Origin: a virus
Direction: 5' to 3' (one strand)
Virus record (IMG/VR): IMGVR_UViG_3300021964_008614
Location: 1 to 56,986 of that record
DNA length: 56,986 nt
How positions within the stretch are numbered: the first letter of the stretch is position 1; the number at the start of each line of letters is the position of its first letter. Positions 1 through 56,986 of this stretch are shown in pieces. The notes below the pieces were generated by a model, which worked only from the letters and a program-made list of their open reading frames with translations, was not told the origin of the DNA and did not search any database. Position numbers and translations under genes: made by a program.

Positions 1-1
1 T

Positions 2-871
2 AATTTTGCAGACAAGACAGACGAAAGCGAAATACAAAAAGGGCCTTATCCACAACAAGTAATAGATGAAGCAAACGAAGATTTAGAAACTTTTGTAGAT
101 TTTTTAAAAGGAGAATCAGTTGAAGTTTTACGTCCTGATGCTACTGATTGCAACTATTATAATTATTGTCCTCGAGACTCAGTATTTGTACACGATAAAC
201 TAACACTTGCAACTCCTATGCCTATTAGAGCAAGAAAAGGAGAATGGAGAGCGTTTGAAAAACATTTAAATAATCCTCGCAATATTCGATGTTATCATGA
301 AAGTAACTTATACAATACAGATTGTATTGGCAATAAAGATATACTTGCACTTACAGATTTTGAACCTGCGTTTGATGCCGCTAATATTATTCGTGCTAAT
401 GAAGATGTATTATATCTTGTAAGTAATAGCGGAAACGAATTAGGTGCAACACTGTTGCAAAATGCATTAGGTGACAGGGCAAAAGTACACTTACTAAAAG
501 ATGTTTACAGTTATATGCATATTGATAGTACTGTTGCTTTTTTACGTGAAGGATTATTACTTGCTAATCCAAGTAGAATAAAAAACAAAGAAGATTTGCC
601 AGAACCTTTTAGAAGTTGGGATATATTATGGTGTCCAGATCCAGTAGACATCGGACATTATCCTGGTTGGTGTAATGCAAGTACATGGATAAACATGAAT
701 CTTTTTAGTGTAAATACTAAGTTAGTTGCACTTGAAAAACATCAAGAGCCACTACGTAAAGCCTTAGAAGCACAAGGTATTGAATGTGCTATGTTGCCAA
801 TGAGGCATCAACGAACACTTGGCGGTGGATTTCACTGCGTAACATTGGATATTGAGAGAAATGTGGCATAA
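2..871 (+). CDS. Glycine amidinotransferase-like enzyme (5' end missing)
   Basis: The reading frame is open from base 2, so the true start lies left of the window and 289 codons are visible. It resembles the L-arginine:glycine / scyllo-inosamine-phosphate amidinotransferase family, which moves the amidino group of arginine to an amine through a covalent Cys intermediate. Visible family hallmarks are YCPRD near the left edge, the PMPIRARKGEW stretch at about 215-250, the catalytic-His motif MHIDST (about 513-530) followed by LREGLLLANP, and the near-terminal GGGFHCVT with the presumed nucleophile Cys. All catalytic landmarks are present, so it looks functional. It overlaps the next gene slightly and probably shares a transcript with it. 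The substrate cannot be read from sequence. As a host-like metabolic gene in a phage it may modify a small amine or a surface sugar. Confidence 0.8.
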   Translation, partial: NFADKTDESEIQKGPYPQQVIDEANEDLETFVDFLKGESVEVLRPDATDCNYYNYCPRDSVFVHDKLTLATPMPIRARKGEWRAFEKHLNNPRNIRCYHESNLYNTDCIGNKDILALTDFEPAFDAANIIRANEDVLYLVSNSGNELGATLLQNALGDRAKVHLLKDVYSYMHIDSTVAFLREGLLLANPSRIKNKEDLPEPFRSWDILWCPDPVDIGHYPGWCNASTWINMNLFSVNTKLVALEKHQEPLRKALEAQGIECAMLPMRHQRTLGGGFHCVTLDIERNVA

Positions 872-1352
872 AGGTTACCTCCCTAAAATATGGGGCGAAG
901 GTTATAAAAGTTTTGATTATGTAAGACAACCTATTACAGGTGCAGAGTCTACTACTTGGCGTAAGCAAGGGTATACTCATAATACAACTACAGGCAAAAT
1001 GTATGATAGCAGAAATCCTATGCCTGATTGGACTACTGGTGTTGCAAATTTAATTAATTTAAAAAATCCAGGATTTGTTTTTTATAGAATGGATACACTT
1101 GATATTATGCCAGAACACGTTGACCATTTTACTACTTACTGTAAAGTGTTTAATCAAGACCGTAAAAATGTTAGACGTGCTATTGTGTTTTTGGAAGATT
1201 GGAAGCCGGGACATTATTTCCAAATTGATAACTCTGCTATTGTAAATTATAAAGCAGGAGAATATGTATTATGGCATCCTGATGTTCCCCATGCCGCAAG
1301 TAACATAGGCATAGAACCAAGATATACTTTACAAATTACTGGCACTTATTAA
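861..1352 (+). CDS. Probable Fe(II)/2-oxoglutarate-dependent oxygenase (aspartyl-hydroxylase-like)
   Basis: A 163-residue protein if translation starts at the ATG at 861; a TTG at 852 would add three residues. Its C-terminal half looks like a double-stranded beta-helix oxygenase: a candidate facial triad H86-x-D88 and H144 (in DVPHAASN), then R154 in EPRYTLQITG, placed where such enzymes bind 2-oxoglutarate. The LEDWKPGHYFQIDN and AGEYVLWHPD strands fit the same fold. The start overlaps the amidinotransferase gene and the stop overlaps the bases just before the next ATG, so the three genes look translationally coupled. The substrate is unknown; a peptide or a small metabolite is equally possible. 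Family assignment is inferred from motif spacing only. Confidence 0.6.
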   Translation: MWHKGYLPKIWGEGYKSFDYVRQPITGAESTTWRKQGYTHNTTTGKMYDSRNPMPDWTTGVANLINLKNPGFVFYRMDTLDIMPEHVDHFTTYCKVFNQDRKNVRRAIVFLEDWKPGHYFQIDNSAIVNYKAGEYVLWHPDVPHAASNIGIEPRYTLQITGTY

Positions 1353-1353
1353 A

Positions 1354-2379
1354 ATGTTTAAGCAAGATATTTTCTGGGGCAATTTGCCTGTTAAAACTAC
1401 AAAGTTAGGAGGAATGTTTACACAACTATTTGAACATTGGTATCCGGAAAATCCATTTATTATCTTTACTGGCACTAATAAAATAAACTTTGATAAATTT
1501 CCTCTAACTCCTAAATTAGTTAAAAAACTTAAAAAATTAGAAATATATCTTTATGAACCATTAAGTTTGTATGAAAAAGGTAAACAACATAATAGAGGAT
1601 TTTTTAGTGAATTCAAAGGTGGGGAAACACTTCGTGCTGATGAATTAGATAGTATCGAAGAGTTTAGTAAAAGACTTAATGCTTCTATTACTGTTTATAC
1701 TTGTAACTACAATGTACAAAAACATATTACAGATTATCCATTTGAACTAAAGTGTTTTGATATTTTCTTACGTAATCAATTTAATGGTGGTTCTATTACT
1801 GTAACAAATTCTATAGAAAAACGTTTTATTTGTCCTAATTGGCGTTACAGTAATCATAGAGAATTAATTATAAATCATATAAAAGACACGCCAGGTTACT
1901 ATAGTTGGGCATTTAGTGATCCACCATTATCGATAGATGTTAAATTAAAAAGCATCAACTCTGATTTTAAAAAATGGCCAGAAGGAAATGTGTCAAGTCC
2001 CCAAGGTTTGCATGAATACTATTTGAAATCGTTTTGTGTAGTTGCTAATGAAACACGGTTTTACGAACCTACAGGAAATTTCAGCGAAAAAACAAATAAT
2101 GCTATGATATATAAAAGGCCTTTTATTTGTGTTGCACCTCCGTTTACTTTAGAGTATATTAAAAAATTAGGTTTTAAAACATTTGATAAATGGTGGTCTG
2201 AAGAATACGATACTGAAACTAATCATGATAAAAGAATACAGATGATTTTCGATACATTAGATAGTATAAAAGAAAAAAGTATATACGATTTACAACTTAT
2301 TTTAAATGATATGCAAGATGTATTAGATTGGAATCAAAATCTTGCTAATAAAATTTTTAAAAATAAAATTATACTTTAG
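1354..2379 (+). CDS. Conserved phage/marine protein, glycosyltransferase-like C-terminus
   Basis: 341 residues, starting one base after the upstream stop with no clear Shine-Dalgarno sequence, so probably coupled. I do not recognise the N-terminal half. Residues about 242-300 carry the pattern FSEKTNNAMIYKRPFI, then a hydrophobic turn, GFKTFDKWWSEEYD and a following Arg. Proteins with this pattern are often found in surface-polysaccharide clusters and are annotated as glycosyltransferase-like. An internal ATG at 1414 follows AGGAGG, but with only one base of spacing, so the upstream start is preferred. The last 11 bases overlap the end of the convergent radical SAM gene. Function is inferred weakly from this motif and from the glycosyltransferases next door. 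Confidence 0.45.
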   Translation: MFKQDIFWGNLPVKTTKLGGMFTQLFEHWYPENPFIIFTGTNKINFDKFPLTPKLVKKLKKLEIYLYEPLSLYEKGKQHNRGFFSEFKGGETLRADELDSIEEFSKRLNASITVYTCNYNVQKHITDYPFELKCFDIFLRNQFNGGSITVTNSIEKRFICPNWRYSNHRELIINHIKDTPGYYSWAFSDPPLSIDVKLKSINSDFKKWPEGNVSSPQGLHEYYLKSFCVVANETRFYEPTGNFSEKTNNAMIYKRPFICVAPPFTLEYIKKLGFKTFDKWWSEEYDTETNHDKRIQMIFDTLDSIKEKSIYDLQLILNDMQDVLDWNQNLANKIFKNKIIL

Positions 2380-3739
2380 ATTGACAACTTAAATAAAATT
2401 CTTCCAATTCAGGAAACACTTCGGTCATTTTAATACCAGTACGACTATCATATTCATTAAACCAAGTATAGAAATTTTTATGCCCATTAAGTAACTTAGC
2501 ATCGTCATAATTTGTTTTACGCATATAATCTACTACCCTACGAAATCGTTCGTATTCTAACAAACTAAATTTTGTTCTATCAGCATCATTAATATTTTCT
2601 GCTATAAATTTTAAATGCTTTTCCATATATGGCATAAAGGTATCTTTAGGCAATATATTCATATCAAATTGAATAGGGTCTCTAAGATATGGTGTATCAA
2701 ATCTTATATTTTGCCATTGTGTTTTATTATTTTTATTGTACTTACTACGCCACTCGAGTATCTTTTTCAGTAATTTATCAAAACTTGTGACCGCAAATAA
2801 ATTAAATGTAATCATAAATGTTACAGGGTATCCAAGATTTTTAAGATAATAATCAAGATTACGTTCCCATAGGCCTAAATCTAATCCCCTACGAGTATAA
2901 CTTGCTCTTGGCCCCCAAGTATCAATGCTTGTATATAATTTGAAACTTCTAATACAATTTTTTTCTTTAAGTAGTTTAATTCTTTCAACAAGTTTTTGCA
3001 CAAGTTTTTCTTTTACTCCCATATTACTATTAAGTTCGATTTGAATATGTGGTTTAGGATTTTGTTCAAGTTCGTCGAATAGCCTCCAAGTACTCTTATG
3101 CATTAAAGGTTCACCTCCCGTGATACGTAAGATATTAAGAGTCTTGGAGACTTCCGGCCACCACTTCCACCATGCATCAACATATGGATTTGTTTGTTCA
3201 TCAAATAATTCAAGCCAGTCAATGTCGTTGCGATGCACAGTACTGTCTTTGTATGGTCCATGCTTTTTTATTTCGTTGAAATAACTTGTGCTAAATTTAG
3301 GATGGCAGTATCCACATTTAAAATTACATTCATTTGAAAAATTTACTTCTATATACTCAGGATTAATATCATAATCCCACGGGTTACTTTTAATTTCTTC
3401 TATACGTTCGGGTTTATATATACTTGCAGTTTTGATGTGTCGATCACTAATATAATCTTTACCCATACATTCAATGTTCCAACAATATTGACACCCGCTC
3501 GGCTTTTCCCCTTCAAGCATTTGCTTACGCTCTTGTTTCTTCTGAGGCGTATTATGAAGTTGACTTGGATTATCAATTAATCCTTCAAGTGGAATTTTGT
3601 GAGGTGCTGGATGATAACAACTGTGTGTTTCACCTGTTTGCAAATATATAGTTACATGATGCCATTTAGCCAAGCAGAATGTAGGAGATATCTTATCAAT
3701 CTCCGGCATTATTTTTTTAATTTGATCTACTTCACTCAT
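2369..3739 (-). CDS. Radical SAM protein with extra N-terminal cysteine cluster (twitch/SPASM-like)
   Basis: 456 residues. The [4Fe-4S]-SAM motif is CNFKCGYC at C138, C142 and C145, followed by RITGGEPLMHK, the glycine-rich SAM-binding strand. Upstream, at about residues 20-95, lie further cysteines (FCLAKW, HSCYHP and CQYCWNIEC), the arrangement expected for an auxiliary iron-sulphur cluster of the SPASM/twitch type. Such enzymes do radical chemistry on peptides, nucleotides or sugars. The ATG overlaps the upstream gene by four bases (ATGA), so it belongs to the leftward accessory operon with glycosyltransferases and an oxygenase. No peptide substrate gene of the RiPP-precursor kind is evident next to it. 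Substrate unknown; the fold call is strong. Confidence 0.85.
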   Translation of the reverse strand: MSEVDQIKKIMPEIDKISPTFCLAKWHHVTIYLQTGETHSCYHPAPHKIPLEGLIDNPSQLHNTPQKKQERKQMLEGEKPSGCQYCWNIECMGKDYISDRHIKTASIYKPERIEEIKSNPWDYDINPEYIEVNFSNECNFKCGYCHPKFSTSYFNEIKKHGPYKDSTVHRNDIDWLELFDEQTNPYVDAWWKWWPEVSKTLNILRITGGEPLMHKSTWRLFDELEQNPKPHIQIELNSNMGVKEKLVQKLVERIKLLKEKNCIRSFKLYTSIDTWGPRASYTRRGLDLGLWERNLDYYLKNLGYPVTFMITFNLFAVTSFDKLLKKILEWRSKYNKNNKTQWQNIRFDTPYLRDPIQFDMNILPKDTFMPYMEKHLKFIAENINDADRTKFSLLEYERFRRVVDYMRKTNYDDAKLLNGHKNFYTWFNEYDSRTGIKMTEVFPELEEFYLSCQSKV

Positions 3740-4623
3740 TTACGTCTTATAACTCTATCACTATTAATGTAAACAGTTTTAAAGAATTCACTTTGTAATT
3801 TATCAAAGGGAATAACAGCAATTGGTATATCTAATTCGTTAATCAATTTTTTGCCTAACTCCTTACATTCTTCAGACACGTTTATGTCTTTATGTTGTTC
3901 CCACAAACTATTTAAATATGTAAAATCTCTTGTTTGTGTGTGATCCCATTCAGTTAGTAAATTCATATAAGTTCCAAGTCTTGCACCGTAGACTGCCCAT
4001 ATGCCGTTTGGAATATCACAACCTACCATTTGCCAAATATAAAGTCTATGTCTGTTTTGCCACCACAAGGTGTTTATATCTTCAATTGGTTTTCCTCTAT
4101 CCAAACTCATTTTAACACCTTCACGAAAACCTGCTCTCCATGCTTGTTGAGGTGTAGATGTAATAATGCTGGTTGAATAATTGTCATTAAGTTGATAATA
4201 GTTGTCAAAATAACAAAACTCAATACTTGTTTCATTACTACCGTCTGTGTTTTCATGAGTTTTCATATTTTTAACAAACTCTTTAGTCCACATTTTTAAA
4301 CTACCATTGCCGTACATAAGTCCATTAGCATTAATTTTTCCACACCAACTAAATTGATAGTCGTCGTCTACTCCTAATTTGTCTAAATCTAAAGAGACTT
4401 GCATAAATTTAGGATCAACAATAGTATCTCCATCTACTGTAACAAAATGTTTTGTGTCTGATAAATCAGCACAGGCTTTGTGTGCCGCATCTGATCCTTC
4501 TACACCGTGTACACGCTTTGCCCACGGGATCTTACGTTGTAGATCTGCCCAATTTTCTTCAGCATTAGGCTCGTCATAACTTAAAAAGATGATATCTACA
4601 TCTTGAATTTTAATTATCGACAA
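3736..4623 (-). CDS. Glycosyltransferase family 2-like protein
   Basis: 295 residues, starting at a TTG with GGAG six bases upstream. The N-terminus (DVDIIFLSYDEPNAEENW) forms a typical nucleotide-binding first strand of a GT-A fold. The metal-binding motif is D64-G-D66 in HFVTVDGDTIVDP, preceded by a segment that tracks a value drifting from a reference (GVEGSDAAHKAC). This suits a metal-dependent nucleotide-sugar transferase acting in the cytoplasm. It overlaps both operon neighbours. The likely role is glycosylation of a virion protein, phage DNA or host surface glycan; the sequence does not say which. Confidence 0.65.
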   Translation of the reverse strand: MSIIKIQDVDIIFLSYDEPNAEENWADLQRKIPWAKRVHGVEGSDAAHKACADLSDTKHFVTVDGDTIVDPKFMQVSLDLDKLGVDDDYQFSWCGKINANGLMYGNGSLKMWTKEFVKNMKTHENTDGSNETSIEFCYFDNYYQLNDNYSTSIITSTPQQAWRAGFREGVKMSLDRGKPIEDINTLWWQNRHRLYIWQMVGCDIPNGIWAVYGARLGTYMNLLTEWDHTQTRDFTYLNSLWEQHKDINVSEECKELGKKLINELDIPIAVIPFDKLQSEFFKTVYINSDRVIRRK

Positions 4624-5173
4624 TTTCTACTCCATAACTATTAAACATTTTGTTTGTATATACGTCAAAGTCTATTATAGCATCACTATCATCAAAATGC
4701 AAGACTAAATTGTCACTTGCTAAATTAAATTGCAAAGAACGATATAATACATATGGGTCGTTCTTTTTAACAATACTAAAATTTTTGATAGTGTTTAATG
4801 TTACATTATTTGATTTAAGTGTTTTGGTAAATAATTCACCAAATTTAATCTGCCATTGGCCTTTAGAATAATTTTTTACCAAAATAATATCTGCATCTCT
4901 GTTATTCTGTAGTTTGTACAAACTATTATTAACATTGTATTCATAATGTGTTTCATCGTAGATGTTTTTTAATTCGTACAGTAAAGATGTAGTATTGAAT
5001 AATACATTATAATGCTTAAATTTTTCTCTTCCAGATGCCAACCCTTCTACATCTTTAAAATCTACTTCAATATAGTTTTTAGACTGGGGATAACTTGTCA
5101 ATGTTAGAACATTGCCAGTTTTCGGGTCAAACTCTACATACGTAGAAACATCATCTTTAATAACTTTGTTCAT
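4610..5173 (-). CDS. Hypothetical accessory protein
   Basis: 187 residues, not recognised. It starts at an ATG preceded by AAGGC and overlaps both neighbours (17 bases with the oxygenase upstream, 14 with the glycosyltransferase downstream), which supports real translation in the operon. The sequence is rich in Asn, Tyr and Lys, with a repeated hydrophobic/charged alternation suggestive of beta structure (for example FDPKTGNVLTLTSYP and YVLYRSLQFNLASDNLVL). No catalytic motif, signal peptide or membrane segment is visible. Its position between a glycosyltransferase and an oxygenase suggests a part in the same modification pathway, which is inference only. Confidence 0.55.
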   Translation of the reverse strand: MNKVIKDDVSTYVEFDPKTGNVLTLTSYPQSKNYIEVDFKDVEGLASGREKFKHYNVLFNTTSLLYELKNIYDETHYEYNVNNSLYKLQNNRDADIILVKNYSKGQWQIKFGELFTKTLKSNNVTLNTIKNFSIVKKNDPYVLYRSLQFNLASDNLVLHFDDSDAIIDFDVYTNKMFNSYGVEIVDN

Positions 5174-5723
5174 CAGTTGCCTTATAAAAGTCAGAAATGT
5201 CTACGTCCATATTCCAACTTATAATTGTTTTTATTTCTTTTGTTTGATTTATAGGTGCTCGGTGTACAGTCCAACTTGGAAATGTAATTATATCTCCTTC
5301 TTGAACATTGAAGTTGTGTGCATTACCTGTTACAGGATCAATCCATTGCGTTACCGGAGTTTCTCCAGGTAAATCTAAAAAATACACACTTGTAAAATTG
5401 CACCCATGAACATGCCAACTGTGTTTACCACCTGTTGCATACTGTTGAAACCATATTTCATGTATTGTGAATGTTTCATATTTGAACTGTTTCATCCAGT
5501 TCTTAAGATGTTCATTCAAATCAAATTGTAAAACTTTTAACCATTCTCTATTTGGGTCGAATCTTCCAGGTCCCCAGTCACAACGTGTAATATCATTATT
5601 AGGGCCAAAGATTTTTTCTACAAGTGTAGTATTATTAATAGCATCTAATAACTCTTTTTTCTTAGAGTCATGTGCTTGAAATTTTTCAGGTTTAACTGGA
5701 AATTGTATAATTGAATCTGTCAT
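5157..5723 (-). CDS. Fe(II)/2-oxoglutarate oxygenase (2OG-FeII_Oxy_5-like)
   Basis: 188 residues from the ATG at 5723, chosen because GGAGAA lies seven bases upstream; the frame stays open a further 22 codons but without a ribosome binding site. Metal ligands are H104-x-H106 in HSWHVHG and H154 in FPSWTVHRAP, with the GDIITFPS strand and a C-terminal TIISWN strand. This matches the putative 2OG-Fe(II) oxygenase family common in marine phages and bacteria. It overlaps the upstream glycosyltransferase gene by 32 bases and the downstream gene by 17. Such enzymes hydroxylate proteins, nucleic acids or small molecules; this one's substrate is unknown. It is the second oxygenase in the accessory region, unrelated at sequence level to the one at 861-1352. 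Confidence 0.75.
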   Translation of the reverse strand: MTDSIIQFPVKPEKFQAHDSKKKELLDAINNTTLVEKIFGPNNDITRCDWGPGRFDPNREWLKVLQFDLNEHLKNWMKQFKYETFTIHEIWFQQYATGGKHSWHVHGCNFTSVYFLDLPGETPVTQWIDPVTGNAHNFNVQEGDIITFPSWTVHRAPINQTKEIKTIISWNMDVDISDFYKATDEQSY

Positions 5724-6525
5724 AAAATTTCTCCGTAAAATCTTTTTCAGTATAATGAAAAACTGTGTTTTGTAAATGTCCGCCAACACGCATTTGTTTT
5801 TTATCGTTTACAAAGCAACTAATCCTGTCTTGCCATTTTTTAGTTTGCGTTTTCCATGGTTGAGCATAAGGTTTCATATGAACAAAATTAGGAAAAGGTG
5901 TAACAGCATTAGTTACTTTATCTTCGACTCCTAAAACTCTAATAGTAATTGCTGTGCATACATCTACACTTAAAAATTTTTGCATTTTCTTAGGAGCATA
6001 TTTTTCATAATAGTATTCCCAGTTTTTCATTACTTCTTCTAAGCAAGTATAAAATTTTTTAGCAAAGTCTGACTTCTTGAAATAATGTAGTGCTACATAT
6101 GTATCTGGTAAATTATTCTGTTCAAACATTTTCCTATAATATGTTGCATTAAGTTTACATTGTTTATAATCAGTTACTTTAGTGGTATAGAATACTTCAT
6201 AGTTTTTCATTAAGTTCCACCAATGTGTTAGATTATTGCACACTATCATGTCTGTATCTAAGACAAAAGTTTCATTATATGGACAAGCATGGTAAATCTT
6301 CCAACGATTTTGGACTTTCCATTTATGTTCTTCTGCTTTATCTTCCCACGGTATAGGTACAATGTCGTCAAATAAGTTTTCTTTAATCCACTCGTTATCT
6401 TCATTTGTAATTAAACAAATTTTACTATCTGGATTTGTGTTACGAATACTCATTGCCAACAACTCTGCCTGACGAATATAGTTATCTTGTCCGTTGTTTT
6501 GTGCAAGAACTGTAAAATTAGGCAT
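5692..6525 (-). CDS. Glycosyltransferase-like protein with DxD motif
   Basis: 277 residues from the ATG at 6525, which has GAGAGA six bases upstream; an upstream TTG at 6531 would add two residues. The DxD motif D90-T-D92 lies in ETFVLDTDMIV, the usual position for a GT8-like or GT-A fold (nascent strand, metal site, then a hydrophobic strand). The opening FTVLAQNNGQDNYIRQAELLAMSIR resembles the start of the following paralogue at 6518-7339. It most likely transfers a sugar from a nucleotide donor with a divalent metal. The overlap with both neighbours places it in the leftward operon. The acceptor is unknown. Confidence 0.6.
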   Translation of the reverse strand: MPNFTVLAQNNGQDNYIRQAELLAMSIRNTNPDSKICLITNEDNEWIKENLFDDIVPIPWEDKAEEHKWKVQNRWKIYHACPYNETFVLDTDMIVCNNLTHWWNLMKNYEVFYTTKVTDYKQCKLNATYYRKMFEQNNLPDTYVALHYFKKSDFAKKFYTCLEEVMKNWEYYYEKYAPKKMQKFLSVDVCTAITIRVLGVEDKVTNAVTPFPNFVHMKPYAQPWKTQTKKWQDRISCFVNDKKQMRVGGHLQNTVFHYTEKDFTEKFYDRFNYTISS

Positions 6526-7339
6526 TAGCAATCTCTCTACTTAAACTAAATTTATTCATAATGTGTAAGTTTGTATCTTTAGATTTTAATAAAGTATATT
6601 CACCTGTTCTATTTTGTTTTTCAACTAACATAGTTAATTCATTATTATCAATCTTATGCAATATATCTTTTGCAGTTGAATAAATCATCTTACCTGGCAA
6701 CTCTTTGACATTACCCATAATATGAGCCGCTATACTAAATGCATAGTCATTCCTAAAAACTGTGCTTGTAATTTGATATAAGTTCCTATAGTGTTGATAA
6801 TTATTTTTAATATGTTTTATGACATCAAAGAATGCTTTATTTTCCGGATCTTTTGTAAAATATACACAAGTTGCCCAGTAGAATTTGATGCTGGTTTCAC
6901 TGATGTAAGAAAATTCTGATGCATCACGCCAACCTGATACATCTAAAGACTTGCTATACATCATAAGTTTATTAGAACTTTCAAATACTTTGCTTAAGAT
7001 GTTGTTTGATATAATGTAATCTGTATCAAGAATTAGTGTTTGTTGATATGGTGTTAGATCATATGCATCGCTTCTGGTAAAATTCTTAAAGTCTAATACC
7101 TTTTTTGATAGAGATCCATCGAAATATGTTTTTTTATTTTTTTGTTCTACTGCATGACCATAAATGTCATCAAATACTTCAAGACCGTTATAGTGTTTTA
7201 CTACTCTTTGAACATCATCAGTAACAAGAGTAGTAGGTAAATTCATATATTGCTTTATACGACCTGCTAAGAAACAAGCCTGGGCAACATAGTCTATTTG
7301 TTCATTGTTAAATGCAAATAATAAAACACCGCGTGTCAT
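6518..7339 (-). CDS. Glycosyltransferase-like protein with DxD motif (paralogue of 5692-6525)
   Basis: 273 residues. It has the same layout as the downstream gene: an N-terminal strand (GVLLFAFNNEQIDYVAQA) followed by a DxD motif, D105-T-D107, in QTLILDTDYIISNN. The two genes overlap and probably arose by duplication, although the residues between motifs have diverged widely. It overlaps the next gene upstream by four bases (ATGA coupling). Expected chemistry is metal-dependent sugar transfer. No signal peptide or membrane segment is seen, so it should act in the cytoplasm. The acceptor is unknown. Confidence 0.6.
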   Translation of the reverse strand: MTRGVLLFAFNNEQIDYVAQACFLAGRIKQYMNLPTTLVTDDVQRVVKHYNGLEVFDDIYGHAVEQKNKKTYFDGSLSKKVLDFKNFTRSDAYDLTPYQQTLILDTDYIISNNILSKVFESSNKLMMYSKSLDVSGWRDASEFSYISETSIKFYWATCVYFTKDPENKAFFDVIKHIKNNYQHYRNLYQITSTVFRNDYAFSIAAHIMGNVKELPGKMIYSTAKDILHKIDNNELTMLVEKQNRTGEYTLLKSKDTNLHIMNKFSLSREIANA

Positions 7340-7677
7340 TTTACCAAACCGTCAACTGATCTACTTTTTTGTAATTTCTTATATTCTGTGTAGTATTCAT
7401 TCGACGCTGTAAAGTATTTGTCAGTAATATCTTCTAAAAACTCATTAACTTGTATTTCAATAGGAATATTATTATCATCAACAAGTACAGATGTTTCTTG
7501 ACCTGTTTGTTGTAACATGTAAACAAAGTTTATTAATTCTTTTGTAAGTGTAAATTGGCCGCCAGCATAGAAATGAATAGTGTCTGTTACGAACTTTTCT
7601 TGTAACATACGTTTTTGATTTTCAAGAGTAGCAGTGTAATTGCCAAACTCTAAGGCTTTTGATAACTTTTCGTCCAT
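7336..7677 (-). CDS. Conserved small phage protein of unknown function
   Basis: 113 residues, mostly predicted helix with charged ends. The stretch MDEKLSKALEFGNYTATLENQKRM and the middle segment TIHFYAGGQFTLTKELINFVY look like a small structural or chaperone protein linked to neighbouring fibre genes in marine T4-like phages; I cannot name it. No Shine-Dalgarno sequence precedes the ATG. Instead a late-promoter-like AGTAAATA ends exactly five bases before it (see promoter at 7683), so the message may be leaderless. It is the first gene of the leftward accessory operon, so late expression would extend to the glycosyltransferases downstream. Confidence 0.65.
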   Translation of the reverse strand: MDEKLSKALEFGNYTATLENQKRMLQEKFVTDTIHFYAGGQFTLTKELINFVYMLQQTGQETSVLVDDNNIPIEIQVNEFLEDITDKYFTASNEYYTEYKKLQKSRSVDGLVK

Positions 7678-7682
7678 AGTAA

Positions 7683-7690
7683 TATTTACT
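7683..7690 (-). promoter_or_regulatory. Possible T4-type late promoter (AGTAAATA)
   Basis: Read on the minus strand, AGTAAATA differs from the T4 late consensus TATAAATA at the first two positions. It ends five bases before the ATG at 7677, so the T4 spacing (box at -13 to -6) would put the transcript start on the A of the ATG. It is weaker than the other late boxes in the window. Confidence 0.4.
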
Positions 7691-7700
7691 ATGTTAAGTG

Positions 7701-8633
7701 TTACTGTAAGTTATTTGTGGTTGCGAATGTTGGAGAAGTAAGAGATACTCTTGTGCCTGTAGGCAATCTTTCACCTACAATACTGTCCAAAGTACCAGTT
7801 ACTGATTCATCAACTGGATTAATAGCACCGTCTTGGTTTGCATCGTCAGTATCATCACCAATATCGTCATCTCTAAATTGTATTCTAAACTGAATAACAT
7901 TAGTGCTATTTTCTTTTGCGGCAATATTGTAATCGTTCTCTGCATAAACTCCAGTACCGTCTTTTTGAAACACTGTTTGATAATCTGCGGTTAAATCAAA
8001 ATTACCAATTCCTAAATCTGTTCCTGGTGCAGAACCATCTGATGCACAACCATTTGATTTAAACTTTGCTGTACCCATTGCAGATAACAAATTATTCCAA
8101 TCGTTATTTTTACCGTTTGAAGCCGCTGGATCTAAATCAGCAGTGAATCTAATTTCACCACCAGCATTAAAAAAGTGTCTACGTGCATCTGCATTAGGCC
8201 ATGTTACTGTTATAACATGATCTACCGTACCTGCCCAAGAATCAGTTCTTGTTGAACTTGTTTTAAGTGCTGTGATTGTACTCTGTGAAGTGTCGGCAGT
8301 ATAAATTACATCTTTGTTTGTTTCAACCAGTGTTGCCATATCTTCATACTGTATTACACCTCTATTAGTACCTGTGTCAGTGCCATCTTCTTCAATTACT
8401 TGTCCTGCTGACACTGTTGCCAGTGAATTAGGAATACTACCAACTTGATGTACTCTTGCATTGATAAGATCTGTATACAAGTCTGACATGTGTTGCGAAT
8501 CAATTACAGTTTCAGCCGCTACCTGCGAACTAACAAGTGTTTGTCCATAACCAAATTGACCGCTTCCGTTACCTAAAACATTTGCTACTTTTGCTTGTAA
8601 ATCGTTGTATCTTGCCGCTGTGATAATCGCCAT
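7701..8633 (-). CDS. Virion structural protein, probably fibre-associated
   Basis: 310 residues with a good ribosome binding site (AAAGGAT) before the ATG. It resembles a conserved virion structural protein found beside the tail-fibre genes of marine T4-like phages. The N-terminus is helical (AARYNDLQAKVANVLGNGSG followed by the QVAAETVIDSQHMSDLYTDL stretch). The rest is Thr/Asp-rich and probably beta-structured (ITVTWPNADARRHFFNAGGEIRFTADLDPAA), with the motif RHFFNAGGEIRF that is recurrent in this family. No enzymatic motif is visible. It is the last gene of the fibre block. The family name comes from recalled similarity, not from a search. Confidence 0.6.
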   Translation of the reverse strand: MAIITAARYNDLQAKVANVLGNGSGQFGYGQTLVSSQVAAETVIDSQHMSDLYTDLINARVHQVGSIPNSLATVSAGQVIEEDGTDTGTNRGVIQYEDMATLVETNKDVIYTADTSQSTITALKTSSTRTDSWAGTVDHVITVTWPNADARRHFFNAGGEIRFTADLDPAASNGKNNDWNNLLSAMGTAKFKSNGCASDGSAPGTDLGIGNFDLTADYQTVFQKDGTGVYAENDYNIAAKENSTNVIQFRIQFRDDDIGDDTDDANQDGAINPVDESVTGTLDSIVGERLPTGTRVSLTSPTFATTNNLQ

Positions 8634-8649
8634 TTATTAAATCCTTTTC

Positions 8650-10128
8650 TTATACTTTCAAGAATGTTTCCACTAACTTTTCTTCGTGTCTATCGTTAGA
8701 CTCTAATGCAATACCTACTAATTCGCCTTCATTTGCTTTTTGTGCTGTACCATTAGCGCCTACATAAAGTTTGTCGCCTTTGTTAACTGGTCCTATGACT
8801 CTTACCGGCACACGACCTTTAAGTGCAACTGCTTGTCCTTCAGACTCTGCATTCATTAAGTATGCAGGCTTTGCACTAATAACACCTATTGGCATTCCTG
8901 TCATCGGGCACCAAGTCGCTTCATTATCTTCGTCTGTACCAATTGTCATAATTGTACCTACCGGATATTGATCATCTGTTGTATATTTTTCTGCTAAGTC
9001 AGCATATCTTGCTGTAGTTGCAGTACCATTAAACAAATTAGCATTTATATTACCCGAACTATCTCTTACTGCAACAGTATCGTTAGTTGCTGAAGTACTT
9101 GCAGTTCTATTGTTCGATCCAACAACTAAAGCATTTGCCGCCGTTGCTGTACCGTTGAATAGAGTTGCATAAACTTCTTTGAATTTATTTGCACTTGTAC
9201 CGATATCAAATGTATTGTTAGCACCAGGAACGATACCTTCTGCTTTAATTTGCACAGGTTCTGTTGATTGTGCTTGTGCATTATCAACTTTGAATCTAAT
9301 TACAGTTCCTACTTCATTTGAAATAACTGCTTGAGTTCCGTTTTCAATTGATACACGTAAATCATTTGAATCACCTACGGTAAATCCTGCATCACTAAAT
9401 CTAACAATTTCTGAAAATGTTGATTCTTGTCCTGGAATACTTACTACATATTCACTTGCTGATCTGCCGCCTAATTTTTCTGAGTTAGTTGCAGTACCCC
9501 AAAACCTATGAGCAGTTGATGTTACACCTTGCTGTGCATTAGTTGTATTTTTTAGGGTCATACCTTGGTGAATGACATCAAACCCAGTTATGGCATTGTC
9601 GGGGTCGCTTGAGTCAATTGTAAAGTCTGACGCTGAGAGTACTATAACTACTTCATCGTTAATTGTACCTTTGATCACTGTTCTTTGAACATTACTGATA
9701 TCTCTAATTGAATCTGTTACAAATGATGTTACTGTATCACCTTGTGATTGTGGACCAATTAAAACAAATCCTGCTCCGGTGTTTGCATACAGTTGATTGT
9801 TTGCATTATCCCACCAAAAATCACCTTCAGTTAACCCTGACGGTTGACTTGCACTTACTTCTGCTCCACCAGTTGTTCTAAATTTTGTACCGTCATAAAA
9901 TTTTAGTTTGCTTGTGCCCGAATCAAACCAAATTTGACCTCTAATTGCTCTGGATGGTGCGTTAGCACTTGAAAAGTTTTCAAGTATATGAACGAAATTT
10001 TCGTTCTGGATTTCACCGTATCCAGCATAGTTTTTACCAACAAGTTTTACATCAGTAGTTTGATCGACTGTACCGTCTTCTACTACTGCAATCTGTGACC
10101 CATCAGTTCTATTAATAATATATGCCAT
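8650..10128 (-). CDS. Tail fibre-like structural protein (paralogue A)
   Basis: 492 residues. Residues 1-125 hold a module shared with the next two genes: NYAGYGEIQNENFVHILENF, GQIWFDSGTSKLKFYDGT, then GDFWWDNANNQLY and VLIGPQ. The middle is low-complexity beta sequence typical of trimeric fibres. The C-terminal part carries TARYADLAEKYTTDDQYPVGT and then GRVPVRVIGPVNKGDKLYV, a module seen at the ends of marine phage fibres and related to intramolecular processing or capping domains; no autocleavage site can be proven here. It is likely a baseplate-attached adhesin. The late promoter at 10152 and AAGGGG upstream of the ATG support late expression. Confidence 0.7.
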   Translation of the reverse strand: MAYIINRTDGSQIAVVEDGTVDQTTDVKLVGKNYAGYGEIQNENFVHILENFSSANAPSRAIRGQIWFDSGTSKLKFYDGTKFRTTGGAEVSASQPSGLTEGDFWWDNANNQLYANTGAGFVLIGPQSQGDTVTSFVTDSIRDISNVQRTVIKGTINDEVVIVLSASDFTIDSSDPDNAITGFDVIHQGMTLKNTTNAQQGVTSTAHRFWGTATNSEKLGGRSASEYVVSIPGQESTFSEIVRFSDAGFTVGDSNDLRVSIENGTQAVISNEVGTVIRFKVDNAQAQSTEPVQIKAEGIVPGANNTFDIGTSANKFKEVYATLFNGTATAANALVVGSNNRTASTSATNDTVAVRDSSGNINANLFNGTATTARYADLAEKYTTDDQYPVGTIMTIGTDEDNEATWCPMTGMPIGVISAKPAYLMNAESEGQAVALKGRVPVRVIGPVNKGDKLYVGANGTAQKANEGELVGIALESNDRHEEKLVETFLKV

Positions 10129-10151
10129 AGTTAATAACCCCTTTATTGTAT

Positions 10152-10160
10152 GTATTTATC
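10152..10160 (-). promoter_or_regulatory. T4-type late promoter (GATAAATAC)
   Basis: Minus-strand GATAAATAC matches seven of eight positions of TATAAATA. The predicted transcript start leaves a 19-base leader with AAGGGG before the ATG at 10128. It lies in the 33-base gap between two fibre genes. Confidence 0.6.
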
Positions 10161-10161
10161 G

Positions 10162-12258
10162 TTATACGGCAGAACTCGCTCCGCTTGTATAAGTCCAAGA
10201 CCCTCCTGTTACAGTACAAGTAAGGACATATCTGTTTACTGTTAGTGTTACAGAACCGTTAACATCTGTAAATTCAACATCTTTTAATACATCTTCGTTT
10301 TCTTGTCCAGTTTCTGTTACTCTATTTGTGCTACCACTCGAAGCATCGTATGCAAAAGCACCGTCTGTGCTTGTATCAGCAGATACTTCGATTTGTGTTG
10401 AACTAACAATTCGTTCAATATTCCATGTTCCATTTAAATTAGCCCATGCAGTTCCTGTGTTGTATGTTGCTCCTGAAATAATAACATTACGTCCAGCATC
10501 ATACCCATGCACTGCATCTAATGTTAAAATTGTAGTTGCACCAGTTGTTACGCTGGTTATAGATCTTGTTGCAACTGTTACAGTTTTATCAACAGATACT
10601 GTGCTTTCTTCAAGAGCCGCGTTTAAATCTGCCGCGGCGAATGTTGCACTTGCACCAGTTTGTTCTGTGCCATGAATTTTAGCAATAGATCCGTTCTTTT
10701 TTGTGGATGCCGGGACAATTTCCTCAAGTAAAGTTTGAATATTTGCGGCAAACGTTGCACCACCATTCTGAACTGGATCATATCCCAGCCCTGTGATGTT
10801 AAGTGCTAATACAATACCTTCTCCATCAATAGCATCGTCGACATATTGTTTACTTGCGGCATCTGTTGAATTTACTGGAGTACCTAATCCTGTGATTCTA
10901 TTTGAGTTTTGTACTTCAATTACACCCGATGTACTTTCAATTTGTAAATTACCTACAGTCGAAGAAATTTTCTGTGCATCAATATTCACATTGTCAACAT
11001 TAAGTCCTGTTAAAGTTCCTATAGTTTGTAAATCAGGAGCACTTGTGATATAACTGAGTGCTGTTCCACTTAAGACTGTATTTCCATTTAGTTTATAACC
11101 TTGTGTACTATCATAATAGACATTTGCTGTCCATGCATTAGATGTAGATAGCCAATTGAATGTTTTGTCACCATCACTTGAAACCAGTGTTAATCCGCCA
11201 CCGTTTATTTCTGCATCTGGTTGTGCAGGATCTGCAAATCCAAGTTGCATATTTTTATCAGAAATTCTTACTTCTTCAACATCTGTTTGAAAGGTAGTTC
11301 CAGCAATAGTCATATTGCCTTGAACTCTCATGTCACCGCCAACATCTAAAGCAAATTGCGGATCACTTTCAAAAATACCAAGGTGCGAATCTAAAGTGTT
11401 AATTTTGATTGCCGCTACTGCGCCAGTTGATTTTCGTACTTTAAATTCTAAATTTCTATCACGCACTTGATTTTCAAAAATTGTATGATTTGCAACAATT
11501 TTTAAAACAATATTATCTTCTGGTCCTACTGTGATACCGCCATTGTTAATAGTAGTAATAGTTCCGTTGGTTACACCATTAGCATCTGTTGGTAAAAACT
11601 GTGAAGCATTTTTCTTAACGCCTTGAGCATTAATAATAGTATCAGCAGACGTTGCAGTGCCGTGGAATTTAAAGTCATCGTCAAGGACTGTGATACCTTT
11701 TTGTACTGTACCTGTAATTCCATTGATCGGATTACTTTCATCTGGAGTAAATGCAATTCTTGAAATTACTGCTTCGGTTTGTCCGCCTACATTTAAGTTA
11801 ACAAGTGTTCTATTTGTTTGAGTTGTATCAAGCACTGTTTCTGTTGAAAATCCTGATAGTCCTTCTGAACTTGCATACTGCGGACCAACCAGTACTAAGT
11901 CAGTACCATCATAAAAATATAGTTTGTTATTTTGATTGTCAATCCATAAATCACCTGCAACAAGTTGAGGTTGTGTAGGACTAACAATAGGACCACCCGC
12001 ACTTTTAAAAGTACTACCGTTCCAAATTTTTAATCTTGCTTCACTGCTATCGTACCATAGTTGTCCTGTTAACGGATTTGCTGGTGCTTGAGTATTTGAA
12101 AAATTTTCTAACATCTTAACGAAGTTTTCGTTAATGCTTTCACCAAATCCAGAATAATTTCTACCAATCAGCGATATGTCAGTTGTTTGTGTATTAAGTT
12201 GTCCGTCAACTAATTCTACTAACAAGTCTCCGTTAGTTTTGTTAATCTGATATGCCAT
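10162..12258 (-). CDS. Tail fibre-like structural protein (paralogue B)
   Basis: 698 residues. The N-terminal 130 residues repeat the module of paralogues A and C (NYSGFGESINENFVKMLENF, GQLWYDSSEARLKIWNG, GDLWIDNQNNKLYFYDGT, VLVGPQ). At about 310-385 there is a segment common in marine T4-like fibres: MRVQGNMTIAGTTFQTDVE, ISDKNMQLGFADPA, then a Gly-Gly-Gly strand and FNWLSTSNAWTA. The end is Thr/Ser-rich beta sequence. The ATG follows GGGGG and overlaps the stop of the next gene by one base. It probably forms part of the host-recognition apparatus. Which of the three paralogues touches the receptor is not visible. Confidence 0.7.
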   Translation of the reverse strand: MAYQINKTNGDLLVELVDGQLNTQTTDISLIGRNYSGFGESINENFVKMLENFSNTQAPANPLTGQLWYDSSEARLKIWNGSTFKSAGGPIVSPTQPQLVAGDLWIDNQNNKLYFYDGTDLVLVGPQYASSEGLSGFSTETVLDTTQTNRTLVNLNVGGQTEAVISRIAFTPDESNPINGITGTVQKGITVLDDDFKFHGTATSADTIINAQGVKKNASQFLPTDANGVTNGTITTINNGGITVGPEDNIVLKIVANHTIFENQVRDRNLEFKVRKSTGAVAAIKINTLDSHLGIFESDPQFALDVGGDMRVQGNMTIAGTTFQTDVEEVRISDKNMQLGFADPAQPDAEINGGGLTLVSSDGDKTFNWLSTSNAWTANVYYDSTQGYKLNGNTVLSGTALSYITSAPDLQTIGTLTGLNVDNVNIDAQKISSTVGNLQIESTSGVIEVQNSNRITGLGTPVNSTDAASKQYVDDAIDGEGIVLALNITGLGYDPVQNGGATFAANIQTLLEEIVPASTKKNGSIAKIHGTEQTGASATFAAADLNAALEESTVSVDKTVTVATRSITSVTTGATTILTLDAVHGYDAGRNVIISGATYNTGTAWANLNGTWNIERIVSSTQIEVSADTSTDGAFAYDASSGSTNRVTETGQENEDVLKDVEFTDVNGSVTLTVNRYVLTCTVTGGSWTYTSGASSAV

Positions 12259-14339
12259 TAGTTTGCCCCCGTGTAGATTATGTAATTAACAGCCAAGTAT
12301 GGGTTCATAACATCAAAGTTTTGACCAACCGGTGTGTTGTTTACAACACCTCCTGAGAATGGAAATTTTTGACCTGCATTACTTCCTGTTGGTGCATCTG
12401 CTACAGTAGCATCTGAATCAACTGGTGTGCCTTGAACGTCTCTTGTTGCATAATATTGTGTACCACTTGGTCCACGTAAATCGTGTTCGTGTTCTGGTAA
12501 GTTTTCAACTTCAATTAATTTTTTATCAACACCTGCTGTACCGCCAAGGGTATCAGCGTTTTCATTTGTAACTCTGTTTGCTGATCCTTGTGTAGTACCC
12601 ATATTATCCATACCTAATGGAAATCTTCCACGTAAATCTGGTAATGCAAATTTACCAATTGTTGGATTTGCTTTATATCTTGTACCAATAATAAGATGTA
12701 GATCTGTATAATCAACAATGAATACCTCTCTACCATCGCAAGGTAACCAGCCTGCTAACTTTAATTCTTGTTCTCTTGCTGTTGTCATTTCGCCTGCATA
12801 TGGTGTAATAATACCAATTGGATTAACCGGTAATGATGCAAATAAATTACTTCTTGAAATTTTCTTAACACCTGTACCGCTTCCATTTTCGTCATTGACT
12901 CTATTGATTAAGATTTCGTCATCAAACCTTGACGTTGGTACTGCTTGTTTATTTGTAATAAATGTACTGTTAACTGTTATATCAAAGTTTTTAACAAGAG
13001 TAGTTTCTCCTGGAGCAGTATATTGTCCGTCATAAATTACATCTGGTGCTGTTACATCTCCAGTTACTCTAAATGTAGTTCTACTTGCAAGTTTGTCTGA
13101 ACTTCCCGAACGTCCTGTAACAGTTCCAGTAACGTTACCTACTAAGTTTGCTCTTACTGTATTTGCATTAATTTCAGCAAATTTTAATACTGTACTACCA
13201 ATGTTAACTGAATTTGTTGTATCTGGTAAAATTGTTCCACCAAACGTACTATCACCGCCTACCTCTAATTGGTTTCCGATTCTTGCACTTTTAGCAACAC
13301 CAAGTCCGCCTTTTGTTATGATAGAACCTGTACCAGTATTAACTGCTTCTGCGATTCCATTAATAACAATATTGTTAGAAACAATAGCATTACCGGTTAC
13401 ATCTAAGGCTTCTTGAGGTGATAAGTTGTTGATACCAACTTTTTGTGTTGAATCAATTCTTAGTACCGGTTGTAAGTTTCCTGCATTGTTTATACGCAGG
13501 TCAATATTTGCACCTGACGTGTTATTTGAAATAATGGCATTTTGTCCTTCAATACCAATTTGTAAAGTAGCATCACTACCAATTGATACACCTGAGTTGT
13601 TTCTAACTGTTAATGCTTGACTTGAAACTGAAGGTTTGTCGCCTCTTAAGAAGTTTGATGCAGGAACAGGTTCTGTTTCGCCTGGAATGATTAATGCTTC
13701 TGCTTTTTCTGCAACACCAAAATATTTTGAAATACCTGAGCCTGTAATATCTGCACTACTCATATTGAAACCAGGTTTAATTGTTGTAAATCCTGTAATA
13801 GTTGATTTAGGTGTAAATGCACTTGTAGCATAAATTGCTAATACTTTGCCGCCAATCTCAACTTGTAGTGCTGTGTAATTTACGTTGTTAGTTCCAGTAA
13901 GTGTTGTTGGTCTAACACCTGCCGCCAGTCCATCGCTAAATTCCGGACCTACAAGAATCCAACCCGAACCAGTAAACAAATATAGTTGCTGATTGTCTGT
14001 ATCGGTCCATAGGTCACCTGCTACTGAATTAGCAACATCTGGTGCTGATTCGCCTCGTTTTAATCCGCCGGCTTCAATCCAGTTAGTGCCATCATAAAGT
14101 TTAAGTAAATTAACACCAATAGAGGTATCATACCACAATTGGCCTTCAATAGGTCTTGCTGGTGCTGAATTATTTGCAAAATTTTCTAATAATTGTAAAA
14201 GGTTCTGACCAATTAGTGTACCGTAATCCGTTGTGAATCTTCCCGGAATTCTTAACGAAGTAGTAGTATCAACTGTATTATCTTCAATGACAATACTACC
14301 TTTGTTAGTTATGTCTGTGTAATTAATAGTATATGCCAT
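12258..14339 (-). CDS. Tail fibre-like protein with C-terminal phage tail-collar domain (paralogue C)
   Basis: 693 residues. The first 130 residues repeat the shared fibre module (LLQLLENFANNSAPARPIEGQ, LWYDTS, LKLYDGTNW, GDLWTDTDNQQLYLFTG, ILVGPEF). Residues about 504-630 form a tail-collar domain as in T4 gp12-like short fibres: PIGIITPYAGEM, LAGWLPCDGREV, IGTRYK, KFALPDLRGRFPLGMD and a late HxH (EHEHD), which in gp12-type fibres can hold a metal. The combination of an N-terminal attachment module and a terminal collar domain suggests a short tail fibre or an adhesin tip. GAGGGG precedes the ATG. The distal residues (TPVGQNFDVMNPYLAVNYIIY) are the usual closing strand of collar domains. Confidence 0.75.
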   Translation of the reverse strand: MAYTINYTDITNKGSIVIEDNTVDTTTSLRIPGRFTTDYGTLIGQNLLQLLENFANNSAPARPIEGQLWYDTSIGVNLLKLYDGTNWIEAGGLKRGESAPDVANSVAGDLWTDTDNQQLYLFTGSGWILVGPEFSDGLAAGVRPTTLTGTNNVNYTALQVEIGGKVLAIYATSAFTPKSTITGFTTIKPGFNMSSADITGSGISKYFGVAEKAEALIIPGETEPVPASNFLRGDKPSVSSQALTVRNNSGVSIGSDATLQIGIEGQNAIISNNTSGANIDLRINNAGNLQPVLRIDSTQKVGINNLSPQEALDVTGNAIVSNNIVINGIAEAVNTGTGSIITKGGLGVAKSARIGNQLEVGGDSTFGGTILPDTTNSVNIGSTVLKFAEINANTVRANLVGNVTGTVTGRSGSSDKLASRTTFRVTGDVTAPDVIYDGQYTAPGETTLVKNFDITVNSTFITNKQAVPTSRFDDEILINRVNDENGSGTGVKKISRSNLFASLPVNPIGIITPYAGEMTTAREQELKLAGWLPCDGREVFIVDYTDLHLIIGTRYKANPTIGKFALPDLRGRFPLGMDNMGTTQGSANRVTNENADTLGGTAGVDKKLIEVENLPEHEHDLRGPSGTQYYATRDVQGTPVDSDATVADAPTGSNAGQKFPFSGGVVNNTPVGQNFDVMNPYLAVNYIIYTGAN

Positions 14340-14343
14340 TTAA

Positions 14344-14958
14344 TTACCCCTCGTTAAAACCGGTTAATGATTGTACTCTAACTGTATAGTCAATTTGAAT
14401 TAATCTGTTTAAACTTTTTTGTACCGGGTGGAAAATTACGTGTGTTAGTAATCTACCTGTTCCAGTTGGACTGTAACTTACAAGACCTAATTCATCAAAC
14501 ACATATTGACTCTCGGTGCTTGTTGCTGTATCATTTGCTTCTTGTCCATTTGGTTCACCGTAATCAAGTAAACATTGCACAATAATATCTGTGTAATTTG
14601 TACCAGTAACATGTCTTGTTTCAATTTTGTTTCTGTTAGGGTCAACATTGTTGACTGACTGATCGTCTACAATTTTCTTATATGTTTCGTTGTATAAACT
14701 TGCATTTGTACCTGTTGAATTTGGAGTTAGGTATGTAATAATGCCTGTAGGATCAACGCTTGTACCACCGTTTCCAAATGCCATTTCGTATACAAATCCT
14801 TGCCCTGCATTAGCAAGGGATTCAGCAAGTGCTATACTCATATTCTCATAATGAATTGCATTGCGTTTATCAATGATTACTTCTTTAGTTTCAGGGTCAG
14901 ATATCTTAATGTGTCCCTGTACTAATACTCCGTTTTTGTCTAATAAGTTGTCTGTCAT
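14344..14958 (-). CDS. Virion structural protein near baseplate/fibre genes
   Basis: 204 residues. It resembles a conserved marine T4-like structural protein encoded between the giant fibre-like protein and the fibre paralogues. The opening DKNGVLVQGHIKISDPETKEVIIDKRNAIHYENMS (shown in parts: GHIKISDPETKEVI, KRNAIHYENM) and MAFGNGGTSVDPTG are reminiscent of fibre-connector proteins. The C-terminal RLLTHVIFHPVQKSLNR and IDYTVRVQ strands look beta. The role, probably linking a fibre to the baseplate, is inferred from position. Late promoter at 14975 with AGGAT before the ATG. Confidence 0.55.
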   Translation of the reverse strand: MTDNLLDKNGVLVQGHIKISDPETKEVIIDKRNAIHYENMSIALAESLANAGQGFVYEMAFGNGGTSVDPTGIITYLTPNSTGTNASLYNETYKKIVDDQSVNNVDPNRNKIETRHVTGTNYTDIIVQCLLDYGEPNGQEANDTATSTESQYVFDELGLVSYSPTGTGRLLTHVIFHPVQKSLNRLIQIDYTVRVQSLTGFNEG

Positions 14959-14974
14959 TTTGTTATCCTACATT

Positions 14975-14983
14975 GTATTTATT
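14975..14983 (-). promoter_or_regulatory. T4-type late promoter (AATAAATAC)
   Basis: Minus-strand AATAAATAC overlaps the last codons and stop of the giant gene. The predicted start leaves a 12-base leader containing AGGAT ahead of the ATG at 14958. This gives the fibre block its own late start after the long giant-gene transcript. Confidence 0.6.
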
Positions 14984-17900
14984 TAGGTAAGTCAACCTCT
15001 TCCGCTCTTAAGAACTGTGCGATTGCATTTTCCGTCTTACCTAAGGTTTTTCCTGGTTCATTCCAAATTTTACCAATTTTTCTAACGATAGTAATGCGTA
15101 CACCGTCTGCTGGAGCAGTAGTAATAGTTAGTATATTTGGCGAACTAATACTAAACTCTGCTGGTGCTGTTACATCACCTTCTGGGGAATCTTGATCTAC
15201 TGTTGGGTCAAACGTTAAAATTGCTGTTTTTCTTAATCGTCTGCCGCCTACAAATACCTCAAATTCATTAACACTATCTGGTTCCCAGTCCAGATTAAAC
15301 GTTTTTGTACATCCATCACCGTTATAAGTGTTTACTAAAGTTTGATCTTGGTACGGAACTGTTTGTTGGAATCCTTGATCAAATAACTGATCTCCAACAT
15401 TATGTATCTCTTTAACTCCAGTACCCATTGTACCTCTACGAAGTTGTTGTAAACTATTACCATCTTTTACAAAATACTCAATACGCTCACCATTAATAAA
15501 CAATACACCCGGTGTATTACTTTCTTTTTCAGGTACAAACATCTTAGATGCATCATCTACAATTATTTCTTTGTCAAAAATCTTGAGATCTTTTGCTAAT
15601 CTGTAACTATTACTATCACCCAAGCGTTTGTATACAGTTCTATTAAGCATATCTTTAAATTGTCTGTAACCAAATTTAGAAACTGTTGGTCCGTCTTCTG
15701 CAAACTGGATTAACTCAATTACGTCGTTTGCATCTAATGGTTGTGCCATTCTAACAAAAAGTTTGTCATTGGTTACTTTATAATCAACACTTGGGGTTTG
15801 TAATTTTCCATTAAGAATAACCCAAACATATTCGGCATCGATTGTTGGACGTTGCAATCTAATTAATCCTGCAAGTAGATGATTGTACTCAATATCACCA
15901 GCACTTTCAAATTGTACTGTTGTTCTGGTAACTATGTCATAGTTTTTACGATCAATTTGTTGAATATCGTGATTACTAAAATGTGTTACGCTAATCAACG
16001 TATTTTCTGTAGGTACTGTATCTAATGTTAATGTGTTTCCACTAACCGTGTACTCCCCGTCTGTGGTTACAAATATTTCAAGTTTATCACCTTGCTGGGC
16101 AACGTTCTCAAAAATTTCTACGCTTGAATTTGCTGGACGGAAAATAAAGTCTGAAGTATATGTTAATTGTCTACCGTTGAGTAATACGATAATATCATCA
16201 GCACCTAATGTACCGCCAGGCTGTTGCCAGTTACGTAGTTGATATTCTATTCTATTATCAATAGTAAATTTTTCATTGTAACCTGCATTAAGAATGTTGT
16301 CACCAACTTTTACAATCAAGTTATGACTTGCAGGTAAACTACTAAACGGAGTAATGCTTAATTCATAACTTGCACTGCTTCCATCTGCAACTAAGTTGTC
16401 TGTTTTAATTTCACTAAATGTCTGTGCTTCACTTGCATAAATTGCGTAGTTAATGACAGCATTGTCTGTTGGTGGTGCACCAAAACTAATAACTGTTTTA
16501 TTTGCAGTATCATAAGAACTATCTGTAGTTTCTAATATGTAGTTTACTTTTTCACCATTTACTGTTACAATGCTTGATAAATTTTCTTTCCAATCAACTT
16601 GTGTAACAAATTGTAGTGTTGATCCGTCGCCATCAAATGTATCCATATCAAGGATACCTTCACCGTTGCCACTCATTGTAACAATGTTTATACGTGAATT
16701 ATTTGCAGGTGCTGTTGTAAATGTTAGTTCTTTGTTTTTATAATTAACAGTATAATCAGAAACAATAACATTGTTAACCTTAACAAAAATTGCATCGTTA
16801 GTTTGAGGTAATCCAGTAAACTTGTAAGTTGTTGCTGTTCCGTTTGCAACATAGGAAACACTTTCAATAATACTTCCGCCTTCTCCTACTCTATCGTACA
16901 CTTTAATATCTAATGTATCTAAAACTTGTCCTGGAACTAATTCTTCTGGTCCTTTTGAAGTTGTAGGTGTTACGAATCCGTCACCGTCGATATTAATATC
17001 TTCTGGATTCAATCCTGTTGCTGTTGAATAAGCAAGATCGCCACCGGTTACAATAGTATCGTATGCTCTTGGATCAGGAATAAATGATCCGTCTGATGTA
17101 TTTTTACGAATTACAATTACATCTCCACTTTGTGTCGAAACAACTTCTTCGTCAAATTTAATAACTGTTGATTCTACTTCTGTGCCATCGTCGGTTAAAA
17201 TAAATCCTGTTTGTCCTGCACCAATAATACTTGGGATTAATGCGTCTGGATTTGTAGGATTACTTGGGTAGTTTGGATCGTCAATTCTTGTGCCATTCTT
17301 GTAAACGTTGTAAGTAATACCTGTTTCAAGTGGTTGAGCAAAATCATATACTTTTGTACTGTCGTCACCTAATCTAAATACCTCATCTTCATATGTGTTA
17401 TCGTATGTGTCATACGCAGACGTAAACCATTCGTCGGCATCCCAACCAGAACCTCCACCAAAGTTAAAACTCTTGACTTGAACACCACCATAATCAATAC
17501 CATCTAATAACTGACCTAAATCATTAGCAATCATTCCTGTTTGTGGATTATAAAACAAATTAATTCTATCTGCGGCAGTTAGTAGAGATATATCCTTTTT
17601 ATACTCAATTTTGATATTAAGATTGTTAGCAGGCGGAGTATCAAACGTGATTTGTGCTATTTTTCTTTTATGGGTTCTACCTACACTATCTTCTATATTT
17701 TCAATAGTATATCTACTTGGTAGAATTTCTAAATCACCCACTGTAATCTTTATTTTATCTGTTCTAACATCTGCAGGCCACTTTAATTTATATGTAAATT
17801 TGCTTCCCGATCCTACAAAGTTTTCTATTTCATCAAGTGTAGTAATAAAGAATGTACCTGTAACCCTATCAAACTTAACATTCATATGTGTTGTTCTTAG

Positions 17901-20900
17901 ATTTGTATTACCGATTACCGAACTTACTTTTGCAACTCTGCCGCCGTCTGCTGTTGAACCATTTAGCACAACTGATGGTGCACCCAAGTATCCTGTTCCA
18001 GGATTATCAATTTTTATTTCAGTAATTTTACCTCCGCCGACGTATGCTGTTGCTTTTGCTCCAGTGCCGCCGCCACCTACAAATTCTACACCTGGTGCGT
18101 TTTCATAGCCACTACCTGCATCAGCAATATTAATTCCTGTAATTTGATAACTTGCATTATCTAACCAATGTTTGAATGGATAAGAATTAATTACATTACT
18201 TGCTACTTTTAATTCATTATTCTGTACTACAACATTTTGCGGTAAAATTCTTCCTGCTTGTTCGTCATATACTGCTGGTAAATCGAAATCTGTAACCATT
18301 GTTTGAGAGTTATCAGTACCCTCGTATGTGCTGAGATATTCTCTAATTTTTGTTTTATAAGGTTTAACCTCATTTGTATATGCTTCATAACTTTCTAAGA
18401 AATCATTATTAAACGTAACATCTTTTCTTAATGCACCAATATTGTGTTTTGCTTTTACAAACGAAGTTTTAAACATCCAATCAACAAACGGTTGTTCTGC
18501 TAATACATAACGCATTTGTGCAAAAAATAGTTCGTTGTAATGAACTGCTAAATTATCAATTAAAATTTTATCTCTTAATGTTTCAAGAATAATTCTTAAT
18601 TCGTCAACTGGTTGTAAATCAAATGCATTGTCGTCATATCCAAAACTATCAAAACCTACTGTCTCGTTTGAATAGTCGTAAATAGATTTTGATAATTGTA
18701 TAGTAGCGTTTTGTCTACCAATAGTTTCATAATTTACTGTGTAATCAACGTTTGCTTGATCGTCAATCTTTCTAAGTAACAACCAGCCTCCTGATCCTAC
18801 AGAATTAATTTTAACAATATCTCCAAATGTATCGGCTAATGATTCTAATTCATATGTTTCGTCAATTATATAATCTGCTTTTGTTAAATTGTTATATCCT
18901 GTAGTATACCAATCTGCATAATTCCAATAAGGTTGTACATCGTATCTTTGACTTGCCACTCTGTTCCACGGATTTATTCCGCCTTGGTATTCATAAAGTG
19001 ACCATTTGTTTGCAAAACTTGCATCAACAGTAGTAAGGACTGTAAAGTTTCTTACTGTTATTGTGTCGCTTTGCTGATAATTTGTACCCGAATTTACTAT
19101 TGATGCACTTGTGACTGCGCCTACATTGTTGATTTCTAATCGAACTTCAGCACCTTCGCCTGTGGCGCTATTAATTTTTATTGTAGGAACAGTTTTGTAT
19201 CCTCTGCCCGGATTAGTAATATCAACTCTTAGAATTTTGCCATCTTGTATTGTAGCAGACAATGTTGCACGTCGAACTCTACCTACAGCAACAAATTCTA
19301 ATTCTGCATTAGAATCAATTTGAACATCATATCTTCTTGATGCTACTGTTGGAATTGGATCATTACTTGTAAGATCACTTAAATCAAAATCATCAATTAT
19401 AATATTTTTGATTAAAACACTGTTGACTCGTTCAACTAATTGTTTTAGGGCTTCTACTCTGTTAACAAACATTGTTTGTCTTGGTGTATTTAAAATACCA
19501 TAGCGTTCTTTTTCGCCTAAGAATCTATCTGGAACTTCTCTACCTTGTTCGTCATATCCAATTAAACTATCATACCATTTGCGTTCAAAGTCGGATTTAG
19601 GAACACTTGTTTCTAACCCATCTGTAATTATTCTGTACTGATTGTGAATATTTTTTTCAATATTACCAATAGTCCAATAACTAAATTTAAGTACTGTAGA
19701 TAGACCTTTAATTGTGCTTTCTAAATTGTGTGCAGTCCATTCATTGTTACTAAGTAAAGAAATATACTTGTAACCTTGTGCAGAAGGATCTCTAATTAAT
19801 TCTTGTACATCAGAACTACTAATTGTTCTGCCTGGTACATCTGGTACTGTTTTTTTATTACGTACCCAGAAGTAATAATATGTAGTAAACTTTTGTGCAG
19901 GTTCATCGTATATGCGTTTAGTACAGTATGCGTTCATACCATACTTGGTTGTACCGCTTATTCCTAAAGCAAGTCCTTCTTCCGAGTCTGCTTGATTGTC
20001 CCAGACTTCAGGAGATATTTTAGATTCAACCCACTCGTAAACTTCTACTTCTGTACCAGGAAATATTGTATTCATTGTATTGCTTACATTAAAAATATTT
20101 CCTGTGTTACTATAAGGATTAATAAATCTTACAGCATCAGTGTCCCACCATAGTTTACCAACCATTTCTTTGGCTGTAAAATGTGTAGTATCCTTGTTTA
20201 CCAGTGTTGTTTCTGCGTTGTTATAAGTTGCAGGATCAAATGAAGTTTTAAAAGATAATTCTACTTCTGCCTGGCCTGCAATTTTTCCTTGTAACGGATC
20301 AATATAATCTAAATATTCTTCAACAGTTTTAGTGTCTTTGTTATAGATAGTAATACCTTTAATTTTTTCTACATCAACTAACGGTCTTGCATTACGTTTT
20401 CTTTCCCACAATTTACTGTTAAGTTTTACTCTGTAATCTAATAAGGCGCCTTGAGCATTATTTGAGTCTCTTTTATACTGAGGTAAACAAACATATATGT
20501 GATTGCCTTTTAGCAACATTGTTTTACCAAAATATAAAGTTTTTCTATCTGCAAATTCTAACTTGTCACTATAAACATATCTATTACCTAATAGTTCAAA
20601 TACAAATACTTCTCCTGTATCAACTAATGTTGATGTAAAGTATGTAGTACCGTTATCGAATACTGTAGTACCTGTATCAAAGTTTGTGTTACTAAACAAG
20701 TCGCCGCCTGCTGAGTGTACAACAATTCTATCATTGTCATATTTGACTACTGTACCGAATTTTTCATTAGGTAGTCCTTTTGGTCCTGTTAAGTGTTGTA
20801 CTTGTGTAAATCTACCATCTACTTGTTCATAAATGAATACTGTACCTTCGTTTGAATATTTTGCAGAATAATTAGGAGCACCTACTGCAATAAACTTACC

Positions 20901-23900
20901 ATCAGTGCTTACTGCTACAGATTCGCCATAATTAATATCTGCTAAGGGCGAATCAATCATTTGATCAAATACGTAATGTCCTAATAATGATTTTCTATAG
21001 ATTACTAATTTTCTTGTTGCTATTGAACTATCAACTGTATCACCATATTTTACAATCGTTGCTAAAACATCGCCTGTAAAACTTACATCAAACTGTGTTC
21101 CAAACTCGTATAAATTTTCTGTTTCAATTGCACTATCTGTTCCTGTAATGAATCCGGTATTATTTGGCAAAAATCCATTAAGGTCAACACCTGTTAAAAT
21201 TTGTTCCCAATCATTTACATTAAAAGTGCCTGCAATCAGATTTGTTTTTGCTTGATATACTTGATTGTTTATTTTAACATATTCACCTTCAAAATATGAT
21301 ACATTTACTTGAAAGTCGCCTCTGTAATTATCATCAGCACCAAGTTTCCAACCTCCACTTGCTGTCCAATTTAAAATATTAATTCTTCCAGGTTGATCAA
21401 AAGTGCCATTTCCTTTACTTAATATATAAGCAGAGTATGTATTGTTTGTATGGCTTACTATTTTTATTTCACTTCCAAGATATCTATCTGCTTCGACATC
21501 TGGTGTTACATATATGTTTTCTAATGTATAAAAATTACTTGCGTTTCTCTGATAAACTGCATAAGCACCTTGACGTTGTAATCCGCTTGAAGTACCATTG
21601 GTATCGGCTGGAATATTATAAACACGTTGCCAGTCATTGTTTGTTTTTGCAGGAGGGTTTGCATCTCTTGCGATTCCATCCAATAGAATTGATTTGTAAA
21701 CCCAATATTCAAAACCTTGTAATGTACGACTTGTACCTCTCGGAAGATTAACTCCCCTGTCAACAACTACAATAAATCCTGCTGTAGTTGATTGTAAGTT
21801 TACAGTATCAGTTGTACCTATAAGACGAAGTACTCCTTGTCCTTGTGATCCCCCAACAATACTTGCACTTGAAATTGCTCCATTGATGTTCCCCAACTTC
21901 CATGTGCCTGTAACATTTTTTACCCACACTCGTAAATCATTAAAAGTTTTTTCAACATATGTTACTTCTGCTGTTGCAAGTGTATCATTGTCTTGAATTG
22001 TATCTCCAACTATCGGAACAAACGGATTACCATAATTAGGATTGTAATCCGGATCTCCTGGTGTCGGTGATCCTCTGTCGTCAAAGTTTGTAAGATTAAT
22101 TTCAATCCAGCCGTCCCATAGATCATTAATTGTGTGTTCTGTATTATTCAAATAGTCGTGTGTGATAACACTTGAAATAACGCTTGGGTCCTGTAGTATT
22201 CCGTCTGTATTTCTATATTCGTTAAAGAAGAAATTAAAAGTTTCTCCTACTGCTAAATTATTATCCAATGACCTTGGTGCTCTAAATACCCATTTATCTG
22301 CAATCTCATCACCGTTGTCGCCGGTATAAGTTAATGTTTCAATATAAGAGGTAATTGTAGGTGATGTTTGCGGATCAGTAATCCTTAAAACATTTTCATA
22401 ATAGTTTGGTGTTCTACTTACTCCTGCTTGAATTACATCTTGTATTACAAGGTATGGCTTAGTTTCAATTGTTGCTGTTGATTGGAATGTGCCACCAACA
22501 TCAATTTTCCACCAACCACCCAGTGCTTCATCGTCTTGTTCTACTGCTCTTTCGTATGCACCTATTGAAATATCTCCAACAAATAAATTTCCTGTTGATT
22601 CAAAGTCACCGTTTGCATCTTTAATATAAATTAATGTTCTATTATCGCCAGTTGTGTATCTAAATGCAACAACACCAACTGCTGTTGAACTTGAAATAAC
22701 ATCGTTAACACTTGGAATAGCCTGTGTATTATCTACTAATAAGATATCATCGATTTTTTCTGTAATAGTGTGATTACCATCAAAGAATTGTTTATTAAGT
22801 GTTGGATCACCATTAAACGGTTGTACGCCGCTTGGATATCTTGTGTTGATATCGTTCCAAAATAATTGCAAAGAATCTCCCGGAGTTGTAGCAACATAGG
22901 CAAGTCTTGGCGCTCTAATTAATACATGATCTGTAGTTTCTTCTTGGAATAAGAAGTTGCCTCTTAAGATGTAATAGATATTATCATATTGTTGAGTTTC
23001 AGCATCATACGTTCCAATTAAATGTCTTATGTGGGAACTAAAACTTTGAAAATCTAAACTTGGATCTGTAGGCTCTATAATGTTTTTAGCCTTCCAATAT
23101 TGATTAGTATACTTTACAATTTCGTCTTTCTGATAAACTTGTCCTGAATTAAATTGTCCTTTATATTTTGTTTTGACATTTGAAGCATATGGTAAGCCTA
23201 CAAAAAGCCATTTTGCATCTGAACTCAATGCTGTTGCTCTTCCAAAACTATTTTCTCCATCTAAGAAGTTTATAGGACAATCAATTGTCTGGGCTAATAC
23301 CAGTCTGATATTTTCTCCTGGTCTAAAGTGTACATCAACTCTACCGTTTACTGTTGATGATGGTGAACCTACTGCTACAGTCGTATTATTTGCATTAGAA
23401 CTAATACTTGTTCCAAATGCTCTTTGGTCTGTACCCAACAATCCTTCTACTGTACTGTTGTAGATTGTTTGTTCTAATCTATGTGCATTAGTATTTTCTA
23501 CAACCGTCCATCTATTATTTTCATCGTAATCAACCCAAACACGTTCCTGAGTTGAATAGTTATCTCTTGTAATTTTTTCGTTAACATCTGTAAGTGTTTG
23601 TACGCGAGAACTTACAAGTTTTAAAATAAATCCGTCTACTTCTGTAGCATCTTCAACTTCGCCAGTAGTTTCTGCATAGATAACATTTAAACTTACTCTT
23701 AATACTTTATAAAATCTATTTTGTTTTTCGCCTACACCTAATATACCAATAATGTCATCTTTATCAACTGTTGGTGCTTTACGTGTTTTAATTTCAATTG
23801 ATTTAGAACTGTCACTATTAACAATATCTGTGACCTTCATTTCTGTTTCAGTTTGGCGTAATACGTCCCAAGTTTGACCTTTTTGTGCAACCCAAATATA

Positions 23901-26900
23901 TTGTCCTATTTCAACTTGATTTAGATCTAAATCAAGAATATCATTGTAGTTTTTTACTTTATAATCAATATCTTCTTCAGCAACATATCCTGCGGTCTTA
24001 ATATAAGTGTCATTCTCATCAATATACTTTGTTGGAAATGGCTTGTGATCGTAGTTCGATGGTTTACTATAGACATCTACCGGAGTATATCTATAAACCA
24101 AATCTGTTGATTGAGGATTGATCGTTTGTACCAACTGGAATGGTTGCGGACTTAATCTAAATTTTGATTCGTCAATTTCGTATTCTACTTCTTCAAACGA
24201 TTCACTTGCTCCATACTGTCCTACTTTAAATGCCCAATCTTCAAAAAATTCTAAACTTGAATTTTCTGTATTTGAAAGTGCATCAAATAGTTTTTCTAAT
24301 GAATTTTTTGTACCTTTGTCTTGAATAAACCCTTGATAAAATTTATATTGTGAAACATCATCATTAATAATATTTTCTAAATATGTACGTTTTTGATATC
24401 CAATTAAATGTTGTGCAAGTCTTTGTTGTTCACTGTCGAAATTATCAGTATCTAAATCATAAAAGTCTGCAAATTGATTTGCTTTATAATCAAAATTAGG
24501 AATTAATCCCGCAGTAGGTTTTTGATTTAAAATATACCACTCATCTTCATTAAAAGTTGTTGTTCCTGTAATTTTTTGTTTTGCACTGTAGTATCTTGTT
24601 TTGTAATAAACTACATCTGCAATATCATAATCTGTATTTTGTGTCCAGTCCTTAACATTTACATCGTCAAGAGTAAATCCTGGAATATTTACGCTCCCGT
24701 TCCAATCAGTACTACGATATCCAAGTACTCTAACCCTTGCTTGTCTATATCCAGGTGCAGGATTATAAATTGTATCATTAAAGACAGTTTTGTTGTCAAG
24801 TAAACAAACATGCTCTTTTTGTACAAGTGGTAATTTAACAAAATAAATTCCGTCTGCTGTATTTTTTAATGTTAATCCAAATTCGTTTTGACTACTTCTA
24901 ATAGTGTTAGCAAAATCTTCTTGAAGTTTTTGTCCATCTGCTTTAAGCAGGGTGTAGTCGTAGAAGTTATCAAATAAATTATCAACAACTACGTAGTCTC
25001 TACTAAATTGTAAATTTATTGCACTTGGAGAAAGTGTTAATAATGCACCTTCATTCCAGTTTTGTGTAGTCCAGAATAAAAATTCTCTTGCACTTAGTTC
25101 CCAATTCTCAATTGTTTCTATAGCCTGGTTAAACTTTTCAAAATTAAATCCTTGCGATTCTAAATATTTTCCATACCCGAGCAAAAAGTCTACCACTTCT
25201 TGATACGTTCTAAACAATGTACCGTAGTTTAATTTAGATGTATCTTCTTCGAATGTTCTACGTAGTATAGCATCTTTGCCGCCTTCAATTGGTAATTCTA
25301 CAAGTTTTACAAAGTTATCTGTAGAAAATGTATCAAATGTACCACTAACTTTTACTCTAAAGAAACTATCACCGAATCTAACAATTTGATCTTTTTGGTA
25401 ACGCTGTCCTGCTTCCCATTCAAGAAATGACTCGCTAACGCCGCCTATATTAATAACAGGATCCTTTGCACGTTCTAAATGTTTATAATAATCAAAGTAA
25501 GGTTTAGATTTATCATAACCTCTTACTAAGAAACCTGCCGCACGTTTTTCAATTATAACTCCGCTATAAGTTACTGTGTCAACGGGTGAACTTGTGTTTA
25601 AAAATAGTTTATAATTTTCTTCAGGAATAAACACGTTGCCTTTATTGTTAGGTGTACGCGAATCTAATATTAGTCTAAATTTATCTTTTGTACTAAATCC
25701 TCCAACCTTAAATCCAAGTTGAATTTTTAAATTTTTTATTTCTTTACTATATTCTTCATTTAATTTAGTTACATCTGCATTGATATAATTAAAGATGTAA
25801 TTTACTATTCCAGCAGTAGTAATTCTTACAGAACTTTCTGATGTATTAGGAAAGATAAGACTATCTAATTTAATTCTTTTGTTATTTCCTGTGTATACTA
25901 TTTGACCTGCATTATTACGTTTAATACGAGAACGATCAAATCCTAATCCAATCACTTTAGCAGGCTGATGAATCATCCAAGCAGTTATATATGCAAAGGC
26001 ATATTCTGATGATCTACGCCATGCTGTCTCTGTTGGTGCTTCGTCACCGAATACAAAATTATTATTTGTTTGCGGAACAATTAATCCTTGAGCGTATCCT
26101 GATTCATAAGGACTTAGTAACACACCCTGTGAATTTACAGGAATATGTTTTAATAAATCTTTTCGTGCGTAATTAGGGCGGTATCTAACTGGATTTCCTG
26201 GTTCACGAACTCTACCTTCTTGCAAGTCTTCCCAAAGAATTAAGTTTTCTTTTGTATAAGGTGCTGGACCATAAACTGTTTCCCACCAGTCTGGTTGGTC
26301 AATGTAGCCTAATATTTTCCAAGGTGTAGTATGAGGACTGTCAGTTCCTAAGTACTGCTTGTAAATTGCTCTCCAAAACCCGGGTAATTTTTCATTATAC
26401 GGATCTACCATAAAACTGTAATTCCAAGTAAATGAATTATCTCTATCATAAAAACTTGTATCTGTATAATCAGGATCACCTGCAATAGATAACCATTCTG
26501 CAAAATCAGTTATGATTATGTCGTCTAAGTCTTTATTTGTAAATCCAGTATCGCGTGACTTATGCCCTACAAAACTATCTACATCAAAAATATCTTTGTC
26601 ATATGTGACTTTTATATTATTGTAAATTCTTTTTTCTAATTCCAGTATTAAATCATCCCTGTAATCGCCATATGCTTTAATAATACTTCCATCATGTCCT
26701 TTAATAACTTGTTGCGGAGTTTGATATGTGTTATCAGTATATTTTACAGGAATATGTAGTGGCCATAAACCTAATTTTGTAGGAGTTGGCGGAATATACG
26801 ATGCATCTGTTGACTCGTATTCGTAAATATCAATTATATCGTTAACTGTTAAAGTAATTTTATCAGTTATTTGAATAAAACCTTCGGTGGTAAAAATATA

Positions 26901-29858
26901 ATCTCTGTTATGTATCAATTGCTGATCATTTAGATAAACATAAACTGCTTTTGCAGAAACTGTTTTTAAATCAAATGGCTCAGTAAGACTATAAAATTTA
27001 TTTCCTATATCAACAACTGTAAATGAACGTTTGTTACTTGCTCCATTACCAATCATATCTGTCCAATAGAACGCTGTTTGCTTAGATTTTTCTGACTTCC
27101 ATTTTTGTAAGGTTTTATCAACAAGATATCTTGCTTCGCCATCAATGCCTAAATCTGTTGCTATCGAAATAAATGCTCTTTTAAACTTAGCATATTCTTT
27201 TCTTGCAAAGCGTAATGCTTTTACTGAATTATATTTCTTGTTGGTAATATGATATGATGCAAGAGAAATAGGACCACTATGCTGTACAAACTTTGTACCA
27301 AATTCTGATAGTTGACCTAAGTTACGTAGATTACTACTACCTGGATATTTTCCTTCAAATCCTGATACATTTTCAATAATAGTAGTTACATGATCAGCAA
27401 CTTCACCGTATGTAAAATCGTTTATATTTTCATTAAGCGGATTGTGTTCTAAGTTTATAGGAAATGCATAATGACCGTTGTTGTTTTTATCTGCCTCACT
27501 TGTACAATGTAAAATTATATTATCATTATTTGCAAGATTACTTGTAAATGTAATGTATGCTATTCCGTTTTCTCTGTTGATTTCCCAATCAGTTCTACGT
27601 TCATTGTTAACAAATACCTTAACATCAAGGTTGTTAAGATCGCCGCTTCTATCATAAACATCTACAGCAAAATTATTACGTTGTCCTGAAACAACATATT
27701 GTCTAATTACTTTTTGTTTACTATCTGCTATTGCTTTTTTCCAACCACTTACACTCTTATAAGAAGTTAAATCAGTATACTTTCTTAAAGTTGCAATATC
27801 GGTTTTTTGTGAAAAATTCACTTGGCCTTGAGTATATGTAAATTCTTCATTTAAAAGATTAAAGTTAAAAACGATATCGCCACTGTTTTCAATGTTTCTA
27901 TATGTTAGCGGAAAGCCTAAGACGCTGTCGTTTGCTCCCGAACCTTGTTTATAAGAAAATAGTTTATTACCAATAAACGAATTACTTGCATATGTTGAAA
28001 AAGAATTATCATCTGCATCATATAAATCAAACAATGGTGCTTGGTTGGCTGTAAGTTTATCTTGTGCTTTTTGCCATTTAGTACCATCATACCAATAAAT
28101 TTTACCTTGATTTGTTGTACCATTTCGAACAAGAACTGTTTCATTTGTTTGAGGCTCAGTATCTGTTTCTTCTTGCAGAGAAATTTGTCTTGTGCCAAGA
28201 TGATTAATAAAGTTGACTTTGTAAATTCTACCATTGACTCTGATATCAGGATCTGCTGTAAACAATACACGTTGTCCGTCAATTAAATCTACACCGTCAA
28301 TATTATAACCTATTGATCCTTCAATAATTGAAAATACATCAATTGTTTTGTCGTCAATTAGATCTACATTAGATTTAAATTTTGATCCATAATTATATAA
28401 TCTTAATCCTGCATCAAATTCTATAATAGGTCTTTTTGCACGTTGGCTCTGATCAAACTCTGTAGGTGTTCCGTTTGCCTTTGCAACTTTTTCAATAACG
28501 TCTCTATGAAACCACCTGTTGTGTCTGGACCATTGATTACCGTCAATCGCCGCACGGTTGATTGTAATATAATCTTGTTCTTTTGGATAATTTAATGCTT
28601 GTCCGAATGGTAGTTTATCAAAGTTTTCAGTATCAAAAGGTATAAACAGATTAGAACTATATGCTCCAGTGATTTCTAAATCTGCTTTACTAATAAGTTT
28701 AATACTGTCACCAACTCCTTCTACATACCAAGTGCCTTCTCCATATTTTGCAGGAGTAACATCTCCAAGAAATTCAACAAGCATACCATTTGATAAGTCG
28801 GTGTCGGTTCTTGTTGTGTAAGTTTTCTTTTGTAGTATTTCTTCTTCTACATTAATTTCAGTATTTTCTAAGATGTTATACATTAATATAGTACCACTTG
28901 TATTAACATCATTTTTACTAATGTAAAATAATCTGTCTGGTGCGTTTAACGGCACTGTAAATTTTAGTGTTCCCTTCTCTACAAATACTGTTGCGGATTC
29001 AACTCCGTCTGTATATAATGTAGATATGTTATCGCCTTCTGTGAATCCTTCGATACCACCTTCCACAGGTTCTACTATGTATTCACCAGTGTCGTATCCA
29101 TCGCTGTCAAAAAGTTCTGACTCAAACTTACCAGGAGCCAACACCCCTTCTACTGTTTCAGTAATAATTGCTTGACCAGGGGTAAAGGCTCTGTTTGTTG
29201 CGAATGCAATAGGATGTCCCGGACAATCAATTTCAAATATGTAAGTTTGACCTTTGTATAGTTTTAAAGTAGGATTTTGTGTTAAACCTGTTGGCGTAAA
29301 CTTGTAGGCTACGTTGTCATCATTTTCCTCCAATGATACTTTAAATGTTGAAACTATCTCTTTAGATTGTCCAAAAATAGATAATATTTGGGGACCAGAA
29401 GGTAACCAATAGTATTCTCTAAAATTAACAAACTTGTCCCAATCAATATGCGGATTCCATGCATAGTATTCTTGTGCATTAATTTTGCTATGATCTTTGT
29501 TTGTATTTCCAAATGAACGTAATTGATTAATATAATCATTATAGTCTTTATAATATGTTACGTTGTCTATATCATCTTTAAGGACCAATGCTGGTTCTAA
29601 TTGATAATCTTCTCTTGTCTTAGTTACATCGCCGACATAATTATCATCGGCGGCATACGCTTTAGCATCTTTTCTGCCGTAATATGCATTAAGTTTTTCA
29701 ACCACACCTGGTTGAATAAGTTGATCAAGCGTACTTGTTAAAAACTTTTTGTTTGCCGGTGTTCTAAAATAACGAGGTAGATGACTTAGGCTGGTTCTTT
29801 TTTCATTTTCACCATCTGGATTAATCGGAAACTCGTTTTGATCATTGTCATAAGCCAT
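14979..29858 (-). CDS. Giant 4,959-residue mosaic virion protein (baseplate/fibre-associated)
   Basis: One uninterrupted frame of 14,880 bases starting one base inside the gp6 stop, with GGAGG upstream. It matches the very large structural protein that follows gp6 in marine T4-like phages. Reading along it: an N-terminal region (EYYAWNPHIDWDKFVNFREYYW) of the giant-family type; aromatic short modules at about 1480, 1738, 2232 and 2843 with the pattern W/Y-x-Y-x-D/E-x-V-x-Y-x-Y-x-A, like small carbohydrate-binding modules; FG-GAP-like blades at about 2145-3140 (for example YGESVAVSTDGKFIAVGAPN); glycine-rich repeats (NPGRGYKTVP, NPGTGYLGAP) at about 3520-3970; and tandem fibre-like beta repeats from about 4330 to the end (vxVNxxxV..Y...LTFTTAP). 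No protease or hydrolase motif was found. The likely role is a long side fibre or baseplate-attached adhesin. Domain boundaries are approximate. Confidence 0.75.
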   Translation of the reverse strand: MAYDNDQNEFPINPDGENEKRTSLSHLPRYFRTPANKKFLTSTLDQLIQPGVVEKLNAYYGRKDAKAYAADDNYVGDVTKTREDYQLEPALVLKDDIDNVTYYKDYNDYINQLRSFGNTNKDHSKINAQEYYAWNPHIDWDKFVNFREYYWLPSGPQILSIFGQSKEIVSTFKVSLEENDDNVAYKFTPTGLTQNPTLKLYKGQTYIFEIDCPGHPIAFATNRAFTPGQAIITETVEGVLAPGKFESELFDSDGYDTGEYIVEPVEGGIEGFTEGDNISTLYTDGVESATVFVEKGTLKFTVPLNAPDRLFYISKNDVNTSGTILMYNILENTEINVEEEILQKKTYTTRTDTDLSNGMLVEFLGDVTPAKYGEGTWYVEGVGDSIKLISKADLEITGAYSSNLFIPFDTENFDKLPFGQALNYPKEQDYITINRAAIDGNQWSRHNRWFHRDVIEKVAKANGTPTEFDQSQRAKRPIIEFDAGLRLYNYGSKFKSNVDLIDDKTIDVFSIIEGSIGYNIDGVDLIDGQRVLFTADPDIRVNGRIYKVNFINHLGTRQISLQEETDTEPQTNETVLVRNGTTNQGKIYWYDGTKWQKAQDKLTANQAPLFDLYDADDNSFSTYASNSFIGNKLFSYKQGSGANDSVLGFPLTYRNIENSGDIVFNFNLLNEEFTYTQGQVNFSQKTDIATLRKYTDLTSYKSVSGWKKAIADSKQKVIRQYVVSGQRNNFAVDVYDRSGDLNNLDVKVFVNNERRTDWEINRENGIAYITFTSNLANNDNIILHCTSEADKNNNGHYAFPINLEHNPLNENINDFTYGEVADHVTTIIENVSGFEGKYPGSSNLRNLGQLSEFGTKFVQHSGPISLASYHITNKKYNSVKALRFARKEYAKFKRAFISIATDLGIDGEARYLVDKTLQKWKSEKSKQTAFYWTDMIGNGASNKRSFTVVDIGNKFYSLTEPFDLKTVSAKAVYVYLNDQQLIHNRDYIFTTEGFIQITDKITLTVNDIIDIYEYESTDASYIPPTPTKLGLWPLHIPVKYTDNTYQTPQQVIKGHDGSIIKAYGDYRDDLILELEKRIYNNIKVTYDKDIFDVDSFVGHKSRDTGFTNKDLDDIIITDFAEWLSIAGDPDYTDTSFYDRDNSFTWNYSFMVDPYNEKLPGFWRAIYKQYLGTDSPHTTPWKILGYIDQPDWWETVYGPAPYTKENLILWEDLQEGRVREPGNPVRYRPNYARKDLLKHIPVNSQGVLLSPYESGYAQGLIVPQTNNNFVFGDEAPTETAWRRSSEYAFAYITAWMIHQPAKVIGLGFDRSRIKRNNAGQIVYTGNNKRIKLDSLIFPNTSESSVRITTAGIVNYIFNYINADVTKLNEEYSKEIKNLKIQLGFKVGGFSTKDKFRLILDSRTPNNKGNVFIPEENYKLFLNTSSPVDTVTYSGVIIEKRAAGFLVRGYDKSKPYFDYYKHLERAKDPVINIGGVSESFLEWEAGQRYQKDQIVRFGDSFFRVKVSGTFDTFSTDNFVKLVELPIEGGKDAILRRTFEEDTSKLNYGTLFRTYQEVVDFLLGYGKYLESQGFNFEKFNQAIETIENWELSAREFLFWTTQNWNEGALLTLSPSAINLQFSRDYVVVDNLFDNFYDYTLLKADGQKLQEDFANTIRSSQNEFGLTLKNTADGIYFVKLPLVQKEHVCLLDNKTVFNDTIYNPAPGYRQARVRVLGYRSTDWNGSVNIPGFTLDDVNVKDWTQNTDYDIADVVYYKTRYYSAKQKITGTTTFNEDEWYILNQKPTAGLIPNFDYKANQFADFYDLDTDNFDSEQQRLAQHLIGYQKRTYLENIINDDVSQYKFYQGFIQDKGTKNSLEKLFDALSNTENSSLEFFEDWAFKVGQYGASESFEEVEYEIDESKFRLSPQPFQLVQTINPQSTDLVYRYTPVDVYSKPSNYDHKPFPTKYIDENDTYIKTAGYVAEEDIDYKVKNYNDILDLDLNQVEIGQYIWVAQKGQTWDVLRQTETEMKVTDIVNSDSSKSIEIKTRKAPTVDKDDIIGILGVGEKQNRFYKVLRVSLNVIYAETTGEVEDATEVDGFILKLVSSRVQTLTDVNEKITRDNYSTQERVWVDYDENNRWTVVENTNAHRLEQTIYNSTVEGLLGTDQRAFGTSISSNANNTTVAVGSPSSTVNGRVDVHFRPGENIRLVLAQTIDCPINFLDGENSFGRATALSSDAKWLFVGLPYASNVKTKYKGQFNSGQVYQKDEIVKYTNQYWKAKNIIEPTDPSLDFQSFSSHIRHLIGTYDAETQQYDNIYYILRGNFLFQEETTDHVLIRAPRLAYVATTPGDSLQLFWNDINTRYPSGVQPFNGDPTLNKQFFDGNHTITEKIDDILLVDNTQAIPSVNDVISSSTAVGVVAFRYTTGDNRTLIYIKDANGDFESTGNLFVGDISIGAYERAVEQDDEALGGWWKIDVGGTFQSTATIETKPYLVIQDVIQAGVSRTPNYYENVLRITDPQTSPTITSYIETLTYTGDNGDEIADKWVFRAPRSLDNNLAVGETFNFFFNEYRNTDGILQDPSVISSVITHDYLNNTEHTINDLWDGWIEINLTNFDDRGSPTPGDPDYNPNYGNPFVPIVGDTIQDNDTLATAEVTYVEKTFNDLRVWVKNVTGTWKLGNINGAISSASIVGGSQGQGVLRLIGTTDTVNLQSTTAGFIVVVDRGVNLPRGTSRTLQGFEYWVYKSILLDGIARDANPPAKTNNDWQRVYNIPADTNGTSSGLQRQGAYAVYQRNASNFYTLENIYVTPDVEADRYLGSEIKIVSHTNNTYSAYILSKGNGTFDQPGRINILNWTASGGWKLGADDNYRGDFQVNVSYFEGEYVKINNQVYQAKTNLIAGTFNVNDWEQILTGVDLNGFLPNNTGFITGTDSAIETENLYEFGTQFDVSFTGDVLATIVKYGDTVDSSIATRKLVIYRKSLLGHYVFDQMIDSPLADINYGESVAVSTDGKFIAVGAPNYSAKYSNEGTVFIYEQVDGRFTQVQHLTGPKGLPNEKFGTVVKYDNDRIVVHSAGGDLFSNTNFDTGTTVFDNGTTYFTSTLVDTGEVFVFELLGNRYVYSDKLEFADRKTLYFGKTMLLKGNHIYVCLPQYKRDSNNAQGALLDYRVKLNSKLWERKRNARPLVDVEKIKGITIYNKDTKTVEEYLDYIDPLQGKIAGQAEVELSFKTSFDPATYNNAETTLVNKDTTHFTAKEMVGKLWWDTDAVRFINPYSNTGNIFNVSNTMNTIFPGTEVEVYEWVESKISPEVWDNQADSEEGLALGISGTTKYGMNAYCTKRIYDEPAQKFTTYYYFWVRNKKTVPDVPGRTISSSDVQELIRDPSAQGYKYISLLSNNEWTAHNLESTIKGLSTVLKFSYWTIGNIEKNIHNQYRIITDGLETSVPKSDFERKWYDSLIGYDEQGREVPDRFLGEKERYGILNTPRQTMFVNRVEALKQLVERVNSVLIKNIIIDDFDLSDLTSNDPIPTVASRRYDVQIDSNAELEFVAVGRVRRATLSATIQDGKILRVDITNPGRGYKTVPTIKINSATGEGAEVRLEINNVGAVTSASIVNSGTNYQQSDTITVRNFTVLTTVDASFANKWSLYEYQGGINPWNRVASQRYDVQPYWNYADWYTTGYNNLTKADYIIDETYELESLADTFGDIVKINSVGSGGWLLLRKIDDQANVDYTVNYETIGRQNATIQLSKSIYDYSNETVGFDSFGYDDNAFDLQPVDELRIILETLRDKILIDNLAVHYNELFFAQMRYVLAEQPFVDWMFKTSFVKAKHNIGALRKDVTFNNDFLESYEAYTNEVKPYKTKIREYLSTYEGTDNSQTMVTDFDLPAVYDEQAGRILPQNVVVQNNELKVASNVINSYPFKHWLDNASYQITGINIADAGSGYENAPGVEFVGGGGTGAKATAYVGGGKITEIKIDNPGTGYLGAPSVVLNGSTADGGRVAKVSSVIGNTNLRTTHMNVKFDRVTGTFFITTLDEIENFVGSGSKFTYKLKWPADVRTDKIKITVGDLEILPSRYTIENIEDSVGRTHKRKIAQITFDTPPANNLNIKIEYKKDISLLTAADRINLFYNPQTGMIANDLGQLLDGIDYGGVQVKSFNFGGGSGWDADEWFTSAYDTYDNTYEDEVFRLGDDSTKVYDFAQPLETGITYNVYKNGTRIDDPNYPSNPTNPDALIPSIIGAGQTGFILTDDGTEVESTVIKFDEEVVSTQSGDVIVIRKNTSDGSFIPDPRAYDTIVTGGDLAYSTATGLNPEDINIDGDGFVTPTTSKGPEELVPGQVLDTLDIKVYDRVGEGGSIIESVSYVANGTATTYKFTGLPQTNDAIFVKVNNVIVSDYTVNYKNKELTFTTAPANNSRINIVTMSGNGEGILDMDTFDGDGSTLQFVTQVDWKENLSSIVTVNGEKVNYILETTDSSYDTANKTVISFGAPPTDNAVINYAIYASEAQTFSEIKTDNLVADGSSASYELSITPFSSLPASHNLIVKVGDNILNAGYNEKFTIDNRIEYQLRNWQQPGGTLGADDIIVLLNGRQLTYTSDFIFRPANSSVEIFENVAQQGDKLEIFVTTDGEYTVSGNTLTLDTVPTENTLISVTHFSNHDIQQIDRKNYDIVTRTTVQFESAGDIEYNHLLAGLIRLQRPTIDAEYVWVILNGKLQTPSVDYKVTNDKLFVRMAQPLDANDVIELIQFAEDGPTVSKFGYRQFKDMLNRTVYKRLGDSNSYRLAKDLKIFDKEIIVDDASKMFVPEKESNTPGVLFINGERIEYFVKDGNSLQQLRRGTMGTGVKEIHNVGDQLFDQGFQQTVPYQDQTLVNTYNGDGCTKTFNLDWEPDSVNEFEVFVGGRRLRKTAILTFDPTVDQDSPEGDVTAPAEFSISSPNILTITTAPADGVRITIVRKIGKIWNEPGKTLGKTENAIAQFLRAEEVDLPK

Positions 29859-32800
29859 TAGTAACTGCTTCCTCCGCCGTTTGATCCGCTTGAACTACTT
29901 GATACACTTAATGCACTTGATGTTATGCCTGCATTTGGTGTTGATGCTGTTGTTACTACCGCACCCGATGCTTTTAATCTCGATGCTGTTACACTATCAA
30001 TAATTTCTATGTCGTCAACTGTTGCACTTGAAATAAAGATTTCATCACTTTCAGTTGTAATTTCGTATAAACTTCCAAAAACTTTTTCCGTTTGTGTTGG
30101 CACTAATACTATTGTGTTAATATCTGGTGCTAAACTGTTCATAATAAATGTCGCTAATTCTGTAAAACTAAACTTGTCGCCAAAGTCCCAAAACTCTAAA
30201 CTAAAGAATGCATTAATTGCTGTAACAATACGCAATTTAATATCATTATCATTTGTTACTTGTTCATTATTTTTTACAACCTTAAAGATTGCTTGTAAGT
30301 CTGGATCTGCTTTTTGTCCAAATAGAATTTTATATTTTACTGGATGATAAATTACTTCATCACTGATTGATTTTATTTTATTAATACTTGCACCAAAGTT
30401 CTGAAATAATTGGTCTGAACTTGGTGGTAATGGTTTATTCTCAGTTGCACCTGACAAGTATTCCCTAAAACTTCTATCATATGTAGATGTTAACAAATAT
30501 GTATCAATTATATTTGTACTACTTGGATCTAATCTATTATTTTCGTCTGCACTGTGTACGTATTGAAATTTAATTTTATCTCTTCCTTTATATGCTTTAT
30601 AATTTGTAATCAAAGAAAGCATTCCAGTAGTTTTATTGTATTGTTTAAAAATATTAGGATTAGTAAAGTAAAAAATTGTGCCGTCATCAAATGTAGATAA
30701 TGCTCCTGTAGATGCTTCGAATTCAAATACTTTAATATTTTCTACTTGCGGATCAACGTAATTAAAGTTAGTTGATTGGTTGTTTGTTATTTCTTCTTTT
30801 ACAAAAACCCATTTTGTCAAAGGATCAGTATCTGGTTCTACAAAGTTTAAGAAAGAGTCGGGATTATCAATCACTCCGTCGCTATCACTATCAAAGAAAC
30901 TTACTTCAACTTTTTTACTGTTTACATATCCCTCTTCATCTCTATATTCTTTTGTAATTTGCCAAGGGTAATCAATAGTAAATGCATCAGTTGATCCTGG
31001 CTGTCTATTAATAGATAGTAAATTAATTTTATCTGTTATAATTTTGCCTGTTCTACTATCATAAATTTGATCTGTTTCATCAAAATAAAATCTAACTTCT
31101 TTGTCACTTTCAAAAATATACCTTACACCTCTATATGTAATTGTATATTTTTCTCCATCAGTTTCAAATAACAATAACCAACTCGAGTCTAAATTTTGAT
31201 TAGAACTGTCTCCTGATCTTCCTGTGTTAAACGCATTACCGATACTTAAATTGCTATTAAGAATAAGTCTCCATTCTCTATCAACAAGACTATAACGTAA
31301 TCCAAATGTTTTAAAAGCAAAAATTTGATCAATCATTTGTGATATTACATCCGATGTTAATGACGTTGCAAACTTAGGTTTGATTTCGTTTAACCTTGCA
31401 CCGGTCGGAATAACATCATTAAAGACTATAGGTCCTTGACCATCTTCATAATTTTCTGTTCCGTCGCCGTTTACTTGAACAACTTTTGTCCAAAGGAATT
31501 TTGTTGCACCTGGATGATCTGCTTCACCAGTCATTAGTTTATTAAGATCGTTAGTCATAAAATGTTGACCTGCTGGGGCAATAAATTTAACCAGTGCTCC
31601 GGGTTCCAAATATCTTAAAGCACTACCAGTAAATGTTCCTGTTGTTAATGTAATATCAAGTGCATCTTTAAGGAAACCACTCGAATTATTAGTTTGTCTT
31701 GCTATCTGTGTCCAAGTTGCGTCTAAGTCATTTGTAGATGTTTTTGGAAATTCACTAAGATAAAAATTTCTAAGTAAAATATTTCTTAATATAGGTTGTA
31801 CAACGTTTTCTACACGACCTTCAACATCGGTTCTTGTAACAAAACTAAAGTTAACTTTTTTATCAAACACTTCTCTATAAAGTGCACCGTCATCACCATA
31901 AATGTTAGTACTTGAATATTTTCCAGTTGAATCAATTAGATCAAAGTATCTGCTAATACCACTTGATGTTCTGTTAATACTTTTACTTTTAATAATTTCT
32001 TGACTAACAGTTCTTGGTGCTACTTGGTAATCTTCACCGGTAATCATTCTATTCTGTGTATAGAATGTTGAAGGAGCATTTTCTTTTATGCTTTGACTTG
32101 TTTCTGTACTACTTGCATTATCAACTGTGTATCTTAAAGAAGCAACAATCGTAATATTTTCGTTAGTACCAGATCTGCTTCTATATGGAACACTGATTGT
32201 GATGTTTGTTAATTCTTCAGGTTGGATAGCATAATTTCTACCTATAGATTTTCTATAGTAAACTCTAAATTTACCTTTAGGTAAATTACCAAATGTACCA
32301 TCAGCAAAAAGTAAACTTATTCTGTCTTCAATTCTTGTTAATACTGTATAGATATCTCTTTGGTCTTTACTAAGACTATTGTAAATTACATTATTGCCTT
32401 CCACGGCATCTACTTTAGTCCATTGACTTGATTCATTACCATTTGAGTCAAGTTTGTATAACCAAACATCTGAGTTGTTAATATTAGTTGCATCAATTGC
32501 AACAGTTTGATTTGTTGTTGGACTATCTACAGTAAATACTCCATTGTCTAAAACACCTTGTCTAAAATGTAGAAAGTATCCTGTGTTACTACTTCCAGCA
32601 CCTTTGCCGTCTTCTCTATATAAAAATGCTAAACTGTTTCCAGGTAAAGGTGTTTCTTCGAAAATTTTGTCTTTAGTAATACTGGCACTTGTTACTTCAA
32701 ACACCATATTCTTTTCGCCTACGTTTTTATTAAAACTATAAATTGGTAAGTTTGTGTTTGTTGCATTATAACGATACTGCTCAGTAGTAATACCGTTGAT

Positions 32801-33334
32801 TGTTTCTTTTTTAATAGGTCGACCAATAATAGAATTTTCTGGTAATGCAGAATTAAGCACTTTTCTAAATTGTTCTGACCAATCAGGGTTAGAAGGATCA
32901 TTCCAAATAATAGTTTGGTTAGAAAGATTTACTCCGTTACTGTCAACAATTTCTTCCGAAGTCTGCACACTTTCAAACTTTAATAACCCGTTAGCACATT
33001 GATTACGTTTTGGATTATAAGAAAGTAAACGTGCTAACCGTAGTACGCTTTCCCTACGCTCTGCTAATTCTAAATAATTTTCACGTGCATTTAAATCTAC
33101 TCTAAATGCTAAATTCTGTCCAAGGTAAGCAATCAAGTCAATCAAAGCAAGATATTCACTTGATTCAATATAATCGTTAAAGTCTTCTGGATAGTTTTGA
33201 CGCAGATAGTTGATCATTGTACGGCGTAGACTATCAAAGTCATACGACTTAAAGTCTGCGTTTTTAAATGTTTGATATACTCTCTTCCAGTCTTCTGCAA
33301 GTAGTAATCTATTCTGTCTATCTGTTGTTGACAT
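29858..33334 (-). CDS. gp6: Baseplate wedge protein gp6
   Basis: 1,158 residues, much longer than T4 gp6 (660), as is usual in marine relatives. The N-terminal region is diagnostic: DWKRVYQTFKNADFKSYDFD, LRRTMINYLRQNYPEDFNDYIESSEY and the IAYLGQNLAFRVDLNARENYLE helix. gp6 dimers form the inner ring of wedges that holds the baseplate together. The middle and C-terminal regions are beta-rich; the extreme end is a Ser/Gly-rich tail (SSSSSGSNGGGSSY). It starts at an ATG with AAGGAATAGGA upstream and a late promoter at 33354, and its stop overlaps the giant gene's ATG, implying coupled production of wedge and giant protein. Confidence 0.92.
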   Translation of the reverse strand: MSTTDRQNRLLLAEDWKRVYQTFKNADFKSYDFDSLRRTMINYLRQNYPEDFNDYIESSEYLALIDLIAYLGQNLAFRVDLNARENYLELAERRESVLRLARLLSYNPKRNQCANGLLKFESVQTSEEIVDSNGVNLSNQTIIWNDPSNPDWSEQFRKVLNSALPENSIIGRPIKKETINGITTEQYRYNATNTNLPIYSFNKNVGEKNMVFEVTSASITKDKIFEETPLPGNSLAFLYREDGKGAGSSNTGYFLHFRQGVLDNGVFTVDSPTTNQTVAIDATNINNSDVWLYKLDSNGNESSQWTKVDAVEGNNVIYNSLSKDQRDIYTVLTRIEDRISLLFADGTFGNLPKGKFRVYYRKSIGRNYAIQPEELTNITISVPYRSRSGTNENITIVASLRYTVDNASSTETSQSIKENAPSTFYTQNRMITGEDYQVAPRTVSQEIIKSKSINRTSSGISRYFDLIDSTGKYSSTNIYGDDGALYREVFDKKVNFSFVTRTDVEGRVENVVQPILRNILLRNFYLSEFPKTSTNDLDATWTQIARQTNNSSGFLKDALDITLTTGTFTGSALRYLEPGALVKFIAPAGQHFMTNDLNKLMTGEADHPGATKFLWTKVVQVNGDGTENYEDGQGPIVFNDVIPTGARLNEIKPKFATSLTSDVISQMIDQIFAFKTFGLRYSLVDREWRLILNSNLSIGNAFNTGRSGDSSNQNLDSSWLLLFETDGEKYTITYRGVRYIFESDKEVRFYFDETDQIYDSRTGKIITDKINLLSINRQPGSTDAFTIDYPWQITKEYRDEEGYVNSKKVEVSFFDSDSDGVIDNPDSFLNFVEPDTDPLTKWVFVKEEITNNQSTNFNYVDPQVENIKVFEFEASTGALSTFDDGTIFYFTNPNIFKQYNKTTGMLSLITNYKAYKGRDKIKFQYVHSADENNRLDPSSTNIIDTYLLTSTYDRSFREYLSGATENKPLPPSSDQLFQNFGASINKIKSISDEVIYHPVKYKILFGQKADPDLQAIFKVVKNNEQVTNDNDIKLRIVTAINAFFSLEFWDFGDKFSFTELATFIMNSLAPDINTIVLVPTQTEKVFGSLYEITTESDEIFISSATVDDIEIIDSVTASRLKASGAVVTTASTPNAGITSSALSVSSSSSGSNGGGSSY

Positions 33335-33353
33335 TCCTATTCCTTGTTATAAA

Positions 33354-33362
33354 GTATTTATT
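33354..33362 (-). promoter_or_regulatory. T4-type late promoter (AATAAATAC) for gp6
   Basis: Minus-strand AATAAATAC with a predicted 15-base leader before the ATG at 33334. It sits in the 56-base gap between gp25 and gp6. Confidence 0.65.
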
Positions 33363-33390
33363 TGTTTGAGATAACCGAGTACTTAAATCT

Positions 33391-33837
33391 CTAATCTAAG
33401 AAGCCATTTCTTTGATCAAACTGTAATTTCATGTTTTCAGAGATATTATATGGTAGATATTGTAGTTCACACTCTATTTGAATACCACTTTCATACTGAT
33501 CAACAATCACTCTTGCGGCATTAATTCTTGGATCTGCATTTATAATTGTTGTTACATTGTCTGCTATTGCTTCTTTTAAATTTTCAGTCAAAGGTTCAAA
33601 CAAAACGTCCCAAATAATTGTTCCAAATTCTGGATTTTCTAATTTTTCTCCTTGCCTAATATGAAAGTGATTTAGTAGATCTTGCTTGATAAGACCTATA
33701 TCATATAGTGTGTATGATAAGTTATTAGGATTTACTGTGCTTAAACCTCTATAAGTTTGCTGTTTTACAACAGGTTGCTGTCTAAGGTTTTCTTTAACAC
33801 GTACATTTTTAATTGTATCTTTTTCTAAACTACTCAT
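33391..33837 (-). CDS. gp25: Baseplate wedge protein gp25
   Basis: 148 residues (T4 gp25 has 132). The gp25/lysozyme-like fold is marked by DIGLIKQDLLNHFHIRQGEKLENPEFGT (key pieces: LNHFHIRQGE, NPEFGTIIWDVLFEP) and a central IADNVTTIINADPRI helix-strand. The protein initiates sheath polymerisation at the wedge. The EPR-like core common to gp25 homologues is present as ENPEFG. The ATG has no Shine-Dalgarno sequence: only 18 bases separate it from the gp5 stop, and these contain a late box ending five bases before the ATG, so its own message is predicted to be leaderless. Readthrough from gp5 would supply a second, longer message. Confidence 0.92.
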   Translation of the reverse strand: MSSLEKDTIKNVRVKENLRQQPVVKQQTYRGLSTVNPNNLSYTLYDIGLIKQDLLNHFHIRQGEKLENPEFGTIIWDVLFEPLTENLKEAIADNVTTIINADPRINAARVIVDQYESGIQIECELQYLPYNISENMKLQFDQRNGFLD

Positions 33838-33841
33838 ATGT

Positions 33842-33850
33842 GTATTTATG
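33842..33850 (-). promoter_or_regulatory. T4-type late promoter (CATAAATAC) placed for a leaderless gp25 mRNA
   Basis: Minus-strand CATAAATAC lies between the gp5 stop and the gp25 ATG. With the T4 box at -13 to -6, position +1 is the A of the ATG at 33837. No ribosome binding site fits in the remaining five bases. Confidence 0.6.
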
Positions 33851-33855
33851 TGCTG

Positions 33856-35328
33856 TTAAGCACCATCTTTCTTAAATGTATCAGGTAATGTATCTATATC
33901 CTGTGCTGACGGAATAACAACGTCATTGGTTCTATCAGTCATTGTAGGTGTATACTGTTGTGGATCAACATTTTCATGGTGTGTCCACGGCTCGTGCTGT
34001 GGCAAGCGTTTGTGCAAGGACGCGACAGCGGTAGCGGTAGCGCCGGGAACCACGTGAGTGGACAACGGAGTTGTCTGTGCCGCTTCTGGGCCATTCATAT
34101 GGATCTGTAGTGCTGTCTCAAAATGTCCTAATGCACTGTATATGTTTGATGTTGAGCCACTTGTTATATTTGTTGCTAAACCTGCAAGTGTTTGAATACT
34201 TGTTAGAGACTCCATATTAATGCCAAAGTTTGTTTTTAAATTGAAGGTTCTGCCTGCCTGCATGTTGATATCTCTATCAGCAGTTATGTTTAAATCCTGT
34301 TCAGTGTGCATACTAATTGAATCTTTTGCATATACATCAATTTTACCATTGGCACTTAGTTCTATCCATGAATTTCCGCTACCGTGATCAATGCGTATTA
34401 AATCTTCTGTGTTGTGAAAAAGAATTTGATGTCCTGTGCGTGTTCTGATACGCATAAGTTCATTTGCTGGTAATTGTGGCACTCCTTTTTCATCTTTACC
34501 TACATTTGCATATTCTTTCTTTGTAGTACTTGCAGGACCTTTCCTTAAAAATTTGTCATCACCGTCGTCCATAACAAAATGCGTTCCGCCGAGGCGGCCA
34601 AATGGAATTTGTGCTCGTGTTTCTTTAGGACCATACGGTGCTTTTACGTAACCAGGACGTTTGTCATATGGGCCGGGTGTGCTTATACCAAACACCATGC
34701 TTGGCACTTCACGTCTTGCACTTGCAGAACTTAGTCCTCTTGTACCATCTGCACTCAATCCTGCATTGTGTAACGTGCTCATCCAATCTTCATTGATAGG
34801 TTTTTTAAATTTTGTAGGATCGTTGCCTTTGTTATCTTCAAGATTCTTTTTGTTTATTTCACCTACAACTGCTTTTCCTGTTTTACTAATACTTTCTTTA
34901 CTGCCCGGTGTTTGTCCTGGAGCGTTAACAAATGATGTTGCTACTCTGTCAGGCATTGAAAAATTAACATAGTTATCTTGGATACACCCTAACCAGAATC
35001 CCATGTTTTGCTGTCCTTCAATGAACACCACAATTACTCTCGTTCCAATGTCTGGCGGAGTCATCCAAAATCCATATGATTGTTGTGTGTATTTGTAGTC
35101 TTTATTTTTGCTTAAACCAGCCGCTGGTGTTTGACCAGTAAACGGTCCGCCGTAGCGTACTTTAACTGTTTGACCGTCAAGTTGTTGTCCTGAACTTGAA
35201 TTTAGTTTCAGTAGTTCAACTTCAATGCCTCCCATGTAGTTGGGATCAAGGTGTCCAACCACCCTACCAATAAAAGGACCGGGTTGGAGATTTTCTTGCT
35301 GGCCTGCTGTGCGAGTTTCATGACTCAT
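33856..35328 (-). CDS. gp5: Baseplate central spike/hub protein gp5, lacking the lysozyme domain
   Basis: 490 residues. The N-terminal OB-fold of gp5/VgrG type is visible (PGPFIGRVVGHLDPNYMGGI, VKVRYGGPFTGQTP, YGFWMTPPDIGTRVIVVFIEG, GFWLGCI). The C-terminal part carries the repeating beta-helix: RIDHGSGNSWIELSANGKID, SISMHTEQDLNITADRDIN and INMESL. Between them, where T4 gp5 has its lysozyme domain, there is only a linker (about residues 130-260) without the E-D-T catalytic pattern, so peptidoglycan would have to be cut by another protein or not at all. A patch at 33981-34090 has markedly high GC and different codon use (see findings). It abuts the upstream hub-like gene and is followed by gp25. 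Confidence 0.85.
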   Translation of the reverse strand: MSHETRTAGQQENLQPGPFIGRVVGHLDPNYMGGIEVELLKLNSSSGQQLDGQTVKVRYGGPFTGQTPAAGLSKNKDYKYTQQSYGFWMTPPDIGTRVIVVFIEGQQNMGFWLGCIQDNYVNFSMPDRVATSFVNAPGQTPGSKESISKTGKAVVGEINKKNLEDNKGNDPTKFKKPINEDWMSTLHNAGLSADGTRGLSSASARREVPSMVFGISTPGPYDKRPGYVKAPYGPKETRAQIPFGRLGGTHFVMDDGDDKFLRKGPASTTKKEYANVGKDEKGVPQLPANELMRIRTRTGHQILFHNTEDLIRIDHGSGNSWIELSANGKIDVYAKDSISMHTEQDLNITADRDINMQAGRTFNLKTNFGINMESLTSIQTLAGLATNITSGSTSNIYSALGHFETALQIHMNGPEAAQTTPLSTHVVPGATATAVASLHKRLPQHEPWTHHENVDPQQYTPTMTDRTNDVVIPSAQDIDTLPDTFKKDGA

Positions 35329-37962
35329 CTACTGGACTCCCTCTGTTGCTTTTTGTGCTTGTTCTTGTGCTAATATTTTTTGATTTTGTTGAGCGGCAAT
35401 TCTATCGTCAGCGGTTGATTGTGTGCCTGGAGGTCCTGCACTAATAGATCCTTTTTGGTTTTCGCTATTAATCTGATTGATGGTGCTTGAATCTAACTTT
35501 CTACCATCACCGTCGCCAACAGTTTGACCTGCTTTGTTTTCACTGTCTTGCGAAGTTTGTTTTTTAGGATACTGATTTGATCTACGTATGGCTTCAATTG
35601 TTTGTTTAAATTCACCATTGTTAAAACTATTCTTCACTATGCTTACCAAATATAATCCACTGAAGGAATCTACTGCTATAGTTTCATCTGGAAATCCCAT
35701 CATACCATTTTCTTTGTAGTCTACCGGCGTTCTAAAATTGATAAGAACATCAACTTCGCCCGATTGATAATCAATATTACCATCTGCATCAATATTAATC
35801 AACTGTGTATTTTCTGAGTTGTAGTTTCCAAATCCGCTGTCTGAAATGTAATAGGGATCACCCCAAATTTCCATCTCAATTGAAAGTAAGTCTGCATTAG
35901 AATTAATAATTGCATCATTGAACCTACGTGCAATCTCAATTCGCATGTCATCTTGATTTACCGCACCTGCGGCTTTAGCGTTGTTTTTAATGTCTGGAGC
36001 AGTTTTTCCACTGATAAGTTGCTCGTTGTCAACTTCTGTTTGTTCTAATGTCTGTTGTGGATTTTCTTCTGCATCTTTTCCTTCTTCTACATTTACCTTA
36101 GGTAATACTCCTGGACTCATGCTTTTAAAGAATGTGTTGTCTAAGTTAATATTAAAATTAATAATGTCATCATTTTTTCCACTATAGATATAATTGTATT
36201 CTTTACACACTTGTTTTCTCAGTGCTTCGATACCATATGGAATTTTATCAGGTGATAAAAATTTTGCCTCGTGTACTTTGTATGGCAATACTCTAAAAAC
36301 GTATATCCTTGGAGGTTGACCTGTTTTCTTTTCTGTTATAGGATCGGTAATATTAAAAACTTGTGTATCAATTTTGAACCAATTTTTCATACCCGTTCCG
36401 TCACTTGGTTCGCTGGTAAGGTTTCTACCATATTCACTTATTATTATAAGTTCTTCGATAATATCTTGAATTCTTGTGCCTTGGCCAAATTTAATTTCTC
36501 CCAATCCTGGAGACAGTTGCATTTGTCCTCCGTCTCTTTTCCATACATTCTTTTCTTTGTCCCAAGTAAAATTTGCATCACCAAATGGTTGTTGGGTAGA
36601 ACCAAGTTGCTCAAGGTTGAACATTTGCGATGTTCCAATAACATTACTATTTGCTTTACCTGTTTGTTTTTCTCTAATTTCTTCACCTAAGGCTGTGGTT
36701 GAAATTTTTGCTTTAATTTCATTTAGATATTTTTCTAATTCTGCTTGTTCTGGTGCTTCCCCGCCTTTGATTTTTTTATACAGTTCTTGTAACTCTTCTG
36801 CTGTGGCAGTGTTTCTTGTGGACTGTTTACTGCTTACACTTACACTTGGGGCTCCATTGTTTGAAGCAGTTGTTGCTCCTGCGCCGCCGTCACTAATAGT
36901 TCCTGATGAATTGCCTTTTGTTGCACGGGTTTTAGGGAACACAATAAAATATTGATCTGCGGTACTAATAGTTTTGTCTATTGCTTTTTGTTGATAGTAT
37001 TTGTTCATTTCTGCAGATAAACTTTTAGGACTACTCTGTAACAGTTCTTCAATTGTTCTACCTACAAGTGTTACGTCGACCGGAATACCCTGTGTTGCGT
37101 CTTTGAGTGCGCCTTCATTATAGGCAACACCTTCGACTACATATGCACTACCGCCATTTGTAACTGATAAATCACTTCCTACAAGTTTAAATGGCAACAT
37201 CTTAGTTGCTGTGGGTGTTTCAACAGGATTACCGTCTTGGTCCCAACCTATAAAATCAATTGTTAAAAGGAAAGGTGCTTCTACATAGTTTTCATGTCCT
37301 GCTTGATATGATGCCATTTGCAAAGTTTGTAAAAACAAACCCATACTGTATGGTTCTTGGATTTCTAATCTAAATCCTGTTGCATTAGTTGTACCTTTTC
37401 TTTGGTTAGGTGAAATTAGAGATTCAATCTCTAAATTATTCATAAAAAATTCAATCTTTCTACCACTGGATTCGTATCCTGTTAATACTTTACTATCTCC
37501 AAGACCGCCGCCACTTTGTAGTATTGCAATGTTAGGACGTTTAATTCTATAGGTTGCATCAGGATTGTTTATTTCTTCGTTTGTTAACGCATACATTCCT
37601 ATCCTATAATTGTAACTTGCAAAATTTCTTAATAGATTTGGAATAGGTAGGTTAACTACTCTACCGTCTGCTGTGTAAGCAACCTTTGCCGGATCAACTG
37701 TTACCCGTTCTTGAGAAACTGTCTCTTGTTTTTCTGTAGTAGTTGCATTTTTATCTGTTTCGACTGTAGTTTCAATGCTTGACGCATTTGTGTTTACCTT
37801 TTCAGGAGTATCTGAAAAGTCTTGCATATTTTCAGTGCCGGTGTTTTCAGATTCTCCGGCGCCTGCGGCATTTAATTCATCTTTATTTTCTGCCACATAG
37901 TTGTTTACTATAGATGCATAGTCTATTTCTGTACCTGGAGGACCTAATGGTTTATTAGCCAT
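35329..37962 (-). CDS. Large baseplate hub-like structural protein
   Basis: 877 residues, placed between gp53 and gp5, where marine T4-like phages encode a large virion structural protein. I do not see a T4 gp27 signature by eye, but gp5 needs a hub partner and this is the best candidate. The first 95 residues are acidic and Thr-rich. The region NLLRNFASYNYRIGMYALTNEEINNP to about residue 330 looks like a folded hub domain (LVGSDLSVTNGGSAYVVEGVAYNEGAL). A later domain (INFRTPVDYKENGMMGFPDE, FSGLYLVSIVKNSFNNGEFKQTIEAIRR) has a late-control D/hub-like strand pattern. The end is Gln-rich. The ATG follows GGGAG. Overall function inferred from location. Confidence 0.55.
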   Translation of the reverse strand: MANKPLGPPGTEIDYASIVNNYVAENKDELNAAGAGESENTGTENMQDFSDTPEKVNTNASSIETTVETDKNATTTEKQETVSQERVTVDPAKVAYTADGRVVNLPIPNLLRNFASYNYRIGMYALTNEEINNPDATYRIKRPNIAILQSGGGLGDSKVLTGYESSGRKIEFFMNNLEIESLISPNQRKGTTNATGFRLEIQEPYSMGLFLQTLQMASYQAGHENYVEAPFLLTIDFIGWDQDGNPVETPTATKMLPFKLVGSDLSVTNGGSAYVVEGVAYNEGALKDATQGIPVDVTLVGRTIEELLQSSPKSLSAEMNKYYQQKAIDKTISTADQYFIVFPKTRATKGNSSGTISDGGAGATTASNNGAPSVSVSSKQSTRNTATAEELQELYKKIKGGEAPEQAELEKYLNEIKAKISTTALGEEIREKQTGKANSNVIGTSQMFNLEQLGSTQQPFGDANFTWDKEKNVWKRDGGQMQLSPGLGEIKFGQGTRIQDIIEELIIISEYGRNLTSEPSDGTGMKNWFKIDTQVFNITDPITEKKTGQPPRIYVFRVLPYKVHEAKFLSPDKIPYGIEALRKQVCKEYNYIYSGKNDDIINFNINLDNTFFKSMSPGVLPKVNVEEGKDAEENPQQTLEQTEVDNEQLISGKTAPDIKNNAKAAGAVNQDDMRIEIARRFNDAIINSNADLLSIEMEIWGDPYYISDSGFGNYNSENTQLINIDADGNIDYQSGEVDVLINFRTPVDYKENGMMGFPDETIAVDSFSGLYLVSIVKNSFNNGEFKQTIEAIRRSNQYPKKQTSQDSENKAGQTVGDGDGRKLDSSTINQINSENQKGSISAGPPGTQSTADDRIAAQQNQKILAQEQAQKATEGVQ

Positions 37963-37963
37963 A

Positions 37964-38257
37964 TTATTCTCCCAACAGTTGTCTTAATTTGCTACCCTTT
38001 GATACATAAATTTTTAATCCGGCCCTAAAATCATATATAGGGTCTTTTAATGAATCCATGTTTCGTTGAGCAAATACCCACCATAATTTTGGAGAGCCGT
38101 ACATGTCATACGCCAACAAGTCTGGACGTTGATGATATTGCGATTCTATTTCATACACAACATCGTCGCCGTCTTCAGGAACAGGTCTAATACTTAAAAT
38201 ACCTAAGTATTGATTGCGTACAAGACGTGTTTTTGACCAGGGTGAATTATTTGACAT
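37964..38257 (-). CDS. gp53: Baseplate wedge protein gp53
   Basis: 97 residues, half of T4 gp53 (196) but covering its conserved core: LAYDMYGSPKLWWVFAQRN, preceded by YHQRPDLLAYD and followed by FRAGLKIYVSKGSKLRQLL, a LysM-like closing strand typical of gp53. It joins the wedge to the hub late in baseplate assembly. It starts at an ATG with AAAGGAT and abuts gp48 by one base, so it is coupled to the tube cap gene. Confidence 0.9.
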   Translation of the reverse strand: MSNNSPWSKTRLVRNQYLGILSIRPVPEDGDDVVYEIESQYHQRPDLLAYDMYGSPKLWWVFAQRNMDSLKDPIYDFRAGLKIYVSKGSKLRQLLGE

Positions 38258-39144
38258 TAAATAAATCCTTTGTTGTTAGAACCAATATATCCGCCTTTGA
38301 CAAATGTGTCTAAACTGAATTTTTCTACTTCTGATCTTGAGTAGATAGGTTGTAGTGTTACAGTAACTTGGCTTTCTACTGGAACATAGCCAATTTTGCC
38401 TCTATCAGTATCACCTGTAAGTTTTGTAAAGTTACCAAAATTACCGTCTGCTGTTGAAGGAGCATTAAATCCAAAATCAAGATCGACAGCAAGATAGTCA
38501 ACATCAGTTGGCATATCAAGGGTAAAATTTGTAATTACTACAGGCACATCTTTAAACACATAATCACCATATCCATTTAATTTAACTATAGGAGGTGGTG
38601 AACCTTGGTTAGATGTCTGACCGTAAAACATTTTTGTAATACTTCTTAGATAGTGCAACATTGCTATCCAATACTCACCTTCTAATGCATTTTGTACAAT
38701 AAACTGCCCAGTCAGCGTCATTGCGTCCACACTTGAATTCTGATAAGCAAAGAATGGATAATTACTATGTACTGGTGTAATTGCATTATAACTTGCTTGA
38801 TGACTCATAATAATTGTAGGCGTATAAGGAAAACACAGTCCGCCTGTAGAAGTAATCAATCGTTGAATGTAAGGACTTTCTGTAAATGCTTTAATAGGAG
38901 GTATGCTTAATTTGACTCTCCAATCTTTTGAGTTGGGATCTTGTGCCCAAGACGCACTTGCTATATCAATTTCTGGTGGCTCACCGTCGGTGGGGATAGT
39001 TCGAGAGCGAATTGCTTTCATAAACCCTTTTCCGCCTGCCTGTAATACATCAACTGTTTGTTGTGCCAAATCTTTGGCACCGTCAATGATGTCTCCTGTA
39101 GTTACAGGTTTTTTAGTTGGGTCAAAATCAAATGTGTCTGCCAT
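38257..39144 (-). CDS. gp48: Baseplate tail-tube cap protein gp48-like
   Basis: 295 residues, the usual place and size for gp48 in marine T4-like phages. Supporting segments: WRVKLSIPPIKAFTESPYIQ, YPFFAYQNSSVDAMTLTGQF, WIAMLHYLRSITKMFYG and VPVVITNFTLDMPTDVDYLA, a tail-tube-like beta core that lets gp48 and gp54 nucleate the tube on the hub. gp54 is not separately visible in the window, so gp48 might supply both caps or gp54 could lie elsewhere. First gene of the leftward baseplate operon, served by the late promoter at 39166 and AAGGATT before the ATG. Confidence 0.8.
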   Translation of the reverse strand: MADTFDFDPTKKPVTTGDIIDGAKDLAQQTVDVLQAGGKGFMKAIRSRTIPTDGEPPEIDIASASWAQDPNSKDWRVKLSIPPIKAFTESPYIQRLITSTGGLCFPYTPTIIMSHQASYNAITPVHSNYPFFAYQNSSVDAMTLTGQFIVQNALEGEYWIAMLHYLRSITKMFYGQTSNQGSPPPIVKLNGYGDYVFKDVPVVITNFTLDMPTDVDYLAVDLDFGFNAPSTADGNFGNFTKLTGDTDRGKIGYVPVESQVTVTLQPIYSRSEVEKFSLDTFVKGGYIGSNNKGFI

Positions 39145-39165
39145 AATTGGTAATCCTTACTGTAA

Positions 39166-39174
39166 GTATTTATT
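39166..39174 (-). promoter_or_regulatory. T4-type late promoter (AATAAATAC) for the baseplate operon
   Basis: Minus-strand AATAAATAC with a predicted 17-base leader ahead of gp48. Its last two bases on the plus strand (39173-39174) are also the first two bases of the -35 box of the rightward gp55 promoter. Confidence 0.7.
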
Positions 39175-39201
39175 GACTTTATTATCAGAGTATATTATAA
39201 T
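39173..39201 (+). promoter_or_regulatory. Host sigma70-type early promoter of gp55 (TTGACT-17-TATAAT)
   Basis: -35 TTGACT at 39173-39178 (five of six consensus), a 17-base spacer, and a perfect -10 TATAAT at 39196-39201. The start would lie near 39208, with GGAG ahead of the GTG at 39226. It is oriented away from the baseplate operon. Confidence 0.8.
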
Positions 39202-39225
39202 AAGAACACTAAATGGAGAAATCAC

Positions 39226-40059
39226 GTGAAAAGAGTAAATTATTTAAACAACAAGGACATATTGTCCGAGATACACAAGTCAAAGAGCAGTTTTTGCAGT
39301 TTTGTAGATTCAGACTATCATCAATTTGATATTATTTTACCAAGCATAGACAAAATTAACGTAAGAACAATAGCAGAAGCAAAAAGAAACAAAGCAAAAA
39401 GATTAGGAGATGCAGATTATGCCGCAAGAAAATTAGCAGGCGAAAAAGTTAAACAAGCAGAGTGTGCTGTTGACTACAGAAAGATCACAAAAGAGGAACT
39501 TATTTTCCGTGTAATGACATTTGATCATATTCCTGAAGAAAAGGGTCGTAAGAAAAATCCTAAAACTATAGCAGATACAAAAATAAAATTAAACTTTCCT
39601 CCATTCCAGCATTTTAAATTTAACGAAAACGACGAACTTGTATGTGTAGGCAAAAGTCATTGGGAAGGCGGAATGGAAAACGGTTCTTTTAATCTAAGCG
39701 GTGGTAAAGCAACTGAAAAACTTGCTCGCATGTGGATGAAACTTTGTGATCGTTATGCAACAAGAGGAAATGTACGTGGATACACCTACAATGACGAGAT
39801 GCGAGGTCAAGCAATTCTTCAACTTACACAGATTGGACTACAATTTGATGAAAGCAAATCACAAAACCCATTTGCATACTACACTGCGGCAGTTACAAAT
39901 TCATTTGTAAGAGTTATTAACATTGAAAAGCGTAATCAAAATATTAGAGACGATATTCTTGAAATGAACGACATGACTCCAAGTTACACACGCCAAAGTC
40001 AAGGCGAATGGGAAAGACAAGTAGAAGAACAACGCAAAAAAATGGCAAGTGGCAAATAA
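39226..40059 (+). CDS. gp55: Late sigma factor gp55
   Basis: 277 residues from a GTG with GGAGA upstream. gp55 replaces the host sigma factor on RNA polymerase and, with the sliding clamp gp45, drives late transcription from TATAAATA boxes. The C-terminal half shows the sigma region-2-like core: WMKLCDRYATRGNVRGYTYNDEMRGQAILQL (pieces: YTYNDEMRGQAI, FDESKSQNPFAYYTAAVTNSFVRV) and INIEKRNQNIRDDILE. The N-terminal 100 residues, rich in Lys and Arg, exceed T4 gp55 (185 residues in all). It is the first rightward gene after a divergent early/late promoter pair and is followed by a fresh sigma70 promoter for gp47/46. Confidence 0.88.
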   Translation: MKRVNYLNNKDILSEIHKSKSSFCSFVDSDYHQFDIILPSIDKINVRTIAEAKRNKAKRLGDADYAARKLAGEKVKQAECAVDYRKITKEELIFRVMTFDHIPEEKGRKKNPKTIADTKIKLNFPPFQHFKFNENDELVCVGKSHWEGGMENGSFNLSGGKATEKLARMWMKLCDRYATRGNVRGYTYNDEMRGQAILQLTQIGLQFDESKSQNPFAYYTAAVTNSFVRVINIEKRNQNIRDDILEMNDMTPSYTRQSQGEWERQVEEQRKKMASGK

Positions 40060-40063
40060 GTTC

Positions 40064-40092
40064 TTGACTTTATTTGACTTTTGCTATACAAT
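40064..40092 (+). promoter_or_regulatory. Sigma70-type promoter of gp47/46 (TTGACT-17-TACAAT)
   Basis: -35 TTGACT at 40064-40069, a 17-base spacer and -10 TACAAT at 40087-40092 lie in the 60-base gap after gp55. The predicted start near 40099 leaves a short leader with GAGGT before the TTG at 40120. Confidence 0.72.
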
Positions 40093-40119
40093 AATAAGAC
40101 AATAAACTGAGGTAATATT

Positions 40120-41124
40120 TTGTTTAAAAAATGTGCAGTATTTACAGACATACATTTTGGTCTGAAAGGAAACTCTAAAGTCCATAATGATGACTGTGAA
40201 GACTTTGTGGATTGGTATATTAAAACAGCCAAAGAAAACGGATGCGAAACAGGAATCTTCATGGGTGACTGGCATCACAATCGTAACAGTTTAAATATTG
40301 TTACAATGGACTACTCTATTCGCAGTCTTGAAAAACTTGGAAAGGCATTTGAACAGTTTTTTTACTTTCCAGGTAATCATGATTTGTATTACAAAGATAA
40401 AAGAGACGTCCAAAGTGTAGAATTTGCAAAACATATCAACGGTGTTACAGTTGTTGATGAGATTACTACAATAGGCGATAGTACAATGGTACCGTGGCTT
40501 GTAGGTGAAGAGTGGAAAAAGATTCCTAAGATCAAAAGCAAATACATGTTTGGACATTTTGAACTTCCAAACTTCTATATGAATGCAATGGTACAGATGC
40601 CTGATACTGGCGAATTACAATCTAAACATTTTGTACATCAAGATTATGTGTTTAGTGGCCATTTTCACAAAAGACAAACACAAGGCAACGTAACATACAT
40701 AGGAAATGCATTTCCACACAACTATGCAGATGCTTGGGACGATAAACGCGGAATGATGATTCTCGAACACGGTGGAGAACCTCAGTATATAGATTGGGAC
40801 AGTTGTCCAAAATATAGAACTGTGAAATTAAGTCAACTAATTGATGAAAAAGATAAGTTGATGAAAGATAAAATGTATCTACGTGTAACACTTGATATTA
40901 ATATTAGTTACGAAGAAGCAAGTTTTATCAAGGAAGAATTTCAAAAGCAATTTAGTTGTCGTGAAATTACTTTGATTCCAAGTTTACAAGATGATCAAAT
41001 TAATACTGATATTGATATCACAAAGTTTGAAAGTGTTGATCAAATTGTAGCAGAAGAGATTAATGCAATCGAAAGTGAAAACTACAACAAACAAACACTA
41101 CTAAACATTTATAACGAGTTATAA
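40120..41124 (+). CDS. gp47: Recombination nuclease subunit gp47 (Mre11/SbcD-like)
   Basis: 334 residues, starting at TTG with GAGGT six to seven bases upstream. The calcineurin-like phosphoesterase metal site is complete: D10-x-H12 (FTDIHFG), D50 in GDWHHNR, the GNHD loop in FPGNHDLYY, then GHFEL and GHFHKRQ. gp47 with gp46 resects DNA ends for T4-type recombination-dependent replication and degrades host DNA. The stop is four bases before the gp46 ATG, consistent with stoichiometric co-production. Early promoter at 40064. Confidence 0.95.
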   Translation: MFKKCAVFTDIHFGLKGNSKVHNDDCEDFVDWYIKTAKENGCETGIFMGDWHHNRNSLNIVTMDYSIRSLEKLGKAFEQFFYFPGNHDLYYKDKRDVQSVEFAKHINGVTVVDEITTIGDSTMVPWLVGEEWKKIPKIKSKYMFGHFELPNFYMNAMVQMPDTGELQSKHFVHQDYVFSGHFHKRQTQGNVTYIGNAFPHNYADAWDDKRGMMILEHGGEPQYIDWDSCPKYRTVKLSQLIDEKDKLMKDKMYLRVTLDINISYEEASFIKEEFQKQFSCREITLIPSLQDDQINTDIDITKFESVDQIVAEEINAIESENYNKQTLLNIYNEL

Positions 41125-41127
41125 AAT

Positions 41128-42897
41128 ATGCTGATTAAAGACCTAACTGTAAAAAACTTTATGAGTGTGGGAAATCAAACCCAGGCTGTAGACTTTAGCA
41201 ATAGACAATTAACGCTTGTACTTGGTGAAAACCTTGATCAAGGAGGCGATGATAGTGGCTCCCGAAACGGAACTGGTAAGACCACTATCATTAACGCCCT
41301 TTCATATGCACTATACGGCCAAGCACTAACAAATATTCGCAGAAATAATCTAATTAATAAAACCAACGGCAAAGGTATGTTGGTTACACTTAACTTCGAA
41401 AAAAACGGAACAAAATATCGAGTTGAGCGAGGACGTAGTCCTAACGTTTTAAAGTTTTTTATTAACGAAGAAGAAAAAGAAATCACAGACGAATCACAAG
41501 GTGACTCAAGAGAAACTCAAAAAGAAATTGATAGTCTGTTACAGATGAGTCACGAGATGTTTAAGCACTTGGTTGCATTAAACACATACACAGAGCCCTT
41601 CTTAAGTTTAAAACCCAACGATCAACGTGCTATTATTGAGCAACTATTAGGTATTACCATACTATCCGAAAAGGCTGAACAACTTAAAATAAAACAAAAA
41701 GAAGTGCGTGACGGAATTACCGAAGAAACTGCAAGAATAAATGGGATACAAACTGCAAACGAAAAAGTAAAAGAGACAATTGATAGTTTAAAGGTAAAGT
41801 CAAGTGCGTGGAGACAACAGAATGCTAAAGATTGTGAACGCTTACAAAATGGTATTGACGAATTAGAACACTTAGATATCGATGAAGAAATAAGAAATCA
41901 CGAGTTACTATCTGCTTGGGAAGAAAACGACAAGCACAAGCGTAATTTAGAAAAAGAACGTGCTACACTTGAAAGTGCGTTAAGTCAGACAGACAGACAG
42001 ATTACTAAAATTGGAAAAGAATTAAATGATCTTAATGATGCAAAGTGTCATGCTTGTGGACAAGAGTTACACGAAGAGAAAAAACAAGAAATAAACAATA
42101 AACTTCAAGAAGAGTATGGCGAAACAATGACATACTTAATGGAAATTAATACAAAATTTGAAAAGGTTGCAAATAAATTAAGTGAGTTAGGAGATTTAGA
42201 TTCTAAGCCAAGTACATTTTATGAAACTGCTAAAGAAGCATACGATCATCGAAGCAATGTTGAAAATTTAAAACAAGCACTTAAGGCTAAAGAAACAGAA
42301 AACGATCCATACGTTGATCAAATCGAAGAACTTGAACACACTGCTATACAAGAAGTAAACTGGGATACCGTGAATGACCTTACGCTGATGCAAGAACATC
42401 AAGGTTTCTTGTATAAGTTACTTACAAATAAAGATTCCTTTATACGTAAAAAAATTATTGAACAAAACCTTGCATATCTAAACAATAGATTAACATTCTA
42501 CTTAGACAAAATTGGTTTGCCACACACTGTAGTATTTCAAAATGATTTATCTGTGATGATCACCCAGTTAGGACAGGACCTCGACTTTGATAATTTAAGT
42601 AGGGGTGAGCGTAACAGACTAATACTTGGTTTATCATTTGCGTTTAGAGATGTTTGGGAAAGTTTGTATCAAAATATCAACTTACTATTTGTTGACGAAT
42701 TAATTGACAGTGGAATGGACACCGCGGGTGTTGAGCATAGTTTGGCTATCCTCAAGAAAATGGGTAGAGAACGTAAAAAGAACATTTATTTGATTTCACA
42801 CAAAGACGAACTGCAAGGTCGTGTACAAAACGTACTTAAGGTTGTAAAAGAAAACGGCTTTACCAGTTATGCAAACGATATTGATATTGTACAATGA
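41128..42897 (+). CDS. gp46: Recombination nuclease subunit gp46 (Rad50/SbcC-like ATPase)
   Basis: 589 residues. Walker A is GSRNGTGKTT at about 44-53. A coiled-coil with a zinc-hook, CHACGQEL, has C307 and C310. The ABC signature is LSRGERNRLILG at about 490, and Walker B is LLFVDELIDSGMD at about 520. The loop GENLDQGGDDSG before Walker A is typical. With gp47 it forms the end-processing nuclease of recombination-dependent replication. It overlaps the following small gene by four bases (ATGA). Confidence 0.95.
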   Translation: MLIKDLTVKNFMSVGNQTQAVDFSNRQLTLVLGENLDQGGDDSGSRNGTGKTTIINALSYALYGQALTNIRRNNLINKTNGKGMLVTLNFEKNGTKYRVERGRSPNVLKFFINEEEKEITDESQGDSRETQKEIDSLLQMSHEMFKHLVALNTYTEPFLSLKPNDQRAIIEQLLGITILSEKAEQLKIKQKEVRDGITEETARINGIQTANEKVKETIDSLKVKSSAWRQQNAKDCERLQNGIDELEHLDIDEEIRNHELLSAWEENDKHKRNLEKERATLESALSQTDRQITKIGKELNDLNDAKCHACGQELHEEKKQEINNKLQEEYGETMTYLMEINTKFEKVANKLSELGDLDSKPSTFYETAKEAYDHRSNVENLKQALKAKETENDPYVDQIEELEHTAIQEVNWDTVNDLTLMQEHQGFLYKLLTNKDSFIRKKIIEQNLAYLNNRLTFYLDKIGLPHTVVFQNDLSVMITQLGQDLDFDNLSRGERNRLILGLSFAFRDVWESLYQNINLLFVDELIDSGMDTAGVEHSLAILKKMGRERKKNIYLISHKDELQGRVQNVLKVVKENGFTSYANDIDIVQ

Positions 42898-43100
42898 GCA
42901 TAATAGACGACACACACGACAAATTAACCAAAGCATATTTAGAATATTTCAAAGCAAACGAACGTTTTGAAAAAAATGGGGGTCTAAGAACCATGCAGGA
43001 CGCTCGAAAATGGCTCAGAACTATTCGCACTCTCGCTAAATTACGTGGAGACGAAATTAAAAAGGCATACGATTCCAATAAAGACACCAAGGCAAAGTAG
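42894..43100 (+). CDS. Small conserved protein downstream of gp46
   Basis: 68 residues, starting inside the gp46 stop (ATGA). It is helical and basic overall, with repeated Lys/Arg/Glu (RTMQDARKWLRTIRTLAKLRGDEIKKAYD), suggesting a DNA-, RNA- or nuclease-binding helix pair. I do not recognise a family. Coupling to gp46 points to a role in recombination or regulation of the nuclease, which is inference. Confidence 0.65.
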   Translation: MSIIDDTHDKLTKAYLEYFKANERFEKNGGLRTMQDARKWLRTIRTLAKLRGDEIKKAYDSNKDTKAK

Positions 43101-43118
43101 ATCTGTGTAAGTATCCAT

Positions 43119-43544
43119 ATGCAATGGACTTATCAAGGACAAGAAGTAAAAGAAATCCCAGAAGGCATAGAAGGCTTTGTCTATTTGATTACCAATACAA
43201 CTAATAATCGCAAGTATGTAGGCAAAAAACTCGCAAAATTTAAAAAAACACGCCCACCTTTAAAAGGCAAGAAAAACAAAAGACGTAGCAAAGTAGAGTC
43301 AGACTGGAGAGACTATTGGGGATCTTCAGATCACTTGCTTGAGGACGTACAAAATTTAGGCCCAGAAAATTTTACAAGAGAAATTTTACACTATTGTGAA
43401 AGCAGAGGCGTATTAAGTTATCTCGAAGCCAAAGAACAATTCGATAGACGTGTATTAGAAACTGACGAATATTACAACGGCATTATTAATGTACGTGTAG
43501 GCAGTTCGAAAGTTTTGAAAGAAGCGTTAAAAAATATAAAATAG
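43119..43544 (+). CDS. GIY-YIG endonuclease (SegE-like)
   Basis: 141 residues. The GIY-YIG core is G19-F-V-Y22 with YLITN, then K32-Y-V-G35 of the KYVGKKL motif, an Arg in VESDWRDYWGSS at about 63 and a catalytic-type Glu in SYLEAKEQF at about 103. Length and motif order match the Seg/SegE-type homing endonucleases of T4-like phages. It is preceded by no strong ribosome binding site and is followed immediately by the 440-base structured, gene-free region. Seg proteins cut at sites in related phages to spread linked DNA, so the neighbouring RNA region may be travelling with it. A non-mobile role is also possible. Confidence 0.75.
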   Translation: MQWTYQGQEVKEIPEGIEGFVYLITNTTNNRKYVGKKLAKFKKTRPPLKGKKNKRRSKVESDWRDYWGSSDHLLEDVQNLGPENFTREILHYCESRGVLSYLEAKEQFDRRVLETDEYYNGIINVRVGSSKVLKEALKNIK

Positions 43545-43564
43545 GCAAAAATATAGCAACATTG

Positions 43565-43975
43565 TTTGGTCGAGGAGGCTCGACTCATCTTGAGGATATG
43601 TGAAATACCATATTCAGATACTGGTGCGTTGCAAGGATAATGCTAACTTAAGGCATAAAAGATGTATGCTCTGTGAAAAAGATACAACATACGCGGCAAG
43701 TGTTTTTGCACTGTTAAGGAACAACTGCCGTCCGTGGATACTGCGAATGCTGAAGTAAGGGGTTGACGATCTACCGCCTCTGTACATACTATATGTAATC
43801 TTCTTTAACAGTGTGGTGATGCTAACTCACATGATGTGAAACCACTCAGTTCGTCCGGCAACGGGCGAATTGTGGCTCAACTATCTACATGATGCTAAAT
43901 TGCTTCGCAATTATTGTTTAAGAAATAAGTGTTTGAGCGATAGCGAAAACAAGATGTGCTTTAGCACATCTACTA
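43565..43975 (+). ncRNA. Candidate structured noncoding RNA of about 410 nt, unidentified
   Basis: No credible frame occupies 43545-43981, yet G+C is about 42% (172 of 410 bases counted), higher than surroundings, and hairpins follow one another: GTCGAG/CTCGAC (43569-43584); GCATA/TATGC (43653-43669); CGGCA/TGCCG enclosing AGTG/CACT (43694-43730); TACAT/ATGTA (43783-43797); TCACA/TGTGA (43827-43839) inside AGTG/CACT; TTCGTCCG/CGGGCGAA with a GCAA loop (43850-43869); AATTGC/GCAATT (43898-43912); AGATGTGC/GCACATCT (43952-43971). The GCAA (GNRA) tetraloop and a U-G pair in that stem would become A-C on the other strand, favouring a plus-strand transcript. TGCTAACT recurs at 43641 and 43820. It is not a tRNA, RNase P RNA, 4.5S RNA or tmRNA by eye. 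A GOLLD-type or other phage RNA is possible. It may be transcribed as the 3' part of the gp47/46 operon. Confidence 0.6.
43952..43971. terminator. Strong hairpin between convergent transcripts, possible bidirectional terminator
   Basis: Perfect eight-base stem AGATGTGC/GCACATCT with loop TTTA, ten bases before the end of the leftward gene at 43982. Neither strand has a long T run after it, so factor-independent termination is uncertain. It may instead be the 3' capping stem of the candidate RNA. Confidence 0.4.
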
Positions 43976-43981
43976 AGAATG

Positions 43982-44170
43982 TTAACTACTTAAATCTTTA
44001 AGATAATCATTAGGTCGAAGTTTAACTTCGGTATTAATCTGATTCTTTGTTCCGGTATTATGTTTTGCAACAATTTCACTACCCTGTGTAAAATAAAATC
44101 CTAATGATTCTGCTTTTTCCATAAAATCAAGAAAAGCGGACTCTAATTCAACAACTTCTTTTTTATTCAT
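43982..44170 (-). CDS. Small hypothetical protein
   Basis: 62 residues, unrecognised. Acidic N-terminal helix (VVELESAFLDFMEKAESLG) followed by a Thr/Asn-rich segment. It starts two bases after the stop of the upstream leftward gene with no Shine-Dalgarno sequence, so translational coupling is likely. The pair faces the opposite direction to genes on either side and ends at the structured region. Confidence 0.5.
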   Translation of the reverse strand: MNKKEVVELESAFLDFMEKAESLGFYFTQGSEIVAKHNTGTKNQINTEVKLRPNDYLKDLSS

Positions 44171-44172
44171 GA

Positions 44173-44355
44173 TTAATCATACAAGTCTGGATCTCTGCCT
44201 AAACCTTTTGGTCTCGGAGGGTGTACTTCCAGTACTTCGTATTCCTCGTGGGGGTTAACATTTTTAAAGTTGCTCACAATTTCAAATGCTTCTGCTTCTG
44301 TAGAGCATTTGACGATTTCTCGTTTTGCAACCACTATATAAGAGTTAGTACTCAT
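44173..44355 (-). CDS. Small hypothetical protein, possible phage regulator
   Basis: 60 residues, unrecognised: SYIVVAKREIVKCSTEAEAFEI, a beta-alpha start, then a Pro-rich end (VHPPRPKGLGRDPDLYD). No ribosome binding site precedes the ATG. A minus-strand TAAATA (44363-44368) lies seven bases upstream, which would give a two-base leader, but the box is weak. It is first of two genes in a leftward unit. Confidence 0.5.
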   Translation of the reverse strand: MSTNSYIVVAKREIVKCSTEAEAFEIVSNFKNVNPHEEYEVLEVHPPRPKGLGRDPDLYD

Positions 44356-44383
44356 CGTGAATTATTTAATATTAGTTATCTGA

Positions 44384-44392
44384 AATAAATAG
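44384..44392 (+). promoter_or_regulatory. T4-type late promoter (AATAAATAG)
   Basis: Plus-strand AATAAATAG with a predicted 24-base leader containing AAGGATT ahead of the ATG at 44421. It drives the two Ala-rich genes. Confidence 0.6.
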
Positions 44393-44420
44393 TTATACAT
44401 AACGAACAAGGATTAATTAG

Positions 44421-45023
44421 ATGAAAATTTCACAAGTTGTAGTTGAATCCAAAAAACAAACCACAAATGAGGCTCCTGTAGGCGGTATTAAGCAGGGTCT
44501 TACTAAGTTTGGTGCCAAAGCGGCCGCTAAATTAGGTGCAAAAAACACTGCATTAGGACTTGCAGGCAAAGCAGATACAGGCGACGAAGCAAACAAATTA
44601 CGTGGTGAATTCCAAAATTACATGGGAACAACAGGTCAAAGCATGGGTAAAATCGATGCATCAGAGTTGACTGCATGGTTGAAATCTAAAAAATATCCAA
44701 CAAATTCAGTTCCACCACAAGGTGTTCTTAACAAAAAACAATTAGACGATATTCTTTTAAAAACTGTACAGGCTTCTAAAAAAGTAGGTGGCGGTGCCGG
44801 CGGTGCAGTAGGTGCCGATGCAAATGCTAAACAAACAACTACAAATACTGGAAAAGTAGATAAATCAACAGCAACAGGTAGTTCAACAGCACAGACTGGT
44901 GAAGCACCACCAACACAAAACGGAAGTGCCGGTGGACCTGCTACAGAAGTTCCACCAAACATTCAAGCACAACTTGATTTGCTAAATGCACCTGATAAAA
45001 AAAGATTGGCGGCTTTACTGTAA
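44421..45023 (+). CDS. Ala/Gly/Thr-rich virion-associated protein candidate
   Basis: 200 residues, unrecognised. The N-terminal half is Ala/Lys/Gly-rich (GIKQGLTKFGAKAAAKLGAKNTA), followed by a possible small domain (DEANKLRGEFQNYMGTTGQS, IDASELTAWLKSKKYPTNSVPPQGVLNKKQLDDI) that repeats the look of the phage RNA/structural adaptor set. The C-terminus is a low-complexity linker and a short terminal helix (QAQLDLLNAPDKKRLAALL). The stop TAA and the next ATG share a base (TAATG), so it is coupled to the 735-residue protein. The late promoter marks it as a virion or head gene. Function unknown. Confidence 0.6.
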   Translation: MKISQVVVESKKQTTNEAPVGGIKQGLTKFGAKAAAKLGAKNTALGLAGKADTGDEANKLRGEFQNYMGTTGQSMGKIDASELTAWLKSKKYPTNSVPPQGVLNKKQLDDILLKTVQASKKVGGGAGGAVGADANAKQTTTNTGKVDKSTATGSSTAQTGEAPPTQNGSAGGPATEVPPNIQAQLDLLNAPDKKRLAALL

Positions 45024-47230
45024 TGAAACTATACGAACTTAACACACCAAACAACAGAACTTCACAAATACTAACAGAAGGTTACCAGGACCTTACTGAA
45101 ACACAAAAGATTTATCTTAACAGATGGGAACGTGAACTTTGGCCATTACTTGAAGAATATACAAAACTTGCAGAAGCAGAATTAACTGCTGACCAAATTC
45201 AGGATATCTTTAAAGGTGCAGAAGAACGTGCTATGGCCAGCGGCGACAACAAAACTGTTGCAGGCAAAGTAGGCGCAGGTGTAGCGGCGGCCGCAAAACT
45301 TCCTGTAGATATTGCAAAAGCAGTTGACAAAAAAATTAACGAACTTGGTAGACTTGCACAAAACGCTGGACCAGTTAAAAATGCAGATGCTAAGTTTGAA
45401 GAACTTAAAAAGAAAATTAGTGCAGAAAATTCGGATTCAAAAATTGTACAAGGCATACAAAAAGTAAGCGACTGGGCAAAAGAAAATCCAGGCAAGGCAA
45501 GTATTGCTGTAGGTATCTTAACAACTATTGCGGCGTTTGCGGGCGGTCCTGCAGGTGGTGCCGCGGCAGGTTTGATTCTACGTGCTTCAAAAGATTTATT
45601 ACAAGGTGAAAAATTATCAACAGCAGTTGGTAAGTCAGTTAAAACAGCGGCATATGGTGCTCTTGCTGGTTTAGCAATCAGAGGCTTAACAGATGCTATG
45701 GTTGACAATATCGCAACAGGCAGTGAAGCCGAAGCAAATGCAATGATGGACGGTTTTGAAAAAGCCAACTTTAAAGCGGCTGTAGATAGTGCGGCGGCAG
45801 AAGCAGGTCTTGATGCAGGTGTGCTTGATGGTGCTATGAACTATAGCAGTCAAGGAAACATCAACGGTTTCTTTTACAATTACAATTTTACAATGACTGC
45901 TGATCAAGTTTCAGAGTATAAAAATTTGTTATCTGCAACGCAGAGTGCAAAAGTTTTCAGTCCAGAATATTATGAAGCGGCAGGTAGGTTACACGGTTTC
46001 TTAGCAACAGCACAACAAGCCAACTCAGATTTAACTGCACTTGCACGAACAATAGCAGACATTCCAAAAGACATGCTTACAGGTGATCAGATGGATGCGG
46101 CAATCGCTGTGCTTGACAATGCAGATGCGGCAATTGAAAAAGTTATGGATATCGGCGGCGGAGCGGCCGCGGCGGCTCAAGGTGCTCTTGCTACAGTTGA
46201 TGATAGCAATAAAGAAATGCACAAGGTCAAACCAATTGATCCAAAAGAAAAAGAACAACTGGAATTAAGTTTAAAAGGTGGCGGTGAAGCAAAAGCAGAA
46301 TCAATTGACTACGAAACTTCTTACAAATATTTGTTAGAACAATATCTTGCAGAAGCAGATCCAGCACAACAAGAATTACCATTAGACAATCCTAATACAC
46401 TTGGTGCAAAAGCAAAACGTGGTTTAGGAAATATTGCAAGTAAAGTAGGCGGAGCAGTTAAAGATGCGGCAGGCAAAGCAGTCAAAGGTGTTAAACAAGT
46501 CGCTAAAGATGTAGGAAACAAAGTAACTGCAAATAAACTAAACAAAAAGTGGAAAGAAATGGGAGAGCCTACAGATGCAGGAACAGTAGCATTTATCCTA
46601 CAAGATGCAGGCATGACTAACGATGACATTTCAGCACTTGCACAAGAAAAGAAAGTAGATTTGCCAGCACCTACAGCACAAGCAGATAGTACTACAGATA
46701 CAGATACAGCACAAGCAGATGGCGGCTCTAACGCTGATACAGCGTCAACAAGCGGTGGTCAAGGAGCAAGTGGTAGTGCAGGAGCATCAGCCGGCGAAAG
46801 ACGTGCTACTAAAGACGAAATTGCCAAGTGGGTAAGAAAAGATGCACCGCTTGTTGATCCTAAAAATCCAGCCGCAGACGGAGCCATTGAAGCAGATAGA
46901 GATGGCAGAAACATTGGACTTGTGAGACAGGCCAATGGTGCAGATCATATCTGGGTAGGTCAGTCATGGACAAACATGACTACTGGAAAGCCTGTTAGTG
47001 CAGACACACAAGGGTTAGGAAGACCAGATCTTGAAGAACTTGCTAAAGAAATTCAAAAAGCAAATGTTGCTAAACTTGTAAAAGATCAATTAACATCTCC
47101 TGGTATACAAGCAGGTACTAAAGACGCTCAGACTGCAAAAGTAACCAAAACAATGACCAGTAAGACTGCAGGGCAACGTGCTGGAACAAAGTTCCAAAAC
47201 ACAAGCAATCAAGGCACTACCGTTCAATAA
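45023..47230 (+). CDS. Large Ala-rich protein, candidate internal head (ejected) protein
   Basis: 735 residues, not recognised. The leader begins MKLYEL and ends ILTE-G at residue 19, matching the (L/I)-x-E cleavage rule of the T4 prohead protease and recalling T4's capsid-targeting leader on internal proteins. A second L-A-E-A lies in EQYLAEAD near residue 440. Segment 159-190 is hydrophobic and Gly/Ala-rich (VGILTTIAAFAGGPAGGAAAG), possibly membrane-active. The middle is Ala-rich helical. The end is Gly/Ser/Thr-rich with one folded-looking part (IGLVRQANGADHIWVGQSW). These traits fit a protein packaged in the head and delivered into the cell; they do not prove it. The stop abuts the stop of the convergent gene at 47231. 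Confidence 0.55.
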   Translation: MKLYELNTPNNRTSQILTEGYQDLTETQKIYLNRWERELWPLLEEYTKLAEAELTADQIQDIFKGAEERAMASGDNKTVAGKVGAGVAAAAKLPVDIAKAVDKKINELGRLAQNAGPVKNADAKFEELKKKISAENSDSKIVQGIQKVSDWAKENPGKASIAVGILTTIAAFAGGPAGGAAAGLILRASKDLLQGEKLSTAVGKSVKTAAYGALAGLAIRGLTDAMVDNIATGSEAEANAMMDGFEKANFKAAVDSAAAEAGLDAGVLDGAMNYSSQGNINGFFYNYNFTMTADQVSEYKNLLSATQSAKVFSPEYYEAAGRLHGFLATAQQANSDLTALARTIADIPKDMLTGDQMDAAIAVLDNADAAIEKVMDIGGGAAAAAQGALATVDDSNKEMHKVKPIDPKEKEQLELSLKGGGEAKAESIDYETSYKYLLEQYLAEADPAQQELPLDNPNTLGAKAKRGLGNIASKVGGAVKDAAGKAVKGVKQVAKDVGNKVTANKLNKKWKEMGEPTDAGTVAFILQDAGMTNDDISALAQEKKVDLPAPTAQADSTTDTDTAQADGGSNADTASTSGGQGASGSAGASAGERRATKDEIAKWVRKDAPLVDPKNPAADGAIEADRDGRNIGLVRQANGADHIWVGQSWTNMTTGKPVSADTQGLGRPDLEELAKEIQKANVAKLVKDQLTSPGIQAGTKDAQTAKVTKTMTSKTAGQRAGTKFQNTSNQGTTVQ

Positions 47231-47443
47231 TTAAAAGAACGGCAAGCCTGATTTTTTAGTAGTTTCTAAATTATCGTCAATAACTTTTTTTACAACTTCT
47301 CGATCCTCTGGACCAAATTCATACGCTTCTGTAATAGTAACTCCGCCACGCATATACCAAACAATTTTTAACAAGTCGTGTTTAATTTGTTTGGCTTCGT
47401 TTTCAAGTTTTTTAGTTTCACGTAAGATTTCGTCAAGAGGCAA
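47231..47443 (-). CDS. Small gp26-linked protein
   Basis: 70 residues from a TTG start five bases after the gp26 stop, so coupled to it. The pattern LKIVWYMRGGVTITEAYEFGPEDREVVKKVID and the terminal KKSGLPFF are common in small proteins beside tail genes of T4-like phages, where they look like tail assembly factors. I cannot assign a T4 gene number. A role in hub assembly is inferred from context. Confidence 0.6.
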   Translation of the reverse strand: MPLDEILRETKKLENEAKQIKHDLLKIVWYMRGGVTITEAYEFGPEDREVVKKVIDDNLETTKKSGLPFF

Positions 47444-47448
47444 CTTCG

Positions 47449-48354
47449 CTATTGACGTGCGAAAAAATTTGATTGATCAAACGCAATAGGCACTTGGAAT
47501 GTATCCGGTGCACCTGCTTTACGCTCCTCTTCATCAGTTGTAACTGTTAACGGTTTGATGTTAAACTCTGTTTTCATCTTTTCAAGATGATTTTTAAGTC
47601 CTTCAAAAATAACTCCGTCTGTTCCTTCAAAAAACTCTCTAATATGATTTATATTAGTAACTGGATCTTCGTTTTGGAACTGTACACTGATAACTTGATC
47701 AACAACCATATCTAAGTTATAGTCTGTTAACTTTTTAAAACTTGCATTAAATTTTTCTAATTTTTGTGCTTCATCTAAATTAGATTCATCAATTGTTTTT
47801 ACTAAACGTTGTTCTTCAAATGCTTTTAAAGCCGCTTTAGTAAACTGTGCATAGTTATTAGGAACTAATTTAAAAGTAAATCCATTGCTTACAAAGGTAT
47901 CTTCAAACACTCTTGACTGCATTGAATCTAAAAGTTCTACTAAGTTTACTTGATAGTCTCTTTCTAACTCTGGCGTAGTGTTAGGAACCTTAGTAGTAAT
48001 TGTTAACGATTCCCCATACGTTGCAATTCTAATTGCAACAAGAATTGCATCGAGATCAAGACTTGGTACTGCATAGGCATCTTTAATAGATGGAATACAA
48101 CTCTTAATCAAACTAACGGTCGATTCACCATTAATTAATGCGTCTGGAGTTTTCAAGACCAATTCGTCTTTTGCGGTCATTGAATATACCGGCACTTCGC
48201 CGTTGTCAGGCATATCAATTGAACCTTCAGGCCAATATTGTCCCTTTGACGGCAATCTTAGATAAATTTTAGGTTGTCTAAAATGTTTTGCCAGCGGGTT
48301 TTGACCTTGAGGCTGAATTGGTATAGGGCCTCGTGGTATATTATTTTCTGCCAT
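47449..48354 (-). CDS. gp26: Baseplate hub protein gp26-like
   Basis: 301 residues (T4 gp26 has 208). The N-terminus is diagnostic for the T4 baseplate protein family: FRQPKIYLRLPSKGQYWPEG, PVYSMTAKDELVLKTPDAL and ESTVSLIKSCIPSI, then ILVAIRIATYG. It is thought to take part in hub assembly or as a linker. It is oriented leftward in an otherwise rightward head region and is driven by a perfect late box. GGAG precedes the ATG. Confidence 0.75.
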   Translation of the reverse strand: MAENNIPRGPIPIQPQGQNPLAKHFRQPKIYLRLPSKGQYWPEGSIDMPDNGEVPVYSMTAKDELVLKTPDALINGESTVSLIKSCIPSIKDAYAVPSLDLDAILVAIRIATYGESLTITTKVPNTTPELERDYQVNLVELLDSMQSRVFEDTFVSNGFTFKLVPNNYAQFTKAALKAFEEQRLVKTIDESNLDEAQKLEKFNASFKKLTDYNLDMVVDQVISVQFQNEDPVTNINHIREFFEGTDGVIFEGLKNHLEKMKTEFNIKPLTVTTDEEERKAGAPDTFQVPIAFDQSNFFARQ

Positions 48355-48386
48355 TTTTTTCTCCTGCTAAATAAGTTATAGCACAA

Positions 48387-48395
48387 GTATTTATA
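48387..48395 (-). promoter_or_regulatory. T4-type late promoter, perfect box (TATAAATAC)
   Basis: Minus-strand TATAAATAC equals the T4 late consensus TATAAATA. It leaves a predicted 28-base leader with AGGAG before the gp26 ATG at 48354. Confidence 0.75.
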
Positions 48396-48422
48396 GTGTA
48401 GGATAAAGTGAGTATATAATTA

Positions 48423-50861
48423 ATGGCTGTTCAAGTTGACATACCCGGTTTTGGGCTCGTAGAAGCCAAAAACGCGGCTGAAGAAAGCACAATGAAAGAG
48501 ATCCTCCGTGCCCTACAGGGTAAGGGATCTAAGAGTTCTGGTGGTGCGGGTGGTGCAGGAGGCGGCGGAGGCGCAGGCGGAATGGCAGGCGTAATGCAAA
48601 AAGCCACAAAGTCAACAGGCAAATACACAGAAGAAATTAACAACACAAGAACGGCTTTACAAGATTTTGGTGCAGGACTAAGAACAGTCGGCGGACTAAT
48701 TAAAGGCGCCTTTGGAATGGTAACAACCAGTGCCCAAGGGTTGGCTATGGAACTACTGGACGGCGGCAATCGCATGTCAGACTTCCTTCAACATGTACCT
48801 CTTGTAGGTAACTCGCTTGGTGCTCTAACAGGAATGTTAGAAGGACAGGTTGATAATTTTAGAGACTTATCTGAAATTGGTGCAGGGTTTGGAAATAGTA
48901 TATTAGGAGTAACAAGAGCGGCAACAGATGCAGGAATGGGTGTAGCACAGTTTTCAGAGTTTGTTGGACAAAACTCGCAAAATATGATGTTGTTGGGCGG
49001 AACTATCACTGATGGTGCAAAGCAATTTGGACAACTAACAAGACAAATAAGAAACAGTGACAGAGACTTCCAAGGCATGGGTTTTACATTTGAAGCACTC
49101 AATGAACACACTGTAGAATACATGGATCAGTTGGCAATGCAAGGTCGACTGTCAGGCATGAGTCAAGCACAACTTAGAAAAGGTTCCGAAGACTACTTGA
49201 TGCAGATTGATAGACTTGCAAAAGTAACAGGTAAGTCACGTAAAGAAGCAGAACAACTACTAAAAAAACAAGCGGCAGAAGCAAACGTTCAAGTTATGGC
49301 AAGTAGATTGTCCGGCGAAGCATTAACTAATTTCCAAGATAGTATTGCGTTTGTTGATTCCGAATTACCTGGATTTAGTAACGCAATTAAAGATATGGCA
49401 GACGGTGTTGCACAAACTCCACTTGCACAAAAACTTGCTTCTACAATTCCAGGATTCCAAGCATTACAAGAAGAAATGGCCAGTGGTAGTTTAAGTCAAG
49501 AAGAATATATTAAACGTATGGCAGGGTTTGGACCACAAATTGACAAATTTGTTAAAACTATGGATCCTGCTATGGTTCAGCACTTAATGGGTAAAGAAGG
49601 CTTTGAAGGCATGATGAGCGGTATGGCAGAATATAATAAAATGTCTACCAAGTACAACGAAGCAGACATTGAAAAAATGAAAGCGGAACAAGCCGAGCGT
49701 GACAAAACTACAGCCGCACTTGCAGACTTTGAAACACGAATTGCAGAAGTAAGAGCAAAAATTATGAAAACTCTTATTGATAGCGGAATCCTTGACAAAC
49801 TTAGTAACTCATTTGGAAACCTATTAGAATGGTTTACAAGCAATGGTGAATCACTAACAGAATCAATGGGAGAAGTTTTAAAAAGCGGTTTAACATACGT
49901 TCAAAAATTTGCTGACTTCTTAAAAGATACTTGGAAAGCATCAAATGGCGATTTGGGCACTTTCTTTAGCACAGTGGTTGGCACACTGTTTAATAAGATG
50001 ATAGAGGCATTAGAACCTGCTAAACAAAAATTTATTGCATACTTAAAAGACTTTTTCTCCGAACACCTTGGAACTATGATTGCTGGTGTACTTGGAGCCA
50101 TAGGTGGCATTATAGTAACAAAAATTATTACAGGAATGTTAGGAGCAATACTTGGTGCTATTGTAGGACCAATCATTGCGCCGTTCCTTGCAATTGGCGG
50201 AGCACTGTTAGCAATCTTTGGATGGGAAACTATCAAAGGTTGGGTTGGTGCGGCTTGGGACGCTATTGTTTGGGTGTTTAAAGGTATTGGAGATATGTTT
50301 AGTTGGATTTGGGAAAAAGTTCAAGTACCAATTAAATTTATTTGGAGTATCTACTCTACCATGTTTGGTTGGATTGGTGATACATTTAGTTGGATATACG
50401 AAAAAGTAAAAGGCCCAATTACCACAATCTACAATGTTATTAGCGGAATGTTCGGATGGATTGGTGATACAGTGGATTGGATCTGGGGTAAAATCAAAGC
50501 ACTAAATCCGTTTAGTTGGTTCGGAAGTGATGACGACGAAGACGAGGCAGAAGAAAAAATTGCCCAAGAAAAAGATAGAACAGTAGGATTATCAGCAGAA
50601 GAAAAAGCGAAATTGGACGGTTACAGTCCTGACCAAGTAACTGCAATGGCAACAATGCCTGCGGCTCCAGAAGTTAGCGGTGCAGGCTCAGACACAACAA
50701 TGCCAAATTTTGGAAATGCCAGTACTGGAGGCGAAACTGCAACTGCAAATGTAAATAATAGTGCGATTGCAGAATTATTATATGAACAAAATAAATTACT
50801 CAAGTATCAACTTAGTGCTCTTAAAGCATTACAAGGTAATTTGTTAAAAGGAGTAGGATAG
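48423..50861 (+). CDS. Tail tape-measure-like protein
   Basis: 812 residues. After a Gly-rich linker (about 35-60) comes a long helical region with frequent Ala/Gly/Met (MELLDGGNRMSDFLQHVP, MGVAQFSEFVGQNSQN). Residues about 551-600 contain hydrophobic stretches (IAGVLGAIGGIIVTKIITG, IIAPFLAIGGALLAIFG). About 624-700 carry three Trp-rich repeats (MFSWIWEKV, MFGWIGDTFSWIYEKV, MFGWIGDTVDWIWGKI). This order, long helix then membrane segments then Trp-rich repeats, is usual in tape-measure proteins that set tail length and help DNA cross the inner membrane. T4's tape measure is gp29 (590 residues). It lies immediately before the portal, which is unusual relative to T4. No convincing ribosome binding site. 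Confidence 0.6.
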   Translation: MAVQVDIPGFGLVEAKNAAEESTMKEILRALQGKGSKSSGGAGGAGGGGGAGGMAGVMQKATKSTGKYTEEINNTRTALQDFGAGLRTVGGLIKGAFGMVTTSAQGLAMELLDGGNRMSDFLQHVPLVGNSLGALTGMLEGQVDNFRDLSEIGAGFGNSILGVTRAATDAGMGVAQFSEFVGQNSQNMMLLGGTITDGAKQFGQLTRQIRNSDRDFQGMGFTFEALNEHTVEYMDQLAMQGRLSGMSQAQLRKGSEDYLMQIDRLAKVTGKSRKEAEQLLKKQAAEANVQVMASRLSGEALTNFQDSIAFVDSELPGFSNAIKDMADGVAQTPLAQKLASTIPGFQALQEEMASGSLSQEEYIKRMAGFGPQIDKFVKTMDPAMVQHLMGKEGFEGMMSGMAEYNKMSTKYNEADIEKMKAEQAERDKTTAALADFETRIAEVRAKIMKTLIDSGILDKLSNSFGNLLEWFTSNGESLTESMGEVLKSGLTYVQKFADFLKDTWKASNGDLGTFFSTVVGTLFNKMIEALEPAKQKFIAYLKDFFSEHLGTMIAGVLGAIGGIIVTKIITGMLGAILGAIVGPIIAPFLAIGGALLAIFGWETIKGWVGAAWDAIVWVFKGIGDMFSWIWEKVQVPIKFIWSIYSTMFGWIGDTFSWIYEKVKGPITTIYNVISGMFGWIGDTVDWIWGKIKALNPFSWFGSDDDEDEAEEKIAQEKDRTVGLSAEEKAKLDGYSPDQVTAMATMPAAPEVSGAGSDTTMPNFGNASTGGETATANVNNSAIAELLYEQNKLLKYQLSALKALQGNLLKGVG

Positions 50862-50862
50862 T

Positions 50863-52620
50863 ATGAGTTGGAAAAGATATTTTACAAATGTCCCGACTGG
50901 CGACAACGACATGGGAAATATGAGTCCATTTAGTGGTCGTGGCGGATCACAACCAGGACCTGCTCGTTCAAACTATTCCTCTTATCTTCCAGATGTCTAT
51001 GTAGGATCACCAAATCGTGTTGAAAGATATGGGCAATATAATGTAATGGACAACGATAGTGAAGTAAATGCGGCACTTGATATACTTGCTGAATTTTGTT
51101 CACAGAAAAACGGATCAAATCACACAAGTTTTAATTTACATTTTAATAAAAAAGGAACCAATTCTGAAGTACAAGTATTAAGCCAATACTTACAGATGTG
51201 GAGCAAACTGCAAAAATTCGATACTAAAATGTTTCGTATCTTACGTAATGTATTCAAATATGGAGATGCATTTTTCGTAAGAGATCCTGAAACTAAAAAA
51301 TGGTTCTATATTGATCCTGCTAAAGTTTCACGTATTATTGTAAACGAAAGCGAAGGTAAAAAACCAGAACAATATATTATCAAAGATATTAATTTTAATT
51401 TTAGAGACCAAGTAATTACCGATCCTTACATAACCTCAGGAAATGTTACAGGCGGTGGAGCGTCACAACCTGCAACTGGATATCAGTCAGGCGGCGCACA
51501 AGGAATGGTAGGCAATACTGGAACTTCTCAAGCAGGTTCAAGATTTCAAACAGGACAACAAGAAGTTGCAATTGATGCAGAACATGTTGTGCATCTAAGT
51601 CTATCAGAAGGATTAGACAACAACTATCCGTTTGGTAATTCATTGCTTGAAAGCATTTTTAAAGTTTACAAACAAAAAGAATTACTTGAAGACGCAATTA
51701 TTATTTACAGAACACAAAGAGCACCAGAAAGACGTGTGTTTTATATTGATGTAGGTAATATGCCATCACACTTAGCAATGCAATTTGTAGAACGTGTTAA
51801 AACAGAAATACATCAAAGACGTATTCCGAGTAGCACAGGTGGTTCTACAAGTGTTATTGATAGTGCATATAATCCATTGTCAACAAATGAGGATTACTTC
51901 TTTCCGCAAACAGCAGAAGGACGTGGATCTAAAGTTGAAACATTGCCGGGTGGTACTAACTTAGGCGAAATTGATGACTTAAAATACTTTACTAATAAAC
52001 TTATTAGAGGTTTACGTATTCCAAGTAGTTACTTGCCAACAGCGGCACAAGATGAAGGACAAAGTCAACACAATGACGGTAGAGTAGGCACAGCATACAT
52101 TCAAGAACTAAGATTCAACAAATACTGCGAACGCTTACAAAGTCTTGTAACAGAAGAATTTAATCAAGAGTTTAAACGTTACTTGTTAGAAAAGGGTGTA
52201 AACATTGATATTAGTATGTTTGATCTTAGATTACAGGAACCTATGAACTTTGCAAGTTATAGACAATCAGAACTTGACAATGTACGTATACCAACATTTA
52301 CACAGATTCAAGCAATTCCGTTTTTATCAAACCGCTATGCAATGAAACGATTCTTAGGGTTATCTGAAGAAGAAATTGCAGAAAACGAAAGAATGTGGAG
52401 AGAAGAAAACGATGAAAACCTACAACCATTACCAACCGACGCCGCAGGTGAAATGCGTGGTGTTGGCATAAGTGGTGCAGGCATAGGCGGAGACTTAGGC
52501 GGAATGGAAGATGTTGATCCAGAAGCAGAACCAGCGCCAGTAGATGGTGGAGCGGCGGCGGCACCAGATACTACTACAGCGGCACCTCCAGGTGGCGCAA
52601 CAGAGACACCTCCAGCATAA
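50863..52620 (+). CDS. gp20: Portal vertex protein gp20
   Basis: 585 residues (T4 gp20 has 524). Diagnostic stretches: ERYGQYNVMDNDSEVNAALD, QKFDTKMFRILRNVFKYGD, YPFGNSLLESIFKVYKQKEL, IIYRTQRAPERRVFYIDVGN, and DLKYFTNKLIRGLRIPSSYL. gp20 forms the dodecameric portal through which DNA is packaged and ejected. The C-terminus is Glu/Ala/Pro-rich, typical of marine relatives. AGGAGT and AGGAT precede the ATG. It ends just before the late promoter for the next gene. Confidence 0.96.
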   Translation: MSWKRYFTNVPTGDNDMGNMSPFSGRGGSQPGPARSNYSSYLPDVYVGSPNRVERYGQYNVMDNDSEVNAALDILAEFCSQKNGSNHTSFNLHFNKKGTNSEVQVLSQYLQMWSKLQKFDTKMFRILRNVFKYGDAFFVRDPETKKWFYIDPAKVSRIIVNESEGKKPEQYIIKDINFNFRDQVITDPYITSGNVTGGGASQPATGYQSGGAQGMVGNTGTSQAGSRFQTGQQEVAIDAEHVVHLSLSEGLDNNYPFGNSLLESIFKVYKQKELLEDAIIIYRTQRAPERRVFYIDVGNMPSHLAMQFVERVKTEIHQRRIPSSTGGSTSVIDSAYNPLSTNEDYFFPQTAEGRGSKVETLPGGTNLGEIDDLKYFTNKLIRGLRIPSSYLPTAAQDEGQSQHNDGRVGTAYIQELRFNKYCERLQSLVTEEFNQEFKRYLLEKGVNIDISMFDLRLQEPMNFASYRQSELDNVRIPTFTQIQAIPFLSNRYAMKRFLGLSEEEIAENERMWREENDENLQPLPTDAAGEMRGVGISGAGIGGDLGGMEDVDPEAEPAPVDGGAAAAPDTTTAAPPGGATETPPA

Positions 52621-52623
52621 TAG

Positions 52624-52632
52624 GATAAATAG
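52624..52632 (+). promoter_or_regulatory. T4-type late promoter (GATAAATAG) placed for a leaderless mRNA
   Basis: Plus-strand GATAAATAG starts four bases after the portal stop. Five bases separate the box from the ATG at 52637, so +1 falls on the A of the ATG and no ribosome binding site fits. Confidence 0.55.
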
Positions 52633-52636
52633 TTAC

Positions 52637-52876
52637 ATGATACTCAGAGAATTATTTTATTTTGATAAAGAAACACTTGAACCGGTAGAAGACAAGTCTT
52701 ATGATCCTGTAGACGATGAATCTATTATTAAAGTAGATGACACTCGCAAAACAAGATTAACACTTCGTCAGATTAATAAAGCACGTAGAGCATCTGAATT
52801 TCACAAAGAAGAACAACAAAAAGAATTACACTTTGTAAAGCAGATGTACGGTATTGCTTCACAACCTGAAGTTTAA
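52637..52876 (+). CDS. Small conserved protein between portal and prohead core genes
   Basis: 79 residues from the ATG at 52637; the frame is open upstream, overlapping the portal gene, but the start after the late promoter is preferred. The sequence (LRELFYFDKETLEPVEDK, LTLRQINKARRASEFHKEEQQKEL) is short, charged and helical. Marine T4-like phages often carry such a small gene here, between portal and scaffold genes. I cannot name it; a prohead or scaffold accessory role is inferred from position. Confidence 0.65.
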   Translation: MILRELFYFDKETLEPVEDKSYDPVDDESIIKVDDTRKTRLTLRQINKARRASEFHKEEQQKELHFVKQMYGIASQPEV

Positions 52877-52889
52877 CGGAGTATAACAA

Positions 52890-53486
52890 ATGTCTACAGC
52901 ATTTGTTGTCGGTAACGGAACCAGCAGAAAATCTATTGATTTATCCCCTTTAAAAAACATTGGACCTGTGTATGGTTGCAATGCACTCTATAGAGACTTT
53001 GAACCAGACCATCTTGTAGCAGTTGATGCAAAGATGATACTTGAAATTGCTAAAACTGGTTGGCAAAAAACACACAAAGTTTATACAAATCACAACAAGA
53101 TGTTTGCTGAAATACAAAATCTCAAGATTATGAATCCAAGCAAAGGATGGAGTAGCGGACCTACAGCATTAGATTTAGCAACAGAACACAAACACGAGTT
53201 AATCTATATTTTAGGCTTTGATTTTAAAGGCACTACAGGCACAGGACAAGCAGGCGATTTAGTAAATAATCTGTATGCAGGAAGTTTTAATTATAAGCGT
53301 CCTACAGATCCTGCTACATATTTTGGTAACTGGGAACGACAAGTTGGCATTATATTGCAAAGAAATAGCAAAACGAGATATATAAGAGTAGTAGAAGAAG
53401 GAGATATTTTCGTACCGAAAAGTTTACAAAAATTCTCAAATCTAAAGCACATTACAGTGAATGAATTCAAAAAATCATTCAACTAA
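52890..53486 (+). CDS. Conserved phage protein with an N-terminal nucleotide/sugar-transferase look
   Basis: 198 residues. The N-terminus FVVGNGTSRKSIDLSPLKNIGPVYGCNALYRDF (key pieces: VVGNGTSRK, YGCNALYRDF) resembles the first strand and loop of DUF115-like or sialyltransferase-type proteins that bind a nucleotide sugar. The middle LIYILGFDFKGTT and the end (KHITVNEFKKSF) do not give a clear call. GGAG precedes the ATG. It sits inside the head-assembly block but does not resemble a head protein, so it may be an insertion. Function uncertain. Confidence 0.5.
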   Translation: MSTAFVVGNGTSRKSIDLSPLKNIGPVYGCNALYRDFEPDHLVAVDAKMILEIAKTGWQKTHKVYTNHNKMFAEIQNLKIMNPSKGWSSGPTALDLATEHKHELIYILGFDFKGTTGTGQAGDLVNNLYAGSFNYKRPTDPATYFGNWERQVGIILQRNSKTRYIRVVEEGDIFVPKSLQKFSNLKHITVNEFKKSFN

Positions 53487-53601
53487 TCACATTAAGGTTT
53501 CAAAATCCCGCATTTTGAGCCTATATTCAGCGTATATTCTTCATTATATGTAAATATTATTGACAGCCTTACCATATTAAACACTTATAGGAGGTACTAA
53601 A
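53487..53601. promoter_or_regulatory. Intergenic region with hairpin and possible weak late promoter
   Basis: 115 bases without a gene. A hairpin with stem TCAAAAT/ATTTTGA and a CCCGC loop lies at 53500-53518 and could terminate upstream transcripts. TGTAAATA at 53549-53556 is one mismatch from the late consensus, and TTGACA at 53560-53565 has no good -10 partner (best 17-base-spaced hexamer is ACTTAT). AGGAGGT precedes the next ATG. Confidence 0.4.
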
Positions 53602-54576
53602 ATGGCAGACCGTAATAAATTCGAGGAAATGCTCGAAAAATTAGTTAACGAAGATCGTAAAGGTGCAGAAGAACTGTTCCACGAGATCGTAGTTGAAAAA
53701 TCAAGAACAATTTATGAAAATCTACTTGAAGACGACATGGAAGACTTAGACGTTAAAGAAGCATCTAAAGATGATGAAAAAGACGATGAGGATGACAAAG
53801 AAGTAGATGAAGCGTCAGATAATGACGACGAAGAAACTAACGAAGCAACTGACGAAGATGAAAAAACTGACGAGTCAAAAGACGAAGAAGTTGACGAAGC
53901 ATCAAAAGATGAAGAAGTTGCTGAGGAAATTCCAACAGAATTAACACCAGAAGGTGACGACGACATGGGCGGTGATCCAGCAGACGATATGATGGCTGAC
54001 ATCGAAGATGACGCTGAAGGCGAAGACAAGCCAGAAGGCGATGAAGAAATCGAAGATCGTGTTGTAGACCTTGAAGACGCATTAGACGACCTTAAGTCAG
54101 AATTTGAAGCAATGATGGCAGACAAAGGTGAAGAAAGCGACGATGGTGAAGAAGACTCAGAAGCACCAATGGACGATATGGACATGGGTGACGAAGAGAA
54201 GGAAGACGAGGCATTTGAGCCTGCTTCCGAACTTAGCGTAGATGAAGTACCAGCATTTGAAGGTACTAAGTCACAAGCAGAGCAAATGAGAGAGTATGTT
54301 GAAAAAGTTGCTGAGCCAAAAGGCGAAGATAACAAAGCAAAATCTCCAGTTGCTGGCAAAAATGACATGGGTGGAACAACAGCAAATATTGCAAAAGGTT
54401 CAGCAGAAGAAAAAGGCGGAACTGGTGCAAGTGCTCCTAAAGAAGAAAACGCAGGGAACGTAAATGTACCAGGCGGAAAGGCTTCTAAGTCAATGTCAAA
54501 CGCTAAAGGCCACGGCGCAGAGAAAAAAGGCGCAGGCGAAACTGGAGCCGATGCTAAAAGCATTATTGGCTCTTAA
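53602..54576 (+). CDS. Acidic prohead core protein (gp67/gp68-like)
   Basis: 324 residues with a very acidic centre (Asp/Glu runs over codons about 45-200). The N-terminus FEEMLEKLVNEDRKGAEELFHEIVVEKSRTIYENLLED (pieces: EEMLEKLVNED, FHEIVVEKSRTIYENLLED) matches the prohead core family that fills the T4 procapsid (gp67/gp68), but the protein is much longer. The end is Gly/Ala/Lys-rich. Placement directly before protease and scaffold is the T4 order. It is probably cut by gp21 during maturation. Excellent ribosome binding site (AGGAGGT). Confidence 0.75.
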   Translation: MADRNKFEEMLEKLVNEDRKGAEELFHEIVVEKSRTIYENLLEDDMEDLDVKEASKDDEKDDEDDKEVDEASDNDDEETNEATDEDEKTDESKDEEVDEASKDEEVAEEIPTELTPEGDDDMGGDPADDMMADIEDDAEGEDKPEGDEEIEDRVVDLEDALDDLKSEFEAMMADKGEESDDGEEDSEAPMDDMDMGDEEKEDEAFEPASELSVDEVPAFEGTKSQAEQMREYVEKVAEPKGEDNKAKSPVAGKNDMGGTTANIAKGSAEEKGGTGASAPKEENAGNVNVPGGKASKSMSNAKGHGAEKKGAGETGADAKSIIGS

Positions 54577-54593
54577 TTGTTGAGGAATAATAA

Positions 54594-55211
54594 GTGATTA
54601 ACTTACGAGAGAACTTGACATTCGACCAGGCACAAATGGTCATTGAATCTACTGAAGATGGCAAAGACCTTCATTTAAAAGGTATTTGTATCCAAGGAGG
54701 AGTGCGTAACGCCAACCAGCGTGTGTACCCTGTTAGTGAAATCAGTAGGGCTGTCAACACTCTCAACGATCAAATAACCGGTGGATATTCAGTTCTTGGA
54801 GAAGTGGATCACCCAGAAGGACTCAACATAAACCTTGACCGCGTGTCCCACATGATTAAAGAAATGTGGATGGATGGACCGAATGGTTATGGAAAGATGA
54901 AGATATTACCTACACCGATGGGACAACTTGTTAAAACAATGCTGGAAAGCGGAGTTAAACTTGGTGTCTCATCACGTGGTAGTGGAAACGTAAACGAGGA
55001 CAACAATGTAAGTGATTTTGAAATCATCACAGTAGATGTTGTGGCTCAGCCATCTGCTCCTGGTGCATATCCAACACCAATTTACGAGCATTTGATGAAT
55101 ACCCGAGGCGGTATGCAGGCATTTAACATGGCCCGCGAAGTTCAAGGCGACACAAAGGCACAAAAATATTTAAAAGAATCACTTGTAAATATTATACAAG
55201 GGTTGAAATAA
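54594..55211 (+). CDS. gp21: Prohead core protease gp21
   Basis: 205 residues from GTG with TGAGGA upstream. The herpesvirus-type protease core is intact: GEVDHPEG (H73), GVSSRGSG with the nucleophile Ser126/127, and VDVVAQPSAPGA before the C-terminal helix. gp21 activates after prohead assembly and cleaves core and capsid proteins after (L/I)-x-E. It lies between core protein and scaffold, in the T4 order. Confidence 0.95.
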   Translation: MINLRENLTFDQAQMVIESTEDGKDLHLKGICIQGGVRNANQRVYPVSEISRAVNTLNDQITGGYSVLGEVDHPEGLNINLDRVSHMIKEMWMDGPNGYGKMKILPTPMGQLVKTMLESGVKLGVSSRGSGNVNEDNNVSDFEIITVDVVAQPSAPGAYPTPIYEHLMNTRGGMQAFNMAREVQGDTKAQKYLKESLVNIIQGLK

Positions 55212-55221
55212 GGAGAACAAG

Positions 55222-56325
55222 ATGTTGGAAGCACTGAAATCACTTTTTGAAAACAATGCTATTTCGGAAGAAATTAAAGCCGACATTGAAGAAGCGTGGA
55301 ACGCCAAGGTTAACGAAAACCGTATGCAGGCTACAGCAGAACTTCGCGAAGAATTTGCCAAAAAGTATGAACACGATAAATCAACTATGGTTGAAGCCGT
55401 GGAAAAAATGCTTGAAGACAGATTAGGCGCAGAGATTGCAGAATTTGCAGATGACCGTTCTAAACTTGCCGAAGCAAGAGCAAAGTACCATGTAGCAATG
55501 CGTGAAAACGCAGACCTAATGAAAAACTTTGTTGTACAGCAGTTAGGCAAGGAAGTTTCTGAACTACACGAAGACCAAAAAGCAATGTCAAATAAATTTG
55601 GCAAACTTGAGGAATTTGTTGTAGAGGCTTTAGCAAAAGAAATTGCAGAGTTTCATGAAGATAAAAAAGATCTTGCAGAAACTAAGGTTCGACTTATTCG
55701 CGAAGCGAAGAAACATTTTGATACTGTTAAAGAGTCTTTCATTAAGAAAGGCGCAAAAGTTGTTGAAAATACTGTTGCAAAAACTCTTACAAAAGAGATT
55801 ACATCTCTTAAAGAAGATATTGATGCGGCACGTAAAAATGACTTTGGACGTAAATTATTTGAAACGTTTGCAGATGAATACCAGTCTTCTTACTTAAACG
55901 AGAAGAGTGAAACTGCAAAATTATTAAAAGTAGTTGAGTTAAAAGACAAGCAACTTGCAGAATCAAAACAAATCGCTGAAGAAAAAGCGAAATTAGTTGA
56001 ATCTAAAGATGCACAATTAAGATCTGCATCAGATAATGCAAAAAGAAAAGACATAATTTCTGAACTAACTGCTCCATTGAGCAAAGATCAGAAAGAAATT
56101 ATGATGGACTTACTGGAGTCTGTACAAACTGACAATATTCAAAAACAGTTTGACAAGTATCTACCTTCTGTAATTGACGGTAATACTCCAGAAAAGAAGA
56201 AGGCAACGCTCACTGAGGCAACTGAAGTAACAGGCAACAAAGAAGAATCTAACGTTAGAAATGGCGCAAGTAATTCTGCAACAGATAATGTCGTAGATAT
56301 TAGAAGACTTGCAGGATTAAAATAA
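55222..56325 (+). CDS. gp22: Prohead core scaffold protein gp22
   Basis: 367 residues, long alpha-helical and charged (repeated EEIKAD, AEARAKYHVAMREN, KEIAEFHEDKKDLAE, KEITSLKEDID). This matches the gp22 scaffold, which shapes the prohead and is later digested by gp21. C-terminal DIRRLAGLK is typical of marine gp22. AAGGAG precedes the ATG. It is followed after ten bases by gp23 with its own AAGGAG. Confidence 0.93.
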   Translation: MLEALKSLFENNAISEEIKADIEEAWNAKVNENRMQATAELREEFAKKYEHDKSTMVEAVEKMLEDRLGAEIAEFADDRSKLAEARAKYHVAMRENADLMKNFVVQQLGKEVSELHEDQKAMSNKFGKLEEFVVEALAKEIAEFHEDKKDLAETKVRLIREAKKHFDTVKESFIKKGAKVVENTVAKTLTKEITSLKEDIDAARKNDFGRKLFETFADEYQSSYLNEKSETAKLLKVVELKDKQLAESKQIAEEKAKLVESKDAQLRSASDNAKRKDIISELTAPLSKDQKEIMMDLLESVQTDNIQKQFDKYLPSVIDGNTPEKKKATLTEATEVTGNKEESNVRNGASNSATDNVVDIRRLAGLK

Positions 56326-56335
56326 GGAGAAAATA

Positions 56336-56986
56336 ATGTCAGAACTATTAGAAAGTAGATGGCAGGAAACTAAGAGCGCATTACTTGAAGGCCTACAAGG
56401 CACGAAGAAATCTGTGATGAATGCTACTTTGGAAAATACTAAAAGGTATTTGGCAGAGACAGCAACAGCAGGTGCTACTTCAGCAGGTAACGTTGCAACT
56501 TTAAACAGAGTTATCCTACCAGTAATAAGAAGGGTCATGCCTACAGTGATCGCTAACGAAATCGTTGGTGTTCAACCTATGACAGGACCAGTGGGTCAAA
56601 TCCACACATTGAGAGTACGTTACTCGGATACATTCGATGACGTAACAGCAGGCGAAGAGGCTCTATCACCGTTTAACATTGGCTTAGGCTATTCAGGTGG
56701 TGGATCAACTGATAAAGCAGACGCAACAGCAACACTTGAAGGTACTGCTGGTAAGCGTATGTCGATTCAGATCTTAAAACAAACAGTCGAAGCGAAAACT
56801 CGTAAATTGAGTGCTCGTTGGACTTTTGAGTCTGCACAAGACGCACAAGCACAACAAGGTATCGACGTTGAAGCAGAAATTATGGCGGCTTTAGCACAAG
56901 AAATTACTGCTGAAATCGATCAAGAAATTCTTGCTTCATTAAGAAACCTTGCTGGTTCTGCTGAAACAGACGTTCAGTATGATCAA
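56336..56986 (+). CDS. gp23: Major capsid protein gp23 (3' end beyond window)
   Basis: 217 codons seen, ATG at 56336 with AAGGAG upstream. Conserved gp23 stretches: RVILPVIRRVMPTVIANEIVG, QPMTGPVGQIHTLRVRYS, and RKLSARWTFESAQDAQA with EAEIMAALAQEITAEIDQEIL (pieces kept short). Predicted processing after E41 in YLAE-T fits the gp21 rule; LLE at residue 6 and 18 also match. The truncated end is the window edge, not a frameshift. Confidence 0.97.
   Translation, partial: MSELLESRWQETKSALLEGLQGTKKSVMNATLENTKRYLAETATAGATSAGNVATLNRVILPVIRRVMPTVIANEIVGVQPMTGPVGQIHTLRVRYSDTFDDVTAGEEALSPFNIGLGYSGGGSTDKADATATLEGTAGKRMSIQILKQTVEAKTRKLSARWTFESAQDAQAQQGIDVEAEIMAALAQEITAEIDQEILASLRNLAGSAETDVQYDQ

Follow-up and report, generated by a model that had tools for sequence, protein, structure and literature searches.

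The window analysed here is a 56,986-base fragment of a marine T4-like phage, and only one internal stretch in it longer than 150 nt (43545-43981; 437 nt) is free of open reading frames (ORFs) of at least 60 amino acids. A preliminary description, made from the sequence alone, had singled out this gap as the only gene-free stretch of over 300 bases, a claim that holds even at the 150-base cutoff. The gap encodes a plus-strand, pseudoknotted RNA that measures 430-550 nt across relatives. The whole element, a large structured noncoding RNA at 43549-43971 on the plus strand, is defined by homologues, covariation, and the proportions of G-U and C-A pairs. Directly 5' of it, on the same strand and in the same position in relatives, is the gene of a SegE-type GIY-YIG endonuclease (43119-43544; Pfam PF19835, E = 1.7e-35), which is preceded by a constant upstream context of plus-strand genes for the gp55 late sigma factor, gp47 (SbcD-like), and gp46 (SbcC-like) at 39226-42897. 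The 3' neighbours of the gap in the window are two small convergent minus-strand ORFs. The genes flanking the RNA are intact and separate, and no long reading frame spans the gap.

SegE-type GIY-YIG proteins carry the label 'NAD synthetase' in PHROGs (phrog_447) and in many GenBank/RefSeq records; Pfam assigns phrog_447-type proteins, the window gene at 43119-43544 being one, to the SegE GIY-YIG nucleases, and the label appears to be a propagated misannotation. Elsewhere in the window, a single minus-strand ORF of 4,959 amino acids (14979-29858) takes up a quarter of the length; its match to the FG-GAP repeat in Pfam is marginal, and its product could be a giant virion or adhesin-like protein.

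Structure and covariation of the RNA

In the window, the RNA is about 430 nt long and contains about 14 helices, two of which are pseudoknots. Its 5' end is inferred (about 43549-43556, just past the SegE stop codon at 43544), and its 3' end (about 43971) is set at the last hairpin. The G+C content at 43565-43975 is 171/411 (41.6%) vs. 35.3% window-wide. The plus-strand fold has an energy of -122.6 kcal/mol (z = -2.87; none of 100 shuffles equalled it), and the minus-strand fold is weaker (z = -1.78). Among the paired cells of the 71-pair structure described below, G-U makes up 11.1% and C-A 0.2%, which identifies plus as the RNA strand.

All helices are given on the plus strand. The 5' part begins with P1 (43556-43560 with 43628-43632), which covaries; an early candidate for P1, UAGAUUG with CAAUCUA, was dropped as it is mismatched in several sequences. 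The P2 hairpin (43568-43574 with 43579-43585) also covaries, P3 (43586-43589 with 43623-43626) has both-sided changes in all four pairs, one of them at E = 0.025 against the tree null, and P4 (43594-43598 with 43611-43615) has double changes in four of five pairs. P5 is a local hairpin (AUGC 43640-43643, GCAU 43653-43656) whose variants in the alignment, judged by eye and uncounted, are AUGC/GCAU, AUAC/GUAU, and AGAC/GUCU. P6 (43665-43668 with 43688-43691; double changes in three of four pairs) closes a conserved internal motif, and the long-range P7, a 9-bp helix (43710-43718 with 43804-43812), has 126 double-change cells in 65 sequences.

The pseudoknot PK1 (43734-43739 with 43769-43774) reaches into the loop of P9; it is 100% paired, has nine double changes in each of three pairs, and includes the pair with the strongest covariation (E = 0 under the tree null). 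P8 (43752-43755 with 43800-43803) and P9 (43758-43762 with 43777-43781) are supported by the covariation tests (tree null and 71-pair structure), and the P10 hairpin (43783-43787 with 43793-43797) by four of its five pairs. The second pseudoknot, PK2 (43763-43766 with 43877-43880), remains tentative in the window clade, where it is 91% paired with little variation; its counterpart in relatives is GGUC with GACU. P11 is a nine-pair hairpin closed by a GCAA tetraloop (43849-43857 with 43862-43870), flanked by twin repeats of ACAUGAUG at 43829-43836 and 43887-43894. P13 (43931-43950) has the form GUUU-GA-GC-GNNA-GC-GA-AAAC, with two GA/GA mismatches and a GNNA loop; the pattern is unique within the window, and a compensatory change from GC/GC to GU/AC occurs in both clades. 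The 3' terminal hairpin, GATGUGC/GCACAUC (43952-43971), lacks a plus-strand U-run, is replaced in relatives by a variable hairpin in the same place, and could double as the end of a convergent minus-strand gene.

The preliminary description was thus right about the strand (by fold z-scores and by G-U vs. C-A pairs) and about a local G+C of about 42%, which it had counted as 172/410. Its span of 43565-43975 was too narrow, its eight hairpins in series were incomplete, several stems being long-range, and its eight-pair GCAA stem has nine pairs. The repeat TGCTAACT, reported to occur twice, does so (43641 and 43820), with a third copy at 12753; one copy lies in the P5 hairpin region (43640-43649) and the other (43820-43836) precedes twin repeat 1. 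The latter is divergent in other members of the window clade, and the repeat is therefore not generally conserved.

Covariation was assessed in two ways. A phylogeny-preserving tree null, written by ourselves after the idea of R-scape and applied to 65 sequences of the window clade, gave four pairs with E ≤ 0.05, all of them 100% Watson-Crick or G-U and the best one in PK1. The other check used 23 diverse, distinct members of the window clade, aligned independently with MAFFT, and a 71-pair structure with two pseudoknots, in which 98.5% of cells are paired. Both-sided changes are seen in 33 pairs and 205 cells, compared with 63.8±6.8 for shuffled and at most 23 for slid structures, and the covariation score is 0.415 vs. 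0.189 (shuffled) and at most 0.07 (slid). The covariation check proposed beforehand was therefore passed strongly, and the absence of covarying pairs, which would have refuted the RNA, did not occur.

Clades C and D have a second architecture of about 480-550 nt with its own 5' domain. It covaries as well, being 98.0% paired with 199 double-change cells vs. 56±6.6, and in consensus numbering its two pseudoknots join 9-14 with 151-156 and 176-181 with 301-306. When a covariance model was built from the other clades only, it matched the window at 43748-43892 (23.1 bits, E = 0.0035) and ten other clade-A loci at the expected places, with E < 0.005 in 6 of the 11 matches; these E-values are rough. 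Since the cross-clade model finds the window, the 3' half is homologous between the two architectures.

In certain phages, a variable stem tip of this RNA carries a palindromic hairpin, TATACGGTNTAGCGTATATTT...AATATACGGTNTAGCGTATA (L029:4930-4978; L155:6443-6462; L197:2511-2557; L198:2501-2550; also L199). The same palindrome is found in unrelated phages, namely a Dinoroseobacter schitovirus and, inside the tRNA cluster, Caulobacter phages, and it may be a mobile hairpin of the MITE/REP type.

Homologues, descent, and transcription

Homologues of the RNA are present in well over 150 IMG/VR contigs. For a collection unbiased with respect to the RNA, 80 viral contigs were fetched with gp46 as the query. 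With the window RNA as the only query sequence, nhmmer located the element in about 30 of these, in the same place, and a profile search found it in 57, which are all 57 of those that reach the locus; the remaining 23 stop no more than 313 nt past segE, before or inside the element, and the 5' motif of the RNA is present in 10 of 11 such short tails inspected. As far as can be tested, the RNA is universal in the clade (gp46 identity of at least 68%). Two gene-independent DNA patterns gave at least 120 and 95 contigs, a collection biased toward the pattern itself; in the first-pattern contigs inspected that have enough flank, the element lies on the same strand, downstream of gp46 and/or segE. 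Homologues at the same locus in marine T4-like phages, another proposed check, were thus found in many contigs.

The gene order 5' of the RNA in relatives is gp55-gp47-gp46-SegE. Extra ORFs lie between segE and the RNA in some of them, and the 3' context varies, with convergent genes in the window and, in other relatives, orf200 reading in the same direction at a distance of 28-50 nt. In the divergent phages L144 and L148, several copies of a short direct GACACCAAGTC-like repeat lie between segE and the start of the RNA. Contigs of 100-236 kb that were tested carry one copy each; the exception to single copy is a pair of near-identical phage contigs binned in one metagenome-assembled genome (MAG). 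These T4-like contigs of 335 and 153 kb (PBPT01000016 and PBPT01000082) were the only genome contigs matched, and no host information came from them; their presence in a Neomarinimicrobiota MAG is likely bin contamination. Distances between RNAs follow those between gp46 sequences (Mantel r = 0.69), which argues for vertical inheritance rather than mobility, and the RNA is a vertically inherited core element of one marine T4-like phage clade.

At the sensitivity of blastn, none of 50,697 named phage records contains the window RNA; blastn matches that L029 and L053 gave in phages of Roseobacter and Caulobacter were rejected, consisting only of the palindromic stem-tip insert. The RNA was not found in the first 50 kb of pelagiphage HTVC008M, nor at the SegE locus of phage Melnitz, whose SegE is 77% identical. 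The GIY-YIG neighbour noted in the preliminary description is therefore constant in the clade and not obligatory in general.

Expression of the RNA is inferred. A position weight matrix (PWM) scan of the plus strand gave a weak, AT-rich candidate sigma70-type promoter, TTGAAA-16-TAAAAT, within the 3' end of segE (43515-43542; start at about 43549). A perfect sigma70 promoter, TTGACA-17-TATACT, lies between segE and the RNA, 45-58 nt upstream, in four loci (L059, L110, L121, and L188); the four may be related, and the promoter signal is clear there only. Across all loci, PWM scores upstream of the RNA are slightly above controls. No enrichment of T4-type late promoters was seen upstream of the RNA, and no intrinsic terminator of the RNA was found. 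The segE stop codon is inside the 5' motif of the RNA in 55 of 85 C/D loci, so co-transcription with segE is also likely. The 3' neighbours are not constant, and this speaks against the RNA being a riboswitch that serves the gene after it.

Proposed function and rival explanations

The sequence ACAUGA[A/U]G is present in the window RNA at both twin-repeat positions, and the two copies change in concert. In the C/D clade, the repeats are concordant in 83 of 85 sequences, and of six changes at the variable position on the C/D tree, four are shared, with the two copies changing along one and the same branch (hypergeometric P = 7e-6). The variants CAUG to CGUG and CAUG to CAUA likewise occur in both repeats together. 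The overall tally (n = 240) is 118 AA, 117 UU, and 4 mixed A/U, which overstates independence because the second copy in clade A was predetermined by one of the search patterns. The repeats keep identity and not complementarity, so they do not pair with each other, and a search by eye found no third strand pairing with them. The simplest reading, an inference without an identified partner, is that they would be two copies of one binding site.

We favour, as a tentative choice with a probability of about 0.42, a scaffold or decoy RNA that acts in trans and carries twin sites; this function is inferred, as there are neither transcript data nor a known partner. On this view, the RNA would appear in the early or middle stage of infection, through a host-type promoter of its own in the 3' end of segE, through processing of the gp55-47-46-segE transcript, or both. 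Working in trans, this compact scaffold or decoy would offer a single partner (a protein or an RNA, of the phage or of the host) two equivalent ACAUGA[A/U]G sites and would thereby redirect host machinery. Action in trans is preferred to action in cis because the 3' context varies and extra ORFs may separate segE from the RNA, a promoter of its own is proposed in a subset because of the perfect promoter in four loci, and one partner for both sites is proposed because the repeats change in concert. Against this reading count the missing terminator, the promoter that is clear in four loci only, and the abutment of the RNA on SegE, so close that it leaves a 3'-UTR role unexcluded. Whatever the mechanism, the RNA is likely important in infection.

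The 3'-UTR alternative remains possible: the structure would block 3' exonucleases and read-through and so stabilise the gp55-47-46-segE mRNA for replication and recombination. In its favour, the RNA comes immediately behind the stop codon of SegE in the window, overlaps it in those 55 C/D loci, and is constantly placed on the same strand, 3' of the operon, without its own terminator. However, a stabiliser needs neither long invariant stretches such as GUCGACGUAGGUUGGGAAAGGUCAGAGCCC, which were partly fixed by the search pattern, nor concerted twin repeats, and the extra ORFs after segE and the perfect promoter just upstream in four loci also speak against it. A ribozyme or an RNA-only particle, that is, a catalytic core or an oligomeric cage like GOLLD or ROOL, is unlikely, and both catalysis and assembly would be inferences. 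The RNA does have features typical of a precise tertiary fold, namely extensively conserved loops, pseudoknots that are nested, a GNRA tetraloop, and peripheral stems that vary, and the contrast between its variable 5' domain and its better conserved 3' domain is reminiscent of GOLLD (PMC12286853), but the models of known ribozymes, GOLLD, and ROOL are unmatched and there is no sign of split-gene splicing.

Less probable still is a selfish element of the SegE nuclease, in which the RNA, by analogy with HEARO and RNA-guided nucleases, would serve as homing target, guide, or marker. SegE is indeed the constant upstream neighbour, but the RNA shares the descent of gp46, is universal within the clade, and persists where other ORFs have come between it and segE, and the Melnitz SegE has no such RNA nearby. 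The preliminary description had itself allowed for a decayed gene; this and DNA-level hairpins (an origin or terminator) are all but excluded. A gene-poor stretch with hairpins, the last of which could terminate a minus-strand gene, would fit them, but they are contradicted by the 98.5% pairing with 205 compensatory cells, by the strand asymmetry of G-U and C-A pairs, and by the lack of a long frame. Beyond the scaffold or decoy reading lies a bolder one, which remains possible: the RNA would be a large phage RNA machine of a new class, pseudoknotted and serving as scaffold or ribozyme. It would be essential to the phages of a widespread marine clade and would control infection by binding one host or phage partner at two co-evolving sites.

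Comparison with known RNAs

No Rfam 15 family matched the window in cmscan at the gathering threshold, and relaxed searches (E ≤ 5-10; window, L029, and L053) gave chance matches only. The proposed Rfam check is thus negative, including for GOLLD and ROOL, even at E ≤ 10; of the two options raised beforehand, membership in GOLLD failed and a new class stands. The statement that the RNA is not a tRNA, tmRNA, RNase P RNA, or 4.5S RNA is supported by Rfam and, for tRNA and tmRNA, by ARAGORN. Pelagiphages and phage Melnitz, a marine T4-like phage, carry a two-piece (permuted) tmRNA (PMC9004378); for the window RNA, one- and two-piece tmRNAs were rejected, since neither ARAGORN nor the tmRNA models of Rfam gave a match and no tag frame or tRNA-like domain was recognised. 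Group I and II introns are excluded, as no Rfam intron model matches and the flanking genes are uninterrupted; the helix order also does not fit the group I topology. HEARO, the IsrB-associated RNA, shares with the window RNA a structured RNA beside an endonuclease gene, but there is no cmscan match, the neighbour is GIY-YIG SegE and not HNH/IsrB, and the window RNA is vertically inherited; HEARO identity is excluded by model, gene context, and topology. The stable RNAs C and D of T4 are phage-encoded and of unknown function; they are much shorter and lie in a tRNA cluster.

We found no earlier report of this RNA in the open-access literature searched (subscription papers and preprints were not covered), and we have little doubt that it represents a new, real, and conserved structured RNA family. 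Its absence from Rfam means that annotation relying on Rfam overlooks it in every relative. Large RNAs conserved in the manner of ribozymes are rarely seen, and the few phage classes known, such as GOLLD and ROOL, have unresolved functions; here, such an RNA is a universal core element of a clade at a fixed locus, and its alignment, pseudoknots, and twin co-evolving sites offer concrete, testable handles.

The window RNA is large, covarying, pseudoknotted, and noncoding, and it thereby has the structural traits of the large ornate noncoding RNA-only complexes; homo-oligomeric assembly, a further trait of that kind, would be a prediction for the window RNA. Like ROOL, it is a large ornate phage RNA of unknown function, although the Rfam model of ROOL is unmatched and the window RNA is found in marine T4-like phages and not near tRNAs. 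GOLLD is also large, pseudoknotted, phage-encoded, and present in aquatic metagenomes. However, its covariance model is unmatched, it often exceeds 800 nt vs. 430-550 nt here, and the window RNA is fixed at the gp46/SegE locus without a tRNA island. GOLLD is often, though not always, near phage tRNA genes; ARAGORN found no tRNA genes in the window or in 14 loci scanned. GOLLD has a conserved 3' part and a variable 5' part (PMC12286853), and the window RNA, with its variable 5' domain and more conserved 3' domain, is similar in this respect. The window RNA is related to neither GOLLD nor ROOL; it nevertheless resembles these large ornate phage RNAs (PMC12286853) and may work like them.
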